64,000 nt of DNA, from contig JACVRA010000152.1 of NCBI GenBank assembly GCA_019828545.1, positions 186,001 through 250,000 on the forward strand. Direction: 5' to 3'. This document shows positions 1-64,000 of this stretch, one piece after another. Numbering within the stretch: the first letter of the stretch is position 1; each line of letters begins with the position of its first letter. Under the pieces are notes generated by a model that had not been told where the DNA came from, did not search any database, and saw only the letters and a program-made list of their open reading frames with translations. Made by a program: the position numbers and the translations under genes. The stretch is from Paracamarosporium sp. OC-R06-R3. Lineage: Eukaryota > Ascomycota > Dothideomycetes > Pleosporales > Didymosphaeriaceae.

Positions 1-1
1 G

Positions 2-2653
2 AGCGTGCCGGCGCTGGCAATGGACGCCAGTCCGCCCTCCAGCTTCGAAAGCAACCGCAGCAGCTTCGTGAGCACCAGCGACAAGGTCCTGCCCTCTGAT
101 TCCGAGGCCGGCGACCTGAACGAAGACACGCAAAAGTACCGCCTCCCCGACATCGCCAAGACGAAGAGCCTCTCGCAGGCCGTCACCGACACGGAGGCCA
201 GCAGCGACACGGAGCTGGGCCGGCCACCCACGCCGCCGCCCAAGGACACGCCGCCCGCGCCCGAAGCATCGGTGCTCGACAGCGACAATGGCATAGACGT
301 CGCCGCCTACTTCCACCAGCGCCATTTCTCTCGCGCAAATTCCATCTACACCCTCTCCCGCGCGAGCTTCACCAACCAGATCCAACAGCTGACCTCCATC
401 AAGCTGCCGCCGCCCGACTCGCTCACTTCGGAGATCCGCGCGCTTCCCTCCTCAACGGCTGCCGGTCGGGCGTTGCACAGTGCCGCTAACAGCATAAAAC
501 AATGGATGGCCAAGGCTGCCGAGGTCCTCAGTGGGCTCGACGCCGAGGACGACGTGGAATGGGCCGCTGCTGCTGGGCGCGAGGGATTGGAAGAGGTGGA
601 TGCTGCCATTGGCAAGTTCGAGGGTCTGGTCAATGTGTACATTACCGCCATTGAAGACTTGCAGGCCCGAGACGACATTGCCTCCTTGCCCGGCCGAGAT
701 CTCACCACGCTAGTGATACAGATGGAGGAAGTGGTCAGCAACTGGTCCAAGATTAAGAAGACACTCAAGGGCATCAAGTCGCAAGTAGAGATTGCTATGG
801 AATGGGAAGAGCTCTGGAACACTGTGTTGGGAGAAATTGGCATGGAGATTGAAAATCTGAGCCGTCTAGTTTTTGAGATGGAGGAACGACGACACCGTGC
901 CATCAGTGACTCCGTCGCCGAGTCCGCCGAAACATTCGACATTGCAGACCTGGAAACCATCGTTGAGGAGACTCCTCGTCAGCAGGCGCGCGAACAGGCC
1001 AGGCTGCAGAGCAACCGGTTTAGTATGCCTACGCTCTCGGTCATGTCCCCTGTGTCACCCATTCCACAGATCGAACAAGAAAACTCTCGCCTGCTCGCAT
1101 TGTTCGCGAAACTCCAACCTTTGCGCGCCTCCCTTGATTTTCTGCCCATGCGACTTCAGCACTTCCAAATGCGTGCGAGCAAATTGTTCCCTTCTGCGTG
1201 TGATGAACTCACAAGGCGCAAAGAACAACTAGAAAAATTAGAGAAAAAGCTAGAAGCTGACGCTGATGCATTGAGAGAAGAGCTTGGAGAGGATAAGTGG
1301 GTCCACAGCTTCCGGCAGGCTGGCAGCAAAGCGATCGCAATGTACGACTCTTTGATGAAGAGTATACAGAGACTACGACATGTCATTGATGAAGGCGATG
1401 ATGAGAAACTAGGCTCCCGCATGTCGACATACAAGGACAAGCGCGAGCATTATCCGCCCTCGATGAAGCGTGTTCTGGAGCTGATCGACATTGAGATGAA
1501 GCACCGGTCGACCGTCAATGGCGAGATTTTGCGCATTCAGCAAGATGTTAGACAGAAGGTTTCTGATCTAGAATACAAGATGAAGGAGATGGATATGATC
1601 CTTGAAGAAGTGTCGGCGACGCGGAAGCTGCGCGATTCAGTGTCTACAGTTCTATCGGCTCGCACTGAGGCATCATTGACAAGCTCTACCTTAGATACGC
1701 CAAACAGCTCACCTGCCTCAAGCGTTATTATGAGCCGGAAAAGTAGCGAATATGGCAGGATTACTCCGGTCGGAAAGAAGTCACGCCAGCCAAGCGCATC
1801 CAGCGCGAAGTCTTCGCTATCAGCAAGCCGTCGCTTGTCTGGTATTCCAATGGCTACGAGCACCGTTGGACGCAAGACTATTTCTTCGGCACGACTAGAG
1901 ATGCTTGCTACCCCCGCTCATCCTCCGCGAGCTATGTCTAGTACGCCAACACGGGATCTGCGTTCAGCAACCCCAACATCCGAAAGACCAAGGTGGAATT
2001 CTAGCACCAATATGCGTGATACTGTAGTTGGGCACAACTTCAAACCCTTGTCTCTGACGACCCCTTCGCCACATCGAAAGGATCCCATTAGCCCTCTAAG
2101 GACTCTGAGGAGTGTATCCAGCCACTCTGCCATTCCTGTTCGTAGCCCACTCAGCCAGGCCTCTGCACTGTCGCCTCCCCCCTCCTCGAATAACGCATCC
2201 GCCGCATCTGCGAAACAGTCTATTACCCTACGTCCTTTGGCCAGCCCAATGCAGTCTCCTTCAACTCCGGCTCGTGCCAAGTCTGCCTTGCAGAGCACGC
2301 CCAACTCGACTTTATCGTACCGCACTCCAAGTTCGGGCCGTAGAGTAACAATCGCTGAAGAAGAAAATGACAGCACTGCCACTGAGGAAAGTCCTGTAGC
2401 TCGTCGCACCTCGCGCCCGGCGAGTGCCATGACCAGTCGCCGCACGAGCATGTTACCCACGCCTAAACAGCGCACCCCTAGTGGTACAAACATTCCGCAG
2501 ATCACAACTCCTGGAGGACGCAGTCACAGCAGGATGGGTAGCACTGAAGACGGACGCAGGAGCAAACTCGGACTTGATGCCGGACGCAAGAGTCAGCTCG
2601 GCATGTCCAGTGGCCGTAAGTCCAGCTTGGACGAGCGCCCGCGATGGAGGTAG
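2..2653 (+). CDS. KAR9: KAR9-like karyogamy / spindle-positioning protein (5' end probably outside window)
   Basis: One long open frame, still open at the left edge. The first ATG inside the window is at 20, so the true start is either there or upstream. The N-terminal two thirds is helical and charged, with coiled-coil stretches around 560-1640, as in the KAR9 family (PF08580 by recognition). The C-terminal third is a basic Ser/Pro/Thr-rich tail. That tail carries S-x-I-P-type motifs (SGIP near 1838-1849, SAIP near 2125-2136, TNIP near 2488), which are EB1/Bim1-binding signatures. KAR9 links cytoplasmic microtubule plus ends to myosin V to orient the spindle and nuclei; this fits the tail motifs but the role here is inferred. 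About 880 residues is a normal size for filamentous ascomycetes. Confidence 0.85.
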   Translation, partial: SVPALAMDASPPSSFESNRSSFVSTSDKVLPSDSEAGDLNEDTQKYRLPDIAKTKSLSQAVTDTEASSDTELGRPPTPPPKDTPPAPEASVLDSDNGIDVAAYFHQRHFSRANSIYTLSRASFTNQIQQLTSIKLPPPDSLTSEIRALPSSTAAGRALHSAANSIKQWMAKAAEVLSGLDAEDDVEWAAAAGREGLEEVDAAIGKFEGLVNVYITAIEDLQARDDIASLPGRDLTTLVIQMEEVVSNWSKIKKTLKGIKSQVEIAMEWEELWNTVLGEIGMEIENLSRLVFEMEERRHRAISDSVAESAETFDIADLETIVEETPRQQAREQARLQSNRFSMPTLSVMSPVSPIPQIEQENSRLLALFAKLQPLRASLDFLPMRLQHFQMRASKLFPSACDELTRRKEQLEKLEKKLEADADALREELGEDKWVHSFRQAGSKAIAMYDSLMKSIQRLRHVIDEGDDEKLGSRMSTYKDKREHYPPSMKRVLELIDIEMKHRSTVNGEILRIQQDVRQKVSDLEYKMKEMDMILEEVSATRKLRDSVSTVLSARTEASLTSSTLDTPNSSPASSVIMSRKSSEYGRITPVGKKSRQPSASSAKSSLSASRRLSGIPMATSTVGRKTISSARLEMLATPAHPPRAMSSTPTRDLRSATPTSERPRWNSSTNMRDTVVGHNFKPLSLTTPSPHRKDPISPLRTLRSVSSHSAIPVRSPLSQASALSPPPSSNNASAASAKQSITLRPLASPMQSPSTPARAKSALQSTPNSTLSYRTPSSGRRVTIAEEENDSTATEESPVARRTSRPASAMTSRRTSMLPTPKQRTPSGTNIPQITTPGGRSHSRMGSTEDGRRSKLGLDAGRKSQLGMSSGRKSSLDERPRWR

Positions 2654-3637
2654 ACTATCTCTTTTTTCCACGCCTAGTGCGATTTCTACGGACCAAGATT
2701 GATCACACTTTCGCTTCCACTCATATGGCTCTAGTAGCCCAGGCATCTTTTTTCGCTTTCCAGCAGTATGAGATTAATACCGATCAATCCGTCAATTTGC
2801 TTTCAGATTGTATGAGCATTTTCAGTGTTTCTTGGCCAGACATTTGCAGGAGCTGCCAGCTGATTGGCGTTTTTTTTTTTGGGACTTCGACATAGTCTGT
2901 ATCTTGTCAGGGAGATAGTATGCTATACCCAGGAGTTTTAGACGGTCATTATAAGCGCTTCTTGTTCCTGCGAGGGTGTATGTTCGCATAGCGTACTGTG
3001 TGCCTAGGCATTGCGTGGAAGTAAGGAGAGACTCGGGAAGGGAGAAGAAGACGGAAGGACGGGCGCGAGTCATACAGTTAGATATGGGTTACGCGGTCAA
3101 TATATCCCATGTTGGAGCGATTTTGTTGCAAACTGTTTGTAAAGCTGCTACTCTATTGCTACGACTACGTAATGTCTCAGAGGCTCAGATAACTCCATAG
3201 TCTAGGGGCCGGCATAGATGGAGTTCAACCTCGCGAACCAAATCTTTGAAAGCGGGACGGAGCACACAGAACGCAGAAGTATATCATGAGACGCCAGACA
3301 AGATAAATAACGTCCTCTGATAGTCTGGGTCGTACGTGATTACTTATCGTGAGTGCTCTTTCCGTGTTTTCGTCGCTCCTTCCTCCAGCGAGGTCTCGTG
3401 GCGCCACGCGTATGACCTCGTTCCCTTATCCTTCATGCACTCTGTTAAACTTCACTTTCACTTTCACACTTTTCGCTTAGTTCTGCGTGGGCGTCGTATT
3501 TAATTCTGTTAGATCCCACTCACAACGCTTGCGCCTCGCCACACTCGCTCAACACTCGCTCCTCACCACACTTGTTCACCTCTCCTTCCTTGTCACTAAT
3601 ACTGCTACTCTCTGCTCTTGCGGACAGCCTCATCGCA
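2654..3637. other. Intergenic region
   Basis: 3' flank of the KAR9-like gene and 5' flank of the PIG-L-like gene. Pyrimidine-rich CTTTCACTTTCAC tracts near 3450-3470 look like a fungal core promoter. No coding signal was seen. Confidence 0.5.
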
Positions 3638-4802
3638 ATGCTCGCTTTGGTTCTCTTCCACTGGCTGCTGCAGCTGTTCACAGCGCCCATAGCTAGCGCC
3701 AAAGGCTTGGTCGAGGTAGCTAATCTCGCGGACCTGGGTGATGACTACTACTGCATTGGGTAAGTTACAATACAGTTCCATGAACACACTGCGTTACTGA
3801 CCGGCTCAGTGGGAACGTTTACTTTGCTGCACATCCAGTCGATGCGTTGCTGTACCAGAATCCCGATCTTTACCACGACGTCCATACCTTTAAGTGCACT
3901 ACCCTGGTTGTGTTCACGACCGGTGACCGTGGTTCGAAAGATGCTAACTTCACCGACTCCCTCGAACATGGCTTAGAAGCATCTTATAGCTTCATGGCTG
4001 GCGCACCGGTGAATGAGACGGGCTGGGATACCTTGAAAGTCATTTGCCTCGACGTCGTCATTACGCTTCGTTATCCCAAGGATGCAAAGGGACTCTTAAT
4101 AATCTGTAAGGGCGATCGAGTGAGCTTTGGCTTAGCCGTACTTACGATCATTAGATCTGCGTTTTCCCGATGGCGCTTCAGATGGACAGGGTTACAAGAC
4201 AACTGGCCAGGCGTCCCTCAAGCGACTTTATCAGAATCAGACCCAGACGATGACTTCTATCGACGGAGAAATCACCTACAGTCTTGACGGTCTGAAGCAC
4301 TTGATTTCCATTATTCTCGAGTGGAAGAGGCCTGTTTCTATCCGTACGCTCGATCCAAAGACAGCGGTTGCGAAAGATGGAGATTACACTGTGGAGCATG
4401 CGGACCACACAGTATCTGCGAAGATTGTACACGACGTGATAGAGGAGCTCAACATCACTGAAAAAGCTACGAGGTATGTCTCTCGCCCTCGTCTCTATAT
4501 TGTTGGCTTCGTTAACTTGTCCTCAGCTACGGTGGTAACCTCAATCGCAAACTCCGTCAAACGCTGGAGAGGGAATCCGATGACTTCGATGCCAAAGCAA
4601 ACGCTTATTTTGAGTATGCTAAGTATGACAAGGACATGGTGAGAAATCTAATCCTAGAAGGTGCTGGAGAGGGTTGCTAACAAGCGCGCAGTGCAAATCG
4701 TACATCCAGTGCTTCAAAGATTCAGGCCTCAGCCCTAAAGAGGTTCCGGATGACGTCAAATACACGGTCGAGTACCTTGATCGTGAGTATTACGTTACTT
4801 AG
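3638..4802 (+). CDS. Secreted PIG-L (LmbE)-like deacetylase family protein, altered active site
   Basis: Five exons: 3638-3759, 3810-4105, 4155-4473, 4527-4638, 4692-4802, giving 319 residues; all introns are GT-AG and about 50 bp. The first 21 residues form a signal peptide ending AIASA. The rest follows the PIG-L/GlcNAc deacetylase fold: a first motif A-H-P-V-D-A, then LYQNPDL, TTGDRGSKDA, LRFPDGASDGQG and VEHADHTV near the second metal site. In MshB/PIG-L enzymes the first motif is H-P-D-D, where the first Asp is the catalytic base and the second a zinc ligand. Here the first Asp is Val. The zinc ligands appear kept, so a binding or weakened role is possible. The substrate is unknown; secreted fungal relatives are poorly characterised. 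Confidence 0.75.
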
Positions 4803-5376
4803 AACTATGGTCTTTGAGCAGCAGAACCTAGAATCCTGGTCGGCCTATACGGGGAGCAACATGGTCTGCTATGATTTCACGTGTAGCATCCTAATGGTTT
4901 CGAGCAGCCTTTTGGTCATTATGTGAGACCGTATATTACATCTGGTGGGTGCTCTCTATACATGCAGGTTAGGGTCTGGTTTGTTTAATCTACATTCAAG
5001 ATAGGTGAACAAGACAAATGTACTAGTCTCTTCAGTTCTTTTCAAAACAATGCACGGGATACTTAGAGTGCCATATTTCATGTAGATGGGAGTAGCCGAT
5101 GATGATGATCTTGTTGTTGCGAGATGCGTTTCGGTGAGCAAGCCTGACGGACTGTAAAATGACGCACGTGCTTCCGTGGTTGAACAAAGCGCGCTAGCCC
5201 GGAGCTTCACAACAACGACGCTCGTAACAGTAAACTCGTCGCATTGCGCCACTTTGGCTTGTCGCACCACCCTGCCCTCCGAGTATGGAGTGATAGCACC
5301 TGTCAGCAGATCTCGAAACACATTGGGGGCGCTACCATCCTAACGTTCGTGATCCATACTTCGATAACAAACAAAC
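4803..5376. other. Intergenic region
   Basis: Spacer between the PIG-L-like gene and MAD1. No open frame here resembles a protein. The last 100 bp are the likely MAD1 promoter and 5' UTR. Confidence 0.5.
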
Positions 5377-7518
5377 ATGGCTTCACGAAAAGTAAACCAA
5401 CCGAGCTTCGACTTCTTTTCCGGAGCAGCCCTCTCAGACTCCCCACAGCGACCGCGCGAACCACTACGTGAGACGTTCAGGACTACGTTGCGAACCTCGC
5501 AGAGTGCACCGCAGCACACCGTTATCGCGTCAGATACAGTCAACGAAGACCTCCGCACGCAAATCAATACGCTTCGCTATGAGTTGGAGACGGCGAAACA
5601 GGATCATGAAAAGCTAAAGCTGGAACATAACGCCGAAATACGCGATGCGCAGAACCGCGCGGAGACAGAGTATAGGAGAGCGCAGCAGGCCGAAGCCGCG
5701 AGCACATTGACGACGAAAAAGTATGAGGTGCTGCAGCGGGAGCTGTCGGAGGTACAGACGCGGAGTGAGAATGATAGGCAAGATTTGCAGAAGCGGTTGC
5801 AGACATCGCAAGCCAAGGCGTCGCAACTGCAAGAGGATGCCGACGAGGCGACGGAGGAGCTGGCGTCAATAAGGAGGCAAAGCGAACATCAATTCAATAC
5901 ACTGCAGAGGGAGTGCAAAACACTGAAAGAGTCGGTGGAAGACTTCAAGGCGAAGGCGGACGAGAAGGCACACGCGCTGCAGGTTGCGCAAAGGAAGCTC
6001 GCGGAGAAAGAGACGGAAGTTGGAGATCTGGAGGCAGAAGTCTTACGCTTGAAGGCGATCACAGGAGATGCGGAGACGATTGCCGTCATCAAGAAGGAGC
6101 TGTCCGAACAAGTAGCACATATCAAGAAACTGGAAAACCTTACGCGGGAGCAAAATACGGAGCTTAAGCAGTACCGGAAACAGCAGAAGGCTATAGAGGT
6201 CATAGAGGAGGAAAAGAGGACGCTCGAGGTTAAGCTGCGTCTAGCGGGCGACCTACAAAGCCAACTGAATGAGGCAAAGGTCAGGAACGAAGCACTCGAA
6301 GCCGAGAGAAATTCTTGGACGTCTTATCTGGAGAATGAAGCAGACACCGATGCGCAATTCGATACACCAGAGGACCTCGCCCGCGCTTATATCCGCGAGC
6401 GCTTCGAGAAGACGGATTATATGAATCGTCTCGGGGAGATTAAGCCTGAACTCAGCGTCAAAGAATCTGTCATACAAGCCCTCGAAGACGAAAAAGCCAA
6501 ATTACAGGCAGAAATCGCACAGCTCAAAACGGCAACACCTACACCCAGCGCCGACGAAGCCAAAGCTCGCGCAAGGCTAGAGCGCCAGAAGACACTAGCG
6601 ACCAAAGAAGTCGAGTTCCTTCGTGCCCAAGTCAAAGCCTTTGACGATGAAGAGCGCGAAATGCACCCCGAGAACTTTGATGCCGCGAAGACGAGCCGCA
6701 TCAAGGAGCTCGAAGACCTAGTCGACCAATACCGTAAAGAGATCGACACTCTCCAGAAAGACATCGCCAACCCCTCGCAGCCCGTCACCGTAGTGACAGG
6801 CCAAAAGCGACCTCTGGAAGCAGACGATACAGACGAGCGTGTGGGTGAACTTCGCCGCAAGAACCGGCAACTGCAAGATGACCACACCGCCCTCGTCAAG
6901 CGTCTCAAGCTCATAGAAACCGAGTACAAAGCGCAGCACTCGCAGCTCAAGAAGCTTAAAGAGTCCTCGCGCACGCGCGTCCTAGAGCTAAAATCTAACC
7001 CAACCGCCGACGCCGAAGCCCTCAAGCTCTCCACGGTCCGCACCCTCCGCACCGCAAATGAAGAACTCCTCGCCCAGCTCACCGGCACCACGCCGCCCGC
7101 CACCGTGCCCCTCGCTCAACTAACCGCCGCCCAGGACCAGCTCTCCGAATCCACCGCCACAATCGCCTCCCTCCAGAAGAAAGAAAAACGCCTCAAGCAG
7201 ATCTGGTCCGCGAAGGTCCTCGAGTTCCGCGAGGCAGTCGCGTCGATACTCGGCTGGAAAATGGACTTTATGCCCAACGGGCGCGTGAAAGTCACGTCCA
7301 TGTTCCGGCCCGAGGAGGGCGAGGAGGAGAACAGCATTGTCTTTGATGGGGACAAGGGGACGATGAAGGTTAGCGGGGGCGAGCAGAGCGCGTTTGCGGG
7401 CGAGATTCGAGATCAGATTGTTTACTGGGTGGAGGGGAGGAAGGAGATTCCTTGCTTTTTGGCGGCGTTGACCATGGAGTTTTGGGAGAAGAGGAATGGG
7501 GATTTGACGGTTCGGTAG
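5377..7518 (+). CDS. MAD1: Spindle assembly checkpoint protein MAD1
   Basis: Single exon of 713 residues starting at the first ATG after an A-rich leader. Nearly the whole protein is coiled coil rich in Glu, Lys, Gln and Leu, ending at the conserved MAD1 C-terminal domain. The stretch KEKRLKQIWSAKVLEFREA, with a GWKMDF motif after it, matches the MAD1 head region that contacts kinetochore partners. A KRPLEADD segment near residue 470 may be a nuclear localisation signal. MAD1 recruits MAD2 to unattached kinetochores and delays anaphase. Length and architecture match other filamentous fungi (Mad1 family PF05557 by recognition). Confidence 0.93.
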   Translation: MASRKVNQPSFDFFSGAALSDSPQRPREPLRETFRTTLRTSQSAPQHTVIASDTVNEDLRTQINTLRYELETAKQDHEKLKLEHNAEIRDAQNRAETEYRRAQQAEAASTLTTKKYEVLQRELSEVQTRSENDRQDLQKRLQTSQAKASQLQEDADEATEELASIRRQSEHQFNTLQRECKTLKESVEDFKAKADEKAHALQVAQRKLAEKETEVGDLEAEVLRLKAITGDAETIAVIKKELSEQVAHIKKLENLTREQNTELKQYRKQQKAIEVIEEEKRTLEVKLRLAGDLQSQLNEAKVRNEALEAERNSWTSYLENEADTDAQFDTPEDLARAYIRERFEKTDYMNRLGEIKPELSVKESVIQALEDEKAKLQAEIAQLKTATPTPSADEAKARARLERQKTLATKEVEFLRAQVKAFDDEEREMHPENFDAAKTSRIKELEDLVDQYRKEIDTLQKDIANPSQPVTVVTGQKRPLEADDTDERVGELRRKNRQLQDDHTALVKRLKLIETEYKAQHSQLKKLKESSRTRVLELKSNPTADAEALKLSTVRTLRTANEELLAQLTGTTPPATVPLAQLTAAQDQLSESTATIASLQKKEKRLKQIWSAKVLEFREAVASILGWKMDFMPNGRVKVTSMFRPEEGEEENSIVFDGDKGTMKVSGGEQSAFAGEIRDQIVYWVEGRKEIPCFLAALTMEFWEKRNGDLTVR

Positions 7519-8009
7519 GGGGGGGAGGGATTGGCGTGGTGATTTGGGTATAGGAATGGGAATGGGTGTGGGTGTACATGGGTGGCGTTTTGGAGGTTGG
7601 AAGGTTCGGTTTGATTTGGAATGGGGACTTTCCATTTGAGCAGGACGATACCAATGGTGATAATCTTGGAGTCACATGTCATGCTTCTCTTTGTATGGAT
7701 GGGGTGTTATGCTGGCCCCTGTATCCTCATCACGGGAAGGCCATGAAAACAGTATCAACGCAAGTAATATGGGTATCATGGATAATCTTATTTCTACGCG
7801 AGCGATGTCTGATTATCTAGCGCTTTGAACAGCCCTGAAACGTACAGTGTCCTCACGGGGAGAAACAGGTTCGGCAGCGAACCTTAACAGACGCCCTTTC
7901 CGAAAGCTGGAATGTGCCACCGATTCGCCAAACGCCTCGCCAAATGATGCAACTTTGTCGTACTCTTTTTCTCCTCTCTTTGCCTGGGCAAGTTTCGAAC
8001 CACAGGGCC
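7519..8009. other. Intergenic region between convergent genes
   Basis: 3' flanks of MAD1 (plus strand) and RPB5 (minus strand). G-rich 'tgggaatggg' runs lie at 7545-7580. No coding signal was seen. Confidence 0.5.
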
Positions 8010-8834
8010 TCATATAGCCCAGCGGTAACTCGCATATCGTCCTGCCGTCTCCGATTTCCTAATGATCTTGACGACCTGTCCTCTCCGTAGCCCGTAATAC
8101 TTGGCGACCGGGTCCGTCACCTGGATACGCGGCAGCTGTGTTTCCTTCAGACGGTACCGCTTCAGCAACTGCTGCTTCTCCTCTGTGCTGAGCAGCAAGT
8201 GTGTGGGCACTAGCTCGTGCTTTGTAATGTTGATCTTCAGATCCTGCTCGAGGAACACCTCGACGCCGCCGTTGGGCCCGTTTCCGAGTCCTGATGCGGC
8301 GCGCAGGGCACGCATAGCCATACCGGAAAGCGGCTTAATGACGATCATGATGCCGGAGTAGTAGGAGCCCGAGACAAGGTGGTTGATGAAGTCGCGTAGG
8401 TTCTTCATGCCGAAGGCTTCGTCGCCGTTGAACTCGACCCAGAGGGTTCCGATCTGAGCTTCGGGGCTTGGGTTCTTGGCCGTGGCCGGGGGCGTGTATT
8501 TGCGCATCATATCATCGGACGGTATGGCGGAGAAGTTCATCTGTCCGCGACTGCGAGGCGTTAGCCACGTTCTTCAGCGCTGTCGTATCCCGGCCCGGAC
8601 ACGCAAACGTACCTTATCATGCCACTCTCGGTGCCGAATCGTCGTGTGAACTCGTCGAACTTGATGTCGCATTCTTCCTGGAGCACATTGTAGCCCTAGA
8701 CGCGGCGGTCAGCGCTGCAACGCGAATGCGCCTGCGAAGGCACCAACCCTATCTCTGCACATCTCCTTGGTTGTGCGGTAGATGCGCCACATGTCGAGCA
8801 TCTCCTGCCTTGCTTTATACTCGCCTTCTGCCAT
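8010..8834 (-). CDS. RPB5: RNA polymerases I, II and III shared subunit RPABC1 (RPB5)
   Basis: Three exons on the minus strand: 8834-8748, 8695-8613, 8550-8010, total 236 residues. Introns are 52 and 62 bp; the first has a weak GTTGGT donor. The N-terminal jaw domain reads MWRIYRTTKEMCRDRGYNV. The C-terminal assembly domain has HELVPTHLLLSTEEKQQLL, then LKRYRLKETQLPRIQVTDPV and GQVVKIIRKSETAGRYASYR, all close to yeast and human RPB5. The subunit sits in the jaw of all three nuclear RNA polymerases. It is slightly longer than yeast RPB5 (215) because of a Pro-rich insert after the first domain. It shares a 230-bp divergent promoter with PPM1. Confidence 0.95.
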
Positions 8835-9064
8835 GGTGGGTATTGCGCAGGATGCGTGGGTGACGTGAAGCGTGGGTGGTTGGCGGAGCGCGAGACAAAG
8901 TAAAGGACGACTGCGCGCTCAAAGAAAATCGGCGAAGTCGCGAAGAAGCAGCTCGAGCCTTGGCGTGCAGATTCGCGCTTTTCCGAACGCGGCTCTAGCG
9001 TCAGTGCCCCGCGGTCCGCCCCGCCAAAGCTCCGTGTCTACACCCATGCGACATCATCGTTGCT

Positions 9065-10231
9065 ATGTCCGACCAAATACCAAACCTCAAGACTTTACTC
9101 GGCAGAGGCCGGGGAGGTGGCCTGCGAGCCCGAGCAAGAGGTGGGATTGGGGCTTCAGGTGAAGGGAGTGAAGCCAAACGCGACAATGCTGTGCGCGGGA
9201 CAGATCAAGACGCCGCGGGAAGCAGGGTGAGCTGCGTGGAGCTTGGGTATCTCGACGATCCATATGCGAGACTCTTCGCGACCCAGCCCTCTACCAGACG
9301 GCTACCTCTTCTGAATAGAGGTAAGACATAGTTCTTCACTCTCACAAGATCGTCCGCTAAACACATGCCAGGAACCTACGTCCGCACTTCTGCAATCGAC
9401 CAGCTTGTCGACCGCTTCCTCACCACACCTTCACCGTCTCGGAAACAGATCGTCTCCCTCGGTGCAGGCACTGACACGCGATACTTCCGTCTCCGAGACA
9501 AGTATCCAAACACCCCCATCATCTATCATGAGATCGACTTCCCAACAAACACTGCCGCAAAGCTGCACTCCATCCAACGACATACCGAACTCCAAGACAA
9601 AATAGGCGACTCGCACTTCGCCACATCCTCACATCAAACCTCCTACCACAACACAAGCTACAACCTGCACGCACTGGACCTACGCTCTCTCGCCACCACC
9701 TCGCCCGACAGTCCACCCCCTGAGATACCCAACCTCGATCCTGCCGTACCGACTCTCATCCTCTCAGAAATGTGTCTAATATACCTCAACGCCTCGACCG
9801 TATCATCCATAATAACCACCTTCCTAACACACTACCTCGACCCTCGCACACCCGCCTCCCTCGTCCTCTACGAACCCATCCTCCCCAACGACGCCTTCGG
9901 CCGAACCATGATTTCCAACCTTTCAACTCGAAATATCCAGCTACCCACCTTAACCGCATATCCTAAGCTGGGAGACCAACGGGCGCGACTGAAGCAGTAC
10001 GGCTTCGTGGATGGGCATAAGGCAGCAGATACGAACTTTCTATGGCGGAAGTGGGTGAGTGAAGAGGAGAAGGAGAGGGTGGGTGGACTGGAGATGCTGG
10101 ATGAATTGGAGGAGCTGGAGTTGTTGCTGAAGCATTATTGTGTCGCGTGGGGATGGAGAGATGGCGAGGGCGAGACAAAGGGCGTGTTTTCGAGGGCGTG
10201 GGGCGAGGTTGAGGAGCAGGATGGTGGGTGA
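9065..10231 (+). CDS. PPM1: Leucine carboxyl methyltransferase 1 (protein phosphatase methyltransferase)
   Basis: Two exons, 9065-9320 and 9372-10231, joined by a 51-bp GT-AG intron, giving 371 residues. It contains the SAM-binding motif SLGAGTDTRYFRL, an LSEMCLIYL strand and LVLYEPI, typical of LCMT1/PPM1 (leucine carboxyl methyltransferase family). The enzyme methylates the C-terminal leucine of the PP2A catalytic subunit using S-adenosylmethionine and so controls assembly of PP2A holoenzymes. The N-terminus is Gly/Arg-rich and probably disordered. It is transcribed divergently from RPB5, with only 230 bp between start codons. The tail around 10040-10200 is rich in Glu and Leu, as in other fungal versions. 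Confidence 0.93.
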
Positions 10232-10711
10232 TGATGGAATATCTGTTCTAAGTTGGGGGTTACTGCTGTGCATGTGAATGCCGTCGCTGATAGAGCAGTG
10301 AGCCTGGCTGCTTCATGCGCCTGTCGTACAATTCTATACCACGCTTTACGTTCGAAATCACAGCATGACACAAATGACATGAGGAACCCCACAAAAGCGG
10401 AACTCTGCAAAAACGCTAGATTAACCAAGCAGACTAGCTGCACAAACCTCTCTCTTAGCAGCGCCATGCGTTACCATCAGAACATAACTATACACATCTA
10501 AGACAAGACGGGCACGAACATCATCTACACCCAAACAAAAGCCCAGACATCTATCTAGCGCAAAATCAAATCCTTAGATTCCCATATGTATCCTAAGGCC
10601 GTAATTCACATAGCCTCCATATCCCACCCAAAACACCGCATCGCAGATGCGCAAGGGTATACGAAATATTGCATTTTAATCCAAAAGTCGTGAAGGCGTG
10701 ACTCAGCACAG
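10232..10711. other. Intergenic region between convergent genes
   Basis: 3' flanks of PPM1 and of the histidine kinase gene, which is on the minus strand. No gene was seen. Confidence 0.5.
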
Positions 10712-13700
10712 CTAAGTGTCTACCTGTGGGGGTGATGGCAATGGTGATGGCGACGGTGACGGTGACGGTGACGGTGACGGCGACGCATGTCCGTTTTCTT
10801 GCTCTTCGTGCGGGCGCCACCTCTGCGTGGTGTTCATGCGTATCGAGGACGGTCTACTCGTCTTGGTTTCTGCCGCGGGCTCGCTTCCGTTCGGGGGCAC
10901 CAGCGTGATCGGTTCGTTTCCATTTTTGAGGACGTCGACTTCTTCTACGGCGGCGTCCCGGAGCGCGTTCTTGACGAGCTTCTTTGCTTCGTCTTGGAGG
11001 TTGGGGATTTCTTTTTCTTCGTCTGACTTGGAGAGGTATGATTCTAGGAGTGATTTGAGCGTTTGGGCGCGGACAGGCTTCGCGAGGTAGTTGTTCATTC
11101 CTGACTCGAGGCATTTTTCGCGGTCGCCTTGGATGGCGGAGGCGGTCATGGCGATGATGAGGATGTTGCGGATGTTGGGGTCCTTGTGTTTGCGGATGAG
11201 TTTTGTTGCTTCGTAGCCGTCGCAATGCGGCATTTGGACGTCCATTAAGATGAGATGAAATGGTCTGCCGAGGTCGGACGCTCGCTCGAGCGCGTCGATG
11301 GTCTTAAAACCGTCCAGATAAGCGTCGCATTTGAAGCCTAACTTCTGAACGAAGCTGATGGCGATGCGCTGGTTGATTAAGTTGTCTTCCGCGATACATA
11401 TCCTCAACTCGTTTCTTGGTATGGTTGATAAATTGATCGTTTCTTGAGATTGCTCGTGTCCGTTGTTCTCTTGAGAAGAAAATTTGGCCATGGGATCTTG
11501 GTCGCGTGTGCTGTGATGGCGATTCTCCCCTTCAGTCTTGAGCACCTGTGTATGGTTAAATTATGCACCACCGATGAAGGGCTTGTAGAAAAGACTTACT
11601 TTCTGGAATCGAAGAGAAAAGGAGACGGTTGTGCCAATGCCAGGTGTCGAATCGAGCCACACGCGACCTTTCATGACATTCTCGATGAGAGCTTTGCAGA
11701 TACTTAGACCCAGACCAGTACCGCCGTAACTACGAGAGCTTGAAGATTCGATTTGGCTGAATGGCAAGAATAATTTCTGTTTTTGTTCTTCGGGAATTCC
11801 TATGCCAGTGTCGATGACACTGCATGTAATGTCTATCCATTCATCGCTTTCCTTGTCAACGATGGCCCGAACCGTTACTGAACCCCTATGGGTAAATTTG
11901 TAGGAGTTGGACAATAGATTCATAAGAATTTGATGAAGACGAACAGGATCACCCATCACAAGCAGTTCCTGATCGATCTCGAGCTGTTCAACGGTTTTTA
12001 ACCCGCGTTCGGCGTTGGTATATGCCAGGGCTCGAACGACCTCAGTGATCGTTTCGTTAAGGGAGAGAGGCATGGAGATGACGTTCATCTTGCCGGCTTC
12101 AAGCTTCGAATAGTCAAGCAAGTCGTTGATGATGCTCAGGAGCGTGTCGGCGCAGACTCTGATGCTATCGGCGTATCCAGTTTGTTCTGTGTTCAACGGG
12201 CTGGCCTTCAATAATTCACTCATACCGATAACACCATTTAAGGGGGTCCGCAGCTCGTGCGAAACATTCGCCAAGAATAACGATTTGGCTTTGGCAGCTT
12301 CTTCCTTTAGTTTCATGTTTCTGATTGCGATCGCCTCGGCCTCCTTGGCTTTGTTCTCTGCTGCTCTTGCTTGAGCAAGGGATCGCTTCTGCATCTCAAG
12401 CATGGCTGAATTAGACGCGCTCACTTTCTCGACCTTCTTGAAAAGTAAAGCATTGGCTAACGAGATAGCGATTTGGTTGACTAGTAAACGCAGCACGTTC
12501 GTGTTCCGTTCGGTAAAGGAGTTTGGCGGACCTTCCACATAGATAGAGCCCATGAGATGATCTGAGTGAATGATGGGTATACCGATGACCGCTTTGCCGT
12601 CGGGATTCCGCTTTAGATACGCTTCAGTAACATTGGAAAAGCGGTCATCCTCAAGAAGATTTTGGCAAAAGACAATCTCACGAAATCTGAGCGTGTAAAG
12701 CGTGACCTGTCTTGCCATGACATCATCAATCCCATCGAGAGGCTGACCGTTCGGGAATGAGGTCACAGTCGAGGACCCGTCATCACTCGGTTCGTTGGTT
12801 GCTACAGTGGCAACGGTCCATTCAATCTGACTGTCTTCCACAACGATGCCACACAGCGATGATCCGGTGGATTCCAATATTATCTCCGCCATTTTAGCCA
12901 TCAGCTTGTCGATGTTCAATTCACTCGAGAGTACTTGACTACTCTCGAGGATGGATGACAAATCGAGCATATCAAGGCCGTTGACCGAGAGGCCGTTTTG
13001 GAAGTCATGCTCGGTGTTTGGTCGCTTGCCAGAACTTGGTGCAAGCCAGTCTTGCGTCCTGTCCACGGCGGTTTCGGTTCCTAGGAAACGCTCGTGGTCC
13101 TCATTTTGCTCAAGTCTGAATGAAGTGTTGCCGGTGTCTATTATTGTGGTCTGTACGGCAACGTCCATTGTACTTAGTGACGATGTGCCACGCAGCAGCC
13201 ATTCGTACTTTGCGGTAAGCTGATTCGCCTTGCCGAACGCCGAAGTCCTATTGATGGGTTAGCGGATCAGTGTATATCATCAAATTCCTCCACGATGTGT
13301 TGAGCGTGGGTGCTCACCTGCGATATATGGATATGCAGTCCTTCAAAATGTGGCGAGCTGGCCTCAGAGCTTTCTTTCTCAGGAGCCAAGAAGCGTATAA
13401 CTCAAACGCGTGAGCTTCGTCTAATGCAAAGCCATGGATCTCGCTATGGTCCATCGCCAGCTCGTAGCTGACGAGGGCTTTTGATTGGTCCCCACTTATT
13501 TCAGCGACCCCTGCAACAAGCAATGCAATCCAGTGCCTATAGTTGACATCCGTGACTATGCAACATGCCTAGAATCGCAGACGCAGTTAGTCAAATAACA
13601 ACGGTGTGGAGGTAAGAATCTCTGAAGTACTCAGGATTGTTGTTCTCTTTACTCACGTACCTCAAGCCTCTTGATAGTCTGTCCAGCGTATGCCAACATC

Positions 13701-16700
13701 CGCTCTTTGTCAGAATGTTCGGGTTCTTCTACAAGCAGAGCCAAATATGCCAGTGATAAATGGTACATCACTGCGAATGTGAGTCTCTGGCACCACAAGC
13801 TATCCACCATTGGCAGTAACTGCTCTCCGAGCGCAATTGCTTCGCGATAGAAGCCATAGAGGACCAGTATGGGTAATTCTGCGCTTAAGTATATCGTTTT
13901 AGGGCGTTTCGGATTGCTTGCGCGTTTCTCAAGGTACGCGATGTATGCGGCCGAATCATGTTCCGGGTCAGTGAACATCAGTGAAGCGTCGTGGACTCCA
14001 GTTTTGCCTTGAAGCGCTCGGGCAACTTGTCGGAATGATACTGATTGTAGAGAAATTAAGTTAGTAAAAATGATACCAAAAGCGATGGGTCTCGGCAATA
14101 CTAGAGAGCTTGTCTTCACCTAAGACACACAGTATAGTGTCTAAAGGTGCACAACACACGCTCCAAATTGGGAAACTACGCACCTAAGAAGACCCCGCCG
14201 CGTAAATCCTGTTGCCAGTTTTTGAACTCCAATGGCGCTTCTTCGATCCATGCTTCGACTTCGGCGGCGTCGTGTGCCGCCATCAATCGGAAATGAGCTA
14301 CTACTCCTAGGTTTAATAGAGACAGTATCCTATCACCGGCGAAGATGGATGCCTCCATTGCAGGTCTGAGTTCGGGAATCAAGTCGGAAACCGGCGCTTC
14401 GAGGTGACCTAAAAACAACGTTCGCAGAGTCTTACCACGTCCTATGGTATAGTTATCCTCGGAGTGCATGTCGAACAAGCGTTTTGCGATCGTGCCTAAA
14501 CGTCGACAACGTCAGTACAAGTCATCCGTATGGGTTACCTAGAATAGACAATATGGAGAGAGATATTCAGGTGAAGTGTTGCCGCTAGGAGACAAGATGT
14601 GTCGGCAGGCTGCTCATTTTCTCTCCTGGGAAAATACGAAGCCTGATCTGTTGCCACTATTCGGCCAAATATTGAAGGTACGTACCGCATTCGACTGCAA
14701 ACTCAATCATATTGAATCTTCCTCCCGCAATGGAACCCAAGTGGACATAGCCCATGGCTACTTGTGACACCGTGCCGCGGTGCAGGTGAAGGGAAACTAG
14801 TTTGAGTGCACTTTGATAAAACAAGAGGCTGTTTGACCAGAACGCCGCGCTCAACAGCTCGACAACAACGGGGCCCATGGTCATTAATTGGCGATCGTCC
14901 GTTGTTGCTGGTCGTGACAACAATTTCTCTTTGTCGATTGACTGTAATAGAGCGCAGAGTTCTTGAAACTCATGATCACACCTATATTGTGGAGACATAA
15001 TGTCAGCTTGTACATATTATTCGTAACCGAGGACACGTACTCTTCCCATGTGGTAGGCGGTATTGGTGACCCAAGTAAAGATAGACAATCCTTCAAGGCT
15101 TGGAAAGCGCCAAAACTATCCCCACGAATCGCGTGTACGCGAGACTGCAAAATAAAGGACGAAGCCATATCACAAGGATCACGTGCATGAGTGAAAGTCT
15201 TTCGTATCAGCGAGAGCGCTTCGTCAAACATGCCTTGATGCCAGTAACACTCGGCCGCACGGACAAATAATTGCAGGGTCTCCTGATACGAGACGTCTGG
15301 TAAATTCTCGCTCCAAGGGTCATCTTGAAGAAGTGAGAGGCAATGCAAGTAGTAGTACGTCGCCGTAGACCTCGCGCCAGACTCGACGGCTGTCTCTGCA
15401 GCTTGATAAAGTATGTCCCGAAACGGAGCTCGGTTGCTAACGCGGGCTTTGATGAGAGCCGAGGCAAGGCATATATGCCTGCTTCGGATATACAGTGCCT
15501 TCGGTCCTATCATAGTATCATTATGATAACTTCCACTTGTTGTCATGAACTTTGCGATCATGTAGTGCATCATTGTCGTGTCCCATTCGGTCTCGAGAGA
15601 GTTGATGGCAGCCGTGAGATAACGATCGTGACTGAATCGGAATCTGTCCTCATCGTCGGCGGCCATGAGCACGAATGCATTGACAGCGCTGTTCAACGCA
15701 GTGATGGCACAATCTTTCCCTCGCAACAAGGGGATACGGGTGGTATCGGCATCCGGCGGCGCATTCATTGGATCCAACAAGCAGCGTATCAGATCAAATG
15801 TGAATGTGCCCGTCAATAGGGATGCCCACGCCACAAGCTTTCGAGTGGTGCTGGGTAAATCCCGCAGCCTCTTCGCGATGAAATCGTTATTGACGGATGA
15901 GCCATACTCAGAGCTTTCAAAGGCATCGAAAACTTTATCCAGATCAAAGCACCAGCGTCCTTCCTTCCAACAGTAGAAAACACACTGCTTGCGGTAGCAA
16001 GTATCCAGTATCTCTCTAATATAGAACACATTTCCGCGAGATTTCTCTTGTATGACGGCAACCTCGAAAACAGTTAGCGTAGGCTCTACTATGCATCACT
16101 TACTCTAGCATTGCTTACCAAGGGAAGAATGTATTCTGTATCACGGTGAAGAGTTTCGGACACGTATTCAGCAGTATCGGCTTCCGTGAAGGGGCTAAGC
16201 TGGATTCGGGTAGCCGCAGGCAAAAGCGTGCGTACTTCTTTCGGAATGAGTTCTTCGTTTTGGTACGTAAGAATGAGAACCAGAGGAATCCTTGCTTGTG
16301 CAATATGATGGATTAATTCGGCGCTCTCGGAATCGGCATTTTGGACATCCTCGAGTGTCCATATACAAAGCTTTTGCGTGGCTAAGAGACGCAGGACGTC
16401 GATGAAGACACTCATGAAACGAGTCGATTTGGAAGCACCGCCACTTCGTAGCCATGCATCGGCAGTGTGGCCTGCACCACCGCAATGAACTGCTGGCGAC
16501 GAAGCTCTTCTATCGTTATCTTTTTTGGCCGTTATCGGCTCACGTTGTTGCAGCGAAGATTGAGCACCCCCGGTCGATAAAAGCCATTCGCTAGAAGGGA
16601 GTCAGCAGATGTCAAGAGTGAGGCCGTAATCTGAGATTACGTACGGGAGGTCAAGATAACTGTGCAAGATTTGCCAAACGCCTGAGTTCTTGAGGTGATT

Positions 16701-18827
16701 GCGCAGGTTGGCATGCAATTCGGTACCAACATCTGCTTCACTAAAGATTTGTCGGAACAAGCTTGACATTAGTTTTAGAATCGGCTCGAATGGGGCCTTC
16801 TTCGCTGGGTCAAACTTGGCTGCAGAGAAGTAGGATTGGATGTTCTTGCTGCGTGCAGTGGATTGGATGCTTTGGACCAGCTTAGACTTGCCTAAGCCTG
16901 CTTCCCCTCCGATAGCAATGATTTCGCAACGTGCACGTCTTCTTAATCTTGAATTTCTTGTCGTCGACACTGAGCGCAATAGGGACCCGCTCTCGGACTG
17001 ATTCGATCGTGACAGAGACAATGAGCCTTCTATGCTAGTGCTCGAATGACCTCGGCTTGGCTGCAATTGTGTTCGAGAGTCAGTGATTTCGTCTCCCGTT
17101 GAACTTTCCGATTGGGTCACACTGTCTTGTGACAGCTGGTGAACGTTACGAGCAGCTTCCATGAAGACTGGCCCTGACGCCACACCCGAGACACTGTTTA
17201 GTCGACTGTCAGAGCCTCTCGAGCTAGTGCTATCGGACATGATATCGTCTAGTTGATTTGTTTCCATGCGAGGGTCCGAAAAGGAAGAATTGGAGCTCAA
17301 GCTGTTCAGAGCATTTCCGAAGATAGGCGCCATCCGTCGCCGCTTCGACACTCGTTCAATTATGTCAACAATGATGTTCCTCTCTTTGTCCCGGCCGATC
17401 TGCTTCAGAGGTAGGTTGAAGAAACATGAAACATCTTTAGATCCAATCTTAAAATTCTTGAGACCTACTCCGTCTCCTTCAGACAACAGATCACGAATCT
17501 TCAATAGATCGAATTTTAAGCCACTGGTGCTATGGTAACGCTCTTCGATATTCTTCTGCGTCATGCGTTGAATGACCGCGGACAGGATGTCGGGGATGTC
17601 CATTCGCTTAGATGAAATGGGTGGTATGCGTTTGCTGAGCACGTTCTGCATAACCTCGAGCGGCGTGGCGCCATCGAAAGGGGTTTCTCCGCAAAGCATG
17701 CTATAGAATAAAATACCAAGACTGTAGATATCCGTACGGCTATCAGGTTCCGCGGGCATACGGCCAGTCTGTTCTGGGGCGACAAAAGCAAGTTTCAATT
17801 CTATCCCCAGCTCTTTGCTCAGTACATTCCAGCCGGCAGATGTGAGGCCGTTCTCGAAAGATCGAGCCCCACCGCCAAAATTAATCATCTTGACGATGCC
17901 ATTTTCCGCAAAATGGAATGCGTCGCCTCGCAGCTCTCCGTGGACGACTTGGTGGCCATGGTGAAGGATCTCGATGCATTCAGTCGCTCCAACCGCGAAG
18001 TCCAAGAAAGTGAGCAGCGGGATGCCACCTTTGTATGAAAAACGTTGAATCTTCCAACTATCGTCGTCTTGATGCGCCACTCTGTACGCGTTTGGCCCAA
18101 ACTTAACCACTTCTCTAAGATAGTTGGGTCCAGGAGCCTCACATATGAAAGCAACGAGCGGTTCGGTATTTCCGGGTTTTGGGGGAAGTCTGACCAGTTC
18201 AATGGGGCGCACGAAGTGGCGGTATTCGGGGTCGGATTTCTTGGTGATGATCCTGCAGAGCTGATACTCGCGCTCTATGCGCAAGGTATGTGTGGAGACG
18301 CGACAGACAACGGGCTGGTCCTTGGATACATCTGCGGTGTGGGTGAAACTAGTGAATTCGCTGACATCGCTGCCAGAGGATTTATGATTTCGGTTGATGG
18401 GCGGTCGACTTGCATCGGGCGAATGTGAGGAGGATATGGATTTGCCCACGCTTCGGCCGCGGGATGTAGGTCGTTCTGCGGGGGCTTTGCGTTTGCCAAA
18501 GAAATGCCAGTTGTCGTAGGACTGCGCATGTTAGCTCTGGTTCAGATATCGCAGGTCGAGTTACACCGGAGGCATGGCACAGACAACCCAAACGGGGATG
18601 TTTCCAAGAAGATGGGTTAGTAATCTAGCCAGGTGTATGTGTATGTACATGTGTGTGTGCATGTGCATGTGCATGTGTATGTGTAAGTGCAGGAGGAGCG
18701 AGCGTACCGAGTGGAAGGGCGCGATCTCAGTGTTCCAGGAATAGTTTGGAAGGTCGAGCAGCCGTGAAATGACCTGGTTGAAGCGGGCGCTGCGGTCCGG
18801 GTCCATATCGTCTTCGGTCGCGGCCAT
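10712..18827 (-). CDS. Group X hybrid histidine kinase with N-terminal Ser/Thr-kinase-like and AAA-type domains
   Basis: Eleven exons on the minus strand: 18827-18708, 18521-16645, 16590-16104, 16062-15041, 14981-14686, 14495-14184, 14119-14102 (18 nt), 14040-13661, 13568-13318, 13247-11600, 11545-10712. Phases close exactly to 2414 residues. Domain order: kinase-like fold (about residues 80-390), Walker A GGEAGLGKS near 578, a long helical TPR/AAA region, GAF (about 1685-1860), HisKA with phospho-acceptor His near 1918 (NVSHELRTPLNG), HATPase (GTGLGLSICKAL), and a receiver domain with Asp near 2239 (ILMDVQMP) and Lys near 2293. This is the fungal group X/Mak2-3/Chk1 layout, tied in yeasts to peroxide and stress signalling. 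The kinase-like domain has HGELRG and INFGGG instead of HRD and DFG, so it is probably a pseudokinase. The receiver tail is a Ser-Pro repeat. Confidence 0.92.
10735..10787. repeat. GACGGT/GATGGC hexamer repeat inside the histidine kinase C-terminus
   Basis: Tandem units of six bases, read on the minus strand as repeated Ser-Pro codons in the last 25 residues of the kinase. Such coding microsatellites vary in copy number between strains. Confidence 0.8.
18633..18690. repeat. TG/CATG-rich microsatellite in intron 1 of the histidine kinase gene
   Basis: Runs of TGTGTATG and GTGCAT fill much of the 186-bp first intron (18707-18522), which is longer than most introns here. Confidence 0.75.
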
Positions 18828-19392
18828 GGTGCCTGGCGATGGGCGAATCACGACATGTTCCGGGCGGGGTGCAGCAGCAGTCGAGGTGGGCTGTTTATGG
18901 AGGAGGAACAAGACAGGCCGCAAGGGGACGACACAACTGGAGGCGAGCTCAAAGGCCCGGTGAGCTCGACGGCGCGAATGACATGCGCCGGGCGGGTCAG
19001 TGCTTGTCGCTGACTGATGGCATTTCAGCCCAGGATATGCGCAAGCTAAGCACTCGCCCATCTTCCGTCCCCACTCGGCGCGACGACTGTTTGAGCGTAG
19101 CGGGCGATCGGCCACTCGCCTTGCTCGACATCACGCCTGCGCTGGCACAGAGCCGCACCGTGTGCCGTGGAGCGGTTCCCCGAGAAGCATCGTCAGCCTT
19201 CAGCCCGCTCCGCATTCCTCCCGCTGCTCCAGCCCGCGCTTCCCTGCCGCCGCCCGGATCCCACACACGCCCCGTCCCCCGTCCGGCCCTCGACCGATAA
19301 CGCCCGCCGACATATGGTAGCGAGCCGCAACGGCTCTGCCCAACCCGACGGGCGCCTCCTGTACCTGCCTGCCAGACCCTCGATGCGCCGCC
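18828..19392. promoter_or_regulatory. Divergent promoter between histidine kinase and ankyrin/DIL genes
   Basis: GC-rich 565-bp spacer separating two start codons on opposite strands. Overlapping open frames exist on both strands but have only compositional bias, so I read it as promoter and 5' UTR sequence. Confidence 0.5.
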
Positions 19393-22112
19393 ATGGACTC
19401 GGACCACGAGCACGCCTACACGGGCGACGACCCCCACCCCCTGCCCATGCCCCGCCAGCTGCCTGCCGACCTGCCCACCTCCCTCGACGATAGGAGAGCG
19501 CCGCACATGCCCGCCGAAGAGATGGAGATCTACGACGCCTGGCAGGGTGAGTGCCCTCGCAGCCCCAATCGCAACGCAGGCTGATGGTGCAACAGGGCAG
19601 TCTCAGTTCCTCACCACCCCCATGCCCGCCCAGCCCTTGACCTTCAATCTCTCCCTTGATGACCCCAGCTTCGGCGACGAGGACATGCAGCAGCTGGAAG
19701 ACAGCGACAGCCGCTTGGTCCAAATGCTGGCCCACCAGGCGCGCCTCAAGAACGACAACCACGGGGACGAGGCAAAGGTGGTTGCCGACGACAAGCTTTC
19801 CTTCGAGGAAAAGCAGCAGGCACTGCAAGGCCTGTTCACACTGGCAGCATCCAACGGCGAGCTCCAGAGGGTGAAGCGGCTGCTGGACGGAAAGGCTCGA
19901 GAGTACATCGACATCGATGGTGTGGATGCCGAGGGCACGCCCCCGCTTGTCTATGCAAGCTGCTTTGGCCACGAAGACATCGCCGACACCCTGCTGAAAG
20001 AGGGAGCCAAGGTAGACGTGCAGGACAAGAATCTCTGGACCCCCCTTATCTGGGCCATGACCAACAGACACAAAGGCATCGTCAAGCTCCTCCTCGAGAA
20101 TGGCGCTTCTCCCGACCACAAATCTTCCGGCGGTAGGACCGCGTTTGACTTTGTCGAGCCCAATAGTGAGATTTCGGACTATCTGCATGAGAGCGGCTAC
20201 GTTATCGGAAACGCCGGTGTCACCGATGACTTTTACAGCTCGGGATTCTCACAGGATCGTTTTGAGCAGGAAATGCAAGAGAACGATATGAAACGACGGA
20301 TGATGATGGAAAGTGCATTCAATCTTGAAGTCGACCTTGGAAACCTGGGCCTAGACGAACAGCCAGAAGTGAGTGAACTCCACGTGTCTTTGCCCGGTTC
20401 CGTAAAGTTTACTTACTGTTACAGTCACCCGAAGAATTGGAAGAAGAGGGCCAAGAGTTCGTTTGGGATCGGTGCCTCAATGACCAGATGTTTGTGTTCC
20501 AAGAGAACGAACTCGATCGCATACTGGACATCATCATCACCAACATGACGCCTCAAAGGTCTCCGTCGCAGAAGCCCATCCCCGCGAACATTCTGTTCCT
20601 CAGCGCTCGATATGCACACTACCATTCGGGCACGGAGCTTTTAGAAGTCTTGCTCAACTCGGCTATGGACAAAATAAATGACATTGTTGACAAACACCAA
20701 TGGGACATGACTGTACTCGCCTTTTGGATATCGAATGCGACGTTGTTACTCCATTACCTCAAAAAAGACGCAGGGCTAGTTGCTGCCACTGGCGAGTTTC
20801 AGCTTCAATTGGCCGAGCTCATCAATGAGATTTTCATTCTCATCATAAGAGATGCAGAGCGGAGAATGGACAAAGTTTTGGACCAGGCTATGCTTGACCA
20901 TGAACCGATGCCGGGCTTTGAGGACATTCAGTTCCAAAACGAATGGAAGATTTTCAAAACCAGGCAAAAGGCGAAGCCGGTGGAGCCCTTTGAAAAACGC
21001 TTTCGTCCTCCCTCTCCAAAACAGAGGATGAAGCCTTCCGCGCGAAACATTACCTCACTGCTCTCGTCAACTCTTTTCGTTTTGGATCTGTATGACATTC
21101 ACTCCGTCATCACAGCACAGATTCTTTCCCAACTCATTTATTGGCTGTCCGCGGAACTATTCAACCGCATCATGTCGAACCGCAAGTACCTAGCTCGCAC
21201 CAAAGCAATGCAGATCCGCATGAACGTTTCCACAATTGAGGAATGGGTCCGCTCAAACAATCGACAACCGGAGCATTACGAGAATGGCTCCATGACGTCA
21301 ACTGGAGAGACAACTGCGGAGTCTGCAAAGCGTCATCTCGAGCCGCTTGTGCAGCTTCTCCAATGGCTACAATGTTTCTCTTCCATTGGTGACGATCTAG
21401 AAGACCTCAAAAGCACGATAGATCAGTTGACTAGACTATCGCCACAGCAGCTGCTCCACGCTGCAAAATACTATCGAGCTGAAGTGGGAGAGAAGGGCAT
21501 AACTAAGAGTGCGCGAAACTATATCCTTGGATTACAGAAAGCTGCTGCAGAACGGAGAGCTGCTCGCGGGAAGTCACCCAACCCTCCACAAAAAGCACCA
21601 GTTTCTACTCCTTCAACACCCATCAAAGCAACATCACAACCCATCGCGGCGCCCTCGCCAGCGCCTTCCAGAGTATCTGAGGACGACCAGGAGCGGGATG
21701 CTCCTGATGAGCTGCTCTTCGATCCATCGTACATGTTGCCTTTCCATCTGCCGACTTCGACTGATATGCTCATTACATATGGAGCAGGATTTGGAGGGGT
21801 GAACAAAGAGCGCGAAAGGAAATATATACCAACAGTGCCACCAGAGTTTCTGTCCAAGCTAGACTTGAGCGGCGGCAGCAAGAATGGATCAAGCATGTAC
21901 GATGAGAAGAACTGGGAGAACCAAAGTTACCGGTGAACGCAAAAGGCTATAGCTCAGCGTTATCAACGGCCCTGCTAACAGCGGACACCCAGGGTGATGA
22001 TGTACACAGCAATGGAGTACCACCTACGCCGAGTCCGTCGCTGTCTGGGCGAGCGACCTCGTTCAAGCCCAAGGAGACACGAATCGGCACGCTCGGTAGT
22101 ATTGCGGGTTGA
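19393..22112 (+). CDS. Ankyrin-repeat and DIL (dilute) domain protein; last exon uncertain
   Basis: Exons 19393-19546, 19596-20368 and 20425 onward. The frame of the third exon stops at 21936 (812 residues). After an acidic N-terminus, ankyrin repeats cover about residues 120-215 (GTPPLVYASCFGHEDIADTL, then LWTPLIWAMTNRHKGIVKLL). A DIL domain follows (LLEVLLNSAMDKI to LQWLQCFSSIGDD, near residues 385-660), the fold of the myosin V cargo tail. Fungal proteins with this pairing are known but their role is unclear; membrane or cargo attachment is inferred. Beyond 21936 another frame stays protein-like (Ser/Pro-rich, ending KPKETRIGTLGSIAG at 22112). An intron 21926-21981 would join it and give 852 residues, but its donor GTTACC is poor. 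Confidence 0.82.
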
Positions 22113-22717
22113 GTACTGCAAATAATCCTCGGACACTCAATCCATTTAGCAAACCAAGATGCCAGATAAGGGGAATCACCTGTCGTTGTGTGCTTGGATC
22201 ATCGCGCTAGGGGAGACGTGGTTAGCCGGAACGCTTTTGCATTCTGGAGAGCGAGCGGAACACATCATCATAGCGTGGCGCATGGTCTGTTTGTATGGTC
22301 TCATATCATCTTCGTCGATTTGAAAAGTTGCATCGTGTGCTGATGGCACAAGGGCTTCCGTACCGCTCCTGCATACCTAGATTCTACTCATCATTTTCTT
22401 ACATGAAAACCTTTTCGGATGTTCCCCAATTTGCTCATCTTCCTCCGATTTTCGTCATGTGTTTTTCGTTTCTCTTACTCGATACTATCCTTTAACTATC
22501 GCGTGCCCCTCGGTGAGTGGCTGGACGTCGGCGCGCTCCGATTGCGACTGCCCCACTACCCCGCCGTCCGCCTATCAACGGAATTAAAGCTCCCCTAACA
22601 CACGGCAACAACTTGCTTTAAACTTCGGAATTGCCTCTTCTTTCCAAACAATACCTCTCACAGCAGAGTCTCCGCAAACCTCACTATTGTATTTAAGCTC
22701 CAAAGCCTGTAGTCACC
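22113..22717. other. Intergenic region
   Basis: 3' flank of the ankyrin/DIL gene and promoter of the allantoicase gene. TATTTAAG at 22688-22695 could be a TATA-like element. No gene was seen. Confidence 0.5.
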
Positions 22718-23857
22718 ATGGAAATCCGCACTGTAGGCCCAGACGAGGTCCGAGGCACAGCTACCGCTACCGCGCGCAACATCCCCGCTGAGGAGATCGA
22801 CTCCACATTCAAGTCGAAATACATAGGTACACCAATTACCGTTATCAGCTTTGCCTCACACTCACATAGATTCACAGACCTCATCTCCGCGCCCCTCGGC
22901 TCAAAAGTCCTCTCCTTCAGCGACGAATGGTTCGCTGCTGCCGAGAACCTCATCACGCCTACACCCCCGGTCCGCAAACCTGGCGTCTTCACCCACGCTG
23001 GCGCCTGGTACGACGGCTGGGAGACACGACGGCATAATGTGGAGCCGGCTGATTGGGTAGTGTTGAGATTAGGTGTAGCGAGCGGGCAGGTCGCCGGTGT
23101 CGAAATCGACACTGCGTTTTTCAATGGGAACCACGCGCCTGAGATCGCGGTGGAGGGGTGCTTCATCACGAACGAGGCTGACGAGGAGAAAGTCAAGAGC
23201 GCGGACTTCAAAGGCTGGGAGACGATACTATCGAAGCAAGAGTGCGGACCTAGTCAGCGGCATGGGTGGTTGCTTGAGAAGATTACGGAGAAGGCGTACA
23301 CGCATGTGAGGCTGCTTATGTATCCTGATGGAGGCATTGCGCGATTCCGTTTGTATGGTGTTGCGGTCCCGGTGTTCCCTGCTTCTGTAGATGCCGTGTT
23401 CGAGCTTAGCGCTACGGTTATGGGCGGTGTTGCAGTCTCATGCTCGGACCAGCACTTCGGCACCAAAGACAACCTCCTCCTTCCTGGCCGCGGGAAGGAT
23501 ATGGGTGATGGGTGGGAAACGAAGCGGACGAGGGGGGAGCATATCGACTGGACGATTGTGAAGCTCGGTGCGAAGGGCCAAATCGATCATATTGTCATCG
23601 ACACGGCGCACTTCAGAGGCAACTTCCCGCAGAAGGTACAAGTGTTTGCCGGAGCCTTTGACCAGGGGTCTGAACCCGGACATGAGGATAAGGGCTGGGT
23701 GGAGGTGTTGGAGCCGCAGAGGAGCGGACCAGATAAGGAGCACGAGTACAAGGAGGAGCTAAAGGAGGTCAAGGGGAGGTCATACACGCACGCAAAGCTT
23801 GTCATCATCCCAGATGGCGGCGTGAAGAGATTCAGAGTCTTTGGAAAAAGGGAGTAG
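22718..23857 (+). CDS. Allantoicase
   Basis: The frame is open from end to end, but family comparison indicates two exons, 22718-22826 and 22878-23857 (362 residues). The 51-bp segment 22827-22877 starts GT, ends AG, is a multiple of three and has no stop. Removing it restores the usual junction KSKYIDLISAPLG. Two homologous halves are visible: the first with GAWYDGWETRRHN, GVEIDTAFFNGNHAPE and YPDGGIARFRLYG; the second with GDGWETKRTR, IVIDTAHFRGNFP and IPDGGVKRFRVFG. This is the duplicated allantoicase fold. The enzyme converts allantoate to ureidoglycolate and urea in purine nitrogen use, usually under nitrogen control. The promoter was not searched rigorously for GATA sites. Confidence 0.94.
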   Translation: MEIRTVGPDEVRGTATATARNIPAEEIDSTFKSKYIGTPITVISFASHSHRFTDLISAPLGSKVLSFSDEWFAAAENLITPTPPVRKPGVFTHAGAWYDGWETRRHNVEPADWVVLRLGVASGQVAGVEIDTAFFNGNHAPEIAVEGCFITNEADEEKVKSADFKGWETILSKQECGPSQRHGWLLEKITEKAYTHVRLLMYPDGGIARFRLYGVAVPVFPASVDAVFELSATVMGGVAVSCSDQHFGTKDNLLLPGRGKDMGDGWETKRTRGEHIDWTIVKLGAKGQIDHIVIDTAHFRGNFPQKVQVFAGAFDQGSEPGHEDKGWVEVLEPQRSGPDKEHEYKEELKEVKGRSYTHAKLVIIPDGGVKRFRVFGKRE

Positions 23858-24632
23858 AGCGGTGGATAGGAACCATGATGATACCTTGCATTACGTAGAC
23901 CCCTGACAGAATTGCAGCGTCTAATCCTAGCAGTCAGGACTACTAAACCCGTGTCGTGATGTGTGATCAATTGCCCCTGATCTTGAAAACTACTTTCAAC
24001 ATGTTGGTGACGTGTTCCAGATTACTACAGTTAATATCATACCTACAAATCTGTATCTTCGATCTGCAGTGTGAACGCCTCACTTGCCACCACCACTTCA
24101 CTACCCCAGGTCTAGCACGACAACGACCGCCCCACAGGTTCACGCCCTTTAATATTAGACTCTTTTCTAATCATGCACCTTGAAGTGCGATTTCGCTTTG
24201 CTTCCAACTGTGATAGTATTCGCGTGGCGTGGTGCTATCACTAATCGTGTACTACTACGCTAGCTGACAGCGCGCCATCAGCACTACGCAACACGCACGG
24301 GATTTGAATTATTTGGAGGAGCATGCGTGTGCTTACCGCGAGTAGGTAGGAAGGCTGATAGAGTGGGAGAGCGCATGTTCTGACATCTGGCTAGGCACCG
24401 AGTTGATGAGGGTGCTCTAGGATACTAATCATGGCGATTAGTTATCCACACGGGATTGTGAAGAATGTGCGTGTGGTAAACAGATATACGACATGAGGCG
24501 GAACTGTGTGGAAGAAATATATGATGAGGAATCGGTATCTACCTTGTGTATATAAAGACGAAGTGGACTTAGATACAACCATCAAAAGATACACGTACCC
24601 ACCCATCGACGCACCTCACAACGCAACCCAAA
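23858..24632. other. Intergenic region
   Basis: Spacer of 775 bp with no coding signal. Its last part has a TATATAAAG-like element at 24549-24556, about 80 bp before the carbonic anhydrase start, a likely core promoter. Confidence 0.5.
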
Positions 24633-25398
24633 ATGTCAAACCTGCCAATAAATAACATCCGCACGCTCGCGCAGGAGAATCTGTATGCTCTTCTACAGTC
24701 CTATCGTTATCACTGTTATACAAGCTAATGTACGCATCACAGCGGCGCCACTCCATCCTTCAAACCTAAACTTACCCTCGAAGACCTCATGTCCCGCAAA
24801 GCCGTCATAATCATCTCGTGCGTAGACCCGCGCGCAGACCCAAAGGATTTCTGGGGCATAAAGCCTGGGATGCCGCCTGGTATAGTGAGGAATGCGGGGG
24901 GTAGGGCGGCAGATGCGTTGAGGACGTTGGAGGTGCTGAATGCGTTGGGGACGGGGCTGGATGCTGTGGCGGTAGTGCATCATACGGTATGTTCTATTAG
25001 CTGTTTCCTTTCATATCTGTTTGTCTTTGCTTCACGCGCGAGAGGGATTGTGTAGAGGATGCTGATTCGTTGGTGCTGATGCAGGAATGCGGCGTAGGTC
25101 CGCATGGGATTGACGATGGGTACATCCGGGATAAGCTGCAGGAAAGGAAGAGGGGCAGTGATGAGGAGACTAGGGAGTTGGGGACTAAGGAGTGGGATAC
25201 GTTTAAGCAGTAAGTGATTTTCGTGGACATTGTTTGGGTGAGAGTGGTTGGCTAATGAGGTGCAGTCAGAGTGAGGAGGAGAGTGTGAGAGAGGATATGA
25301 GGATTATTCTGGAGGATAAGTTGCTGCCGCGGGATGTACAGGTTTTGGGGTTTGTGCTGGATGTTGAGACGAATAAGACGACGGAGGTGGTGTTGTGA
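24633..25398 (+). CDS. Small beta-class carbonic anhydrase-like protein
   Basis: Four exons, 24633-24682, 24743-24986, 25085-25209 and 25266-25398, giving 183 residues. It has the beta-carbonic anhydrase zinc motifs: C-x-D-x-R as CVDPR (with SCVDPRADP) and H-x-x-C as HTEC, split by intron 2. GIVRNAGGR and AVVHHTECG match the fold. These enzymes interconvert CO2 and bicarbonate. The protein is shorter than the main fungal enzymes and belongs to the small cytosolic type with CxDPR instead of CxDSR, so full activity is probable but unproved. No targeting signal is seen. Confidence 0.85.
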
Positions 25399-25630
25399 TG
25401 GGAGCGGTGTGGGGAACATAGCGTCGCGATATGTTAGTAGCTCTGAAACCACAGTACTGTGCCGCTCATGCCTGCAGTCAGTTCCATAATAGCTTAGCTG
25501 TGTGGTATTATTCCGTGTAATCCTACCACTATTAACATTGCTAAGCTTTGAGTCCTCACATTTCTGTCTGCCGTGGCCTTTCATTCCCCGTCTTATCGCT
25601 AACGCTCTTGGCCGCGACATCGACACGACG

Positions 25631-27233
25631 ATGGCGGTATTTCTCAATTTTCTCATCGCAGGCCTCACTGTACTAGTGCTTTACGTGATCCAGCGTCGAC
25701 GAGCGCGTAAGATTCCCGCCTCGCTTCGAGAGAGATGCGGCCGAATAGCAACGTATTGGGGTCGGGATATCTTTTTCCATCTAGACTTCTCTATTGGTCT
25801 TCACTTCGAGTTAGATTCGACGACGCGCCTTCACGAACGGAAAGGATGGACCTACTTGATAGACTCGCTGCTTAGGAGAGTAATCATTCAAACCATAGCA
25901 CCCGAGAATCTGCACGCTATCTATTCACAAGGAAAAGACTTTGGTATTCAACCCATCAGATTGCCAGCTATGGAGCATTTATGTGGTCAAGGATTCCTCA
26001 CGACTGATGGATCTGCCTGGAATCAGTCAAGAAGGATGCTGAAGCCAACCTTTGCAAAGACTAACATCACAGAGCTCGGCTTTCTAGATCGTGAGATAAA
26101 CGTTCTTCTTAAAAAGATCAAAGAAGGAGACACATTCGACTTACAGTCTCTTCTCTTTGTCACCGTGTGTACTGGCAACATCTATATCTGGTGTATAACT
26201 AACAGACTTAGTTTTTGAACACCTCCATTCACTTTCTTCTTGGAGTAGATGCCACAGCTGACTCTTCAGACGCGCCATGCACACCAGAACAGTTCATTGA
26301 CGCCTTTCAGGCTTCAATTGTCGGTACTGGACTTCGGCTATTGCTTGGTCCACTCAGGTTTTTGTCAAAGTTTAAAGCCGCACGTCAGCGCGTCCACGGC
26401 TATATCGACTTCTACATTAAACTAGCTCTTCAAGAGAACTCTATTTCGTCCCCTCAGATAAATGGTGCTGTAAGCTTAACGCGACGAAGTCTTGTTCAGG
26501 GTCTAGCATCGCAAACCGACGACGTTGTTTACGTGCGCAATCAAATACTACAAGGCATGCTAGCTTCGCAAGAAACAACGGCTGTTTTGGTTGCAAATAC
26601 AATATTTTCGCTAGCTCGGTACCCAAAGTACTGGGAGCGATTGCGGAAGACGGTCTTGGAGCGCGGTGATAGCTTCTTCACATTTGACAACCTCAGTAAA
26701 TTCGAATTCTTGCAAGATATCCTTAAAGAATGTAAGTCTGGAGTGCCATGACCGCATGAAATGGGCTTTGGAAAAAACGCTAATTCGAGCAAGCTCTGCG
26801 CTTATATCCTATCTTCCCACTTAACAATCGTATGGCACTCAGAGATACGACTCTCCCAGTTGGTGGCGGCCCGCATCAGGACCAACCAATTTTCATTGCG
26901 AAAGGTACCATTGTGCAAACGAGTTTCTACGCCCTTCATCGCAACCGGGAGGTGTTCGGGCTAGATCTGGAAGGAAAAGATGTCGAGGAATTTTGTCCCG
27001 AGCGGTGGCGTAAGATACGACCGAAACAGTGGGAATACGCCCCATTTGGCGGTGGCCAACGAGCTTGTCTTGGAAAGGAGAAGGTTCTTGCAGAAGCTGC
27101 TCTTGTAATTTGCCGACTAGCACAAGCATTCGAACATCTAGAGAGTTGCGATGCAGAGCCTTGGAAAGGACAACAGATGCTTACCGCAAAAAATGCGAAC
27201 GGGTGCAAGGTTGCTATGCATCGACCTGGATGA
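25631..27233 (+). CDS. Cytochrome P450, CYP52-like clan
   Basis: Three exons, 25631-26164, 26212-26731 and 26794-27233, 497 residues. An N-terminal membrane anchor (FLNFLIAGLTVLVLYVIQ) precedes RRRARKIPAS. The cysteine loop PFGGGQRACLG binds heme. The ExxR motif E-S-L-R is made by splicing across intron 2: using the CAAG acceptor at 26793 restores Glu, whereas reading straight from the upstream GAG would give Gln. The I helix reads LASQETTA where AGRDTT is usual: the Thr remains but Gly is Ser. Relatives hydroxylate alkanes and fatty acids; the substrate here is unknown. The gene has an A/T-rich flank and no biosynthetic partner nearby. Confidence 0.88.
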
Positions 27234-27805
27234 TAGAGGTTTGAACCTTTTGGCAGTTCCTCTGGCGAAGAGTCAGCTCAGTCTGCATGCGACTATGTTC
27301 CGTACATTTCTATGGACGCACAAGTCGAGTCATCGGCTCATCTGGAGGATTGAGTTGATAAAATCGTACGTTTGTGTGCAATCTAACTGCGGTGGTCGGA
27401 ACTAGCCAAGATAACCTATTATCTGGTTCAGGGTGAATTCTCAGTCTACCTTTCTTGTTCTTCTTGTTCTGTTCTGTAAGAATGGTCTCTATCCTGGGGC
27501 TGGTCCTTCAGTTCTAGTCTTCGAACGGCGGGCAGTGTCTCTAGCTAGAATTAACTACCTTACCCGTCAGATAGTATGCAAAGTGGTATGTCAAATATAA
27601 CAGGATTCCGCGTTAGATGAAAGTTATAATGTCAAAAGTCCCCGGGCATTAGCACTGTGAACTTATTGCAAAGTTGACATCCGAATGAAGTGCGGGCTAG
27701 TACGAAAAAGACTAGCGTCGCGGATAAAACGCTTTGAAGCTTATTCTACAAGGGTGCACGCTCAACTACATACACAACCAAGGTGTACCACCTGCTGTTA
27801 TTCCA
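27234..27805. other. Intergenic region
   Basis: No gene seen. 3' flank of the P450 gene and 5' flank of the TFIIIC subunit gene. Confidence 0.5.
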
Positions 27806-28621
27806 ATGGCACAATCAAATGATGATGATGAATGGGAGTACGAATATGACGAGGATGAAACCGAAGACTACTACATCCCCATCGACCTAGCCAACGTCCC
27901 AACAATTCAAGGCGCACTTGGTGTTGGTGGCACTGCGCAAAGAGGCCATCCGATGCTGCTCAAGACTAAATTAAGGGCAATCAACACCGAGAGGCGAGAT
28001 GCAGGAGGAGCTGTGGCCGTCCAGAATGTCGACGATGCTGATGAATTTATCGGCAAACTTCAGATCATAGGTCTCCATACCGAGAACCCTCTGATGATGT
28101 ACAACGACCAACTGCTCAGCTGCGAATGGAACAAGACCATTGGCACGGACCTTATCTTTGCAAAACCTGGTGCTATTGCGGGCGAACCGCTGCGCTCCTT
28201 GCCTTCGGTGGATCTTCTGGCGACGGGTTCTGCGAGACTGGTGGCGAGGGTTGCGCGGATGCGACCGAGGGATGACCTTTTTGATGAACATCTAGAAGTC
28301 GAGAAAGACGCAAATGAAGCGATGGATACTTCTGGAGGTTGTGAGCCTGCTGCTGCCAATGAGGGGAGCAGTGAGGTTGTGCCTGCGCCTGCAGCTGCAA
28401 CTGCTACAGAAGTACAAGCGACCACGGAAGCAAAGGCCCCATCTACTCAGCCAGCAGCTTCGAGCTTCTTGGGACGACTCAACGCGCTCAAGGCTCGTCG
28501 TGGAGAGGCCTCGCGCTTGACACTGTCCTCTGCGCCGGACGGATCACGGCTTGCCGCTGCAAAGGAAGGTGTGACTTCTACGGCTACAGCAGGCGAAGAC
28601 ACCATCATGGGCGGTACGTGA
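27806..28621 (+). CDS. TFIIIC triple-barrel subunit (tau-55/Sfc7-like)
   Basis: Single exon of 271 residues from the ATG at 27806. The upstream part of the open frame begins with a non-ATG codon and is left out. The acidic start WEYEYDEDETEDYYIPIDL, followed by LQIIGLHTENPLMMYNDQLL, matches the TFIIIC subunit 6 triple-barrel family (PF10419 by recognition). The C-terminal half is low-complexity Ala/Thr/Glu. TFIIIC binds internal promoters of tRNA and other RNA polymerase III genes. The stop TGA lies inside GTACGTGAG, a good donor sequence, but I found no suitable acceptor that gives a longer protein. Confidence 0.78.
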   Translation: MAQSNDDDEWEYEYDEDETEDYYIPIDLANVPTIQGALGVGGTAQRGHPMLLKTKLRAINTERRDAGGAVAVQNVDDADEFIGKLQIIGLHTENPLMMYNDQLLSCEWNKTIGTDLIFAKPGAIAGEPLRSLPSVDLLATGSARLVARVARMRPRDDLFDEHLEVEKDANEAMDTSGGCEPAAANEGSSEVVPAPAAATATEVQATTEAKAPSTQPAASSFLGRLNALKARRGEASRLTLSSAPDGSRLAAAKEGVTSTATAGEDTIMGGT

Positions 28622-29634
28622 GCAGCGTCTGCTATTTAGGACTACACTAGAACCATCTTTTGTCCTTTGGATTTCTTGGTGGATGATGCACGAGGTTGAC
28701 TTTTACTCCCTACTCACGGTCTGCAAAACCTCGATTGCCGATCGAACTTACGCCGACTCGCAGCGAGCAGGCCTTGCTCACGGCCCGCGCCTGACATTAG
28801 CTTAATTACCAGCTTCACTTGATCTCGACCGCAGAGTCCGTTTCCCATTTCCACATGACGCTTCCGGGACGAAGAAACAAGATCCCAGAACCTCACACGA
28901 CGTCTGGCAACCAAATCCTACAGTGACACCCCGACCGAGCCCTCGCCAGTGCTGCAGTAAGAGCTGTCAAAATTCCTGGTGGATCAAGATATTCGACGGT
29001 GGCAAGCGAGGCAGTTCGCGAGCGGAAATGGTGGATCATAGTCCAGCTATGTTTGAGCATCGATCCATGCGTACCTGGATGCGTGTGTCATGTTAGCTTT
29101 CGATTTGTCTGTCTTGTACGTGCGATTGGATGGGATGACGTTGCGTAGTACGCGTTCCTGTGGGCACGCATGTATGTCATGGTGAAGCGTTAAATCGAAG
29201 CACTACTGTATCTAGTCAATGGATCCCAACGTCGAGTGCGGTGTTCCGGTTGTAGCGCTTACAAAGAATGTGACCGCATGCAGCGAACGCATTCCACTGT
29301 AGATCCCCACGCACGCATTCAGCCGCTCACTTAGCAAGCTTATTTACAACGCCGGCGGGGGTTGGTTCCGGACGGCGGATGTCATTCACACTGATTGCGC
29401 GTGTTTAGCAGCAATCTAACCCGCTTGCAGCAAGGGTACATTTGAAACGCGTCACTAGCCCCATTCTTTCCTTTCCGCGCACGTCGGAGCAGTAACCACC
29501 CCACTGCCACTCGCACGCTGAGCGTCCCTGAAACCACATCATTGCGTCGCTCTCCTCGATGCTAGCCATGATTCCTCCTCATCCCACCCGACACCCTGTA
29601 CGGTGAAGTCCACACCTCTTGGCCGCCGCGCATC
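28622..29634. other. Intergenic region
   Basis: About 1 kb without a convincing frame on either strand. Short frames on the minus strand are isolated and compositionally random. Confidence 0.5.
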
Positions 29635-30933
29635 ATGCTGGCTGGTCCTCCCCGCCTTGTTTCGCTCGTATCCGTCGTCGTTCTGTTCATTCTGACATGG
29701 AGCTATTTGCACCTCGACCGCGCTCCGTATTCTGCGCTTCAATTTGGTACAGGCCATTCCAGGCCGGCTTCGCTGCGTGGTGATCCGCTTGATTTCGGCA
29801 TTCCATTGCGCTTCAAGGACGGGGAAGCCAAACCGCCCGGCGCAAACTATTCCTGGGCCATTGTGGTCCCGAAAACGAAGAAGGAAGATTTGAGATGGCT
29901 GCAAGGAGAGGTACCTGAGGCGAAGCTAGTGGCGTATGAAGTCGACAATCCAAATGCAGAGTACAAGGTGCCCAAAAACAAGGGCAGAGAGGCCATGGTA
30001 TGTCGCTGAATACGAGCATCCTTCCCCCACATCCACCAATTGGGAAAGGTATTGCTGATCTGACGGCTCCACCAGGTCTATCTCACCTACATGATCGACC
30101 ACTACAATGATCTACCCGATACTGTCGTCTTCATGCACGCGCATCGTCATGCGTGGCACAACAACAACTTGCTTATGCAGGATGCGCTAGGCATGCTCAA
30201 GCGGCTGAATCACGACCGTGTCGCGAGAATGGGATATATGAACGTGCGATGCCATCACGAGCCTGGGTGCCCCGACTGGATTCATATGGACCGCCCAGGC
30301 GGGGATTTCGACTTTTTCCACAAGCCTGAGGAGATATACTGGCGCAAGAGCATTTGGGAGGAGATTCACCCTGGTGCACCCATACCTTCATCGCTGTCTG
30401 GTGTTTGCTGCGCGCAATTCGCCCTGAGCAGGGAAAGGATTCGCCAAGTGCCTATCGAACGATTGTTACACTACCGCAAGTGGCTGTTGAACACCGGCAT
30501 GGATGACACCTACTCGGGCCGCGTCTTCGAATACATCTGGCACTACATCTTCACCGGCCACGAAGTCTACTGTCCTGCGCAAAACACATGCTATTGCGAT
30601 GGTTACGGCATTTGTTTCGGCGGACGCCAAAAATACGAGGAGTACGAAGAGAAGCAAATGCAACGTAATACCTTGTTCGCAGAATTAGATACGATCGGCA
30701 AGAAGCAAGACACGGCGAAGGAGGAGGGCAAGGAGCCTGACCTGACTGAGGAAGAGAAGAAGAGGGTTGACTCGTTGACCAAGACAATCCCAGAAATTGA
30801 TCAATGGTTAGAGTCAAAGAGGAAGGAGGCGTTCGAGCGAGGTGAAAATGAATCTGCGCGGAAAGAAGAGAGGGAATCCTACGAGAGCAGTCGTATTTGG
30901 GATTACGGACCGCCAGCTGGTTTGGTTCCGTAA
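29635..30933 (+). CDS. DUF3431 family protein (putative type II membrane glycan-related protein)
   Basis: Two exons, 29635-29997 and 30076-30933, 406 residues, joined by a 78-bp intron. An N-terminal hydrophobic segment (about residues 8-22, VSLVSVVVLFILTW) suggests a signal anchor. The core has WAIVVPKTKKEDLRWL, LPDTVVFMHAHRHAWHNN, then FALSRERI and a Cys-rich CYCDGYGICFGG segment. These recall the fungal DUF3431 family, which is often annotated as related to glycosyltransferases; no activity is established. The C-terminal 80 residues are a charged Lys/Glu coiled-coil-like tail. Confidence 0.82.
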
Positions 30934-32130
30934 ACTGCGGTATATGGCGTTTAGGACTCGGAACAGATTCACTGTACATATTTGAGCGCTGCACCTCGTG
31001 GGGAGGTGATATATATATATATATATATATGGGCGTCTGTTGGGAAATGCAAAAGGGAAGGTGAGGGCATTTGTCTCGCTCAAATGGGATACAAATAAGA
31101 TACTCGTTTGAGACTGAATAGGAAGCTACGATTATTTCTGTCACGGGCTTTGACCTGTGTGCAGCGTCAAGGTACGCTTAGCTGTTGCTCCAAAGCGTGG
31201 ACAGTGAGAGAAAACAACAAGGCGGGTTGAGAAGGCAGTAACGCTAGGTAAGCTAATATTCTATCATCAGTGATAGCTGATAGGATTGGTATTTGACTGT
31301 TCAGATAGTGGCGGCTCAACTGCATACATGGGACAACCAGTATATTGCTACACCTTCCACCGTCAGCACGAGGGCATCTATTCAACGCACGCATCTCCAA
31401 ATAGGTTTTCAACGTACCCTCCAATCATTGTCCAGAATTAAATCCGTCGAAGCACGTGTAGACGCGTTGAGATAGGCGCGTACAGCCCCACCATCGTCGC
31501 ATTTGTGCAACGACCCTAATTGTCGCCTTCTTCCCTTGTACGTCTCACCTTCACCTTCACCTTCACTTTCATTCCGCGCTTTTACCTCAAATCAGACATA
31601 CGATGTCGTCGAGCCGATTAGATCTCTATCGGTGGCAGGCGGGTTTCCAACGTCGGGCGCTCCCTAAACAGGCCTGGCGGATGTGCAATGTACCTTGTAC
31701 CTGCAGGGCGGGCGTTGAGCAACTCCTCGCTATCCCACAACGTCGTCGCCGACTTTCGCTATTGCTCGTGCTATCGCATGCCGGAATGACGCTATTCGGT
31801 CTCTGACTGTCATCAATGAAGAGCGCGCAAGGGCTGTCTCATACCTGAATCTCAACGCTCGTCGGCTTTCTGTTTCAGCGTGGTAGCTTATGTTTGTTCA
31901 CCTTACTTGCCTATCAGTGTTTGGATTGAGAAAAGTTGTTTGGCAGCGACACCTTTCCGCTGTGATGTGCCTTTTCCCTCACAAACGACAGGCCACGTTC
32001 TATTTTGCTGCCTATTCAACAACCACAGTTTCACACTTCTTCTGGCTAGCTTCGCTCGCTTTCGTACCGCTACCCCCATCACTTAAACAGCAAGACCGCG
32101 AAGCTCCTTCAGCTTTCCTTAATTTCCTCA
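30934..32130. other. Intergenic region upstream of the DNA methyltransferase
   Basis: 1.2 kb with an AT microsatellite near its start and TTCACC repeats near 31550-31570. A 67-codon frame at 31603-31806 has no recognisable features. Probably 3' UTR plus promoter. Confidence 0.5.
31009..31030. repeat. (AT)11 microsatellite
   Basis: Eleven perfect AT units about 75 bp after the DUF3431 stop codon. Confidence 0.9.
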
Positions 32131-35100
32131 ATGTTACAAAAATCTAGCCAAGGAGACAGCAAGCGACGGTCGCATAGTCCAGCCATTGTCATCAGAAAGC
32201 CATCTTCTACCGCCGCGCAAACATTTACAGACGAAGGTCACTTTCCGAGGCACTATGACAAAACATGGAGACACGCTGTGCCTCAAATATCAGAACTAAG
32301 CGCGATTAAATCCTTAAAAGTAAGTGCCTCGATAAGATAAAGATAGCATATCGGGATACTGATCGTAGCAGGCCGCGTGGAACACCCAACAGCACGGCAC
32401 AGATCTACGGGATGGCTACAGAAACAGGAAGAAGCCACTTTACATAGACATAAGTGACTACGAAATCTACACTCATCCGGAGCGCAACTTCTTTGGTGAA
32501 TTGCACTCCTTAGACTATATGGACCTGGCTGGAAAGAAGCTGCTATTCAACGGCGTACTATCGATCGGATCGGTCAGACATTATGTACAGGGTATCCCGA
32601 TCAAAAGCTACTCCATCGAAGGGTACGGCGTGGAAGATGATACCAATATCACAACCTATATAATTTCCCAGGAGGCTAGTCGCGACCAAGAGTACGATGT
32701 CTGGTACAAGCTAGGATCCCCGAGTCGTCAATACAAACGCTTCCAAGACGCATTCCAATGGGTAGCAACACTCGGAAAACACGTTATAGACTTTTTGGAC
32801 GATCAACAGAGTGTCGGTTTAGCCGACTTCCGGCAAAACTTTAACAAGTGGCTTCGGCAGCGCTTCCCAAATAATCCAGATCTCAACAAGTGGTACGAAG
32901 CTTATGGTTCAACCGACTTTCGAAAGATAGTCCACGCACACATATCTTATTTGTGGTCCGAAGTCGTGTGCCTCCAAAACGACGATTTGCTACAGCATCA
33001 TCCATTATGGGATCAATGTGGAAGGAGTAATGACGAGATGATCGAACCGAAGTGTGCCAAAACGGTCGCAACTCCACACGTCTACAATTGCTTCAAGAAT
33101 AGGTATTTCGCGGGACAGATTACGGAGATGCAGCCATCAGATGCTGTCCAAGAAGCTCGCGAACAAAGAATACACGCCCTTGCTCTACCTTCAGAAACGC
33201 GTACCACCTCGTCTTCCACTAGGCTTTCGTGGCCCACTCAACAACAAAATGCGAAATTCAGAGTCGGTGACGTAATTTCCATTGCTCCTGACGAGTATGA
33301 GAATCGTATTTGGCGGAAATCAGCAAAAGACGCAGCCGTTCGCGAATGGTTCGGATATGTTCAGCGCGTTACGCCTTTTGCGTACGATTGCCAACGTTTA
33401 TACGTCATCTGGTTGTATCGGCCAGAAGACACCACTATCAGCACAACCGATTACCCTGTCCCAAAGGAACTCTTCATGTCAGACAATTGCAACTGTCAAG
33501 AACATAGTCTTATATCTTCAGACGTGATCAGGCGCTGTTCTGTTGATTGGTTCTCCCGAGGATACAATACGCCCAAAGATTTCTTGGTTCGACAAAAATA
33601 TGAGACGAAGACCTCCTCTTTCGTAACATTGAAGGAAGCAGATTTCCGCTGCACATGTCAGCGCTTATATCAAAAATCCTCATCCACCGTTCCGTATCGC
33701 CAAGGCGACACGGTGTACCTGAAAGAGAGAGGTGTTTTGGAGCCAGTGGTCATAGAGGAAAACAATGCAGCGGTAGACCAAGTCAAGATACGGCGCCTTG
33801 AAAGATTGGGCAAGATGCAACCAGAAGCTGTCCATAACTTTCCTCAGCGGCGTATTGCCGCCAATGAACTGGCTTGGACGGAGGACTTTGAAGTTGTGCC
33901 CAATGTCAGGATTAAAGGAAGATGCTATGTGCGCTTCTTCTTCTTATACCACGGCATAACAGCCGATTGCGTCCAATTTCCTTACGATCAAGGAGGAACC
34001 GGGCACTGTTGGATCCTTTCTATGCGCTTAATTACTACTACAAAGGGCCAGAGGCTTGAGAAGCTCACCACTGCACCGCAGTGTCTGCATGAAGGGCCAG
34101 ATTATACATCAAGAGGACCGTCAGAGAAGCTACCCGGGCTCAGCCTTTTTAGCGGTCTGGGTAATCTTGACAAAGGATTGGAAGCTGGCGGCGCGGTTCA
34201 CTTCAATACTTTCGTTGACATGAATGGCCGTGCTATACAGACGTTGCATGCTAACGCTGAAGATCCTAAGCAGCTGAACTTGTGGTTCGGTTCCGTTGAC
34301 GACTACTTGTACGCTCTGCTCAAAGGAAAATCACCGAACATGAGGCTGGTCGCAAAGATTGGAGCCGTAGCCGTGATAGCTGCGGGGAGTCCGTGCCCTG
34401 GCTTCTCTAAACTTCAACCAAATTGGCAGAGCGAACAGTCGCTCCGAAACGCTGCACATGTAACAACATTTGCTTCGTTTGTGGATATCTATCGACCAGA
34501 GTATGGGTTCCTTGAAAACGTGGTCAATATGGGTGTGACCAGGAAGGGGTTTGAGGAAGAACTAGTGCTTTCTCAGCTTGTTGGATGCTTGGTATCTATG
34601 GGATACCAAGTCCAACAATTCATCATGAGCTCTTGGAACTTTGGCAGCCCACAGAATCGAAATCGACTTATCATCTCGATCACAGCGCCGGGGAGAATAC
34701 CGATCGCGCCTCCACGTCCAACTCACAGCGACCCCGAAGGATTTGCGAGTAAGAGCGTTGGAAAGCTTTTGAATGGAGAAAGATTCGGAGTACGTGACGC
34801 ACAATCTGCACCTTTTAGGCATTTTACGGCAGGAGAAGCACTAGGACATCTCCCTTATATTGGCTGTGGTGTCCGACATCCCTGCATCCGCTATCCAGAT
34901 CATGTTCTGCGTCTACGACCCAACATAAAGGAGCGCCGTTGTATGGCTCATATTCCCACATCTCCGCCTGGCGTAGGACTTGAATACGCTGTCAAGCATG
35001 GGCTTATTCCGGAATACCTATATGCGACGAAGAGCGAGGTAAACGGGAAATCTTACAAACGTATTAAGAAGGACGGGTTGATTGGCACCATTGTCACTGC

Positions 35101-36304
35101 TCCCTCAGCATACGATTCTCGTTCAGGACCTTTCGTACATTGGAAACAGAATCGGTGCATAACTCTTGAAGAGGCACGACTTGGACAAGGCATACCAGAT
35201 GAGGAGGTCCTTATAGGTAATGTCAATGACCAGTACAAGATGGTCGGCAACGCTGTCGATAGACGTGTATCTAAGCCCCTTGGACTGGAACTTCGGAGAG
35301 CTGTGGACCAACATACTCACCGAAAGGCCTATGCGAAGAGACAATCTGTATCCGTGGTCATTAATGTCAAGAGGCAGAGCCTGTTCGATGCACCAATGAC
35401 TGAAAACTGCACTGATGAGATACCTGCTATGCCCGTTACATCAATCGAGGGTCAATACACTGACATGGATGACGAATCTGACAGCACTCATACAATCATT
35501 AAAGCGGATATTACGAATTCTCCAAGGTCCACTTCCCAAGATGAGACGCACGACAACACAATATCCAAGACGTCAGTTAGCAGTCGCAGCAGATCAGAGT
35601 ATTGCAGTTCAATTCTAGCAGTTGAAGAGGACGAGGAGCGCCAAACATCAACTCCCAAGGTTCGGAAGCAGTTACGCCCATCGACCAGCACCGCCATTTC
35701 GAACGATTTAACACATGACGCTAACCTCGATGCGCAACCCGAAGCTGATTACGGACTTGACCTCAGAGTCAAGCCTGGTGGGGGCTTTAGCAGCAATGAG
35801 GAGATGGTTGATTACGATACTTCGTCAGCTACGCCGGCGCTCGCATGGAGCCGCACCGGCTTTCTTGGAAATCTATCAAAATCTTTTACAACGGTTGCGT
35901 CATCTCGCCTATCCTCACCAGTCACTTTACTGGATTCATCAGCTTCTCCTACAATAGGGACATCAGATTTTACGACGTCAGAGCTACCTTTACGAAACAA
36001 GCGTTCCCGAGATCAAGATGAGGTAGATAGTGAGGGGCGTTCACGTAGCATCATCTTAGGGATATCAAATCCGCGCAAACGAGCGAAGGAATCCAGTCGA
36101 GTCGCTTCGCGAGTGAGCAAATATTCGCCTACCATTGCAGGAGATTATTCGGAGCTTGCAAGGGAAGGCGAGTCGTCCCGCAAGACTCGCCATTCGGGTT
36201 CAAATTTGGAATTTGTTCCTCAGACATGGAACAGAACGGTTGAGGATCAAATCAATGTGGATGCCAAAGCGATGAAGAATCCCCACTCTAGATCATATGC
36301 TTGA
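32131..36304 (+). CDS. DIM-2-type cytosine-5 DNA methyltransferase
   Basis: Two exons, 32131-32319 and 32372-36304, 1373 residues. The N-terminal half has a BAH-like region (FRVGDVISIAPDEY; VPYRQGDTVYLKERG). The catalytic domain is complete: motif I SLFSGLGNLDKGLEAGG, the catalytic Pro-Cys in AAGSPCPGFSKLQ (near 34385), the ENV motif LENVVNMG, the Q-x-R-x-R motif SPQNRNRLIIS and motif X YKMVGNAVDRRVS. The order and sequence fit DIM-2 rather than RID or Dnmt5. DIM-2 makes cytosine methylation at H3K9me3/HP1-marked repeats. A 310-residue Ser-rich tail with basic clusters (KRSRDQDE, PRKRAKE) follows. No stops or frameshifts were seen, so this copy looks functional. Confidence 0.93.
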
Positions 36305-36601
36305 ATATCTTGGGTTTTTACCGCAGATAACAGTGGAGACTTTGCTTGTTAGGCAACGCTGCGTGCGTGCAACGAGGATATTAAACGGCTCGTACGCTGA
36401 GTGGATACGATAAAACAATTAAACATGTTTCGCGACACTTTACACGAGTACTTCAACTATCCGACGCATTGAGTAGCTATTACTGTGACAATTGCTGGTG
36501 ACTACCTCATTGGGGTTTAGCGCCAATGCAGCTAAATAGCCCACCACAAAAAGCATTCAAACTTCGTGACCAAACCATAGAGACGACCACATTCGCCGAC
36601 C

Positions 36602-37860
36602 ATGGAGTTCACCAAAGTAAACGAGATCGAGCTACCGGCTGCGTTCGACGCGCACGTTCATTTGAGAGATGGCGAGATGTCGCAGCTCGTTACGCCGACG
36701 ATTCGACAGGGTGGTGTGAATCAGGTGTATGTCATGGTACGATCCTCTCGCTTCCCCACATACTCCATTTTCGTGGCCATTATATTGCATCTCTACGTTT
36801 TGGATCCACAAACTTTAATGTTAATACCTTGTCGTAGCCCAATTTGGTCCCGCCTGTTACTACAGTGCAGCAATGTCTTGAGTACCGTGACCGGCTGAAG
36901 GCAATCGAGCCTAATGTTGATTATCTCATGTCGCTATATCTGCATGAGTCCATCACGCCCGAGGTGATTCGCGAAGCGAAGAAGGCGGGTATTACAGGCG
37001 TCAAGTCCTATCCCGCCGGCGTGACAACCGTAGGTCTCACTTCTCTCTACTTGAACTAGCTCTAATATAGCTCATAGAACTCTTCATCCGGTGTTATCGA
37101 CTACGAAACTTTTTATCCGGTCTTTGCAGAAATGGAAAAGCAAAACATGGTCCTGAACCTCCACGGCGAAGTCCCTTCTACTCCCTCCCATGCCCACACC
37201 TCCACGACGAAGGACAGTACCGCCATCACTATCCTCAACGCGGAGCCCGCTTTCTTGCCCACACTCAAAGCCCTTCATGAGAAGTTCCCGAACCTCCGCA
37301 TCATCCTTGAGCACTGCAGCACAGCTGCTGCCCTTGCGGCTGTTCGTGCCTGTGGCCCCACCGTCTCGGGCACAATCACCGCGCACCACCTCTCCCTCAT
37401 CATCGATGACTGGGCCGGCGACCCATTCTGTTTCTGCAAGCCCGTTGCCAAGACACCCGAGGACCGCGACGCCCTGCTCAAAGCCGTCGTCAGCAGCAAG
37501 GGCAAGTTTTTCCTAGGCACTGACTCGGCGCCGCACGATCAGGGGAAGAAGCGGGGCGAGGACAAAGTTGCTGCGGGAGTGTTTACGCAGCCCAATGCAG
37601 TAGCTTATGTGCTTGATGCGTTAGAGAAGGGGGTTGAAAGGGGTGTCGTCAGTGAGAAGGATATTTCGCAAGAGGGACTTGAAGGGTTCTTTGGCGGGTG
37701 GGGACGCGCATTCTACCAGGTCAAGGACGAGCGCGGTGAGCGGATTGTGCTGAAGAAGGGACAGGGTAAGGTCGTGGATGTTTTGGAGAAGGATGGCGTG
37801 AGTGTGAGGGTCGTACCCTTCCGTAGGGGCGAGCAGACGTGGAGCGTCACGTGGAAATAG
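36602..37860 (+). CDS. URA4: Dihydroorotase
   Basis: Three exons, 36602-36736, 36838-37029 and 37078-37860, 369 residues. It is a type II dihydroorotase of pyrimidine biosynthesis, converting carbamoyl-aspartate to dihydroorotate. FDAHVHLRDGEM supplies the first zinc ligands. TGVKSYPAGVTT gives the lysine that is carbamylated in the family. LNLHGEV, ILEHCST and TAHHL give further metal ligands. FLGTDSAPH holds the catalytic Asp. The length matches yeast Ura4 (364). The first intron (101 bp) is longer than most here. Confidence 0.95.
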
Positions 37861-38451
37861 GGCTCTCTAAATGTACTTATCGGTAGATGTAGCATGATTG
37901 ATACATGAAAAGTAACAAGAATACAATTCAAAAGTTCTGCTACGGATCTACATTGATTGACACAACTACGATGACAGTGAACCACTCCCCCTCCAGCAAA
38001 AACCGTCGGCACATATCCATCCACAGAACATCACATCCCACGAGATCATACAGCCTTCTGCGTCGCCCACCATCATTCTTAAGCCATGTCTTCTCTTACA
38101 TTCGACGTCCCTTGCTTCACATCGTGTCCGCCCTGCTGCTGAAACTCGACCATGCATTTGGGTACGTATAATTTGCATATCGCAGTCTTTCACGCATGCT
38201 GACTATTGAACAGGGACAATCGACGGATCATGGCCTTCCCATCGACAGGAATCTGTGCAGCTCAGATCATGGGCATTCATAGGCTTGGGCAAGATCCGGC
38301 TGCGCATTTCTCACCATCCGATCGCATTCAACGCGAGGATTTAAACCGTGTCTGGTGCTTTCTTTGCATATAGGACGCTTATCTTGCGTCTTTCAATAGA
38401 TCATATAGTATCGTCACATCTCACAGCACGACACCATTACCGTCAAACAGA
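37861..38451. other. Intergenic region
   Basis: No gene seen. It may include decayed 5' parts of the regulator fragment that follows. Confidence 0.45.
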
Positions 38452-38889
38452 ATGGATTCTGACGAAGACCTGATGTGCCATGATGTCACACCAAGCCTAC
38501 CTCTCGATGTTCCCACGCATAGCATCTACATGATACTGCAGCTTAGGATGACTGAAATAGCTCGCTGGCAACACGACGCGATCTGTTCCGTGGAAAAGGA
38601 CCCGCACACCATCCACAATGTGTACGAAAAGGTTCTTGAAGCCGACGCAAAGTTGCTAGATCTCGGCCGATGGCTACCTGCCTGGTTGAAATCTGACCTG
38701 CCAATCCATGAGGAAAACCAACTTGCTCCATATCTACAGAACATGCGTCGCACATTCCGGATATCATTTGCACACAAACGCATTAAGATGAATCGCTCAC
38801 TCTTCCGCAAAGCCATGACGAATCGTATGTTCTACTACTCAACAATTGAGTTATCAAGAGACAAGGCTCTTGTGAGGATGAACGGCTAG
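38452..38889 (+). pseudogene. Fragment of a fungal Zn2Cys6-type transcription factor (middle homology region)
   Basis: A 145-residue frame resembling only the central part of fungal-specific transcription factor domains: D-E-D-L near the start, then PTHSIYMILQLRMTEIARWQ, VYEKVLEADAKLLDLGRWLP, and the His-Lys-Arg helix AHKRIKMNRSLF before YYSTIELSRDKA. No zinc cluster, linker or C-terminal half is present, and upstream sequence gives no partner exon. It lies at the edge of the amino-sugar cluster, 383 bp before nagB. I read it as a relic of a regulator; a short expressed gene cannot be excluded. Confidence 0.55.
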
Positions 38890-39272
38890 TCACGCGAAGA
38901 TGTATCATGAAAAGGGGGCAGAACACAAAGAAGGACATAGGCTGGCACTCACCTTGTCATAATCATGACTGCTCTTTCGGGTTCTAGTCTTGCTAGTCAA
39001 GAATTAATTGTTGCACATCGGTATTTTGCTTTATCCTGGACTGAACCCGATATGTCGGGCAGGTCGTCGGATAAGCCGCCGGACTACCAGCCACCTGCGG
39101 GAATGAACTTTGCACCCAATGAGTATCAATGATCCATCGGAAAGGTCGCCAAACATACGCAGTAGAACACGAGTCATCTCATCAATATGAAAGCCATTGC
39201 ATCTCGGCTTCCTGCAATTCAGTTCTTTCTTTAAATTAGGATGAGATTGCGTTCTAGCATTCCACATCCACC
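38890..39272. promoter_or_regulatory. Promoter region of nagB
   Basis: 383 bp containing the CGG-N5-CCG element at 39068-39078. No coding signal was seen. Confidence 0.55.
39068..39078 (+). promoter_or_regulatory. Shared cluster element CGG-ATAAG-CCG (nagB)
   Basis: Inverted CGG triplets with 5-bp spacing, 194 bp before the nagB start. It differs by one spacer base from the copies at 42772, 47988, 50152 and 52218. This is the form expected for a Zn2Cys6 homodimer site; which protein binds it is inference. Confidence 0.7.
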
Positions 39273-40459
39273 ATGAGACTCATTGTCCGCAACGACCCAA
39301 GCACAGCTTCTAAATATGTTGCAGAATACATATTACACCGGATAAACCAATTCAAACTAACTCATGAGCGTCCGTTTGTCCTAGGTTTGCCCACCGGTGG
39401 CAGTCCAATCGAGGTCTACAAATTGCTCGTCGAACGCTTCAAGGCGGGTGATGTAAGTGACGCTACGATCTCGAAATGTCGGTTTCTGACAAAAGGTCGC
39501 TACAGATATCATTCAAAAATGTAGTAACCTTCAACATGGTCAGTAGGTTGTATAGACCAGCTTTGAATGTAGACATAACGAGCATCTAGGACGAATATGT
39601 CGGCATACCGCGAGACCATGCACAAACATATCATTCCTTCATGTGGCGTCATCTTTTCTCACACATTGATATATCCCCCGAGAATGTCCACATCCTCGAT
39701 GGCAATGCCCCAGATCTCGATGCGGAATGTGCTCGATACGAAGCTGCAATCCAGCATGTTGGAGGCATCGACCTTTTCCTTGCTGGTATAGGCGAGGACG
39801 GCCATATCGCATTCAATGAACCTGGATCTAGTCTAGCTAGCCGAACTCGAGTCAAAACTCTTGCCTACGACACAATTCTAGCAAATTCCCGTTTCTTTGG
39901 AGACGATGTCCACCAAGTACCTCGAATGGCACTCACTGTTGGCGTACAAACCGTGCTGGAAGCAAAAGAGGTGGTGACCTTGGCCTTAGGTACTCGCAAG
40001 GCTGTGGCCCTGCAGAAATGTATAGAAGGGGCGGTGAATCATATGTGGACTCTATCTGGCCTTCAACTACATCAGCATTCGATGATAGTGGCTGACGAGG
40101 ATGCCACGCTTGAGCTGCAGGTGAAAACCGTGAAGGTAGATTCTGGTTGCCCTTCAATACACGACACATCGAGTTGACATTTTCACTAGTACTTTAAGTC
40201 GATTGAGAACATCGCTCGCCAGCAGGGATTCGAGTATACATTGCCCAGAGGCCTTCTAACCGAGAAGGAAGATGTGAAACTCGATGATCATGTGGTTCAG
40301 GAGAGAATTGTCTCACTTCCGAACTCAAAGCCTGATCTGTCTGACGCTTCTTTGCTACGGCCAGATGGTCCTGTTAATGCACCGCTATCGATTCGGCCAC
40401 TCACTCCTGAGCCCACACTGGATAACATGGGTTCTCGCGTCACCTCAACTAGATCATGA
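39273..40459 (+). CDS. nagB: Glucosamine-6-phosphate deaminase (isomerase)
   Basis: Four exons, 39273-39452, 39506-39538, 39590-40135 and 40190-40459, 342 residues; exon 2 is only 33 nt. Family motifs are intact: [15 protein letters not shown] in the phosphate loop, TFNMDEYVGI with the catalytic Asp, [20 protein letters not shown], and [11 protein letters not shown]. The enzyme turns glucosamine-6-P into fructose-6-P and ammonia, the last step of amino-sugar catabolism. A 60-residue tail after the core is poorly conserved. It is first in a block that also holds MurQ, AnmK and NagA homologues, and its promoter carries the shared element. The fungal orthologue in the GlcNAc pathway is often called dam1. 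Confidence 0.95.
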
Positions 40460-40711
40460 TGCTAGAGCGGCGATCAGAGAGGCATAGGAAAAGAGAGCGA
40501 AAACGCTGTATCATAATGATGTTTGGAACCAATAATCATATTTGGGCTCTTTAACAGTATGTTATACAGGTTAAATAGCGAGGTTATGCTGCACTATAGA
40601 CGAAAATGTAAACTACCTTACCCCTTAGTAACTATCAAGTATCAGGAAGAGCGCAGTATCGGTTCTTGAACCCTCTAGAGTCTATTGTTTGTTTGGTTAT
40701 CCACATGAATC

Positions 40712-42651
40712 CTATGATATCTCTTCTTCAACACCATCTTGTACACCATAGTCTCGAGATCCACTAGGACTTTCCAACAAAATAGCTGACGTAGCAAGAT
40801 TGTACGGCCAACCACCAGAGAGTTGCAGCCAGATAGATTGAATATCTATAAATCTTGCAGATGTATCGCCTGTAGCAAATTTGATAGAAGCCTGTAAGTG
40901 TGGAAGAGAGATAAGTGAAGGGTAGCCATCTCCAGGCTGAGGGCGGAACTCATCTGTCGAATCGCCGTCGGGTAGGGTTGAGCCTGGGCTAATCATGGCC
41001 TCGCGTATTTCACCAAGGTAAGCTGCCTTGTAGAGGGCCTGCATAACATTAAGAGCCATTAACCATTGCTTGGCGGCCTTCCACTCAGATAGCCATGACG
41101 TGAAGTGCTGCTCGATCAGGTCTAAATAAACTCTGGCTCTCTCTTGGAATTCATTGCTTGAGTAGAATTCATCTTGCGCATGTTGGAGCCACAGGAAAGT
41201 GTTTGCGACAATTAGAAGCGAGGCAGCAACCCAGATATTTTGCAATGAACTTTGAACTTTCCCCTGCTTTCGTTCAAAGTCCGTCAGGCATGAAAGCATA
41301 TCTCCAAGCTCTAATGCATTAGAGACGCAGATTTCTATAAGTGACTGCTCTCGGTGTAGGTAGGGCCAACCGGCACCGTCTATAGCATCACATAGTTGTG
41401 TATAAATAGCCAAATGAGGAAGATAACACTGGTGAGCGACACAACCAGCACTGCGAAGCAGAAAGTGCATGGCTACGAATGACCTTCCCGTTCCAAGATC
41501 ACATTGAATCTGGAAATTGGGAATACTCCATCGAAGGTTAGGGTGTAGTGAGCTAGTCCACGCATCAAGGGCACTGGACCGATGAGAGAATACGCTTCGG
41601 GAGTCAGTTGGTATGAACTTGTCCAGATTCCTTCGCGAATAAACGGCGAAGTCAGCGAGATCGCTCCACAGGCAGATAGTCCTAATGAGATAGGGACCCA
41701 GGCCCAAATCTGACGGACGTTGATAGAACAAGAGATCATGCAGGCCCACACCTCGAGTCTCCTCGTGATATATCAATGAGATGTCTGTGCCGGGAAGCGG
41801 TATGCCAACATTCTCAAGATCAATAGTGCGGTGTTTAGCGAGGAAGTAGGCCAGCGCTCTGTCAAATACTAAACAAGCCCAAAGGATGCGCCTACGCACT
41901 TCCTGTTCCCTGAGATTGTGTTTTTTATGAAAGTCCTTGTTCAGGCGCATGATCTCAGCCATTCGTATGGCTGTGCCTGCGAACATCCAATGTCGGGAGC
42001 CCGAGTTGGAGACAAGCTCGGCGTGTGCAAGCACAAGGTTTGCTTGTATGTGAGTAACTAGACAATCGTGTCAGCGAGGTGAACATGGCTAGTAGCGGTG
42101 GAGTTTACCGGTCGGTTGATCCGACGATGCCTTCGCAAGGGATCGAGCCACCTGCAGGTAATGGGTGGATACCTCAGAACCCGACGGAAGTCGGAACAGG
42201 TCGTATGCCTTATCGGCGTCTAGATATCGGCCGCTGAGAGCGATAATGGAGGATGCAAGGAAAGTATTCTGTATGCATTTTTCTTCGAAGCTCGGGCGGT
42301 GGTCAAAGGAGCAAAAGTCACTAGCAAAGTGACGATCCAAAAAAAGACTCAAACATGCTTTGATCCCTTCTGGGCCATACTCGGGAAGCTGCACATCGAC
42401 GACAGGCTCAGGCGAGGCCGTGCTGGTGGTTTGAAAGCTGTCTGGCATGGACCAGACGCAGGCGATGTTTCTGTTGGCGCACCGTTTGCACCGAGGGCGC
42501 ACACCATCGCACTTCGACTTACGTCGACGACTGATCCCGTCCACAGACGTTAGTGTGCATCTTTCTACAGTGTAGAGAAAGATCGCCTAGATTGGGATGA
42601 ACATACCATGCGTCGCATGCCTGTGGGGTCCTCACAAACGTTCGAGGCATG
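40712..42651 (-). CDS. Zn2Cys6 transcription factor, candidate cluster regulator
   Basis: Three exons on the minus strand: 42651-42608, 42530-42109 and 42057-40712, 603 residues. The zinc cluster is assembled across intron 1: the second Cys of ACDACRRRKSKCDG is split TG|T. KCDGVRPRCKRCANRNIAC completes the six cysteines. A fungal-specific transcription factor domain follows (FLDRHFASDFCSFDHRPSF; GSRHWMFAGTAIRMAEIMRL). It sits inside the amino-sugar block, divergent from the secreted hydrolase, and has a CGG-N5-CCG element 120 bp upstream of its own start. That placement suggests autoregulation and control of the block; both are inferences. Confidence 0.88.
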
Positions 42652-43167
42652 CTGTCGATGCAAAATTGGTGGGCATGCAAGTCTGGACGGGAGACCCGAT
42701 GGGCCTTTGGAAAGTCCGGGGTTCAGTCGACCTATCTAGCAAATAGCGCTTATCGGAAGACTTCCTTGGGTCGGGTTATCCGGCCGCAAGCCCCGCAAAA
42801 ATAGGCGTAGCGGCTAATCCATGCAAGTGCCTTCATCTCATAACAGTCTAAACTAGAGTAAGGCCGTCGATGCTTTCCCCACTACTGTGAAGTCTGGTGA
42901 ATGTTTGATTCGGGGCCGCATCCTTGCCATTGTACTGGCAACGTACAAGAATCATCACCCAGGTTTATCTAAAGCTTATCGAAAAGTGATAGGGTTGAGA
43001 TGCATGCGGGTTATGTTTTCCCCACGAATGTTGCTAGTGCTATCGCGTCTCGAAGCATGCTATTTCATTATATATCACTATATCTCAGTCTCTCTTCGTC
43101 CTAATGCTTCATTGAGCAATTCAACTTTTCTCGGCATCAAAGTCATTCGTACCCAATTCTCCTCGCT
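42652..43167. promoter_or_regulatory. Divergent promoter between regulator and secreted hydrolase
   Basis: 516 bp with the shared element at 42772-42782. No coding signal was seen. Confidence 0.6.
42772..42782 (-). promoter_or_regulatory. Shared cluster element CGGATAACCCG (regulator / hydrolase)
   Basis: Read on the minus strand it is identical to the copies at 47988, 50152 and 52218. It lies 120 bp before the regulator start and 385 bp before the hydrolase start. Confidence 0.75.
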
Positions 43168-44454
43168 ATGAAATTTCAACTCTCTGCCACAGCTGTCTTT
43201 ACGGTCATAGCATTTCCGGCATCTGCAGACTATGTGCTCCGGCGTGGGAGTCCTTCGGCGGTCGGGATGCTATCCCAGCCACTGATATCTATGGTTCAAA
43301 ACCTCTCATCGTATAACACTCCGGCCGACTACGGGACCGCGTCCCACAACGAGATACGGGCGCTCGAACCCGGGTCAGCCAATCTCGTAGCTCGCCATGG
43401 AGTCATCGTGAGCGCTTTTGCTGTGGGAAAGAGGAAGCTATATGCCGATGCCAATGGTACTTATCTCGATGCAGCGGAGCAGGAAGAGACAACCCTTGAC
43501 ACCATCTATGACCTTGCCAGTATCTCAAAACTCTTCACTTCTATTGCTGTACTTCGGGAAGTGGATAATGGACGAATTCACCTCAATCAAACCGTGGCAT
43601 CGTACCTACCCGAGTTTGCGGCCAATGGAAAGGACGACATAAGGGTGATCGACCTACTTACCCACAGTAGCGGTCTCTTGCCTTTGCCCATCCCTGATCT
43701 CTGGAAGTCGAATTATTCATCAATAGATGAACGGATCGCGACATTGCTTAATCTGGCTCCTCAAGAGCCGCGACGCACTAAATTTATTTACTCTGACATT
43801 GGCTTCATGACACTCCGCTACCTGTTAGAACAAGTAACAGGGATGAACCATGAGCTGCTTGTCTATTCTTTCACCATTCCACTGGGCATGAGATCAACCT
43901 TTTTCAATCGTGGCAGCCTCGAGGGTCCCCGCAACCCGTTTTATCACCGTACTGCACCGACCGAATTCGAAATAGAGGCACAAGGACCAGAGGAGCCAAA
44001 ACGCCCGCAACCAGTCCGAGGAACTGTTCATGACGAAAATACATGGGCTCTAGGAGGTGTCTCTGGTCATGCGGGTCTGTTTTCCACGGTTGAAGATGTT
44101 GCTATCTTCTGCCAAATGATCCTGAACAATGGAACATACAAGGGCCATCGGGTGCTGTCAAAAAAATCCGTGGATCTCATCTTCACCGATTTCAACGGGC
44201 AATTTCCTGGTAATAATTACGGAGCAGGGTTTGCGCTCAACCAAACCTACACGCAGGGCAGTATGCAGAGCATGCAAACCGCAAGTCATTCTGGTTTCAC
44301 CGGCACCACCCTTGCAATCGATCGGCCTTCTGGCACATTCTGGCTCCATTTTAGTAACCGTGTGCATCCGAGTAGGCATTGGTCAACGAATAACCCTGCT
44401 CGCGAGGCAATGGGCTATTGGGTGGCGAAGAGTCTTGGGAGGAAGGTGGATTAA
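43168..44454 (+). CDS. Secreted beta-lactamase-family serine hydrolase, AmiE-like (candidate muropeptide amidase)
   Basis: Single exon of 428 residues. The first 20 form a signal peptide ending FPASA. Penicillin-recognising motifs are complete: S-x-x-K as S118-I-S-K121 in DLASISKLFTS, Tyr208 in FIYSDIGF, and a late HSGFTG in place of KTG. The segment VHDENTWALGGVSGHAGLF (about 287-305) is typical of PF00144 serine hydrolases, which include the Bacillus subtilis muropeptide-recycling amidase AmiE (YbbE) as I recall. Several N-x-S/T sites fit secretion. Beside MurQ and AnmK genes, an extracellular role in freeing peptide from MurNAc is a reasonable inference, but other esterase or peptidase roles are possible. 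Unlike its neighbours it has no introns. Confidence 0.85.
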   Translation: MKFQLSATAVFTVIAFPASADYVLRRGSPSAVGMLSQPLISMVQNLSSYNTPADYGTASHNEIRALEPGSANLVARHGVIVSAFAVGKRKLYADANGTYLDAAEQEETTLDTIYDLASISKLFTSIAVLREVDNGRIHLNQTVASYLPEFAANGKDDIRVIDLLTHSSGLLPLPIPDLWKSNYSSIDERIATLLNLAPQEPRRTKFIYSDIGFMTLRYLLEQVTGMNHELLVYSFTIPLGMRSTFFNRGSLEGPRNPFYHRTAPTEFEIEAQGPEEPKRPQPVRGTVHDENTWALGGVSGHAGLFSTVEDVAIFCQMILNNGTYKGHRVLSKKSVDLIFTDFNGQFPGNNYGAGFALNQTYTQGSMQSMQTASHSGFTGTTLAIDRPSGTFWLHFSNRVHPSRHWSTNNPAREAMGYWVAKSLGRKVD

Positions 44455-44765
44455 TCTTTGTAGGTTCTTTTATAAAAGTGTCTCCACAGAGGATCAATGT
44501 AAAGTCTTGCACTTTTATTGACAAGCCGTCGACAGTGGCTATGTAATTTGGTAGAATGGTTGTGTGTTAATAGTAGGGGTAGTATCACCACAGCGTATGG
44601 GCAAAGAATATTAGCTACCTTGATTTAACTTGGACGTTTCAATCAAAAAGGCATATTTATTTTGATACTTCGAAATATGCTACATGACATTATAAGAACG
44701 AGCTTCTTTCTCACTTATCGTAGGCCCGTCTAGCTACTAAATGCACTACAGCGATAGGATGATGC

Positions 44766-44781
44766 TACAGCGGTACTACAG
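44766..44781 (+). repeat. 16-bp direct repeat, copy 1 (TACAGCGGTACTACAG)
   Basis: Exact copy recurs at 45122-45137, 356 bp downstream, within a gene-free region. May be remains of a mobile element; no coding or terminal structure was recognised. Confidence 0.65.
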
Positions 44782-45121
44782 CTTCGTCAGGCTGTCCCCA
44801 GAGACTCCGCGTGTTAACATAGCTGAGGCTCTTGCCGCGATAGTTTTGGAAGGGTATTAGGAACGACATTCGAAGTTGTCTGTGGAGGTGTCTGTGGAAG
44901 GATTGCAAGGCTCTGCAGCCTGCATGAAATATTCGACTACCACCTTACCTGTTGAGCCATGACTCCTCACTATTCTCACCAAACCATACTTTTGCAATGA
45001 CTCCCAGAGTCGTTGTCTCCTATAATCTCAACAGCTTAGTAAAGGTATAGCACTCAGTGCGCAGCTCTGCTGTGGTACTGACTCACTAGGGTCCCACGCT
45101 GGGCCAACACCAACTCGATCG

Positions 45122-45137
45122 TACAGCGGTACTACAG
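45122..45137 (+). repeat. 16-bp direct repeat, copy 2
   Basis: Identical to 44766-44781. Confidence 0.65.
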
Positions 45138-45529
45138 GATTGCATGTGCAATTATCTGGACAGGAGCGTGGAATGCATTCCTTAGGCTAGAGTCTCTTTT
45201 ACTGACAGATCTTGACAGTCAGAAGAGTGACCATCTAAAGTCTTATCAAGACTTATCCAGAACCAATCTAGGGCTTGGGGTAGCCTACGATAGCAAATCC
45301 TAAATCAATATTTCTCCAGCCGTCTAGTACATGAACTAGTAATTCAAAGCGCGGGTACTTTAACGAAATGTTTCAATTGATTCCGTATTAACTTTCTGTT
45401 AGATCTAATCTATGCAGGGTCTCGTGATACTACTGCTATGTCCTACAGACATGTGTATCACGCGAAGTGATATTATACTTGAAGGGGACCAGGAATGTGA
45501 TATATGGATCAGGAGGCTTCACAATGAAT

Positions 45530-47568
45530 TCAACCAAAAGCCTTTTGTTCTTGTTTTCTCTTCTCCTGCAATTCGAAGCCTTCATCTTTAGCTTCGGCAT
45601 CCATATCAGACCTAAGGGGATCCAGTCGGGATGTATTCCTATCCTGCCACCAAACGACACAGATCCAAGCAGCAAGACTGACTGATACAACAACCATAGC
45701 GATGGTGCCCTTTCGAAAACCCTAAGAGCCCAAGTCAGCATCTTAGAGTGGGTACTAATCAATATATAACCTACGGTAGCGGCGTCGTTGACCGGATAAA
45801 GTGTGATACCCCAAAACGAAAAGAGGACGGAAGAAGCACCTATACAGTCTCAGTATGTCCCAGTGTTTACAGAAGGTATAATTACCATTCATGGAATAGA
45901 GAATCACAGCTCTCGAAGCGTCGTCTCCATTTCGGGCTAGGATTTTGTTCGCCCAGGTGAACACAACGGGCTGAATCAGGTAAGCAGTTCCGGCAAGATC
46001 TTTTCTGGTCAGCTATATGTCGCATAGATACGAACGCGATCGGACATCTCACAAAAAGCAGCCATCTTAGCTTGTGTACCAACGAAGTCCCAGCAAAGAA
46101 GAACAGTGCAGGTGATGATCTGAACACCACAAGCGAAAATGCCGTACGGAGCATGGACTCCGGTGGCATCAATTGCCACAGAAGTGCACAACGTGAGAAC
46201 AATACCTAAAAAATAGGATTAGAATCGTTCTAGACTCTTTCTCGATCGAAATACGAACCTATAGCGGTTATTCCTAATGGATAGGTGTTATTTTGCGGAA
46301 CAGTGAATAAACCAGAAGCCTTCATCCAGAGAACCATGCAAGTCTGAGTTGAATAAGCCTCGAGTGCTCCCCCGAGCATCCAGAATATGGTAAAGATCCA
46401 GCTTCAAAGAACCGTCAGCATGAGTTCAAAGCATTCTTTTAAGACGTACAAATTAGCCGTGAAAAGGACTCTCCTAATGATTGAGGTGCCAATCTTGTGT
46501 CCATCAGGGCTTTTAGGTGGCAAGCGACTCAAAGCAAGCTCACGTTCGTTTTCCTTCAGATAGAAGGCTTTTGTCGTTTCAGGTAAATCGGGGAAAAATA
46601 GAAATCCAAAAACCGCAACAGGAAGGGTAACGATGCCGTCGATTATAAAAGACTGGGGTTGTTCAATCAGCAGGCAAATTTGTGCAGGATTGTATTAAGA
46701 ACCTTACCCATCTCCAACCTGGGAGGCCAGAAACGCCATCCATCGTCTTCCAAATTGCTGTCATCAAAATACCTGGGAGCTAAGATCAGAGACACGCTAT
46801 AAGACGGCCACGAATAACGTACCAGCGAACATGGTCCCAACCATTCCTGAAGCCTGAAAAAGACCAACCCGCTTCCCGACCTCGGGCCCTTTGTACCAAC
46901 TTCCGATGATGTATTGCGTGCCGCTATATGTGGATGCTTCGGCAATGCCCTGGAAGAAGCGTACTGGTGCAAGCTGGGCGAAGCTGTGGCAGGCACCACA
47001 TGCCATAGTCAGGAGAGCCCAGACAAGCGTCATCAAAGGAAACCAGATGCGAGGAGCTACCTTTTGGATGACAAGGCCGTGGGGCACCTGACCAACAATA
47101 TCTAGTAACGGTCAGTGTCTTTTCAAGGCCCCCGGTTGAATCATAATAGCATCCTACATCCAACTGCCAGGCAAGTGACCAGAAGGTTGTACTGGTCACC
47201 TGTAATATTTATATCCTCTTTCATTCCAGATACATAAGCGTTTCCAAGAACGGCGCGGTCTGCGTTGTTAAGTAGATGACTTTTGTCAGTTCGAGGTCAG
47301 GCTACTAACCGAGGTAGTTGAAGAAAAAAGCGACACAGCAATATGTCTTGAAAACAATCAGAAATCCGACTGATCACGCATCAATGGGCGCACCGTGTGA
47401 TATGGGGCATACCAGTATAAAAAAATCAATCTTTCGCAACAGCTAGATGAGATGTCAGTTAGCGATTCTCAGCGAGATTCATATGCTTTCGCCCACCTTT
47501 CGCTCTTCGGGGGAATCGGGGGCTTCACCCCAGACTGCATTGCGCAGCTGGTGAAGTTTGATACCCAT
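45530..47568 (-). CDS. Major facilitator transporter, anion:cation symporter (Dal5-like) family
   Basis: Twelve exons on the minus strand: 47568-47497, 47442-47413, 47346-47310, 47259-47158, 47101-46823, 46772-46708, 46652-46450, 46401-46259, 46205-46053, 45999-45886, 45839-45775, 45721-45530. Phases close to 484 residues. Family marks: ERKLLRKIDFFIL at the start, FNYLDRAVLGNAYVSGMKED, GQVPHGLVIQKVAPRIWFPL, VRFFQGIAEASTYSGTQYII, and FIIDGIVTLPVAVFGFLFFP with DLPETTK. Relatives carry allantoate, nicotinate, biotin and other organic anions with protons. In this block the cargo could be MurNAc, anhydro-MurNAc or a muropeptide fragment, all carboxylates; that is inference. It shares a promoter with murQ. 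Confidence 0.9.
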
Positions 47569-47955
47569 GCTGGTCAAGAGGACGACTACTCTTAAAGGAT
47601 AAAGTTCAACAGCCCTGAATAGCTTACAGTAACAACTTCAATTTGTCGGATGAGAATGCAACAAGATGTTCCAAGTTCTCATTTGTAGTGACTGCGCGGG
47701 GTTTTAAAGAAGTTCAGATGTAAAGTAAGACGTCACGTCTGGGGAACACCCCTATTCAACCCCGCTCCAAAACCGTATCTTCTGTGGGGAATCGGATCTC
47801 TTCTTGGCATGTATATCGGTAAGATATCTGAGAACAGATTAATCAGTCTTCCTGCCGTAGATAGCGATTCGAAAGCTGATATTCTCAACTTAATTTTAGC
47901 TCCACTGAGTCATGCAATTCGGGCCGCGTGATGTAACCAATACGGTTGGCGCAGT

Positions 47956-47966
47956 CGGGGTATCCG
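47956..47966 (-). promoter_or_regulatory. Shared cluster element, variant CGG-ATACC-CCG
   Basis: Minus-strand reading differs by one spacer base from CGGATAACCCG. It lies 21 bp from the perfect copy at 47988-47998, so the two could bind two dimers. Confidence 0.6.
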
Positions 47967-47987
47967 CCCTTGTCCTTTGTCGAACGG

Positions 47988-47998
47988 CGGATAACCCG
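47988..47998 (+). promoter_or_regulatory. Shared cluster element CGGATAACCCG (transporter / murQ)
   Basis: 286 bp before the murQ start and 419 bp before the transporter start on the other strand. Confidence 0.75.
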
Positions 47999-48284
47999 AT
48001 TTTGATCTTCCAAGAATTGCTTCCTCGCAGAATAGGATCGGATGGTGTTTGAGGCTCATTGGATGAATGCATTCACGAATTTTGCGGGTCATGCAAATTC
48101 GGGATCGGATTGCGGGAAAACACTCCATCGACGATTGCCTACGCGGACCACTTGAGTCAGACATCCACGACAGAATTCTAGTTGGTCCTACCGTACCATC
48201 AAGGTTTCTACAATCTTCATTACTGTCATCGAGAAGAATTTCCCAAGGAGTTTTTGCGGCACTGCCATTTCACCCATCTTCAAC

Positions 48285-49611
48285 ATGTCACCTGCGGCCC
48301 TCTACGAGTCGTCACCCTCTATCCAAACACATCAATTCGCTGGCTTTGGGTCCGATGGTGCCAAAACAGGAGAAAATATTACCATAGGCGCCAACTCCAA
48401 CGAGAGCACTGGGCTGTCCTCTGAGTCCCTCGCTGGCCTTCAAACGGAGCAAAAGAATTCGAGAACAGCAAACATAGATTCAATGTCTTCATTAGAATTC
48501 TGTCGTAAGGACTATGGAAGCGTGTGGTTATATAGATATCTAACAGAGAATCAGAAGTCATGAATGAAGAAGATGCCAGCGTTGCGCAGGCAGTTAAGAC
48601 TTGCTTACCGCAGATTGCAGCGGCTATTGATATCATTGTGCCTCGACTTTTGGTTGGTGGACGGGTGATATATACAGGAGCTGGCACAAGTGGGCGGTGC
48701 GTTGGTAAACTCCAGCAATTTAAGGATGTTAGATTACTAATTCATTCGTAGGCTGGGGATTCTAGACGCATCAGAAATGTGAGGCCACTCAACTGCGTTT
48801 ATGTATCTCACCCAGCTGATCAAATGCAGTCCTCCAACGTTTTCAGCCCCAGTAGGCCAGTTTGTCGGCTTAATTGCTGGAGGAGACTCTGCTATTCGCA
48901 ACGCCGTCGAAGGCGCCGAAGATTCAGAGACAATGGGCGCATCCGACCTCGCGAGTTTATCACCACCTATCAACAAAGACGACGCCCTGATAGGTATTGC
49001 ATCTTCAGGGAGGACGCCTTATGTGCTGGGTAGCTTGAAACATGCTCGCTCAGTGGGAGCTGCAACAATAGGATTGGCTTGTGTCCAGCCAAGCTCACTC
49101 CGAAGCTCTTGTGATATCTCAATCGAGTGTGTTACTGGGCCTGAGGTAGTGACAGGGAGTACTCGTCTCAAAGCGGGGACTGCAACGAAGATGGTTAGTT
49201 CTACAATGCAAATTTATATGCTCACTTGTTGTGGCTCACAAGACTATCCAGATTCTGAATATGATTTCGACCGGGTCTCAAATACAGACAGGAAAAACAT
49301 ATGGAAACCTAGTGAGCAACGTACCGAAATGTAATGTTCTTATCTAATTTTAGCAGATGGTTGACTTGCAAATGTCTAACCGGAAACTCCAAGATAGGGC
49401 ACGCCGCGTTGTGCGCATGGTGGTACCACCATCGTCAGCCCTTGATATTGAGAGCGAAGAGGTCCTAGATTCTGTGCTTATGGATTGCGATGGCCAGGTT
49501 AAATTAAGCATTCTGGTGGCGACCCTGGGTTGCTCTCCAGCGCAAGGGAAGGCGCTATTGGATGCTTCGTCGGCCTCGCTAAGACATGCCTTAGCAGGAA
49601 GATGCGGGTAG
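48285..49611 (+). CDS. murQ: N-acetylmuramic acid 6-phosphate etherase
   Basis: Six exons, 48285-48504, 48555-48696, 48752-48778, 48830-49193, 49252-49311 and 49357-49611, 355 residues; exon 3 is 27 nt. After a 46-residue extension the core begins LAGLQTEQKNSRTANID. It has the SIS-fold sugar-phosphate motif YTGAGTSGR, DASEIPPTF, AVEGAEDS, GIASSGRTPYVLGSL, GSTRLKAGTATKM and LMVDLQMSN. The two glutamates reported as catalytic in E. coli MurQ (Glu83, Glu114) align with Glu129 and Glu160, and the 31-residue spacing is kept. MurQ cleaves MurNAc-6-P to GlcNAc-6-P and D-lactate. The last intron ends TAGCAG, a tandem acceptor. Related glucokinase regulatory proteins lack this compact form, so the etherase is favoured. 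Confidence 0.93.
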
Positions 49612-50397
49612 TCAGGTCAATACTTTGCTATTCGACTACATTGTACACAGAATTTGTTCATCCGTTGCCGTACACTATGGTCCTTATTTCTTGCGAAACT
49701 TCTTTCCTGCACATAGAACCTTTCTAATTCAGCGGTCGCCCACACTAATGTCCACTTTCTATCGTTATATCCCTCGGTCAAAGGACACAACGTCTTAGTC
49801 TTGGCACTACGTTCAGAGCATTGAAATCCGCACAGCAACCCTCTTCTTGCTAATACAAAATCTTTGATAGTTTACTATCGTTGACTAAAATCTACTAAGT
49901 TTCAGAAAGAATGGTCCTATGATTTCCAGAACTTACGTACTTGTCCTAGAGAAGAATTCTAGGTATATACAGTTCAGAGAAGCCTGCTGTAAGGCTTAGG
50001 GCTGTGAAATTATTTTGAAGAACATGTCCGCGTAAGCAACAGAGACAAGCGCCAAGAGCTACAAGCCGCGCAGGCACTAGGTAACGCCACTAGTAGTTTT
50101 TCGTTCGAATTGAGCAGGGCCACTAAGCAGGCCCTAAGGCTTTCCGCACGGCGGATAACCCGTGAATTACCCCATCCATTCTTATCGCAACCCGCGTCTT
50201 TTAACATAGCAATAGAGTCTTTCCTCATGGATCAGGATTAGTACTCAGACACCAGGATATCTATAGCTATCGGTGGGCAAAGCCGACGTAGCATGTTCCT
50301 AGTCAGGAATTTGGCCATCTTAAAGGCGACGCGATCGCGTTGATAAGACAAAGACAAAATTACAGATTCAGCCTGGACGCTAGACTTGATTGTCATT
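49612..50397. promoter_or_regulatory. Promoter region of anmK
   Basis: 786 bp with one shared element at 50152-50162 and no coding signal. Confidence 0.55.
50152..50162 (+). promoter_or_regulatory. Shared cluster element CGGATAACCCG (anmK)
   Basis: Perfect copy, 235 bp before the anmK start codon. Confidence 0.75.
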
Positions 50398-51873
50398 ATG
50401 GTGACTCTCAATGTTCTCGGGCTTAACTGCGGCACCAGCATCGACGGTATGTGTGCTGCCATAGGCATTCCACCGTAATGCTGTGACAGTGTCCTCACAA
50501 CATGGCATTCCGCTCACAAACACTTAGGTGTCGATGTTGCGCACTGCCGTATAACCTCTAATACATCTTCAGCTGATGTAAACATTGAGGTCCTAGCATA
50601 TGCCGAAGTCCCAGTCGATCCTAGGCTACGGTCACAAGTCCTGCGTCTATGTCGTCCAAATCAAGAAAGTGCTGCAACCTCTATGGCTGAGGTTTGCGAC
50701 CTGAACTTCGCTCTTGGAAGAGAGTTTGTACGTGCTATACTGGAGTCAGGCATCGACCTAGCTGCAGTCGATATTGTTAGTAGTCATGGACAGACACTCT
50801 GGCATAATCCATTTGGGGAACATCGCTCCACTCTCCAATTGGCTGAACCCGCCGTAATTGCTCAAAGGACGGGACGGTACTATATTCAATGTCTGAGGTC
50901 TGTTTTGCGTGAGCTAATAGAAAATGCAGAACCGTCATCAGTGGTTTTCGGGTTGCTGAACTGGCTGCCGGGCGGCAAGGGGCTCCTTTGTCAGGCTTCT
51001 TTGAGGCTGCACTGCTCACCGACTCACACGTCACCCGGATCGTCCAGAATATTGGTGGAATAGGTACGTTGAATTTTTCGAGACACAAAAGATGCCGCTA
51101 TTGATAAAATCGCCTTATAAACAGGTAATGCGACCGTCCTACCAGCCTTGAACTCTTCAAGGCCCCAAGAACCGCAACCAACATATCTGGCTTTCGACAC
51201 CGGTCCTGGAAACGTTCTAATAGATGCTACAATGCGTATCATAACCAAGGGAAAGCAGCACTACGACCACGACGGCCTTCTCGGTGCCAGAGGCGAGGCA
51301 GACATAGACGAGTCGGTTATCAACAATTACCTAGCTAGCGAGCCCTACTTCAGATTGAACCCACCTAAGACCACAGGACGCGAGCTGTTCTCTGACGATG
51401 TTGCTAAGCAACTAGTCGACAAATTGAAGGCTACAGGGAAAACCCCAGAGGCAATTGTTGCGACAGTCACACGTATAACGGCAGAATCAATCGCCAGAGC
51501 ATACAACCAATTCGTTTTACCACGTCTAGGAGAGAAAGGGAAAATCGACGAGATTTACATATGCGGCGGTGGAGCATACAATCCTAATATCCTAAAGCAT
51601 TTACAGAGATGCTTTCCAGAAAGTCGAGTGTTGAAGCTCGATGACGCGCCCGTGAAAATCGATCCCAGTGCAAAGGAGGCAGTCTTGTTTGCATTGCTAG
51701 GCTTTCTTGGGGTTTGTGGGCGCACGGTACCTATCGCGGCGGACTCGGAGACTCAGGATCCTGCTATTTTGGGCGTGATCACTCCCGGCGCAAACTACCA
51801 TGAGGTTATGAGAAGAGTGGTCAATGATACGGAATTCTCTGGCAAAAGGGTTCTCGGACGCGTTGTTATATAG
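50398..51873 (+). CDS. anmK: Anhydro-N-acetylmuramic acid kinase
   Basis: Four exons, 50398-50446, 50528-50876, 50930-51063 and 51125-51873, 426 residues. The ASKHA-type kinase motifs are clear: LNCGTSIDGVDVAHC at the nucleotide-binding start, SSHGQTLWHNP, LAEPAVIAQRTG, QNIGGIGN, AFDTGPGNVLIDA, NPPKTTGRELF and ICGGGAYNP. AnmK uses ATP to phosphorylate and open 1,6-anhydro-MurNAc, giving MurNAc-6-P, the substrate of the neighbouring MurQ. One difference from bacterial enzymes: where they usually read D-x-A-A-G-G-Q-G-A-P, this protein reads VAELAAGRQGAP, with Glu for the Asp. I believe that Asp is the catalytic base but cannot confirm the alignment. It is longer than E. coli AnmK (369). Confidence 0.92.
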
Positions 51874-52545
51874 GGGTCGCAAATTGTTCGTATGTGGTGT
51901 GTTGATTTTGTTCTGTCAATTACGATACACATTTCAATTCTACCTTGAATTGCATTCCAAACGTAGTCGCTGGATACACGGTCTAAATTCATATTGATCT
52001 TCAAACGGAATCCGATCGACTCGCTACACTATAGCAATCAATTTGACAATTACGGCGGACGATTTGTGCTCATGGAAAAATCATCCATTCCCCGCATCTT
52101 TCCTTATCATCTTCTGATAATCGTGGCGGTTTCTTCTAAGATTCACATGGGCTAGAATAAACGGGAAATCCGATGGCATGAGTATTCCTGAGAAGACGAA
52201 ACTGATACCAGTATGTGCGGATAACCCGCCAACCCGAGCGCCGAAAGCTATGTCTCAATAGGCAATATTCCGCCCCAGATCGGTACATCAAGACTATCTG
52301 TGATTTGGACACGCTTGAAGTATTTTCAGCTGCGGTGAACGAAACCACTGGTGCTTTTAAAGTTAGGCAGGGTGTTCATTGTATCGTGTCTCCGTTCTCT
52401 TATTACAGACTACCAAGTACTAGAAACTGCCCTCACTATTTAAAGGGAGACACCTTGTTTTACCAAAGATACCCCAGGTATCCAACAAAGAATCTACCTG
52501 GCCGCGCCTGTTTTGGTTTTGTTTCATATACTGATCGAATTAGCA
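51874..52545. promoter_or_regulatory. Promoter region of nagA
   Basis: 672 bp with the shared element at 52218-52228. Short frames here are not protein-like. Confidence 0.55.
52218..52228 (+). promoter_or_regulatory. Shared cluster element CGGATAACCCG (nagA)
   Basis: Perfect copy, 317 bp before the nagA start codon. Confidence 0.75.
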
Positions 52546-53970
52546 ATGCCTACTGTTGCCTGCTCCAGCGGCATTACCAAGTTCACGAATTGCCGACTTG
52601 TCCGAGATGGGGAATTCGCATATGAGGATCTCTGGATAAGCTCAATCACTGGCACTATTCTATCTGGTCAAGCAACCTTTTTTGATACTGGAAGTCTTCC
52701 CGATCAAGTTATTGACCTCGGAGGACGCATCGTCTCTCCTGGCATGATCGACGTACAACTAAACGGAGCATTCGGCTTCAACTTCTCGACATTGATGGAA
52801 GATATCAAAGAATATCCACATGCCGTGGCGGATGTAAATAAGAAGTTGGTTTCTATTGGGGTCACATCGTATGTTCCGACTTTGACTAGCCAGACGCCAA
52901 ATCTTTATCAGACGGTGAGAGAATCACGACATACACTGCAGCTCGAATACAGCTGATAATCGATGCTAGGTGCTACCTCACCTTCGCCCAAGCGGCACAA
53001 GGTCTGCTTATGATGGTGCAGAATCGCTTGGGGCACATGTTGAAGGTCCTTTTCTAAATCCAAGCAAGAACGGAATCCACAATGCAAGCGTGCTTCAGCA
53101 AGCAAGAAGCCTCCAGGATCTTGAAGCATGTTACGGTGCAGAGAATTTAGGCGCTCTAGAACGACCGAGCACCTACACAGGATCTATTAAGAAAATAACT
53201 CTTGCTCCAGAATGCGGTAACATGACTCAGATCATTCCAGAACTGACATCCCGAGGGATTGTCTGCTCAATAGGTCACTCTGAAGCCACTTACGAGGAGG
53301 CATCGAATGCTGTCGCTGCAGGAGCCACAATGATCACACACATGTTCAACGCGATGAGGCCGCTACATCACCGTAACCCAGGAATCTTTGGGGTTCTCGG
53401 AATCACTGCTGAGGCCCTTCCGAAACCTTACTTCGGCATCATTGCTGATGGCGTTCACCTCCACCCTACTGCTGTCAACATCGCTTTCAACACGCATCCC
53501 GATGGTCTCATCCTAGTCACAGATGCTATGCATCTGGTGGGACTTCCCGATGGTGTATATACATGGACCAACGGTGACATAGAGAGCAGGATTGTTAAAG
53601 TCGGGCCGACTTTACTTCTTGATGGAACAGACAAGATCGCGGGAAGGTTAGTACCTCATCTATTGATCAAAAACTACTGCTAATATATATACCTCAAAGT
53701 TCTATCACTCTGATCGAATGTGTAAACAATTTCCTGCAGTGGTCCAACACTTCGATCAGCAAGGCGCTTAAGGCAGTTACTGCTACACCTGCAGCTATGC
53801 TAGGCATCCAGAATAACAAAGGAAATTTAAACATAGGCGCTGATGCCGACCTGGTCATTTTCTCTGAGGAGAGAACAAACGATGGCAAAATCCAGTTGGT
53901 AATTGACGAAGTGTGGAAGTTTGGTACCCAAGTTTATGCACGAGAAGGAATAAAAGAATATAAAGGGTAA
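52546..53970 (+). CDS. nagA: N-acetylglucosamine-6-phosphate deacetylase
   Basis: Three exons, 52546-52914, 52970-53646 and 53700-53970, 438 residues. The open frame continues upstream of the chosen ATG, but the homologous region starts after 52546. Amidohydrolase-fold motifs: SPGMIDVQLNGAFGFNFS, HVEGPFLNPSKNGIH (Glu148), LAPE (Glu204), SIGHSEATYEEA (His226), THMFNAM (His247), ADGVHLHP and LVTDAM with the catalytic Asp near 308. The enzyme releases acetate from GlcNAc-6-P, feeding NagB. It is the next step after MurQ in a MurNAc route and also the standard step in GlcNAc use. Fungal literature calls it dac1. Its stop is 57 bp from that of the next gene, which is convergent. Confidence 0.95.
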
Positions 53971-54026
53971 GATACAGATGGGGAGGGTATTTATATTAAG
54001 AAGTAGAATAACATATTTAATTCTTT

Positions 54027-54422
54027 CTACACATCGTCTGCGATGTATTGAAAAGCTGCGGCGTGGTCCTTACGATTAGTGTCTTTGCTCAGCATATTAT
54101 ACGACATACCGCCGTCGTACGTCGCAGTCCCGAGAATACGCGCCTCAACTGGCGTCGCCCACTCGCGCCAGTTCCTAGGCGCCATTTCCCCCTTCCTCAG
54201 TGCCTCCATCGACGGCTTTCCTACGGGAAAGAACTCGCTGTTTGCGCAGGGAAGGCTGACCCACGCCAGATCCCGGATCTTGCCTACATCAACGGTAGCT
54301 ATATCTTCCGCGATCTTCTTCGCGCTCCTTTCCCCGCCATATTTATCCTCAACACGAATCCCAAGTGCCTTGGCCTGAGTGAGAAAATTCCCGTGGTGCT
54401 CTCCCGGCGTTAAACTAGGCAT
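54027..54422 (-). CDS. Conserved-looking protein of unknown function
   Basis: Single exon of 131 residues, minus strand, convergent with nagA. I do not recognise a family. Protein-like features: balanced composition, an N-terminus MPSLTPGEHHGNFLTQAKAL, a Lys/Arg/Asp-rich middle with IRDLAWVSLPCANSEFFPVG, and WREWATPVEARILGTATYDG. No signal peptide or membrane segment is seen. The third-position bias suggests real coding on this strand, though a frame of 121 codons also exists opposite. Whether it belongs to the amino-sugar block is unclear; no shared element was found near its start. Confidence 0.6.
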   Translation of the reverse strand: MPSLTPGEHHGNFLTQAKALGIRVEDKYGGERSAKKIAEDIATVDVGKIRDLAWVSLPCANSEFFPVGKPSMEALRKGEMAPRNWREWATPVEARILGTATYDGGMSYNMLSKDTNRKDHAAAFQYIADDV

Positions 54423-55081
54423 CGTGACGGGAGGATGGCAGCATCTATTTCTTGATCGCTTCTACCATCTTCCTAGATACAAAAAGTCTACACTGTCAAT
54501 GCATAACTCGTATCCCTCCACTTGAACTAATTCCCCCAGCCTTGCGGTACCTCATCGCCAGCGGCAGCTAGGCCTCCAGGGCCTACTAGCGCACAACCAG
54601 CGAAGCTCACGATATCCATAAACAGACAAAGTTATTACGCTCAAGCATCCGCTTGAGCACTGTCCAAGAAACAAAAAAACGACTTCTCAGCCAAGTCACA
54701 GCCCAAGCAAGGACCTAGCCGACTACCCGACCCCAACGCTCCAATCCCAACCATCACCCATCCACCCGTCCCATCCACCCCACACCCCATCCCATCCGCC
54801 ACCCGCACAAGCAGCCTCCCACTCCTACAATGCAGATCGCGCCCAACACATCCCGACAAGCCACTCACAACAAGGCAACCCACTAGCCCGGGTCCCCGCA
54901 ATGACATATTTCCAAATTCCAGAATCTCTGCTTCCGTGCTGGCTCGCTCGCTTTCCTGTTTATTTGACATCGCTCTCCTCTTCAAGTTTCTTTTTTAAAA
55001 GTACAATTCAGCTTTGTTTTGTTCTGTATTGTCTTGTTTGTGTCTATCGATATTGCATAATTTGAGTTACGATTTGGAAAT
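54423..55081. other. Intergenic region
   Basis: No gene recognised. CCATCC/CACCC-rich low-complexity sequence near 54750-54800. Confidence 0.45.
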
Positions 55082-55376
55082 ATGTACCACACAGATACCC
55101 AAGTGTTTCAACGGCTGCATTCGTTTTCTCGGCCGCCGGGGGCGCAGATGGAGACGGAGATGTCGCAGGAGATGGGTTCGAAGATGGAGGGTGCGATGCT
55201 GAGGGAGAAGATGGCGAGGGAGGCGAATGGGAAGTGTGAGATAGGAAAGGGTGAGAAGATAGGTGGGGATGATGCAGGTATGTTCCGTGTATGATGAAAG
55301 TGTTGTTGCTTGATTTGGTGGACTGACTTGATGCTTTGTTGCAGACACCAAGCAGGCACCGAAGCAGACCTCATGA
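55082..55376 (+). CDS. Small hydrophilic protein of unknown function, 75 residues
   Basis: Two exons, 55082-55277 and 55345-55376, joined by a 67-bp intron with GTATGT donor and TTGCAG acceptor; the phase works and the product ends DTKQAPKQTS. Met-, Glu- and Lys-rich with no hydrophobic segment (EMSQEMGSKMEGAMLREKMA). No family recognised. The good splice signals and clean short second exon are the main support. It could instead be a non-coding transcript. Confidence 0.45.
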
Positions 55377-55824
55377 AAAGGAGGACTATACGCCTGAACC
55401 AACGATGTTACTCTTTTTTTGACATATGCAAGCGAAGAAAGAGTAATACATCACACACACACGAAGATGATGTTTGAAATATCGACGCGAATCCATTTTC
55501 ATCACCATGTTTACCTATTGCGATAATGAGAACTGGACTCCAGCACCTGCAAAAGCTTTTCAATATGAACGCCTATGTGCATTACACCAATAGGAAGACG
55601 CCGCGATAAAGAGAAAAGGGTATCAATCGGATGATAAGAAAACGCCGATTTGAATGCCTGTCCACGGCCTCAATGCATATGCAATTTCTTTGCATGTCCT
55701 CCATACCAGTACATGCCATTGTTCATCATGGGTATCGTAAGTTTTTCTGGTATGCCCTAATGCATGGCGACAAGCGCCCGTGTACTGTAGTTAAAAAGAT
55801 TTGTGTGTACTTTTAGACGCACAC
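55377..55824. other. Intergenic region between convergent genes
   Basis: 3' flank of the small gene and 3' UTR region of frq. No gene seen. Confidence 0.5.
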
Positions 55825-58800
55825 TCATGCGTCTTGATCAAGCTTCTGGCTCTTCTGTCCCTTGCTGCCTTGAAGGGCAGTGGCGACGGACTCACGAGTG
55901 CGGTTGCGCTTCAACTTGGCCCGCGAAGAGAGACTGCCGCTTGTAGTGCTCTGCCTCTTCAGCCTTGTCTTCTGACCTGCTTGCTCCGCTTCATCATTAG
56001 CGGCCGCGATAGCGCTTGCCGGGCTGTTGAAGCCACTGCCACCGCCAGCCGTGGCAGCAGAGCTTCCAGCGGGGATGTCTTCGGCAAGGCGATCGGCTAG
56101 TGCGGCGTCGTACTCGCGTTCGGAAGCGATGATAGTGCGCGGGTCCATCCGGCGGGCAGTGGCGAGGAGATCAATTGAACCGTCATCAGATTCACTATCT
56201 TCACTATCCTCATCGTCGCAAGAGGAAGACGGGATTTCCGAAGCTTCCGACTGTTCTTGTTCGTTCCTATGCATGGGGGAGATATTGAGTAGTTGGAGCG
56301 CGGTTGCCGGACCAGCATCGTCTGAAGAACTGGTACTCGAAGGGTTCGATGACACGTTAGACTCAAGATCCGAGTCTACGTCACCAGATGAAGTCGAGTC
56401 GAAAGGTAGGAACGATGCAGGGGGGAGCGTTGAATTCGGTAAAGTTTGGCGCGAAGCAGACAGAATCTCTTCTTTGATAACGGGCTGCTGCTTTGGGGTA
56501 GATGACTCGGCTTCCGGAGATGCACGTTCGTTGAGCGCTTCAAGGATTCTCTTTGGATATAACTGTGACCTGTGTCGGGTACCAGATGCGCTAGCTGGAG
56601 TGGTCGGTTGATGTGAGCGGCGCACGCGGATGTAGAAGTTGTCCTCCGGTTGGACTCCGCCCAGCCCGGACGCTTCAAAATCCATAAGATCAGGGCTCTC
56701 AGTCCCATTGTCGTCCTTTAAAGAATCGGGCGAAAAATCTATCTCTTCACTGCTTGACACGGTCCGACTGCCCTCGTTGGAGTCGATTTCCATCATAGAT
56801 GTAGTGTCAAGCGGGCCGCGGGATTCTGCGATATCGGAAGACCTGTAAGTACGCTCTAAGGGAGAGATAGCGGCTCCAATAGGGTGACTCGTGATGTTTT
56901 GATAAGAATCCGAAGAATGACTTGCAATGCCGCGACTATCCCCAGTCAGATCAGTGCAAAACTTTGCTTTGCTGTAAAAGATCATGGGTCCATCGTTACG
57001 TCGTCTCTTGGAGGAAGAACTTTGCATTGCCGAGCTTCCAAAGCCAGAAGAGTCGCCAGTTTGATGGTGTTGATACGGCGAATTGTTGGAGGATCCTACG
57101 TCGAGACCGTATGAATCTTCCTCGTCATCAGAGTCCTCCTTATGGAAGAACAAAGGTGTGTAAGAAAACTGGCTTCGTTCCTTTTCCTTCTGCTGGCGAG
57201 CAAGTAGTTTCGCTGCTCGTTCGGGATTCAAGGAAGGGTCTGTACTTCCACTTCCCCCAGACTTGAGGTATTTGGAAGGGGATCTACTGTTGGCGTAAGT
57301 GTCAGATGGAGAGCCGTTACCCGTATATTCTGAGTTAGATCCAGTACTACTCAATGTGGCGTCTGGTCCACCCCTCCATCGGATTTTTCGGCCGTCATGC
57401 GATAGCTCGAACATGGAACTGTAGTCCGTGACAGCTTCCTTTACGAAATCAGGGGTAACGTTGAGCGTGTGGAGCTGTGCCATGTTGATCAAAAGATTGA
57501 GATACAGCCATCCGTGGCCTTCTTCTGGCGAATGTTCAGATATCATGTTTGGCGGAGTGAACCCCAGATGGCGAATATAATCCATGTTGTCGGAGGGTAC
57601 TTGAGCTCGGTACGGATCGAGATCTAACGGTCGTGTGGGTCGCTGGTCGGGGGATCCAGAGCCGGCAAAGTCTTGTTCATTGATTTGGAGGTTCGGACGC
57701 AGCTTCTGCACAGCTTCTTGGTGTCTAATGATATCCTCATCATCTGCCCGTACTGGCATGATGCGTGCTTCACGGTTACCCTCTGTCTTGGTGCGATGTC
57801 CCGCTGCTTCTCTGGCACGGCGATCGGCAGTGGCAGCTGATTGGGCGACCTCCTCCTGCTGCATAGGCTGCGGGTGATTTCCAGGCGCCGATCGCTTACC
57901 TGCAAAGATCTGCTCCAAGCGACGCACCACCAACTTCTTCTTCGATTTCTCCGTCATCGGCGTGTGGCTCTTCGGAAGCAAGCCTTGAGGAATATCATGC
58001 AAGTAAGACTGAATGTTTTGCTGCTGCTGGCTGTACTGCGACTTGGTCATGCGGCGACGGTCTTTCTCATTGCTAGAAGTGGTGTTTGAGGGTTGGTTCG
58101 AACGTGCCGAGTTGGAATTGTTACCGGACATGGACGCATAACCGGACTCGGCAAACCGAGAGGCATGCGAAGAAGCGGTCTTCTGGGTATCGAATGGCGG
58201 CGGATGAGAAGAGATAGCGGGGTATCCTTGTTCCGACTTGTTATCGAGATCGGCAGCAAACTTGCGTAAGGTTTCCTCGAGTTCTCTCTTCTTGTGGTCA
58301 GGTAGGCCATGGAAACGGACTTCGAAGAGTTTATCATCTTGCAGGTGTGTGTCATGCAGCTTCTCATACTTCTTCAGCTTCTGCTTCAATCTCTTGTTGG
58401 CGACAGTCAGGTCATCAATGACACTCCTGAAATCTTCCACGCTTTCACTGTTCAGGGGACCAACTCCAGGACGGTAGGGCATAGACGTCTTTGACTGGTA
58501 CATGTGATCGTGCGTGTGGGCGTCTGGAGGGGTTTCAGACGAGGACGAGTTGCGTAGGAAGAATGGCGGTTCATCTATGCCATCATGGTCAGACAGGATC
58601 CTGGGCAGCAGCGTACAATACTTACTGTCCAAGTTGCTACTGCTCTGCACGGCATTGTTGGTATTTTCGAACCACTTGCCAGCATCGCTACTTTCTCCTG
58701 AGCTATTCTTGTTGGACTGGACTTTGGGCGAGGTAGTTGACGGCGGGTTTGCCTTGTCGCTTGCGGCAGCATTGGGAGAGCTCACGGTCGTGTTTTGCGG

Positions 58801-58950
58801 CTGGTAGAAGGTGGGTGCTCTTGGGGGGATGCCAGTCGCGGGAGGGCTGTGACGAAGGGACACGGACTTGTGTGCTGGGGGTCGGCGCGGGTGGGATGTC
58901 TGACGCTGCGGCGGTATGGTGCCAGGTATGGTGCCAGGACGGTTGTCCAT
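55825..58950 (-). CDS. frq: Circadian clock protein FREQUENCY
   Basis: Single exon of 1041 residues on the minus strand. The N-terminal coiled coil is typical of FRQ: ESVEDFRSVIDDLTVANKRL followed by KLKKYEKLHDTHLQDDKL and EVRFHGLPDHKKRELEETLR. Other landmarks are ESGYASMSGN, a central acidic and Ser-rich PEST-like region, the GHGWLYLNLLINMAQLHT segment, and a basic C-terminus (RAKLKRNRTRESV) that could be a nuclear signal. Neurospora FRQ (989 residues) forms the negative arm of the clock with FRH and CK1, inhibiting the White Collar complex. Length and motif order fit an intact gene. A long gene-free upstream region is consistent with the long 5' leader of frq genes. Confidence 0.93.
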   Translation of the reverse strand: MDNRPGTIPGTIPPQRQTSHPRRPPAHKSVSLRHSPPATGIPPRAPTFYQPQNTTVSSPNAAASDKANPPSTTSPKVQSNKNSSGESSDAGKWFENTNNAVQSSSNLDSKYCTLLPRILSDHDGIDEPPFFLRNSSSSETPPDAHTHDHMYQSKTSMPYRPGVGPLNSESVEDFRSVIDDLTVANKRLKQKLKKYEKLHDTHLQDDKLFEVRFHGLPDHKKRELEETLRKFAADLDNKSEQGYPAISSHPPPFDTQKTASSHASRFAESGYASMSGNNSNSARSNQPSNTTSSNEKDRRRMTKSQYSQQQQNIQSYLHDIPQGLLPKSHTPMTEKSKKKLVVRRLEQIFAGKRSAPGNHPQPMQQEEVAQSAATADRRAREAAGHRTKTEGNREARIMPVRADDEDIIRHQEAVQKLRPNLQINEQDFAGSGSPDQRPTRPLDLDPYRAQVPSDNMDYIRHLGFTPPNMISEHSPEEGHGWLYLNLLINMAQLHTLNVTPDFVKEAVTDYSSMFELSHDGRKIRWRGGPDATLSSTGSNSEYTGNGSPSDTYANSRSPSKYLKSGGSGSTDPSLNPERAAKLLARQQKEKERSQFSYTPLFFHKEDSDDEEDSYGLDVGSSNNSPYQHHQTGDSSGFGSSAMQSSSSKRRRNDGPMIFYSKAKFCTDLTGDSRGIASHSSDSYQNITSHPIGAAISPLERTYRSSDIAESRGPLDTTSMMEIDSNEGSRTVSSSEEIDFSPDSLKDDNGTESPDLMDFEASGLGGVQPEDNFYIRVRRSHQPTTPASASGTRHRSQLYPKRILEALNERASPEAESSTPKQQPVIKEEILSASRQTLPNSTLPPASFLPFDSTSSGDVDSDLESNVSSNPSSTSSSDDAGPATALQLLNISPMHRNEQEQSEASEIPSSSCDDEDSEDSESDDGSIDLLATARRMDPRTIIASEREYDAALADRLAEDIPAGSSAATAGGGSGFNSPASAIAAANDEAEQAGQKTRLKRQSTTSGSLSSRAKLKRNRTRESVATALQGSKGQKSQKLDQDA

Positions 58951-60782
58951 GTCGACTTTTCGTTTTGGACGCTCTTTGCTGACTATGAGCAGGACATGCT
59001 CCGCTTCCTTGAGCGAGGGAAAGCCCCGATCGCTAGTTGCAGCTGGATCGTCAGTCGAGGGTCGTGGGATCGTGCCGAAAAGGCGGGTGGTTGCTCAGGA
59101 TGGCGGGGCACACTTGTGCTGCAAGAGTGTGTGCGGCGAGTTGTATCGTCGAGGAAAACAGGGCAGCAGGCGTGTTGGGGCTGCAATGTGGTAGAAGAAG
59201 GAGCCCGGATGGCTGGGGTCGGCGGCGCAAGGCGAGGGATCGATGATAGACGTGGGAGATCAGGCGCGGCGCCCCAACGGCGGGCGTAAGGGCAGAAAGA
59301 AGCTCCCATGGTGTGAACGGAACCTTGGGCGTGGGCTGGCAACGATTTCCTACCGATTTCAAGATGCCAAGGCTGGTGCTTCAGATCGGGCCTGTGAGCT
59401 CGCTTGAGAGGGCCAAAGCAGGTGGCGTTCCTGGCCAGGGCTAACCGGCCTAGACCCGTCGGCCGGCGTGCATCGACGATGGCTTGTGTCTGCAACACCT
59501 CACGCCGCCTGATGTCTGCAAATGGACCCCGGCACCGATGTCCAGTGCAATCGGTGATCGCGACTTCGCATTGAACAAGACGGCGCCGATCTGCTGCTGC
59601 TGGAGAGGCACCTCGCCGCCCACGGAGCCCCAGAGCACGTCCAGCACGTCCAGACTCCTGCTTCGGCTCGCCAGTGTCCACGAGCAAACGACAACGGCTC
59701 GACCCGCCGCACAGGGCTCGAAGCATCTTGGCCCTGGAGCGGAGTCGGTCGCGCTCCAATCACGGTGCTGCCTCACCACGCCCACCACCACTGCACGTCG
59801 GGGAAACGCCTTCCGATGCCCCACGACATGACCTCATGCCTCGACGACTGCCGGATCAGCTCGCGGCCGCTGGACCCTGCGGCATCAAGGACGTGGGCGC
59901 TATTGGTGCCTGCGCGGCGTTGTGTTGCTGACTATGCCGCAGGATCGCAGCCTGCGGTGTGCATCTTGTCTTGTTCCGCGTGCCAAAGGACCCTGAGCAA
60001 CTCCTTCGGCCTGCCCCAGCCGACCAATGGGACGCCGAGCGCATACGATCACGATTGCTTGCAGCAGCTGAGGGGGTTGTGCTGCAAGGTAGTACGTCAT
60101 TGGACTTTATCGTCTCCTGAATATTGTGTCTGGCCTTGATTTTCACACTTCGAGAAGTTTCTCTCCTCGCCATGTGACGTCTTTGCTGACGGGCTCGAGT
60201 CAGACAATACAACAACCACCACCAACAAGGCTGGATGAACGTTGAGCAGGAGCTGGCTAGACCCCTGCGTATTAGTCGATTGTTATAGTTCGTGTCGAAA
60301 GACGCGCCAGCGTCCTGCGCACATCGCTTATTGCTGCAATGTGATGGTGTCTCGCGCTTCTGACACTCAGGTACCGGACACAAGCTTGCCACGTGTAAGA
60401 ATCATGGCCTGACTGAACGGTCCAATGTAGTACATCACGCCATCGGCGATACAAGCGCGACCGTATACTAAGGGTCGATGGATGCATCCCGATAGTGAAA
60501 TATGCTAAGGTGTTATAGAATGTCAGACCTTCTTTGCTCGTCTGGGTAATGGTACATGATATTGTACAGCAAAATGCATGAAAGGTTGTCTCTATCTTCA
60601 ACACACAACGAGGTCGATGCAGTCCGCAAACAGGTCAATGTCGTGCAGTGCCGCAGCAGTACAGTATGCGTAGGAGGTTTGTCTTTGCTCGTCACTGCCT
60701 GTCTCACGGTGGCCAACATCGTATCGCCGATTAAAAGTTGCCATAGCGAACCGATTTGGTATGAGCTACAGGCCTGGAACGT
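58951..60782. promoter_or_regulatory. Long upstream region of frq
   Basis: 1.8 kb between the COQ9 stop and the frq start, both on the minus strand. It contains overlapping frames on both strands, the largest 258 codons at 58983-59759 (minus), but none resembles a protein; GC-rich leader composition explains them. Probably frq promoter and 5' UTR with possible upstream open frames. Confidence 0.5.
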
Positions 60783-61615
60783 TCAGACCCGCATTCCCTT
60801 GCTCCTGAGGACATTGACAGCAGAATGCGCCGTGTAGTCTACCCACTCAGTCAGAGCCCCAATGAATCCCCCAGCTTTCACAACATCCCCCAATCTCGAA
60901 TCCAGGAATTGCTCAGTCTCGATGAAGTCTTTCGACGTATCCTGGGTCATGAAAACCTCGGTAGCCGAATAAATAGCGGACAGACTGGCACGTTTTGTAT
61001 ACCAGCTACTGTCAACGCTTTCGTCGCCGGCAAGGTACCAGATCTCATCTGCGAGACGGGCCAGTTCGGCAAGAGAGGTGGGAGCGTAGGAAGGTTGTGC
61101 CATGATTGCCAGAGCCTACTATCGTCAGCCGCGCGGATCTCGCGTATACCTCCTCACTCGTCTCCAAACATCAAACGTGCCTCTTGCCAGCGGTGTATGA
61201 TGGGCTCATTGGCTCGCAAGCGCGCCAGCGTCAATGTGCGCACTTTAACTCCAGTGCCCAGTTTCTTGCCCTGCTCGCCTGTTGAAGGGAATTGGACGGA
61301 ATTCTTCAGCGCTAGTCTCTGCGTGACGAGGTGGTAATTGACGAGATCGAAAACGCCGCGCGGGAGCAGGTTTGTGGAGACATCCATGTAGCCAGCATCG
61401 CGTGCTCCAAGGCGGAGAGCATCCGTTGTAAAGCCATAGCTTGGTACGTGTGAAATGGCGGCGGAGAGGATAGCGGACTCGGCGGGCGGGAATGGTGGAG
61501 GCTGACTATATTCATATGAGTGATAACCGCATTGCTGTCTCCAGACAGCTGCGGAACGACGTGAGGTTGCTCGGACAGTGCCGAGAAGTGCGCTAGAGGA
61601 GCGCACCGAAGCCAT
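60783..61615 (-). CDS. COQ9: Ubiquinone biosynthesis protein COQ9
   Basis: Two exons on the minus strand, 61615-61181 and 61115-60783, 255 residues. The junction needs a GC-AG intron (donor GCACGT, acceptor ATAGTAG, branch-like GGCTGAC): it keeps phase and restores QEALAIMAQPS, the usual COQ9 sequence. A GT donor nearby breaks the frame. The N-terminus is Arg/Ser-rich and looks like a mitochondrial presequence (RATSRRSAAVWRQQCG). Core motifs are AAISHVPSYGFTTDALRLGA, LARLRANEPIIHRWQEA, ADEIWYLAGDESVDSSWYTK and ATEVFMTQDTSKDF. COQ9 binds lipid intermediates and supports COQ7 hydroxylation in the matrix. It is divergent from CMR1. Confidence 0.93.
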
Positions 61616-62317
61616 TGTGGTAGATGGAGAAGTGATGTTGAGTTTAGATCCTGATCGATGGGGAGAGCTCCATCAAGCTCCGCGCATCGCCAAGAGTTCT
61701 TTCAAGATTGAAGCACATGTCGATCAGGAACACAAAACGGTGCGACATCTAATGCAGGCGCATGCTAGCGTGGGCGTCCGGCATTTGTCACATATGGATC
61801 TGTTTTAGCAGTCTCAGCGTGGCGTTCTCTGGAGGCTGCGGTGGAGCATGGTGCAGGCGTTCAGCATCTGACTTCTGGACCAGGCCTGCCACGTGCTCTC
61901 GCCTCGCAGCGACGCGTCTCGAACGCGTCTCCACCCACGTTGCCACCTCAAAGCTCGTCAACCATAATCATATACTCTAGACGCTCTCGCCTTGCGGCTA
62001 TTTTCCTTCGATCTTCAGCTACCTATTTACAATTTGCCTCATCCCGTGAGATCGTGACACCAACATCATCCAGACTTCCTGGGTCTTGCTTCTACTGGTT
62101 CGATTCTTGGGTACGTCTTCTTCTTGCTCCTTCAGCGCTTCGATCGCGAAAACATTCCTAAGATGCCACTGCATCCAGAACCCGCAGTTACTCTACAGCT
62201 GAGTGGCACCGCTCCACTCCACTGCTCGATCCTACCCTCTTCACCGCGCACACGCCGCCACGCTATCGATCCGTCCGAAGTTAGTGACAAAACCTGAACA
62301 AACACGCAGTAGCCAAC
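61616..62317. promoter_or_regulatory. Divergent promoter between COQ9 and CMR1
   Basis: 702 bp between start codons on opposite strands. No coding signal recognised. Confidence 0.5.
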
Positions 62318-63931
62318 ATGGCGCGACCGAAAGCCGCCCTAAGCGAGTATGAGCGGAAACGGCAGGAGAACATTGCGAAGACCCAGGCGCTGTTGCGCAA
62401 TCTGGAGATGGAGGCGGCTCAGGCCGGCCTAGCTCCAACCACAAAGTCCGCCTCTACTGCGAAGGCGAGTAGACCGAAGAAGCCTTTACCGAAGAAGATT
62501 AAGCAAGAAGAAGTGGTTCCGCGGCGTACATCCTCTCGTCTAAAGGGCATTGAGGCGGATAGCGAAACGGCGAAACGCAAGGCAGAGGAAGAACTTGAGG
62601 CACGGAAGGAGGCAGATAAGGCGAAAAGGCAGCGCATTAGTGACGCCTTCAATTTCGGTGATATACTGGTTGCGGGTAAGGGCGGGGACGCAATAACAAA
62701 CCTGCTGTCTGTTGTTGGCCCTGCAAATCCATATGAGCGCACCTTTGACGAAGATGATGTCAAGGAAACGACGGACAAGGAGCTCAAAGCATTACGTGAG
62801 AAAATGAGCGGACTAGAGTTGTGGCCTGAGTATGAACCTAATGAACTTAAGATAACCCCTGAGCGCATCGTAAGTGGTTTGACTCAAGACCCTCACCGAG
62901 ATGCTTACCCCCTTTAGTACGCGCTGGGTATGCATCCAACTACGGAAAAGCCCTTAGTATTCGCAGGTGACAAATTAGGAAACCTTGGAATATGCGATGG
63001 GTCACAGAAGGCGTCTGAGGTCAAAGTAGAAGACGACGAAGATGCCGACGTAGAAGGCCCCAGCATCACGACTCTAAAGCCACATACCCGGACGATACAT
63101 ACTTTTCAATTCAGCCCTCACGATGCGAATGCATTGTACTCCGCATCCTACGACTCCACAGTTCGCAAGCTCGATCTTGCAAAGGGGGTTGCAGTTGAGA
63201 TATATGCACCATCTGATGCAAACGAAGACGCTCCACTTTCTGGCGTAGAAATTTCCAAGGACGATGCCAATATGCTTTATTTCTCTACTTTAGACGGCCG
63301 CTTCGGCATGTATGACATGCGCACGCCTGCCGAAAAAGCTGCCGGTCTCGAGATCTTCCAGCTCTCAGAGAAGAAGATTGGCGGCTTCAGCTTACACCCA
63401 CTACATCCACACTTGGTTGCAACCGCATCTTTAGATCGTACACTGAAGATCTGGGACCTGCGTAAGATAAACGGCAAAGGCGAGTGGCGTCTGCCAGCGC
63501 TAGTTGGCGAGCACGAAAGTAGGCTTTCCGTATCACATGCAGCGTGGAACTCTGCGGGCCAAGTAGCCACCGCCTCATACGACGACACGATCAAGATTCA
63601 CGACTTTGGAAGTCTTGCAACCAGCAAGGCTGGTACTACGCTGACCGATGCTAAGATGAAACCAAGCGCTGTCATACCACATAATAATCAGACGGGGAGG
63701 TGGGTTACAATTCTAAGGGCACAGTGGCAGCAGTTCCCTTCGGATGGGGTACAACGCTTTTGCATAGGGAACATGAATCGCTTTGTTGATATTTACACTG
63801 CAAAAGGACAGCAACTCGCACAGCTGGGAGGCGAGGGCATCACGGCGGTGCCTGCTGTAGCTAAGTTTCATCCGTCACAGGATTGGGTTGCTGCTGGGAC
63901 TGCAAGTGGAAAGCTATGCTTGTGGATGTAG
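62318..63931 (+). CDS. CMR1: DNA damage-binding WD40 protein CMR1 (WDR76-like)
   Basis: Two exons, 62318-62869 and 62918-63931, 521 residues, with a 48-bp intron. The N-terminus is a charged helical region ([18 protein letters not shown]) with the [12 protein letters not shown] motif. The rest forms seven WD40 blades: [78 protein letters not shown] and [16 protein letters not shown]1 binds chromatin and UV-damaged DNA and gathers in intranuclear quality-control sites under replication stress in yeast. Length matches yeast Cmr1 (522). Confidence 0.93.
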
Positions 63932-64000
63932 TTCGGTTCTTGGTTCTGTCGCTTTGAGATATTGAAAGACTTGGGTAAGTATCGTATTTTCCGAAAGCAG

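What the first reader, a model, noticed from the sequence alone, without database searches (positions are those of the whole stretch)
39068..53970. Fungal gene cluster predicted to catabolise bacterial peptidoglycan amino sugars (anhydro-MurNAc to fructose-6-P)
Within 15 kb are homologues of AnmK, MurQ, NagA and NagB, which form a continuous route: anhydro-MurNAc to MurNAc-6-P, to GlcNAc-6-P plus D-lactate, to GlcN-6-P plus acetate, to fructose-6-P plus ammonia. An MFS importer, a secreted AmiE-type hydrolase and a Zn2Cys6 regulator lie among them. Fungi do not make muramic acid, so MurQ and AnmK make sense only for use of bacterial walls. The known fungal GlcNAc cluster has deacetylase and deaminase genes but, as far as I recall, not this set.
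Basis: partly seen in the sequence, partly recalled or inferred. Interest (0 to 1): 0.93.

Follow-up and report, generated by a model that had tools for sequence, protein, structure and literature searches.

The report
Fungal gene cluster for bacterial-wall sugar
A fungus carries seven neighbouring genes with one shared DNA motif in the gaps upstream of them, and together they are predicted to import muramic acid, the hallmark sugar of bacterial walls, and break it down to ordinary sugar, which would let the fungus use bacteria as food.

Summary
Intact genes, six of seven with introns, for NagB, a Zn2Cys6 regulator, a PBP4B/YfeW-like serine hydrolase, an MFS transporter, MurQ, an AnmK-family kinase and NagA lie at 39273-53970. 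MurQ, NagA and NagB each pass an NCBIfam equivalog cut-off. The five upstream gaps carry CGGATAACCCG (CGG-N5-CCG): four exactly, one with a change. The genome (43.1 Mb) holds 10 exact copies, four of them here. A GlcNAc cluster with all six gene types of the known RON1 cluster lies elsewhere in the genome, without AnmK, MurQ or the motif, so this is a second system with its own NagA and NagB. MurQ is linked to AnmK in 10 of 29 named rows of relatives, Fusarium to Naematelia. The main rival, a levoglucosan kinase, is weakened: the cluster kinases form their own clade and keep a His and a Gln that bacterial AnmKs have and 58 of 58 levoglucosan-type rows lack. Substrate, import, secretion and regulation are inferred, not assayed. 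In bacteria the route is known; ten searches of an open-access library showed me no report of it as a fungal gene cluster.

The parts
39068..39078 (+). Motif copy CGGATAAGCCG (one change), 194 bp before nagB ATG
   Evidence: 11 copies of this form in the genome, pattern read backwards 13
39273..40459 (+). nagB: glucosamine-6-phosphate deaminase, 342 aa, exons 39273-39452, 39506-39538, 39590-40135, 40190-40459
   Evidence: model; TIGR00502 over cut-off; E. coli NagB 1cd5, E 5.9e-106
40712..42650 (-). Zn2Cys6 regulator, 603 aa, exons 42607-42650, 42109-42530, 40712-42057
   Evidence: model; PF00172 and PF04082
42772..42782 (-). Motif CGGATAACCCG, exact, between regulator (121 bp to ATG) and hydrolase (385 bp)
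43168..44454 (+). Serine hydrolase related to PBP4B/YfeW, 428 aa, one exon; N-terminus looks like a signal peptide (by eye); SISK, YSD and HSG motifs
   Evidence: (PRK03642 E 1.1e-45, 156.3 against a cut-off of 385)
45530..47568 (-). MFS transporter, 484 aa, 12 exons; nearest solved relative a D-galactonate transporter
   Evidence: model; 6e9n E 2.2e-7; TIGR00893 E 4.3e-34, below cut-off
47956..47966 (-). Motif copy CGGATACCCCG (one change)
47988..47998 (+). Motif CGGATAACCCG, exact, between MFS (419 bp to ATG) and murQ (286 bp)
48285..49611 (+). murQ: MurNAc-6-phosphate etherase family, 355 aa, exons 48285-48504, 48555-48696, 48752-48778, 48830-49193, 49252-49311, 49357-49611
   Evidence: model; TIGR00274 over cut-off; 1nri E 3.7e-80, 4lzj E 5e-80
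50152..50162 (+). Motif CGGATAACCCG, exact, 235 bp before anmK ATG
50398..51873 (+). anmK: AnmK-family kinase, 426 aa, exons 50398-50446, 50528-50876, 50930-51063, 51125-51873
   Evidence: model; PF03702 E 6.1e-73
52218..52228 (+). Motif CGGATAACCCG, exact, 317 bp before nagA ATG
52546..53970 (+). nagA: GlcNAc-6-phosphate deacetylase, 438 aa, exons 52546-52914, 52970-53646, 53700-53970
   Evidence: model; TIGR00221 over cut-off; 7nut E 5.4e-87

Best explanation
This is a seven-gene fungal cluster predicted to take up and burn the muramic acid of bacterial peptidoglycan, most likely as 1,6-anhydro-MurNAc, under its own Zn2Cys6 regulator, which would act through the CGG-N5-CCG motif found in all five gaps upstream of its genes. 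Proposed order, each step inferred from family and place: the PBP4B/YfeW-like hydrolase, probably exported, trims peptides from muropeptides; the MFS carrier, whose nearest solved relative carries an acidic sugar, imports the free muramic sugar; the AnmK-family kinase opens the 1,6-anhydro ring and phosphorylates it to MurNAc-6-P; MurQ cuts the lactyl ether to give GlcNAc-6-P and D-lactate; NagA deacetylates; NagB gives fructose-6-P and ammonia. Shown directly: the genes with intact frames and introns, the motif, the separate GlcNAc cluster, and MurQ-AnmK linkage in other fungi. Not shown: any activity, substrate, secretion or regulation.
For: MurQ, NagA and NagB each pass an equivalog cut-off; AnmK passes Pfam. 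MurQ keeps DASE (from residue 126) and VEGAED (from 156), aligned to the solved protein HI0754. CGGATAACCCG is the only 11-mer in 4 of the 5 gaps; 300 first-order Markov resamplings never had one in more than 2. Of its 10 genomic copies 4 are here; the 6 others lie inside stop-to-stop frames, 5 of them of 456 aa or more and one of 138 aa, while no cluster copy lies in a frame over 139 aa. A GlcNAc cluster with NagA, GH3, Ndt80-type regulator, hexokinase, MFS and NagB is on contig C18, with no CGGATANNCCG in the 30 kb fetched there. MurQ hits only this locus, apart from one partial 27% hit. In bacteria a MurQ relative lies in the fetched flanks (4 kb) of 42 of 80 AnmK loci. The E. coli murQ operon also joins MurQ with a transporter and YfeW/PBP4B (PMC5061867, passages).
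Against: No expression or enzyme data. The kinase is nearer in sequence to levoglucosan kinase (351 bits against 156 for P. aeruginosa AnmK), lies with it on one side of a branch against bacteria, and passes none of 14 NCBIfam AnmK cut-offs. No SLT domain, Amidase_2 or PF01869 sugar kinase was found in the genome, so the anhydro sugar would have to come from outside and plain MurNAc has no obvious kinase; the two GH25 lysozyme genes would give reducing, not anhydro, ends. For 18 of the 29 named rows the listing shows no MurQ link, and in Mariannaea MurQ and AnmK are on contigs of different length; both lists stop at 120 rows. The motif is not enriched genome-wide: 10 copies against 9 of the pattern read backwards and about 20 expected of any 11-mer at equal base use; only its crowding here is unusual. 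It was noticed by reading, before the tests. About 51% of the window lies in stop-to-stop frames of at least 200 aa, so that the outside copies fall in frames is only mild evidence.
Confidence: 0.8

Rival explanations
1. The kinase is a levoglucosan (or other anhydrosugar) kinase and its place beside MurQ is incidental; the cluster is a general amino-sugar locus.
For: The closest solved structures are Lipomyces levoglucosan kinase, 351 bits against 156 for AnmK; fungal proteins named AnmK were tested for levoglucosan kinase activity, that of Rhodotorula toruloides being the most active of six (PMC9476349, passages).
Against: The genome has a separate levoglucosan-type paralogue on C89. Cluster kinases form their own clade (SH-aLRT 97). 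His109 and Gln120 are the residues of 97% of 33 cluster rows and 99% of 72 bacterial rows, but Leu and Thr in 58 of 58 levoglucosan-type rows. MurQ linkage recurs in other fungi; reading the two listings I saw no contig length shared by a MurQ row and a levoglucosan-type row.
Confidence: 0.1
2. The MurQ homologue is a GKRP-like regulator of a hexokinase, not an etherase.
For: The best Pfam model is named GKRP_SIS_N; some fungal homologues are annotated as glucokinase regulator.
Against: 355 aa, against 619-638 aa for the 6 GKRP sequences listed; etherase-type structures score 251-273 bits, GKRP 65-73; it passes the etherase equivalog cut-off; DASE and VEGAED are kept (that they are catalytic is recalled).
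Confidence: 0.04
3. The route is the same but the real substrate is reducing MurNAc, or muropeptides freed by the fungus's own GH25 lysozymes or taken from endobacteria, with the kinase a side branch.
For: Two GH25 genes in the genome; other fungi have MurQ in one protein with a PF01869 kinase, which suggests MurNAc entry there.
Against: No PF01869 kinase was found in this genome; the AnmK-family gene is the MurQ neighbour here and linked to it in 10 of 29 named rows.
Confidence: 0.15
4. Bacterial contamination or a recent bacterial insert.
For: MurQ and AnmK are bacterial families in origin (recalled); the best-scoring non-fungal hits are bacterial.
Against: Six of the seven genes have introns, MurQ five and AnmK three; 27 fungal MurQ rows are one side of a branch (SH-aLRT 99).
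Confidence: 0.01

Closest known systems
E. coli murQ operon (murQ-murP-yfeW, with murR) plus AnmK, and the B. subtilis cluster murQ-murR-murP-amiE-nagZ-ybbC
   Same: MurQ with a transporter, a PBP4B (E. coli) or AmiE (B. subtilis) hydrolase and a regulator; AnmK feeding MurQ in E. coli (PMC5061867 and PMC5371407, passages)
   Different: Eukaryotic genes with introns; MFS in place of a PTS transporter; Zn2Cys6 protein in place of the MurR repressor; AnmK-family kinase and private NagA and NagB in the same cluster
Fungal GlcNAc cluster of Trichoderma reesei (nag3, ngt1, hxk3, dac1, dam1, ron1; PMC4950302, passages)
   Same: Contains NagA (dac1), NagB (dam1) and an MFS carrier
   Different: No AnmK or MurQ; Ndt80-type regulator instead of Zn2Cys6; a cluster with its six gene types lies elsewhere in this genome. 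'muram' and 'peptidoglycan' occur 0 times in the paper's main text
Fungal levoglucosan kinase (Lipomyces starkeyi, 4yh5, 4zxz)
   Same: Same kinase family and FDTGPG motif
   Different: Separate clade; His109 and Gln120 replaced; no MurQ link seen in the listings
MurNAc-6-P etherase in other eukaryotes: rumen ciliate Entodinium transcripts (PMC6925433) and murQ in Camponotini ants (PMC13320244), passages read
   Same: MurQ genes or transcripts in eukaryotes; the ciliate paper, which also lists an anhydro-sugar kinase transcript, proposes use of MurNAc from bacterial walls
   Different: No co-regulated gene cluster in the passages read

Membership tests
MurQ (MurNAc-6-phosphate etherase) | Score over the NCBIfam equivalog cut-off TIGR00274 | tested here: met
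   352.9 against 302
MurQ (MurNAc-6-phosphate etherase) | DASE and VEGAED motifs with the two glutamates held to be catalytic (role recalled) | tested here: met
   present in the model, aligned to 1nri
MurQ (MurNAc-6-phosphate etherase) | Release of D-lactate from MurNAc-6-P | not testable with these tools
   needs an enzyme assay
AnmK family (Pfam PF03702, which also takes in levoglucosan kinases) | PF03702 over gathering score, FDTGPGN motif | tested here: met
   246.5 against 24 bits; motif
AnmK proper (anhydro-MurNAc kinase) | An NCBIfam AnmK equivalog cut-off | tested here: not met
   0 of 14 listed models passed, best 350.5 against 387; the levoglucosan-type paralogue scores 362.7 in the same model, so these models do not separate the two kinds. 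I therefore call it an AnmK-family kinase that likely works like AnmK
AnmK proper (anhydro-MurNAc kinase) | Residues shared with bacterial AnmK but not with levoglucosan kinase | tested here: met
   His109 and Gln120: cluster 97% of 33, bacteria 99% of 72, levoglucosan type 0 of 58 (by pattern, HGQT-x-x-H in 32 of 33, 69 of 72 and 0 of 58). That they touch the substrate was not tested
Levoglucosan kinase | HGQT-x-W-L and (S/A)(A/C)LTM(A/G)E signatures of the levoglucosan-type rows | tested here: not met
   0 of 33 cluster rows for both; 58 of 58 and 54 of 58 levoglucosan-type rows
NagA and NagB | TIGR00221 and TIGR00502 equivalog cut-offs | tested here: met
   244.1 against 225.65 and 389.5 against 236.9; the narrower PRK11170 and PRK00443 models are not passed
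PBP4B/YfeW | NCBIfam PRK03642 cut-off | tested here: not met
   best model by far (1.1e-45, next 1.2e-16) but 156.3 against 385: a relative, not a member
B. subtilis AmiE | MurNAc-L-alanine amidase activity | not testable with these tools
   needs an assay; no AmiE sequence was compared either
RON1-type fungal GlcNAc cluster | Ndt80-type regulator, GlcNAc hexokinase and GH3 in the cluster | tested here: not met
   none among the seven genes; these are on contig C18 instead

The most novel reading that the evidence does not exclude
Many fungi own a dedicated, separately regulated nutrient pathway for the muramic acid of bacterial walls: bacterial AnmK and MurQ genes taken into the fungal line, joined to duplicated NagA and NagB, an acidic-sugar carrier and a PBP4B-like hydrolase, and wired to a private Zn2Cys6 switch, so that fungi eat, and perhaps sense, bacterial peptidoglycan.
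Probability: 0.72. Interest if true: 0.9.

Novelty: new variant of a known kind. Interest (0 to 1): 0.82.

Why it matters
Muramic acid holds carbon and nitrogen of soil bacteria (recalled), and I found no description of a fungal gene system that uses it (paper searches, in an open-access library only). If right, the cluster gives a genetic handle on how fungi live off and compete with bacteria, a marker for this trait in genomes, and a regulator that would report on bacterial walls. It also divides the fungal AnmK family into two kinds with different expected substrates, which most annotations seen here do not do.

Tried and rejected
Levoglucosan kinase, GKRP-like regulator and contamination were tested and set aside or lowered (see rivals). 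Wider regulon: the 6 other exact motif copies lie inside stop-to-stop frames (5 of at least 456 aa, 1 of 138 aa), so no further member emerged; no CGGATANNCCG in the 80 kb fetched around the two GH25 genes, the C89 and C85 kinases, the C96 NagA relative and the GlcNAc cluster. Bacterial donor: not named; Ktedonobacter L041 has adjacent AnmK (44%) and MurQ (53%), but its MurQ is not resolved next to the fungal branch. Fungal DNA of relatives is not in the collections that I could use, so motif conservation in other species and full seven-gene synteny were not tested; linkage was read from locus tags, proteins annotated as one, and equal lengths of the longest contig, which is a proxy for the same contig. 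The three AnmK and levoglucosan kinase structure papers that I asked for are not held, so pocket residues are unchecked. A first nagB model with a border one base off gave a broken frame and was corrected. Paper searches: 6, 7, 22, 31, 32, 43, 58 and 60 gave listings in which I saw no fungal muramic acid cluster; two gave none. Passages were read in seven papers. No structure was predicted: I judged that it would not decide the substrate. Rows left out: AnmK tree, 17 levoglucosan-type hits of 58 plus the own C89 protein, and 34 of 80 bacterial rows, 8 of 80 bacterial rows by length; MurQ tree, 26 of the fungal hits, 12 of the bacterial database hits and 30 of 42 neighbours of AnmK.
Full report
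What is there. The window lies on contig C41 of a 43.09 Mb fungal genome. Placing exons by hand with GT-AG borders gave seven intact genes between 39273 and 53970 (all re-read): nagB (3 introns), a Zn2Cys6 regulator (2), a single-exon serine hydrolase, an MFS transporter (11), murQ (5), anmK (3) and nagA (2). It has SISK, YSD and HSG. MurQ, NagA and NagB each pass an equivalog cut-off. The kinase passes Pfam AnmK but none of 14 NCBIfam AnmK cut-offs, and those models score the levoglucosan-type paralogue as high, so they cannot tell the two apart. The introns speak against bacterial contamination.

A shared upstream motif. CGGATAACCCG, an inverted CGG-N5-CCG of a kind that Zn2Cys6 proteins bind (recalled), occurs exactly at 42772, 47988, 50152 and 52218 and with one change at 39068 and 47956. 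All five gaps upstream of the seven genes have a copy, 121 to 419 bp before the start codons; two of these gaps serve two divergent genes, so that the hydrolase or the MFS gene itself is controlled is less sure than for the others. It is the only 11-mer found in four of the five gaps; 300 first-order Markov resamplings never had one in more than two. The genome has 10 exact copies, four here; the pattern read backwards has 9, so the motif is not frequent as such. For ten sites placed at random the chance of four or more in this stretch is 3e-12, about 1e-8 if any stretch of this size counts. The motif was picked by eye first, so the resampling is the fairer figure. The other six copies lie inside stop-to-stop frames, five of 456 aa or more. 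The one-change form CGGATAAGCCG has 11 copies genome-wide. That the cluster's own regulator binds the motif is inference.

A second, separate system. The genome also holds a GlcNAc cluster on contig C18: a NagA relative (58% over its main matched stretch), GH3, Ndt80-type regulator, hexokinase, MFS and a NagB relative. These are the six gene types of the T. reesei cluster nag3, ngt1, hxk3, dac1, dam1, ron1 (PMC4950302, passages); orthology gene by gene was not tested. Searches for AnmK and MurQ hit nothing on C18, and the 30 kb fetched there has no CGGATANNCCG. So the window cluster has private copies of NagA and NagB. A search with MurQ found this locus and one partial 27% hit.

Relatives. 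MurQ relatives run from Fusarium (71-79% identity) through Clonostachys, Cephalotrichum, Sporothrix and Penicillium riverlandense to Naematelia, a basidiomycete yeast (its class recalled); AnmK likewise. Among the 29 named rows of the cluster-type kinase clade (P0121-P0152), 10 have MurQ on a contig of identical length or in the same annotated protein: F. nematophilum, F. oligoseptatum, F. lateritium, F. decemcellulare and Paramyrothecium (MurQ then AnmK in one protein), Dactylonectria, Penicillium riverlandense, Cephalotrichum, Clonostachys rosea and Naematelia. In Mariannaea the contig lengths differ; for 18 the listing, cut at 120 rows, shows no link. Hydrolase relatives at 50-60% are listed from many other fungi, so the family itself is not specific to this cluster. 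In bacteria 42 of 80 AnmK loci hold a MurQ relative in the fetched flanks.

Which kinase. In a tree of 85 rows the cluster kinases (33) and levoglucosan-type kinases (18) are separate groups (SH-aLRT 97 and 100), together opposite 34 bacterial rows (100) (quick method, unrooted). Across 33 cluster, 58 levoglucosan-type and 72 bacterial rows, His109 and Gln120 are kept in cluster and bacteria and are Leu and Thr in all 58 levoglucosan-type rows; the solved P. aeruginosa AnmK has the same His and Gln. Columns shared by bacteria and cluster but not levoglucosan type number 10, by bacteria and levoglucosan type but not cluster 7, and by cluster and levoglucosan type but not bacteria 9, so overall divergence favours neither; the argument rests on the two residues, the clade and the gene neighbours. 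C89 holds the levoglucosan-type gene; the C85 copy lacks HGQT and has VVCGPGT for FDTGPGN.

Origin. The 27 fungal MurQ rows form one side of a branch (99), compatible with one transfer from bacteria; the donor is not resolved. Dactylonectria, Cephalotrichum and Penicillium riverlandense MurQs group together near Fusarium (85-86), a weak hint of later transfer among fungi.

How it most likely works. E. coli turns anhydro-MurNAc to MurNAc-6-P by AnmK and this to GlcNAc-6-P plus D-lactate by MurQ (PMC5371407 and PMC5061867, passages), and its murQ operon includes a transporter and YfeW/PBP4B. The fungal set matches that logic with eukaryotic parts. The MFS protein's nearest solved relative is a D-galactonate transporter, which fits an acidic sugar but is a distant match. 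SLT, Amidase_2 and PF01869 were not found in the genome; other lytic transglycosylase and amidase families were not searched. So anhydro-MurNAc would come from bacteria, which shed anhydromuropeptides (PMC6448482, passages), and the cluster hydrolase is the one peptide-removing candidate that I found. Nine FAD-oxidase_C matches at five places leave room for a D-lactate dehydrogenase; none was identified as such.

Verdict. I rate it a new variant of a known kind, because the chemistry is bacterial and known while a regulated fungal cluster for it was not seen in the ten paper searches listed.

Noticed in passing
P0047, P0049: In Penicillium angulare and Beauveria bassiana MurQ is annotated in one protein with a PF01869 sugar kinase, which suggests a second fungal entry for plain MurNAc.
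   Followed up: partly
L037 (contig C85:474492-475508): An AnmK-family paralogue that lacks the HGQT motif and has VVCGPGT for FDTGPGN, so probably not a kinase.
   Followed up: partly
window 32369-36304 (+): Open frame of 1311 aa with BAH and C5 DNA methylase domains, a fungal DNA methyltransferase.
   Followed up: no
window 38374-38889 (+): Short open frame next to the cluster without a Pfam match; by eye it resembles the end of a fungal transcription factor, possibly a remnant.
   Followed up: no
window 38001-54000: G+C is 46-51% in 2-kb steps over the cluster, against 47-60% in the rest of the window.
   Followed up: no
contigs C225:8544-9083 and C206:25087-25620: Two GH25 lysozyme genes; no CGGATANNCCG in the 10 kb fetched around each.
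   Followed up: partly
P0018, P0020, P0025 in the MurQ tree: MurQs of Dactylonectria, Cephalotrichum and Penicillium riverlandense group together near Fusarium, a weak sign of transfer between fungi.
   Followed up: no
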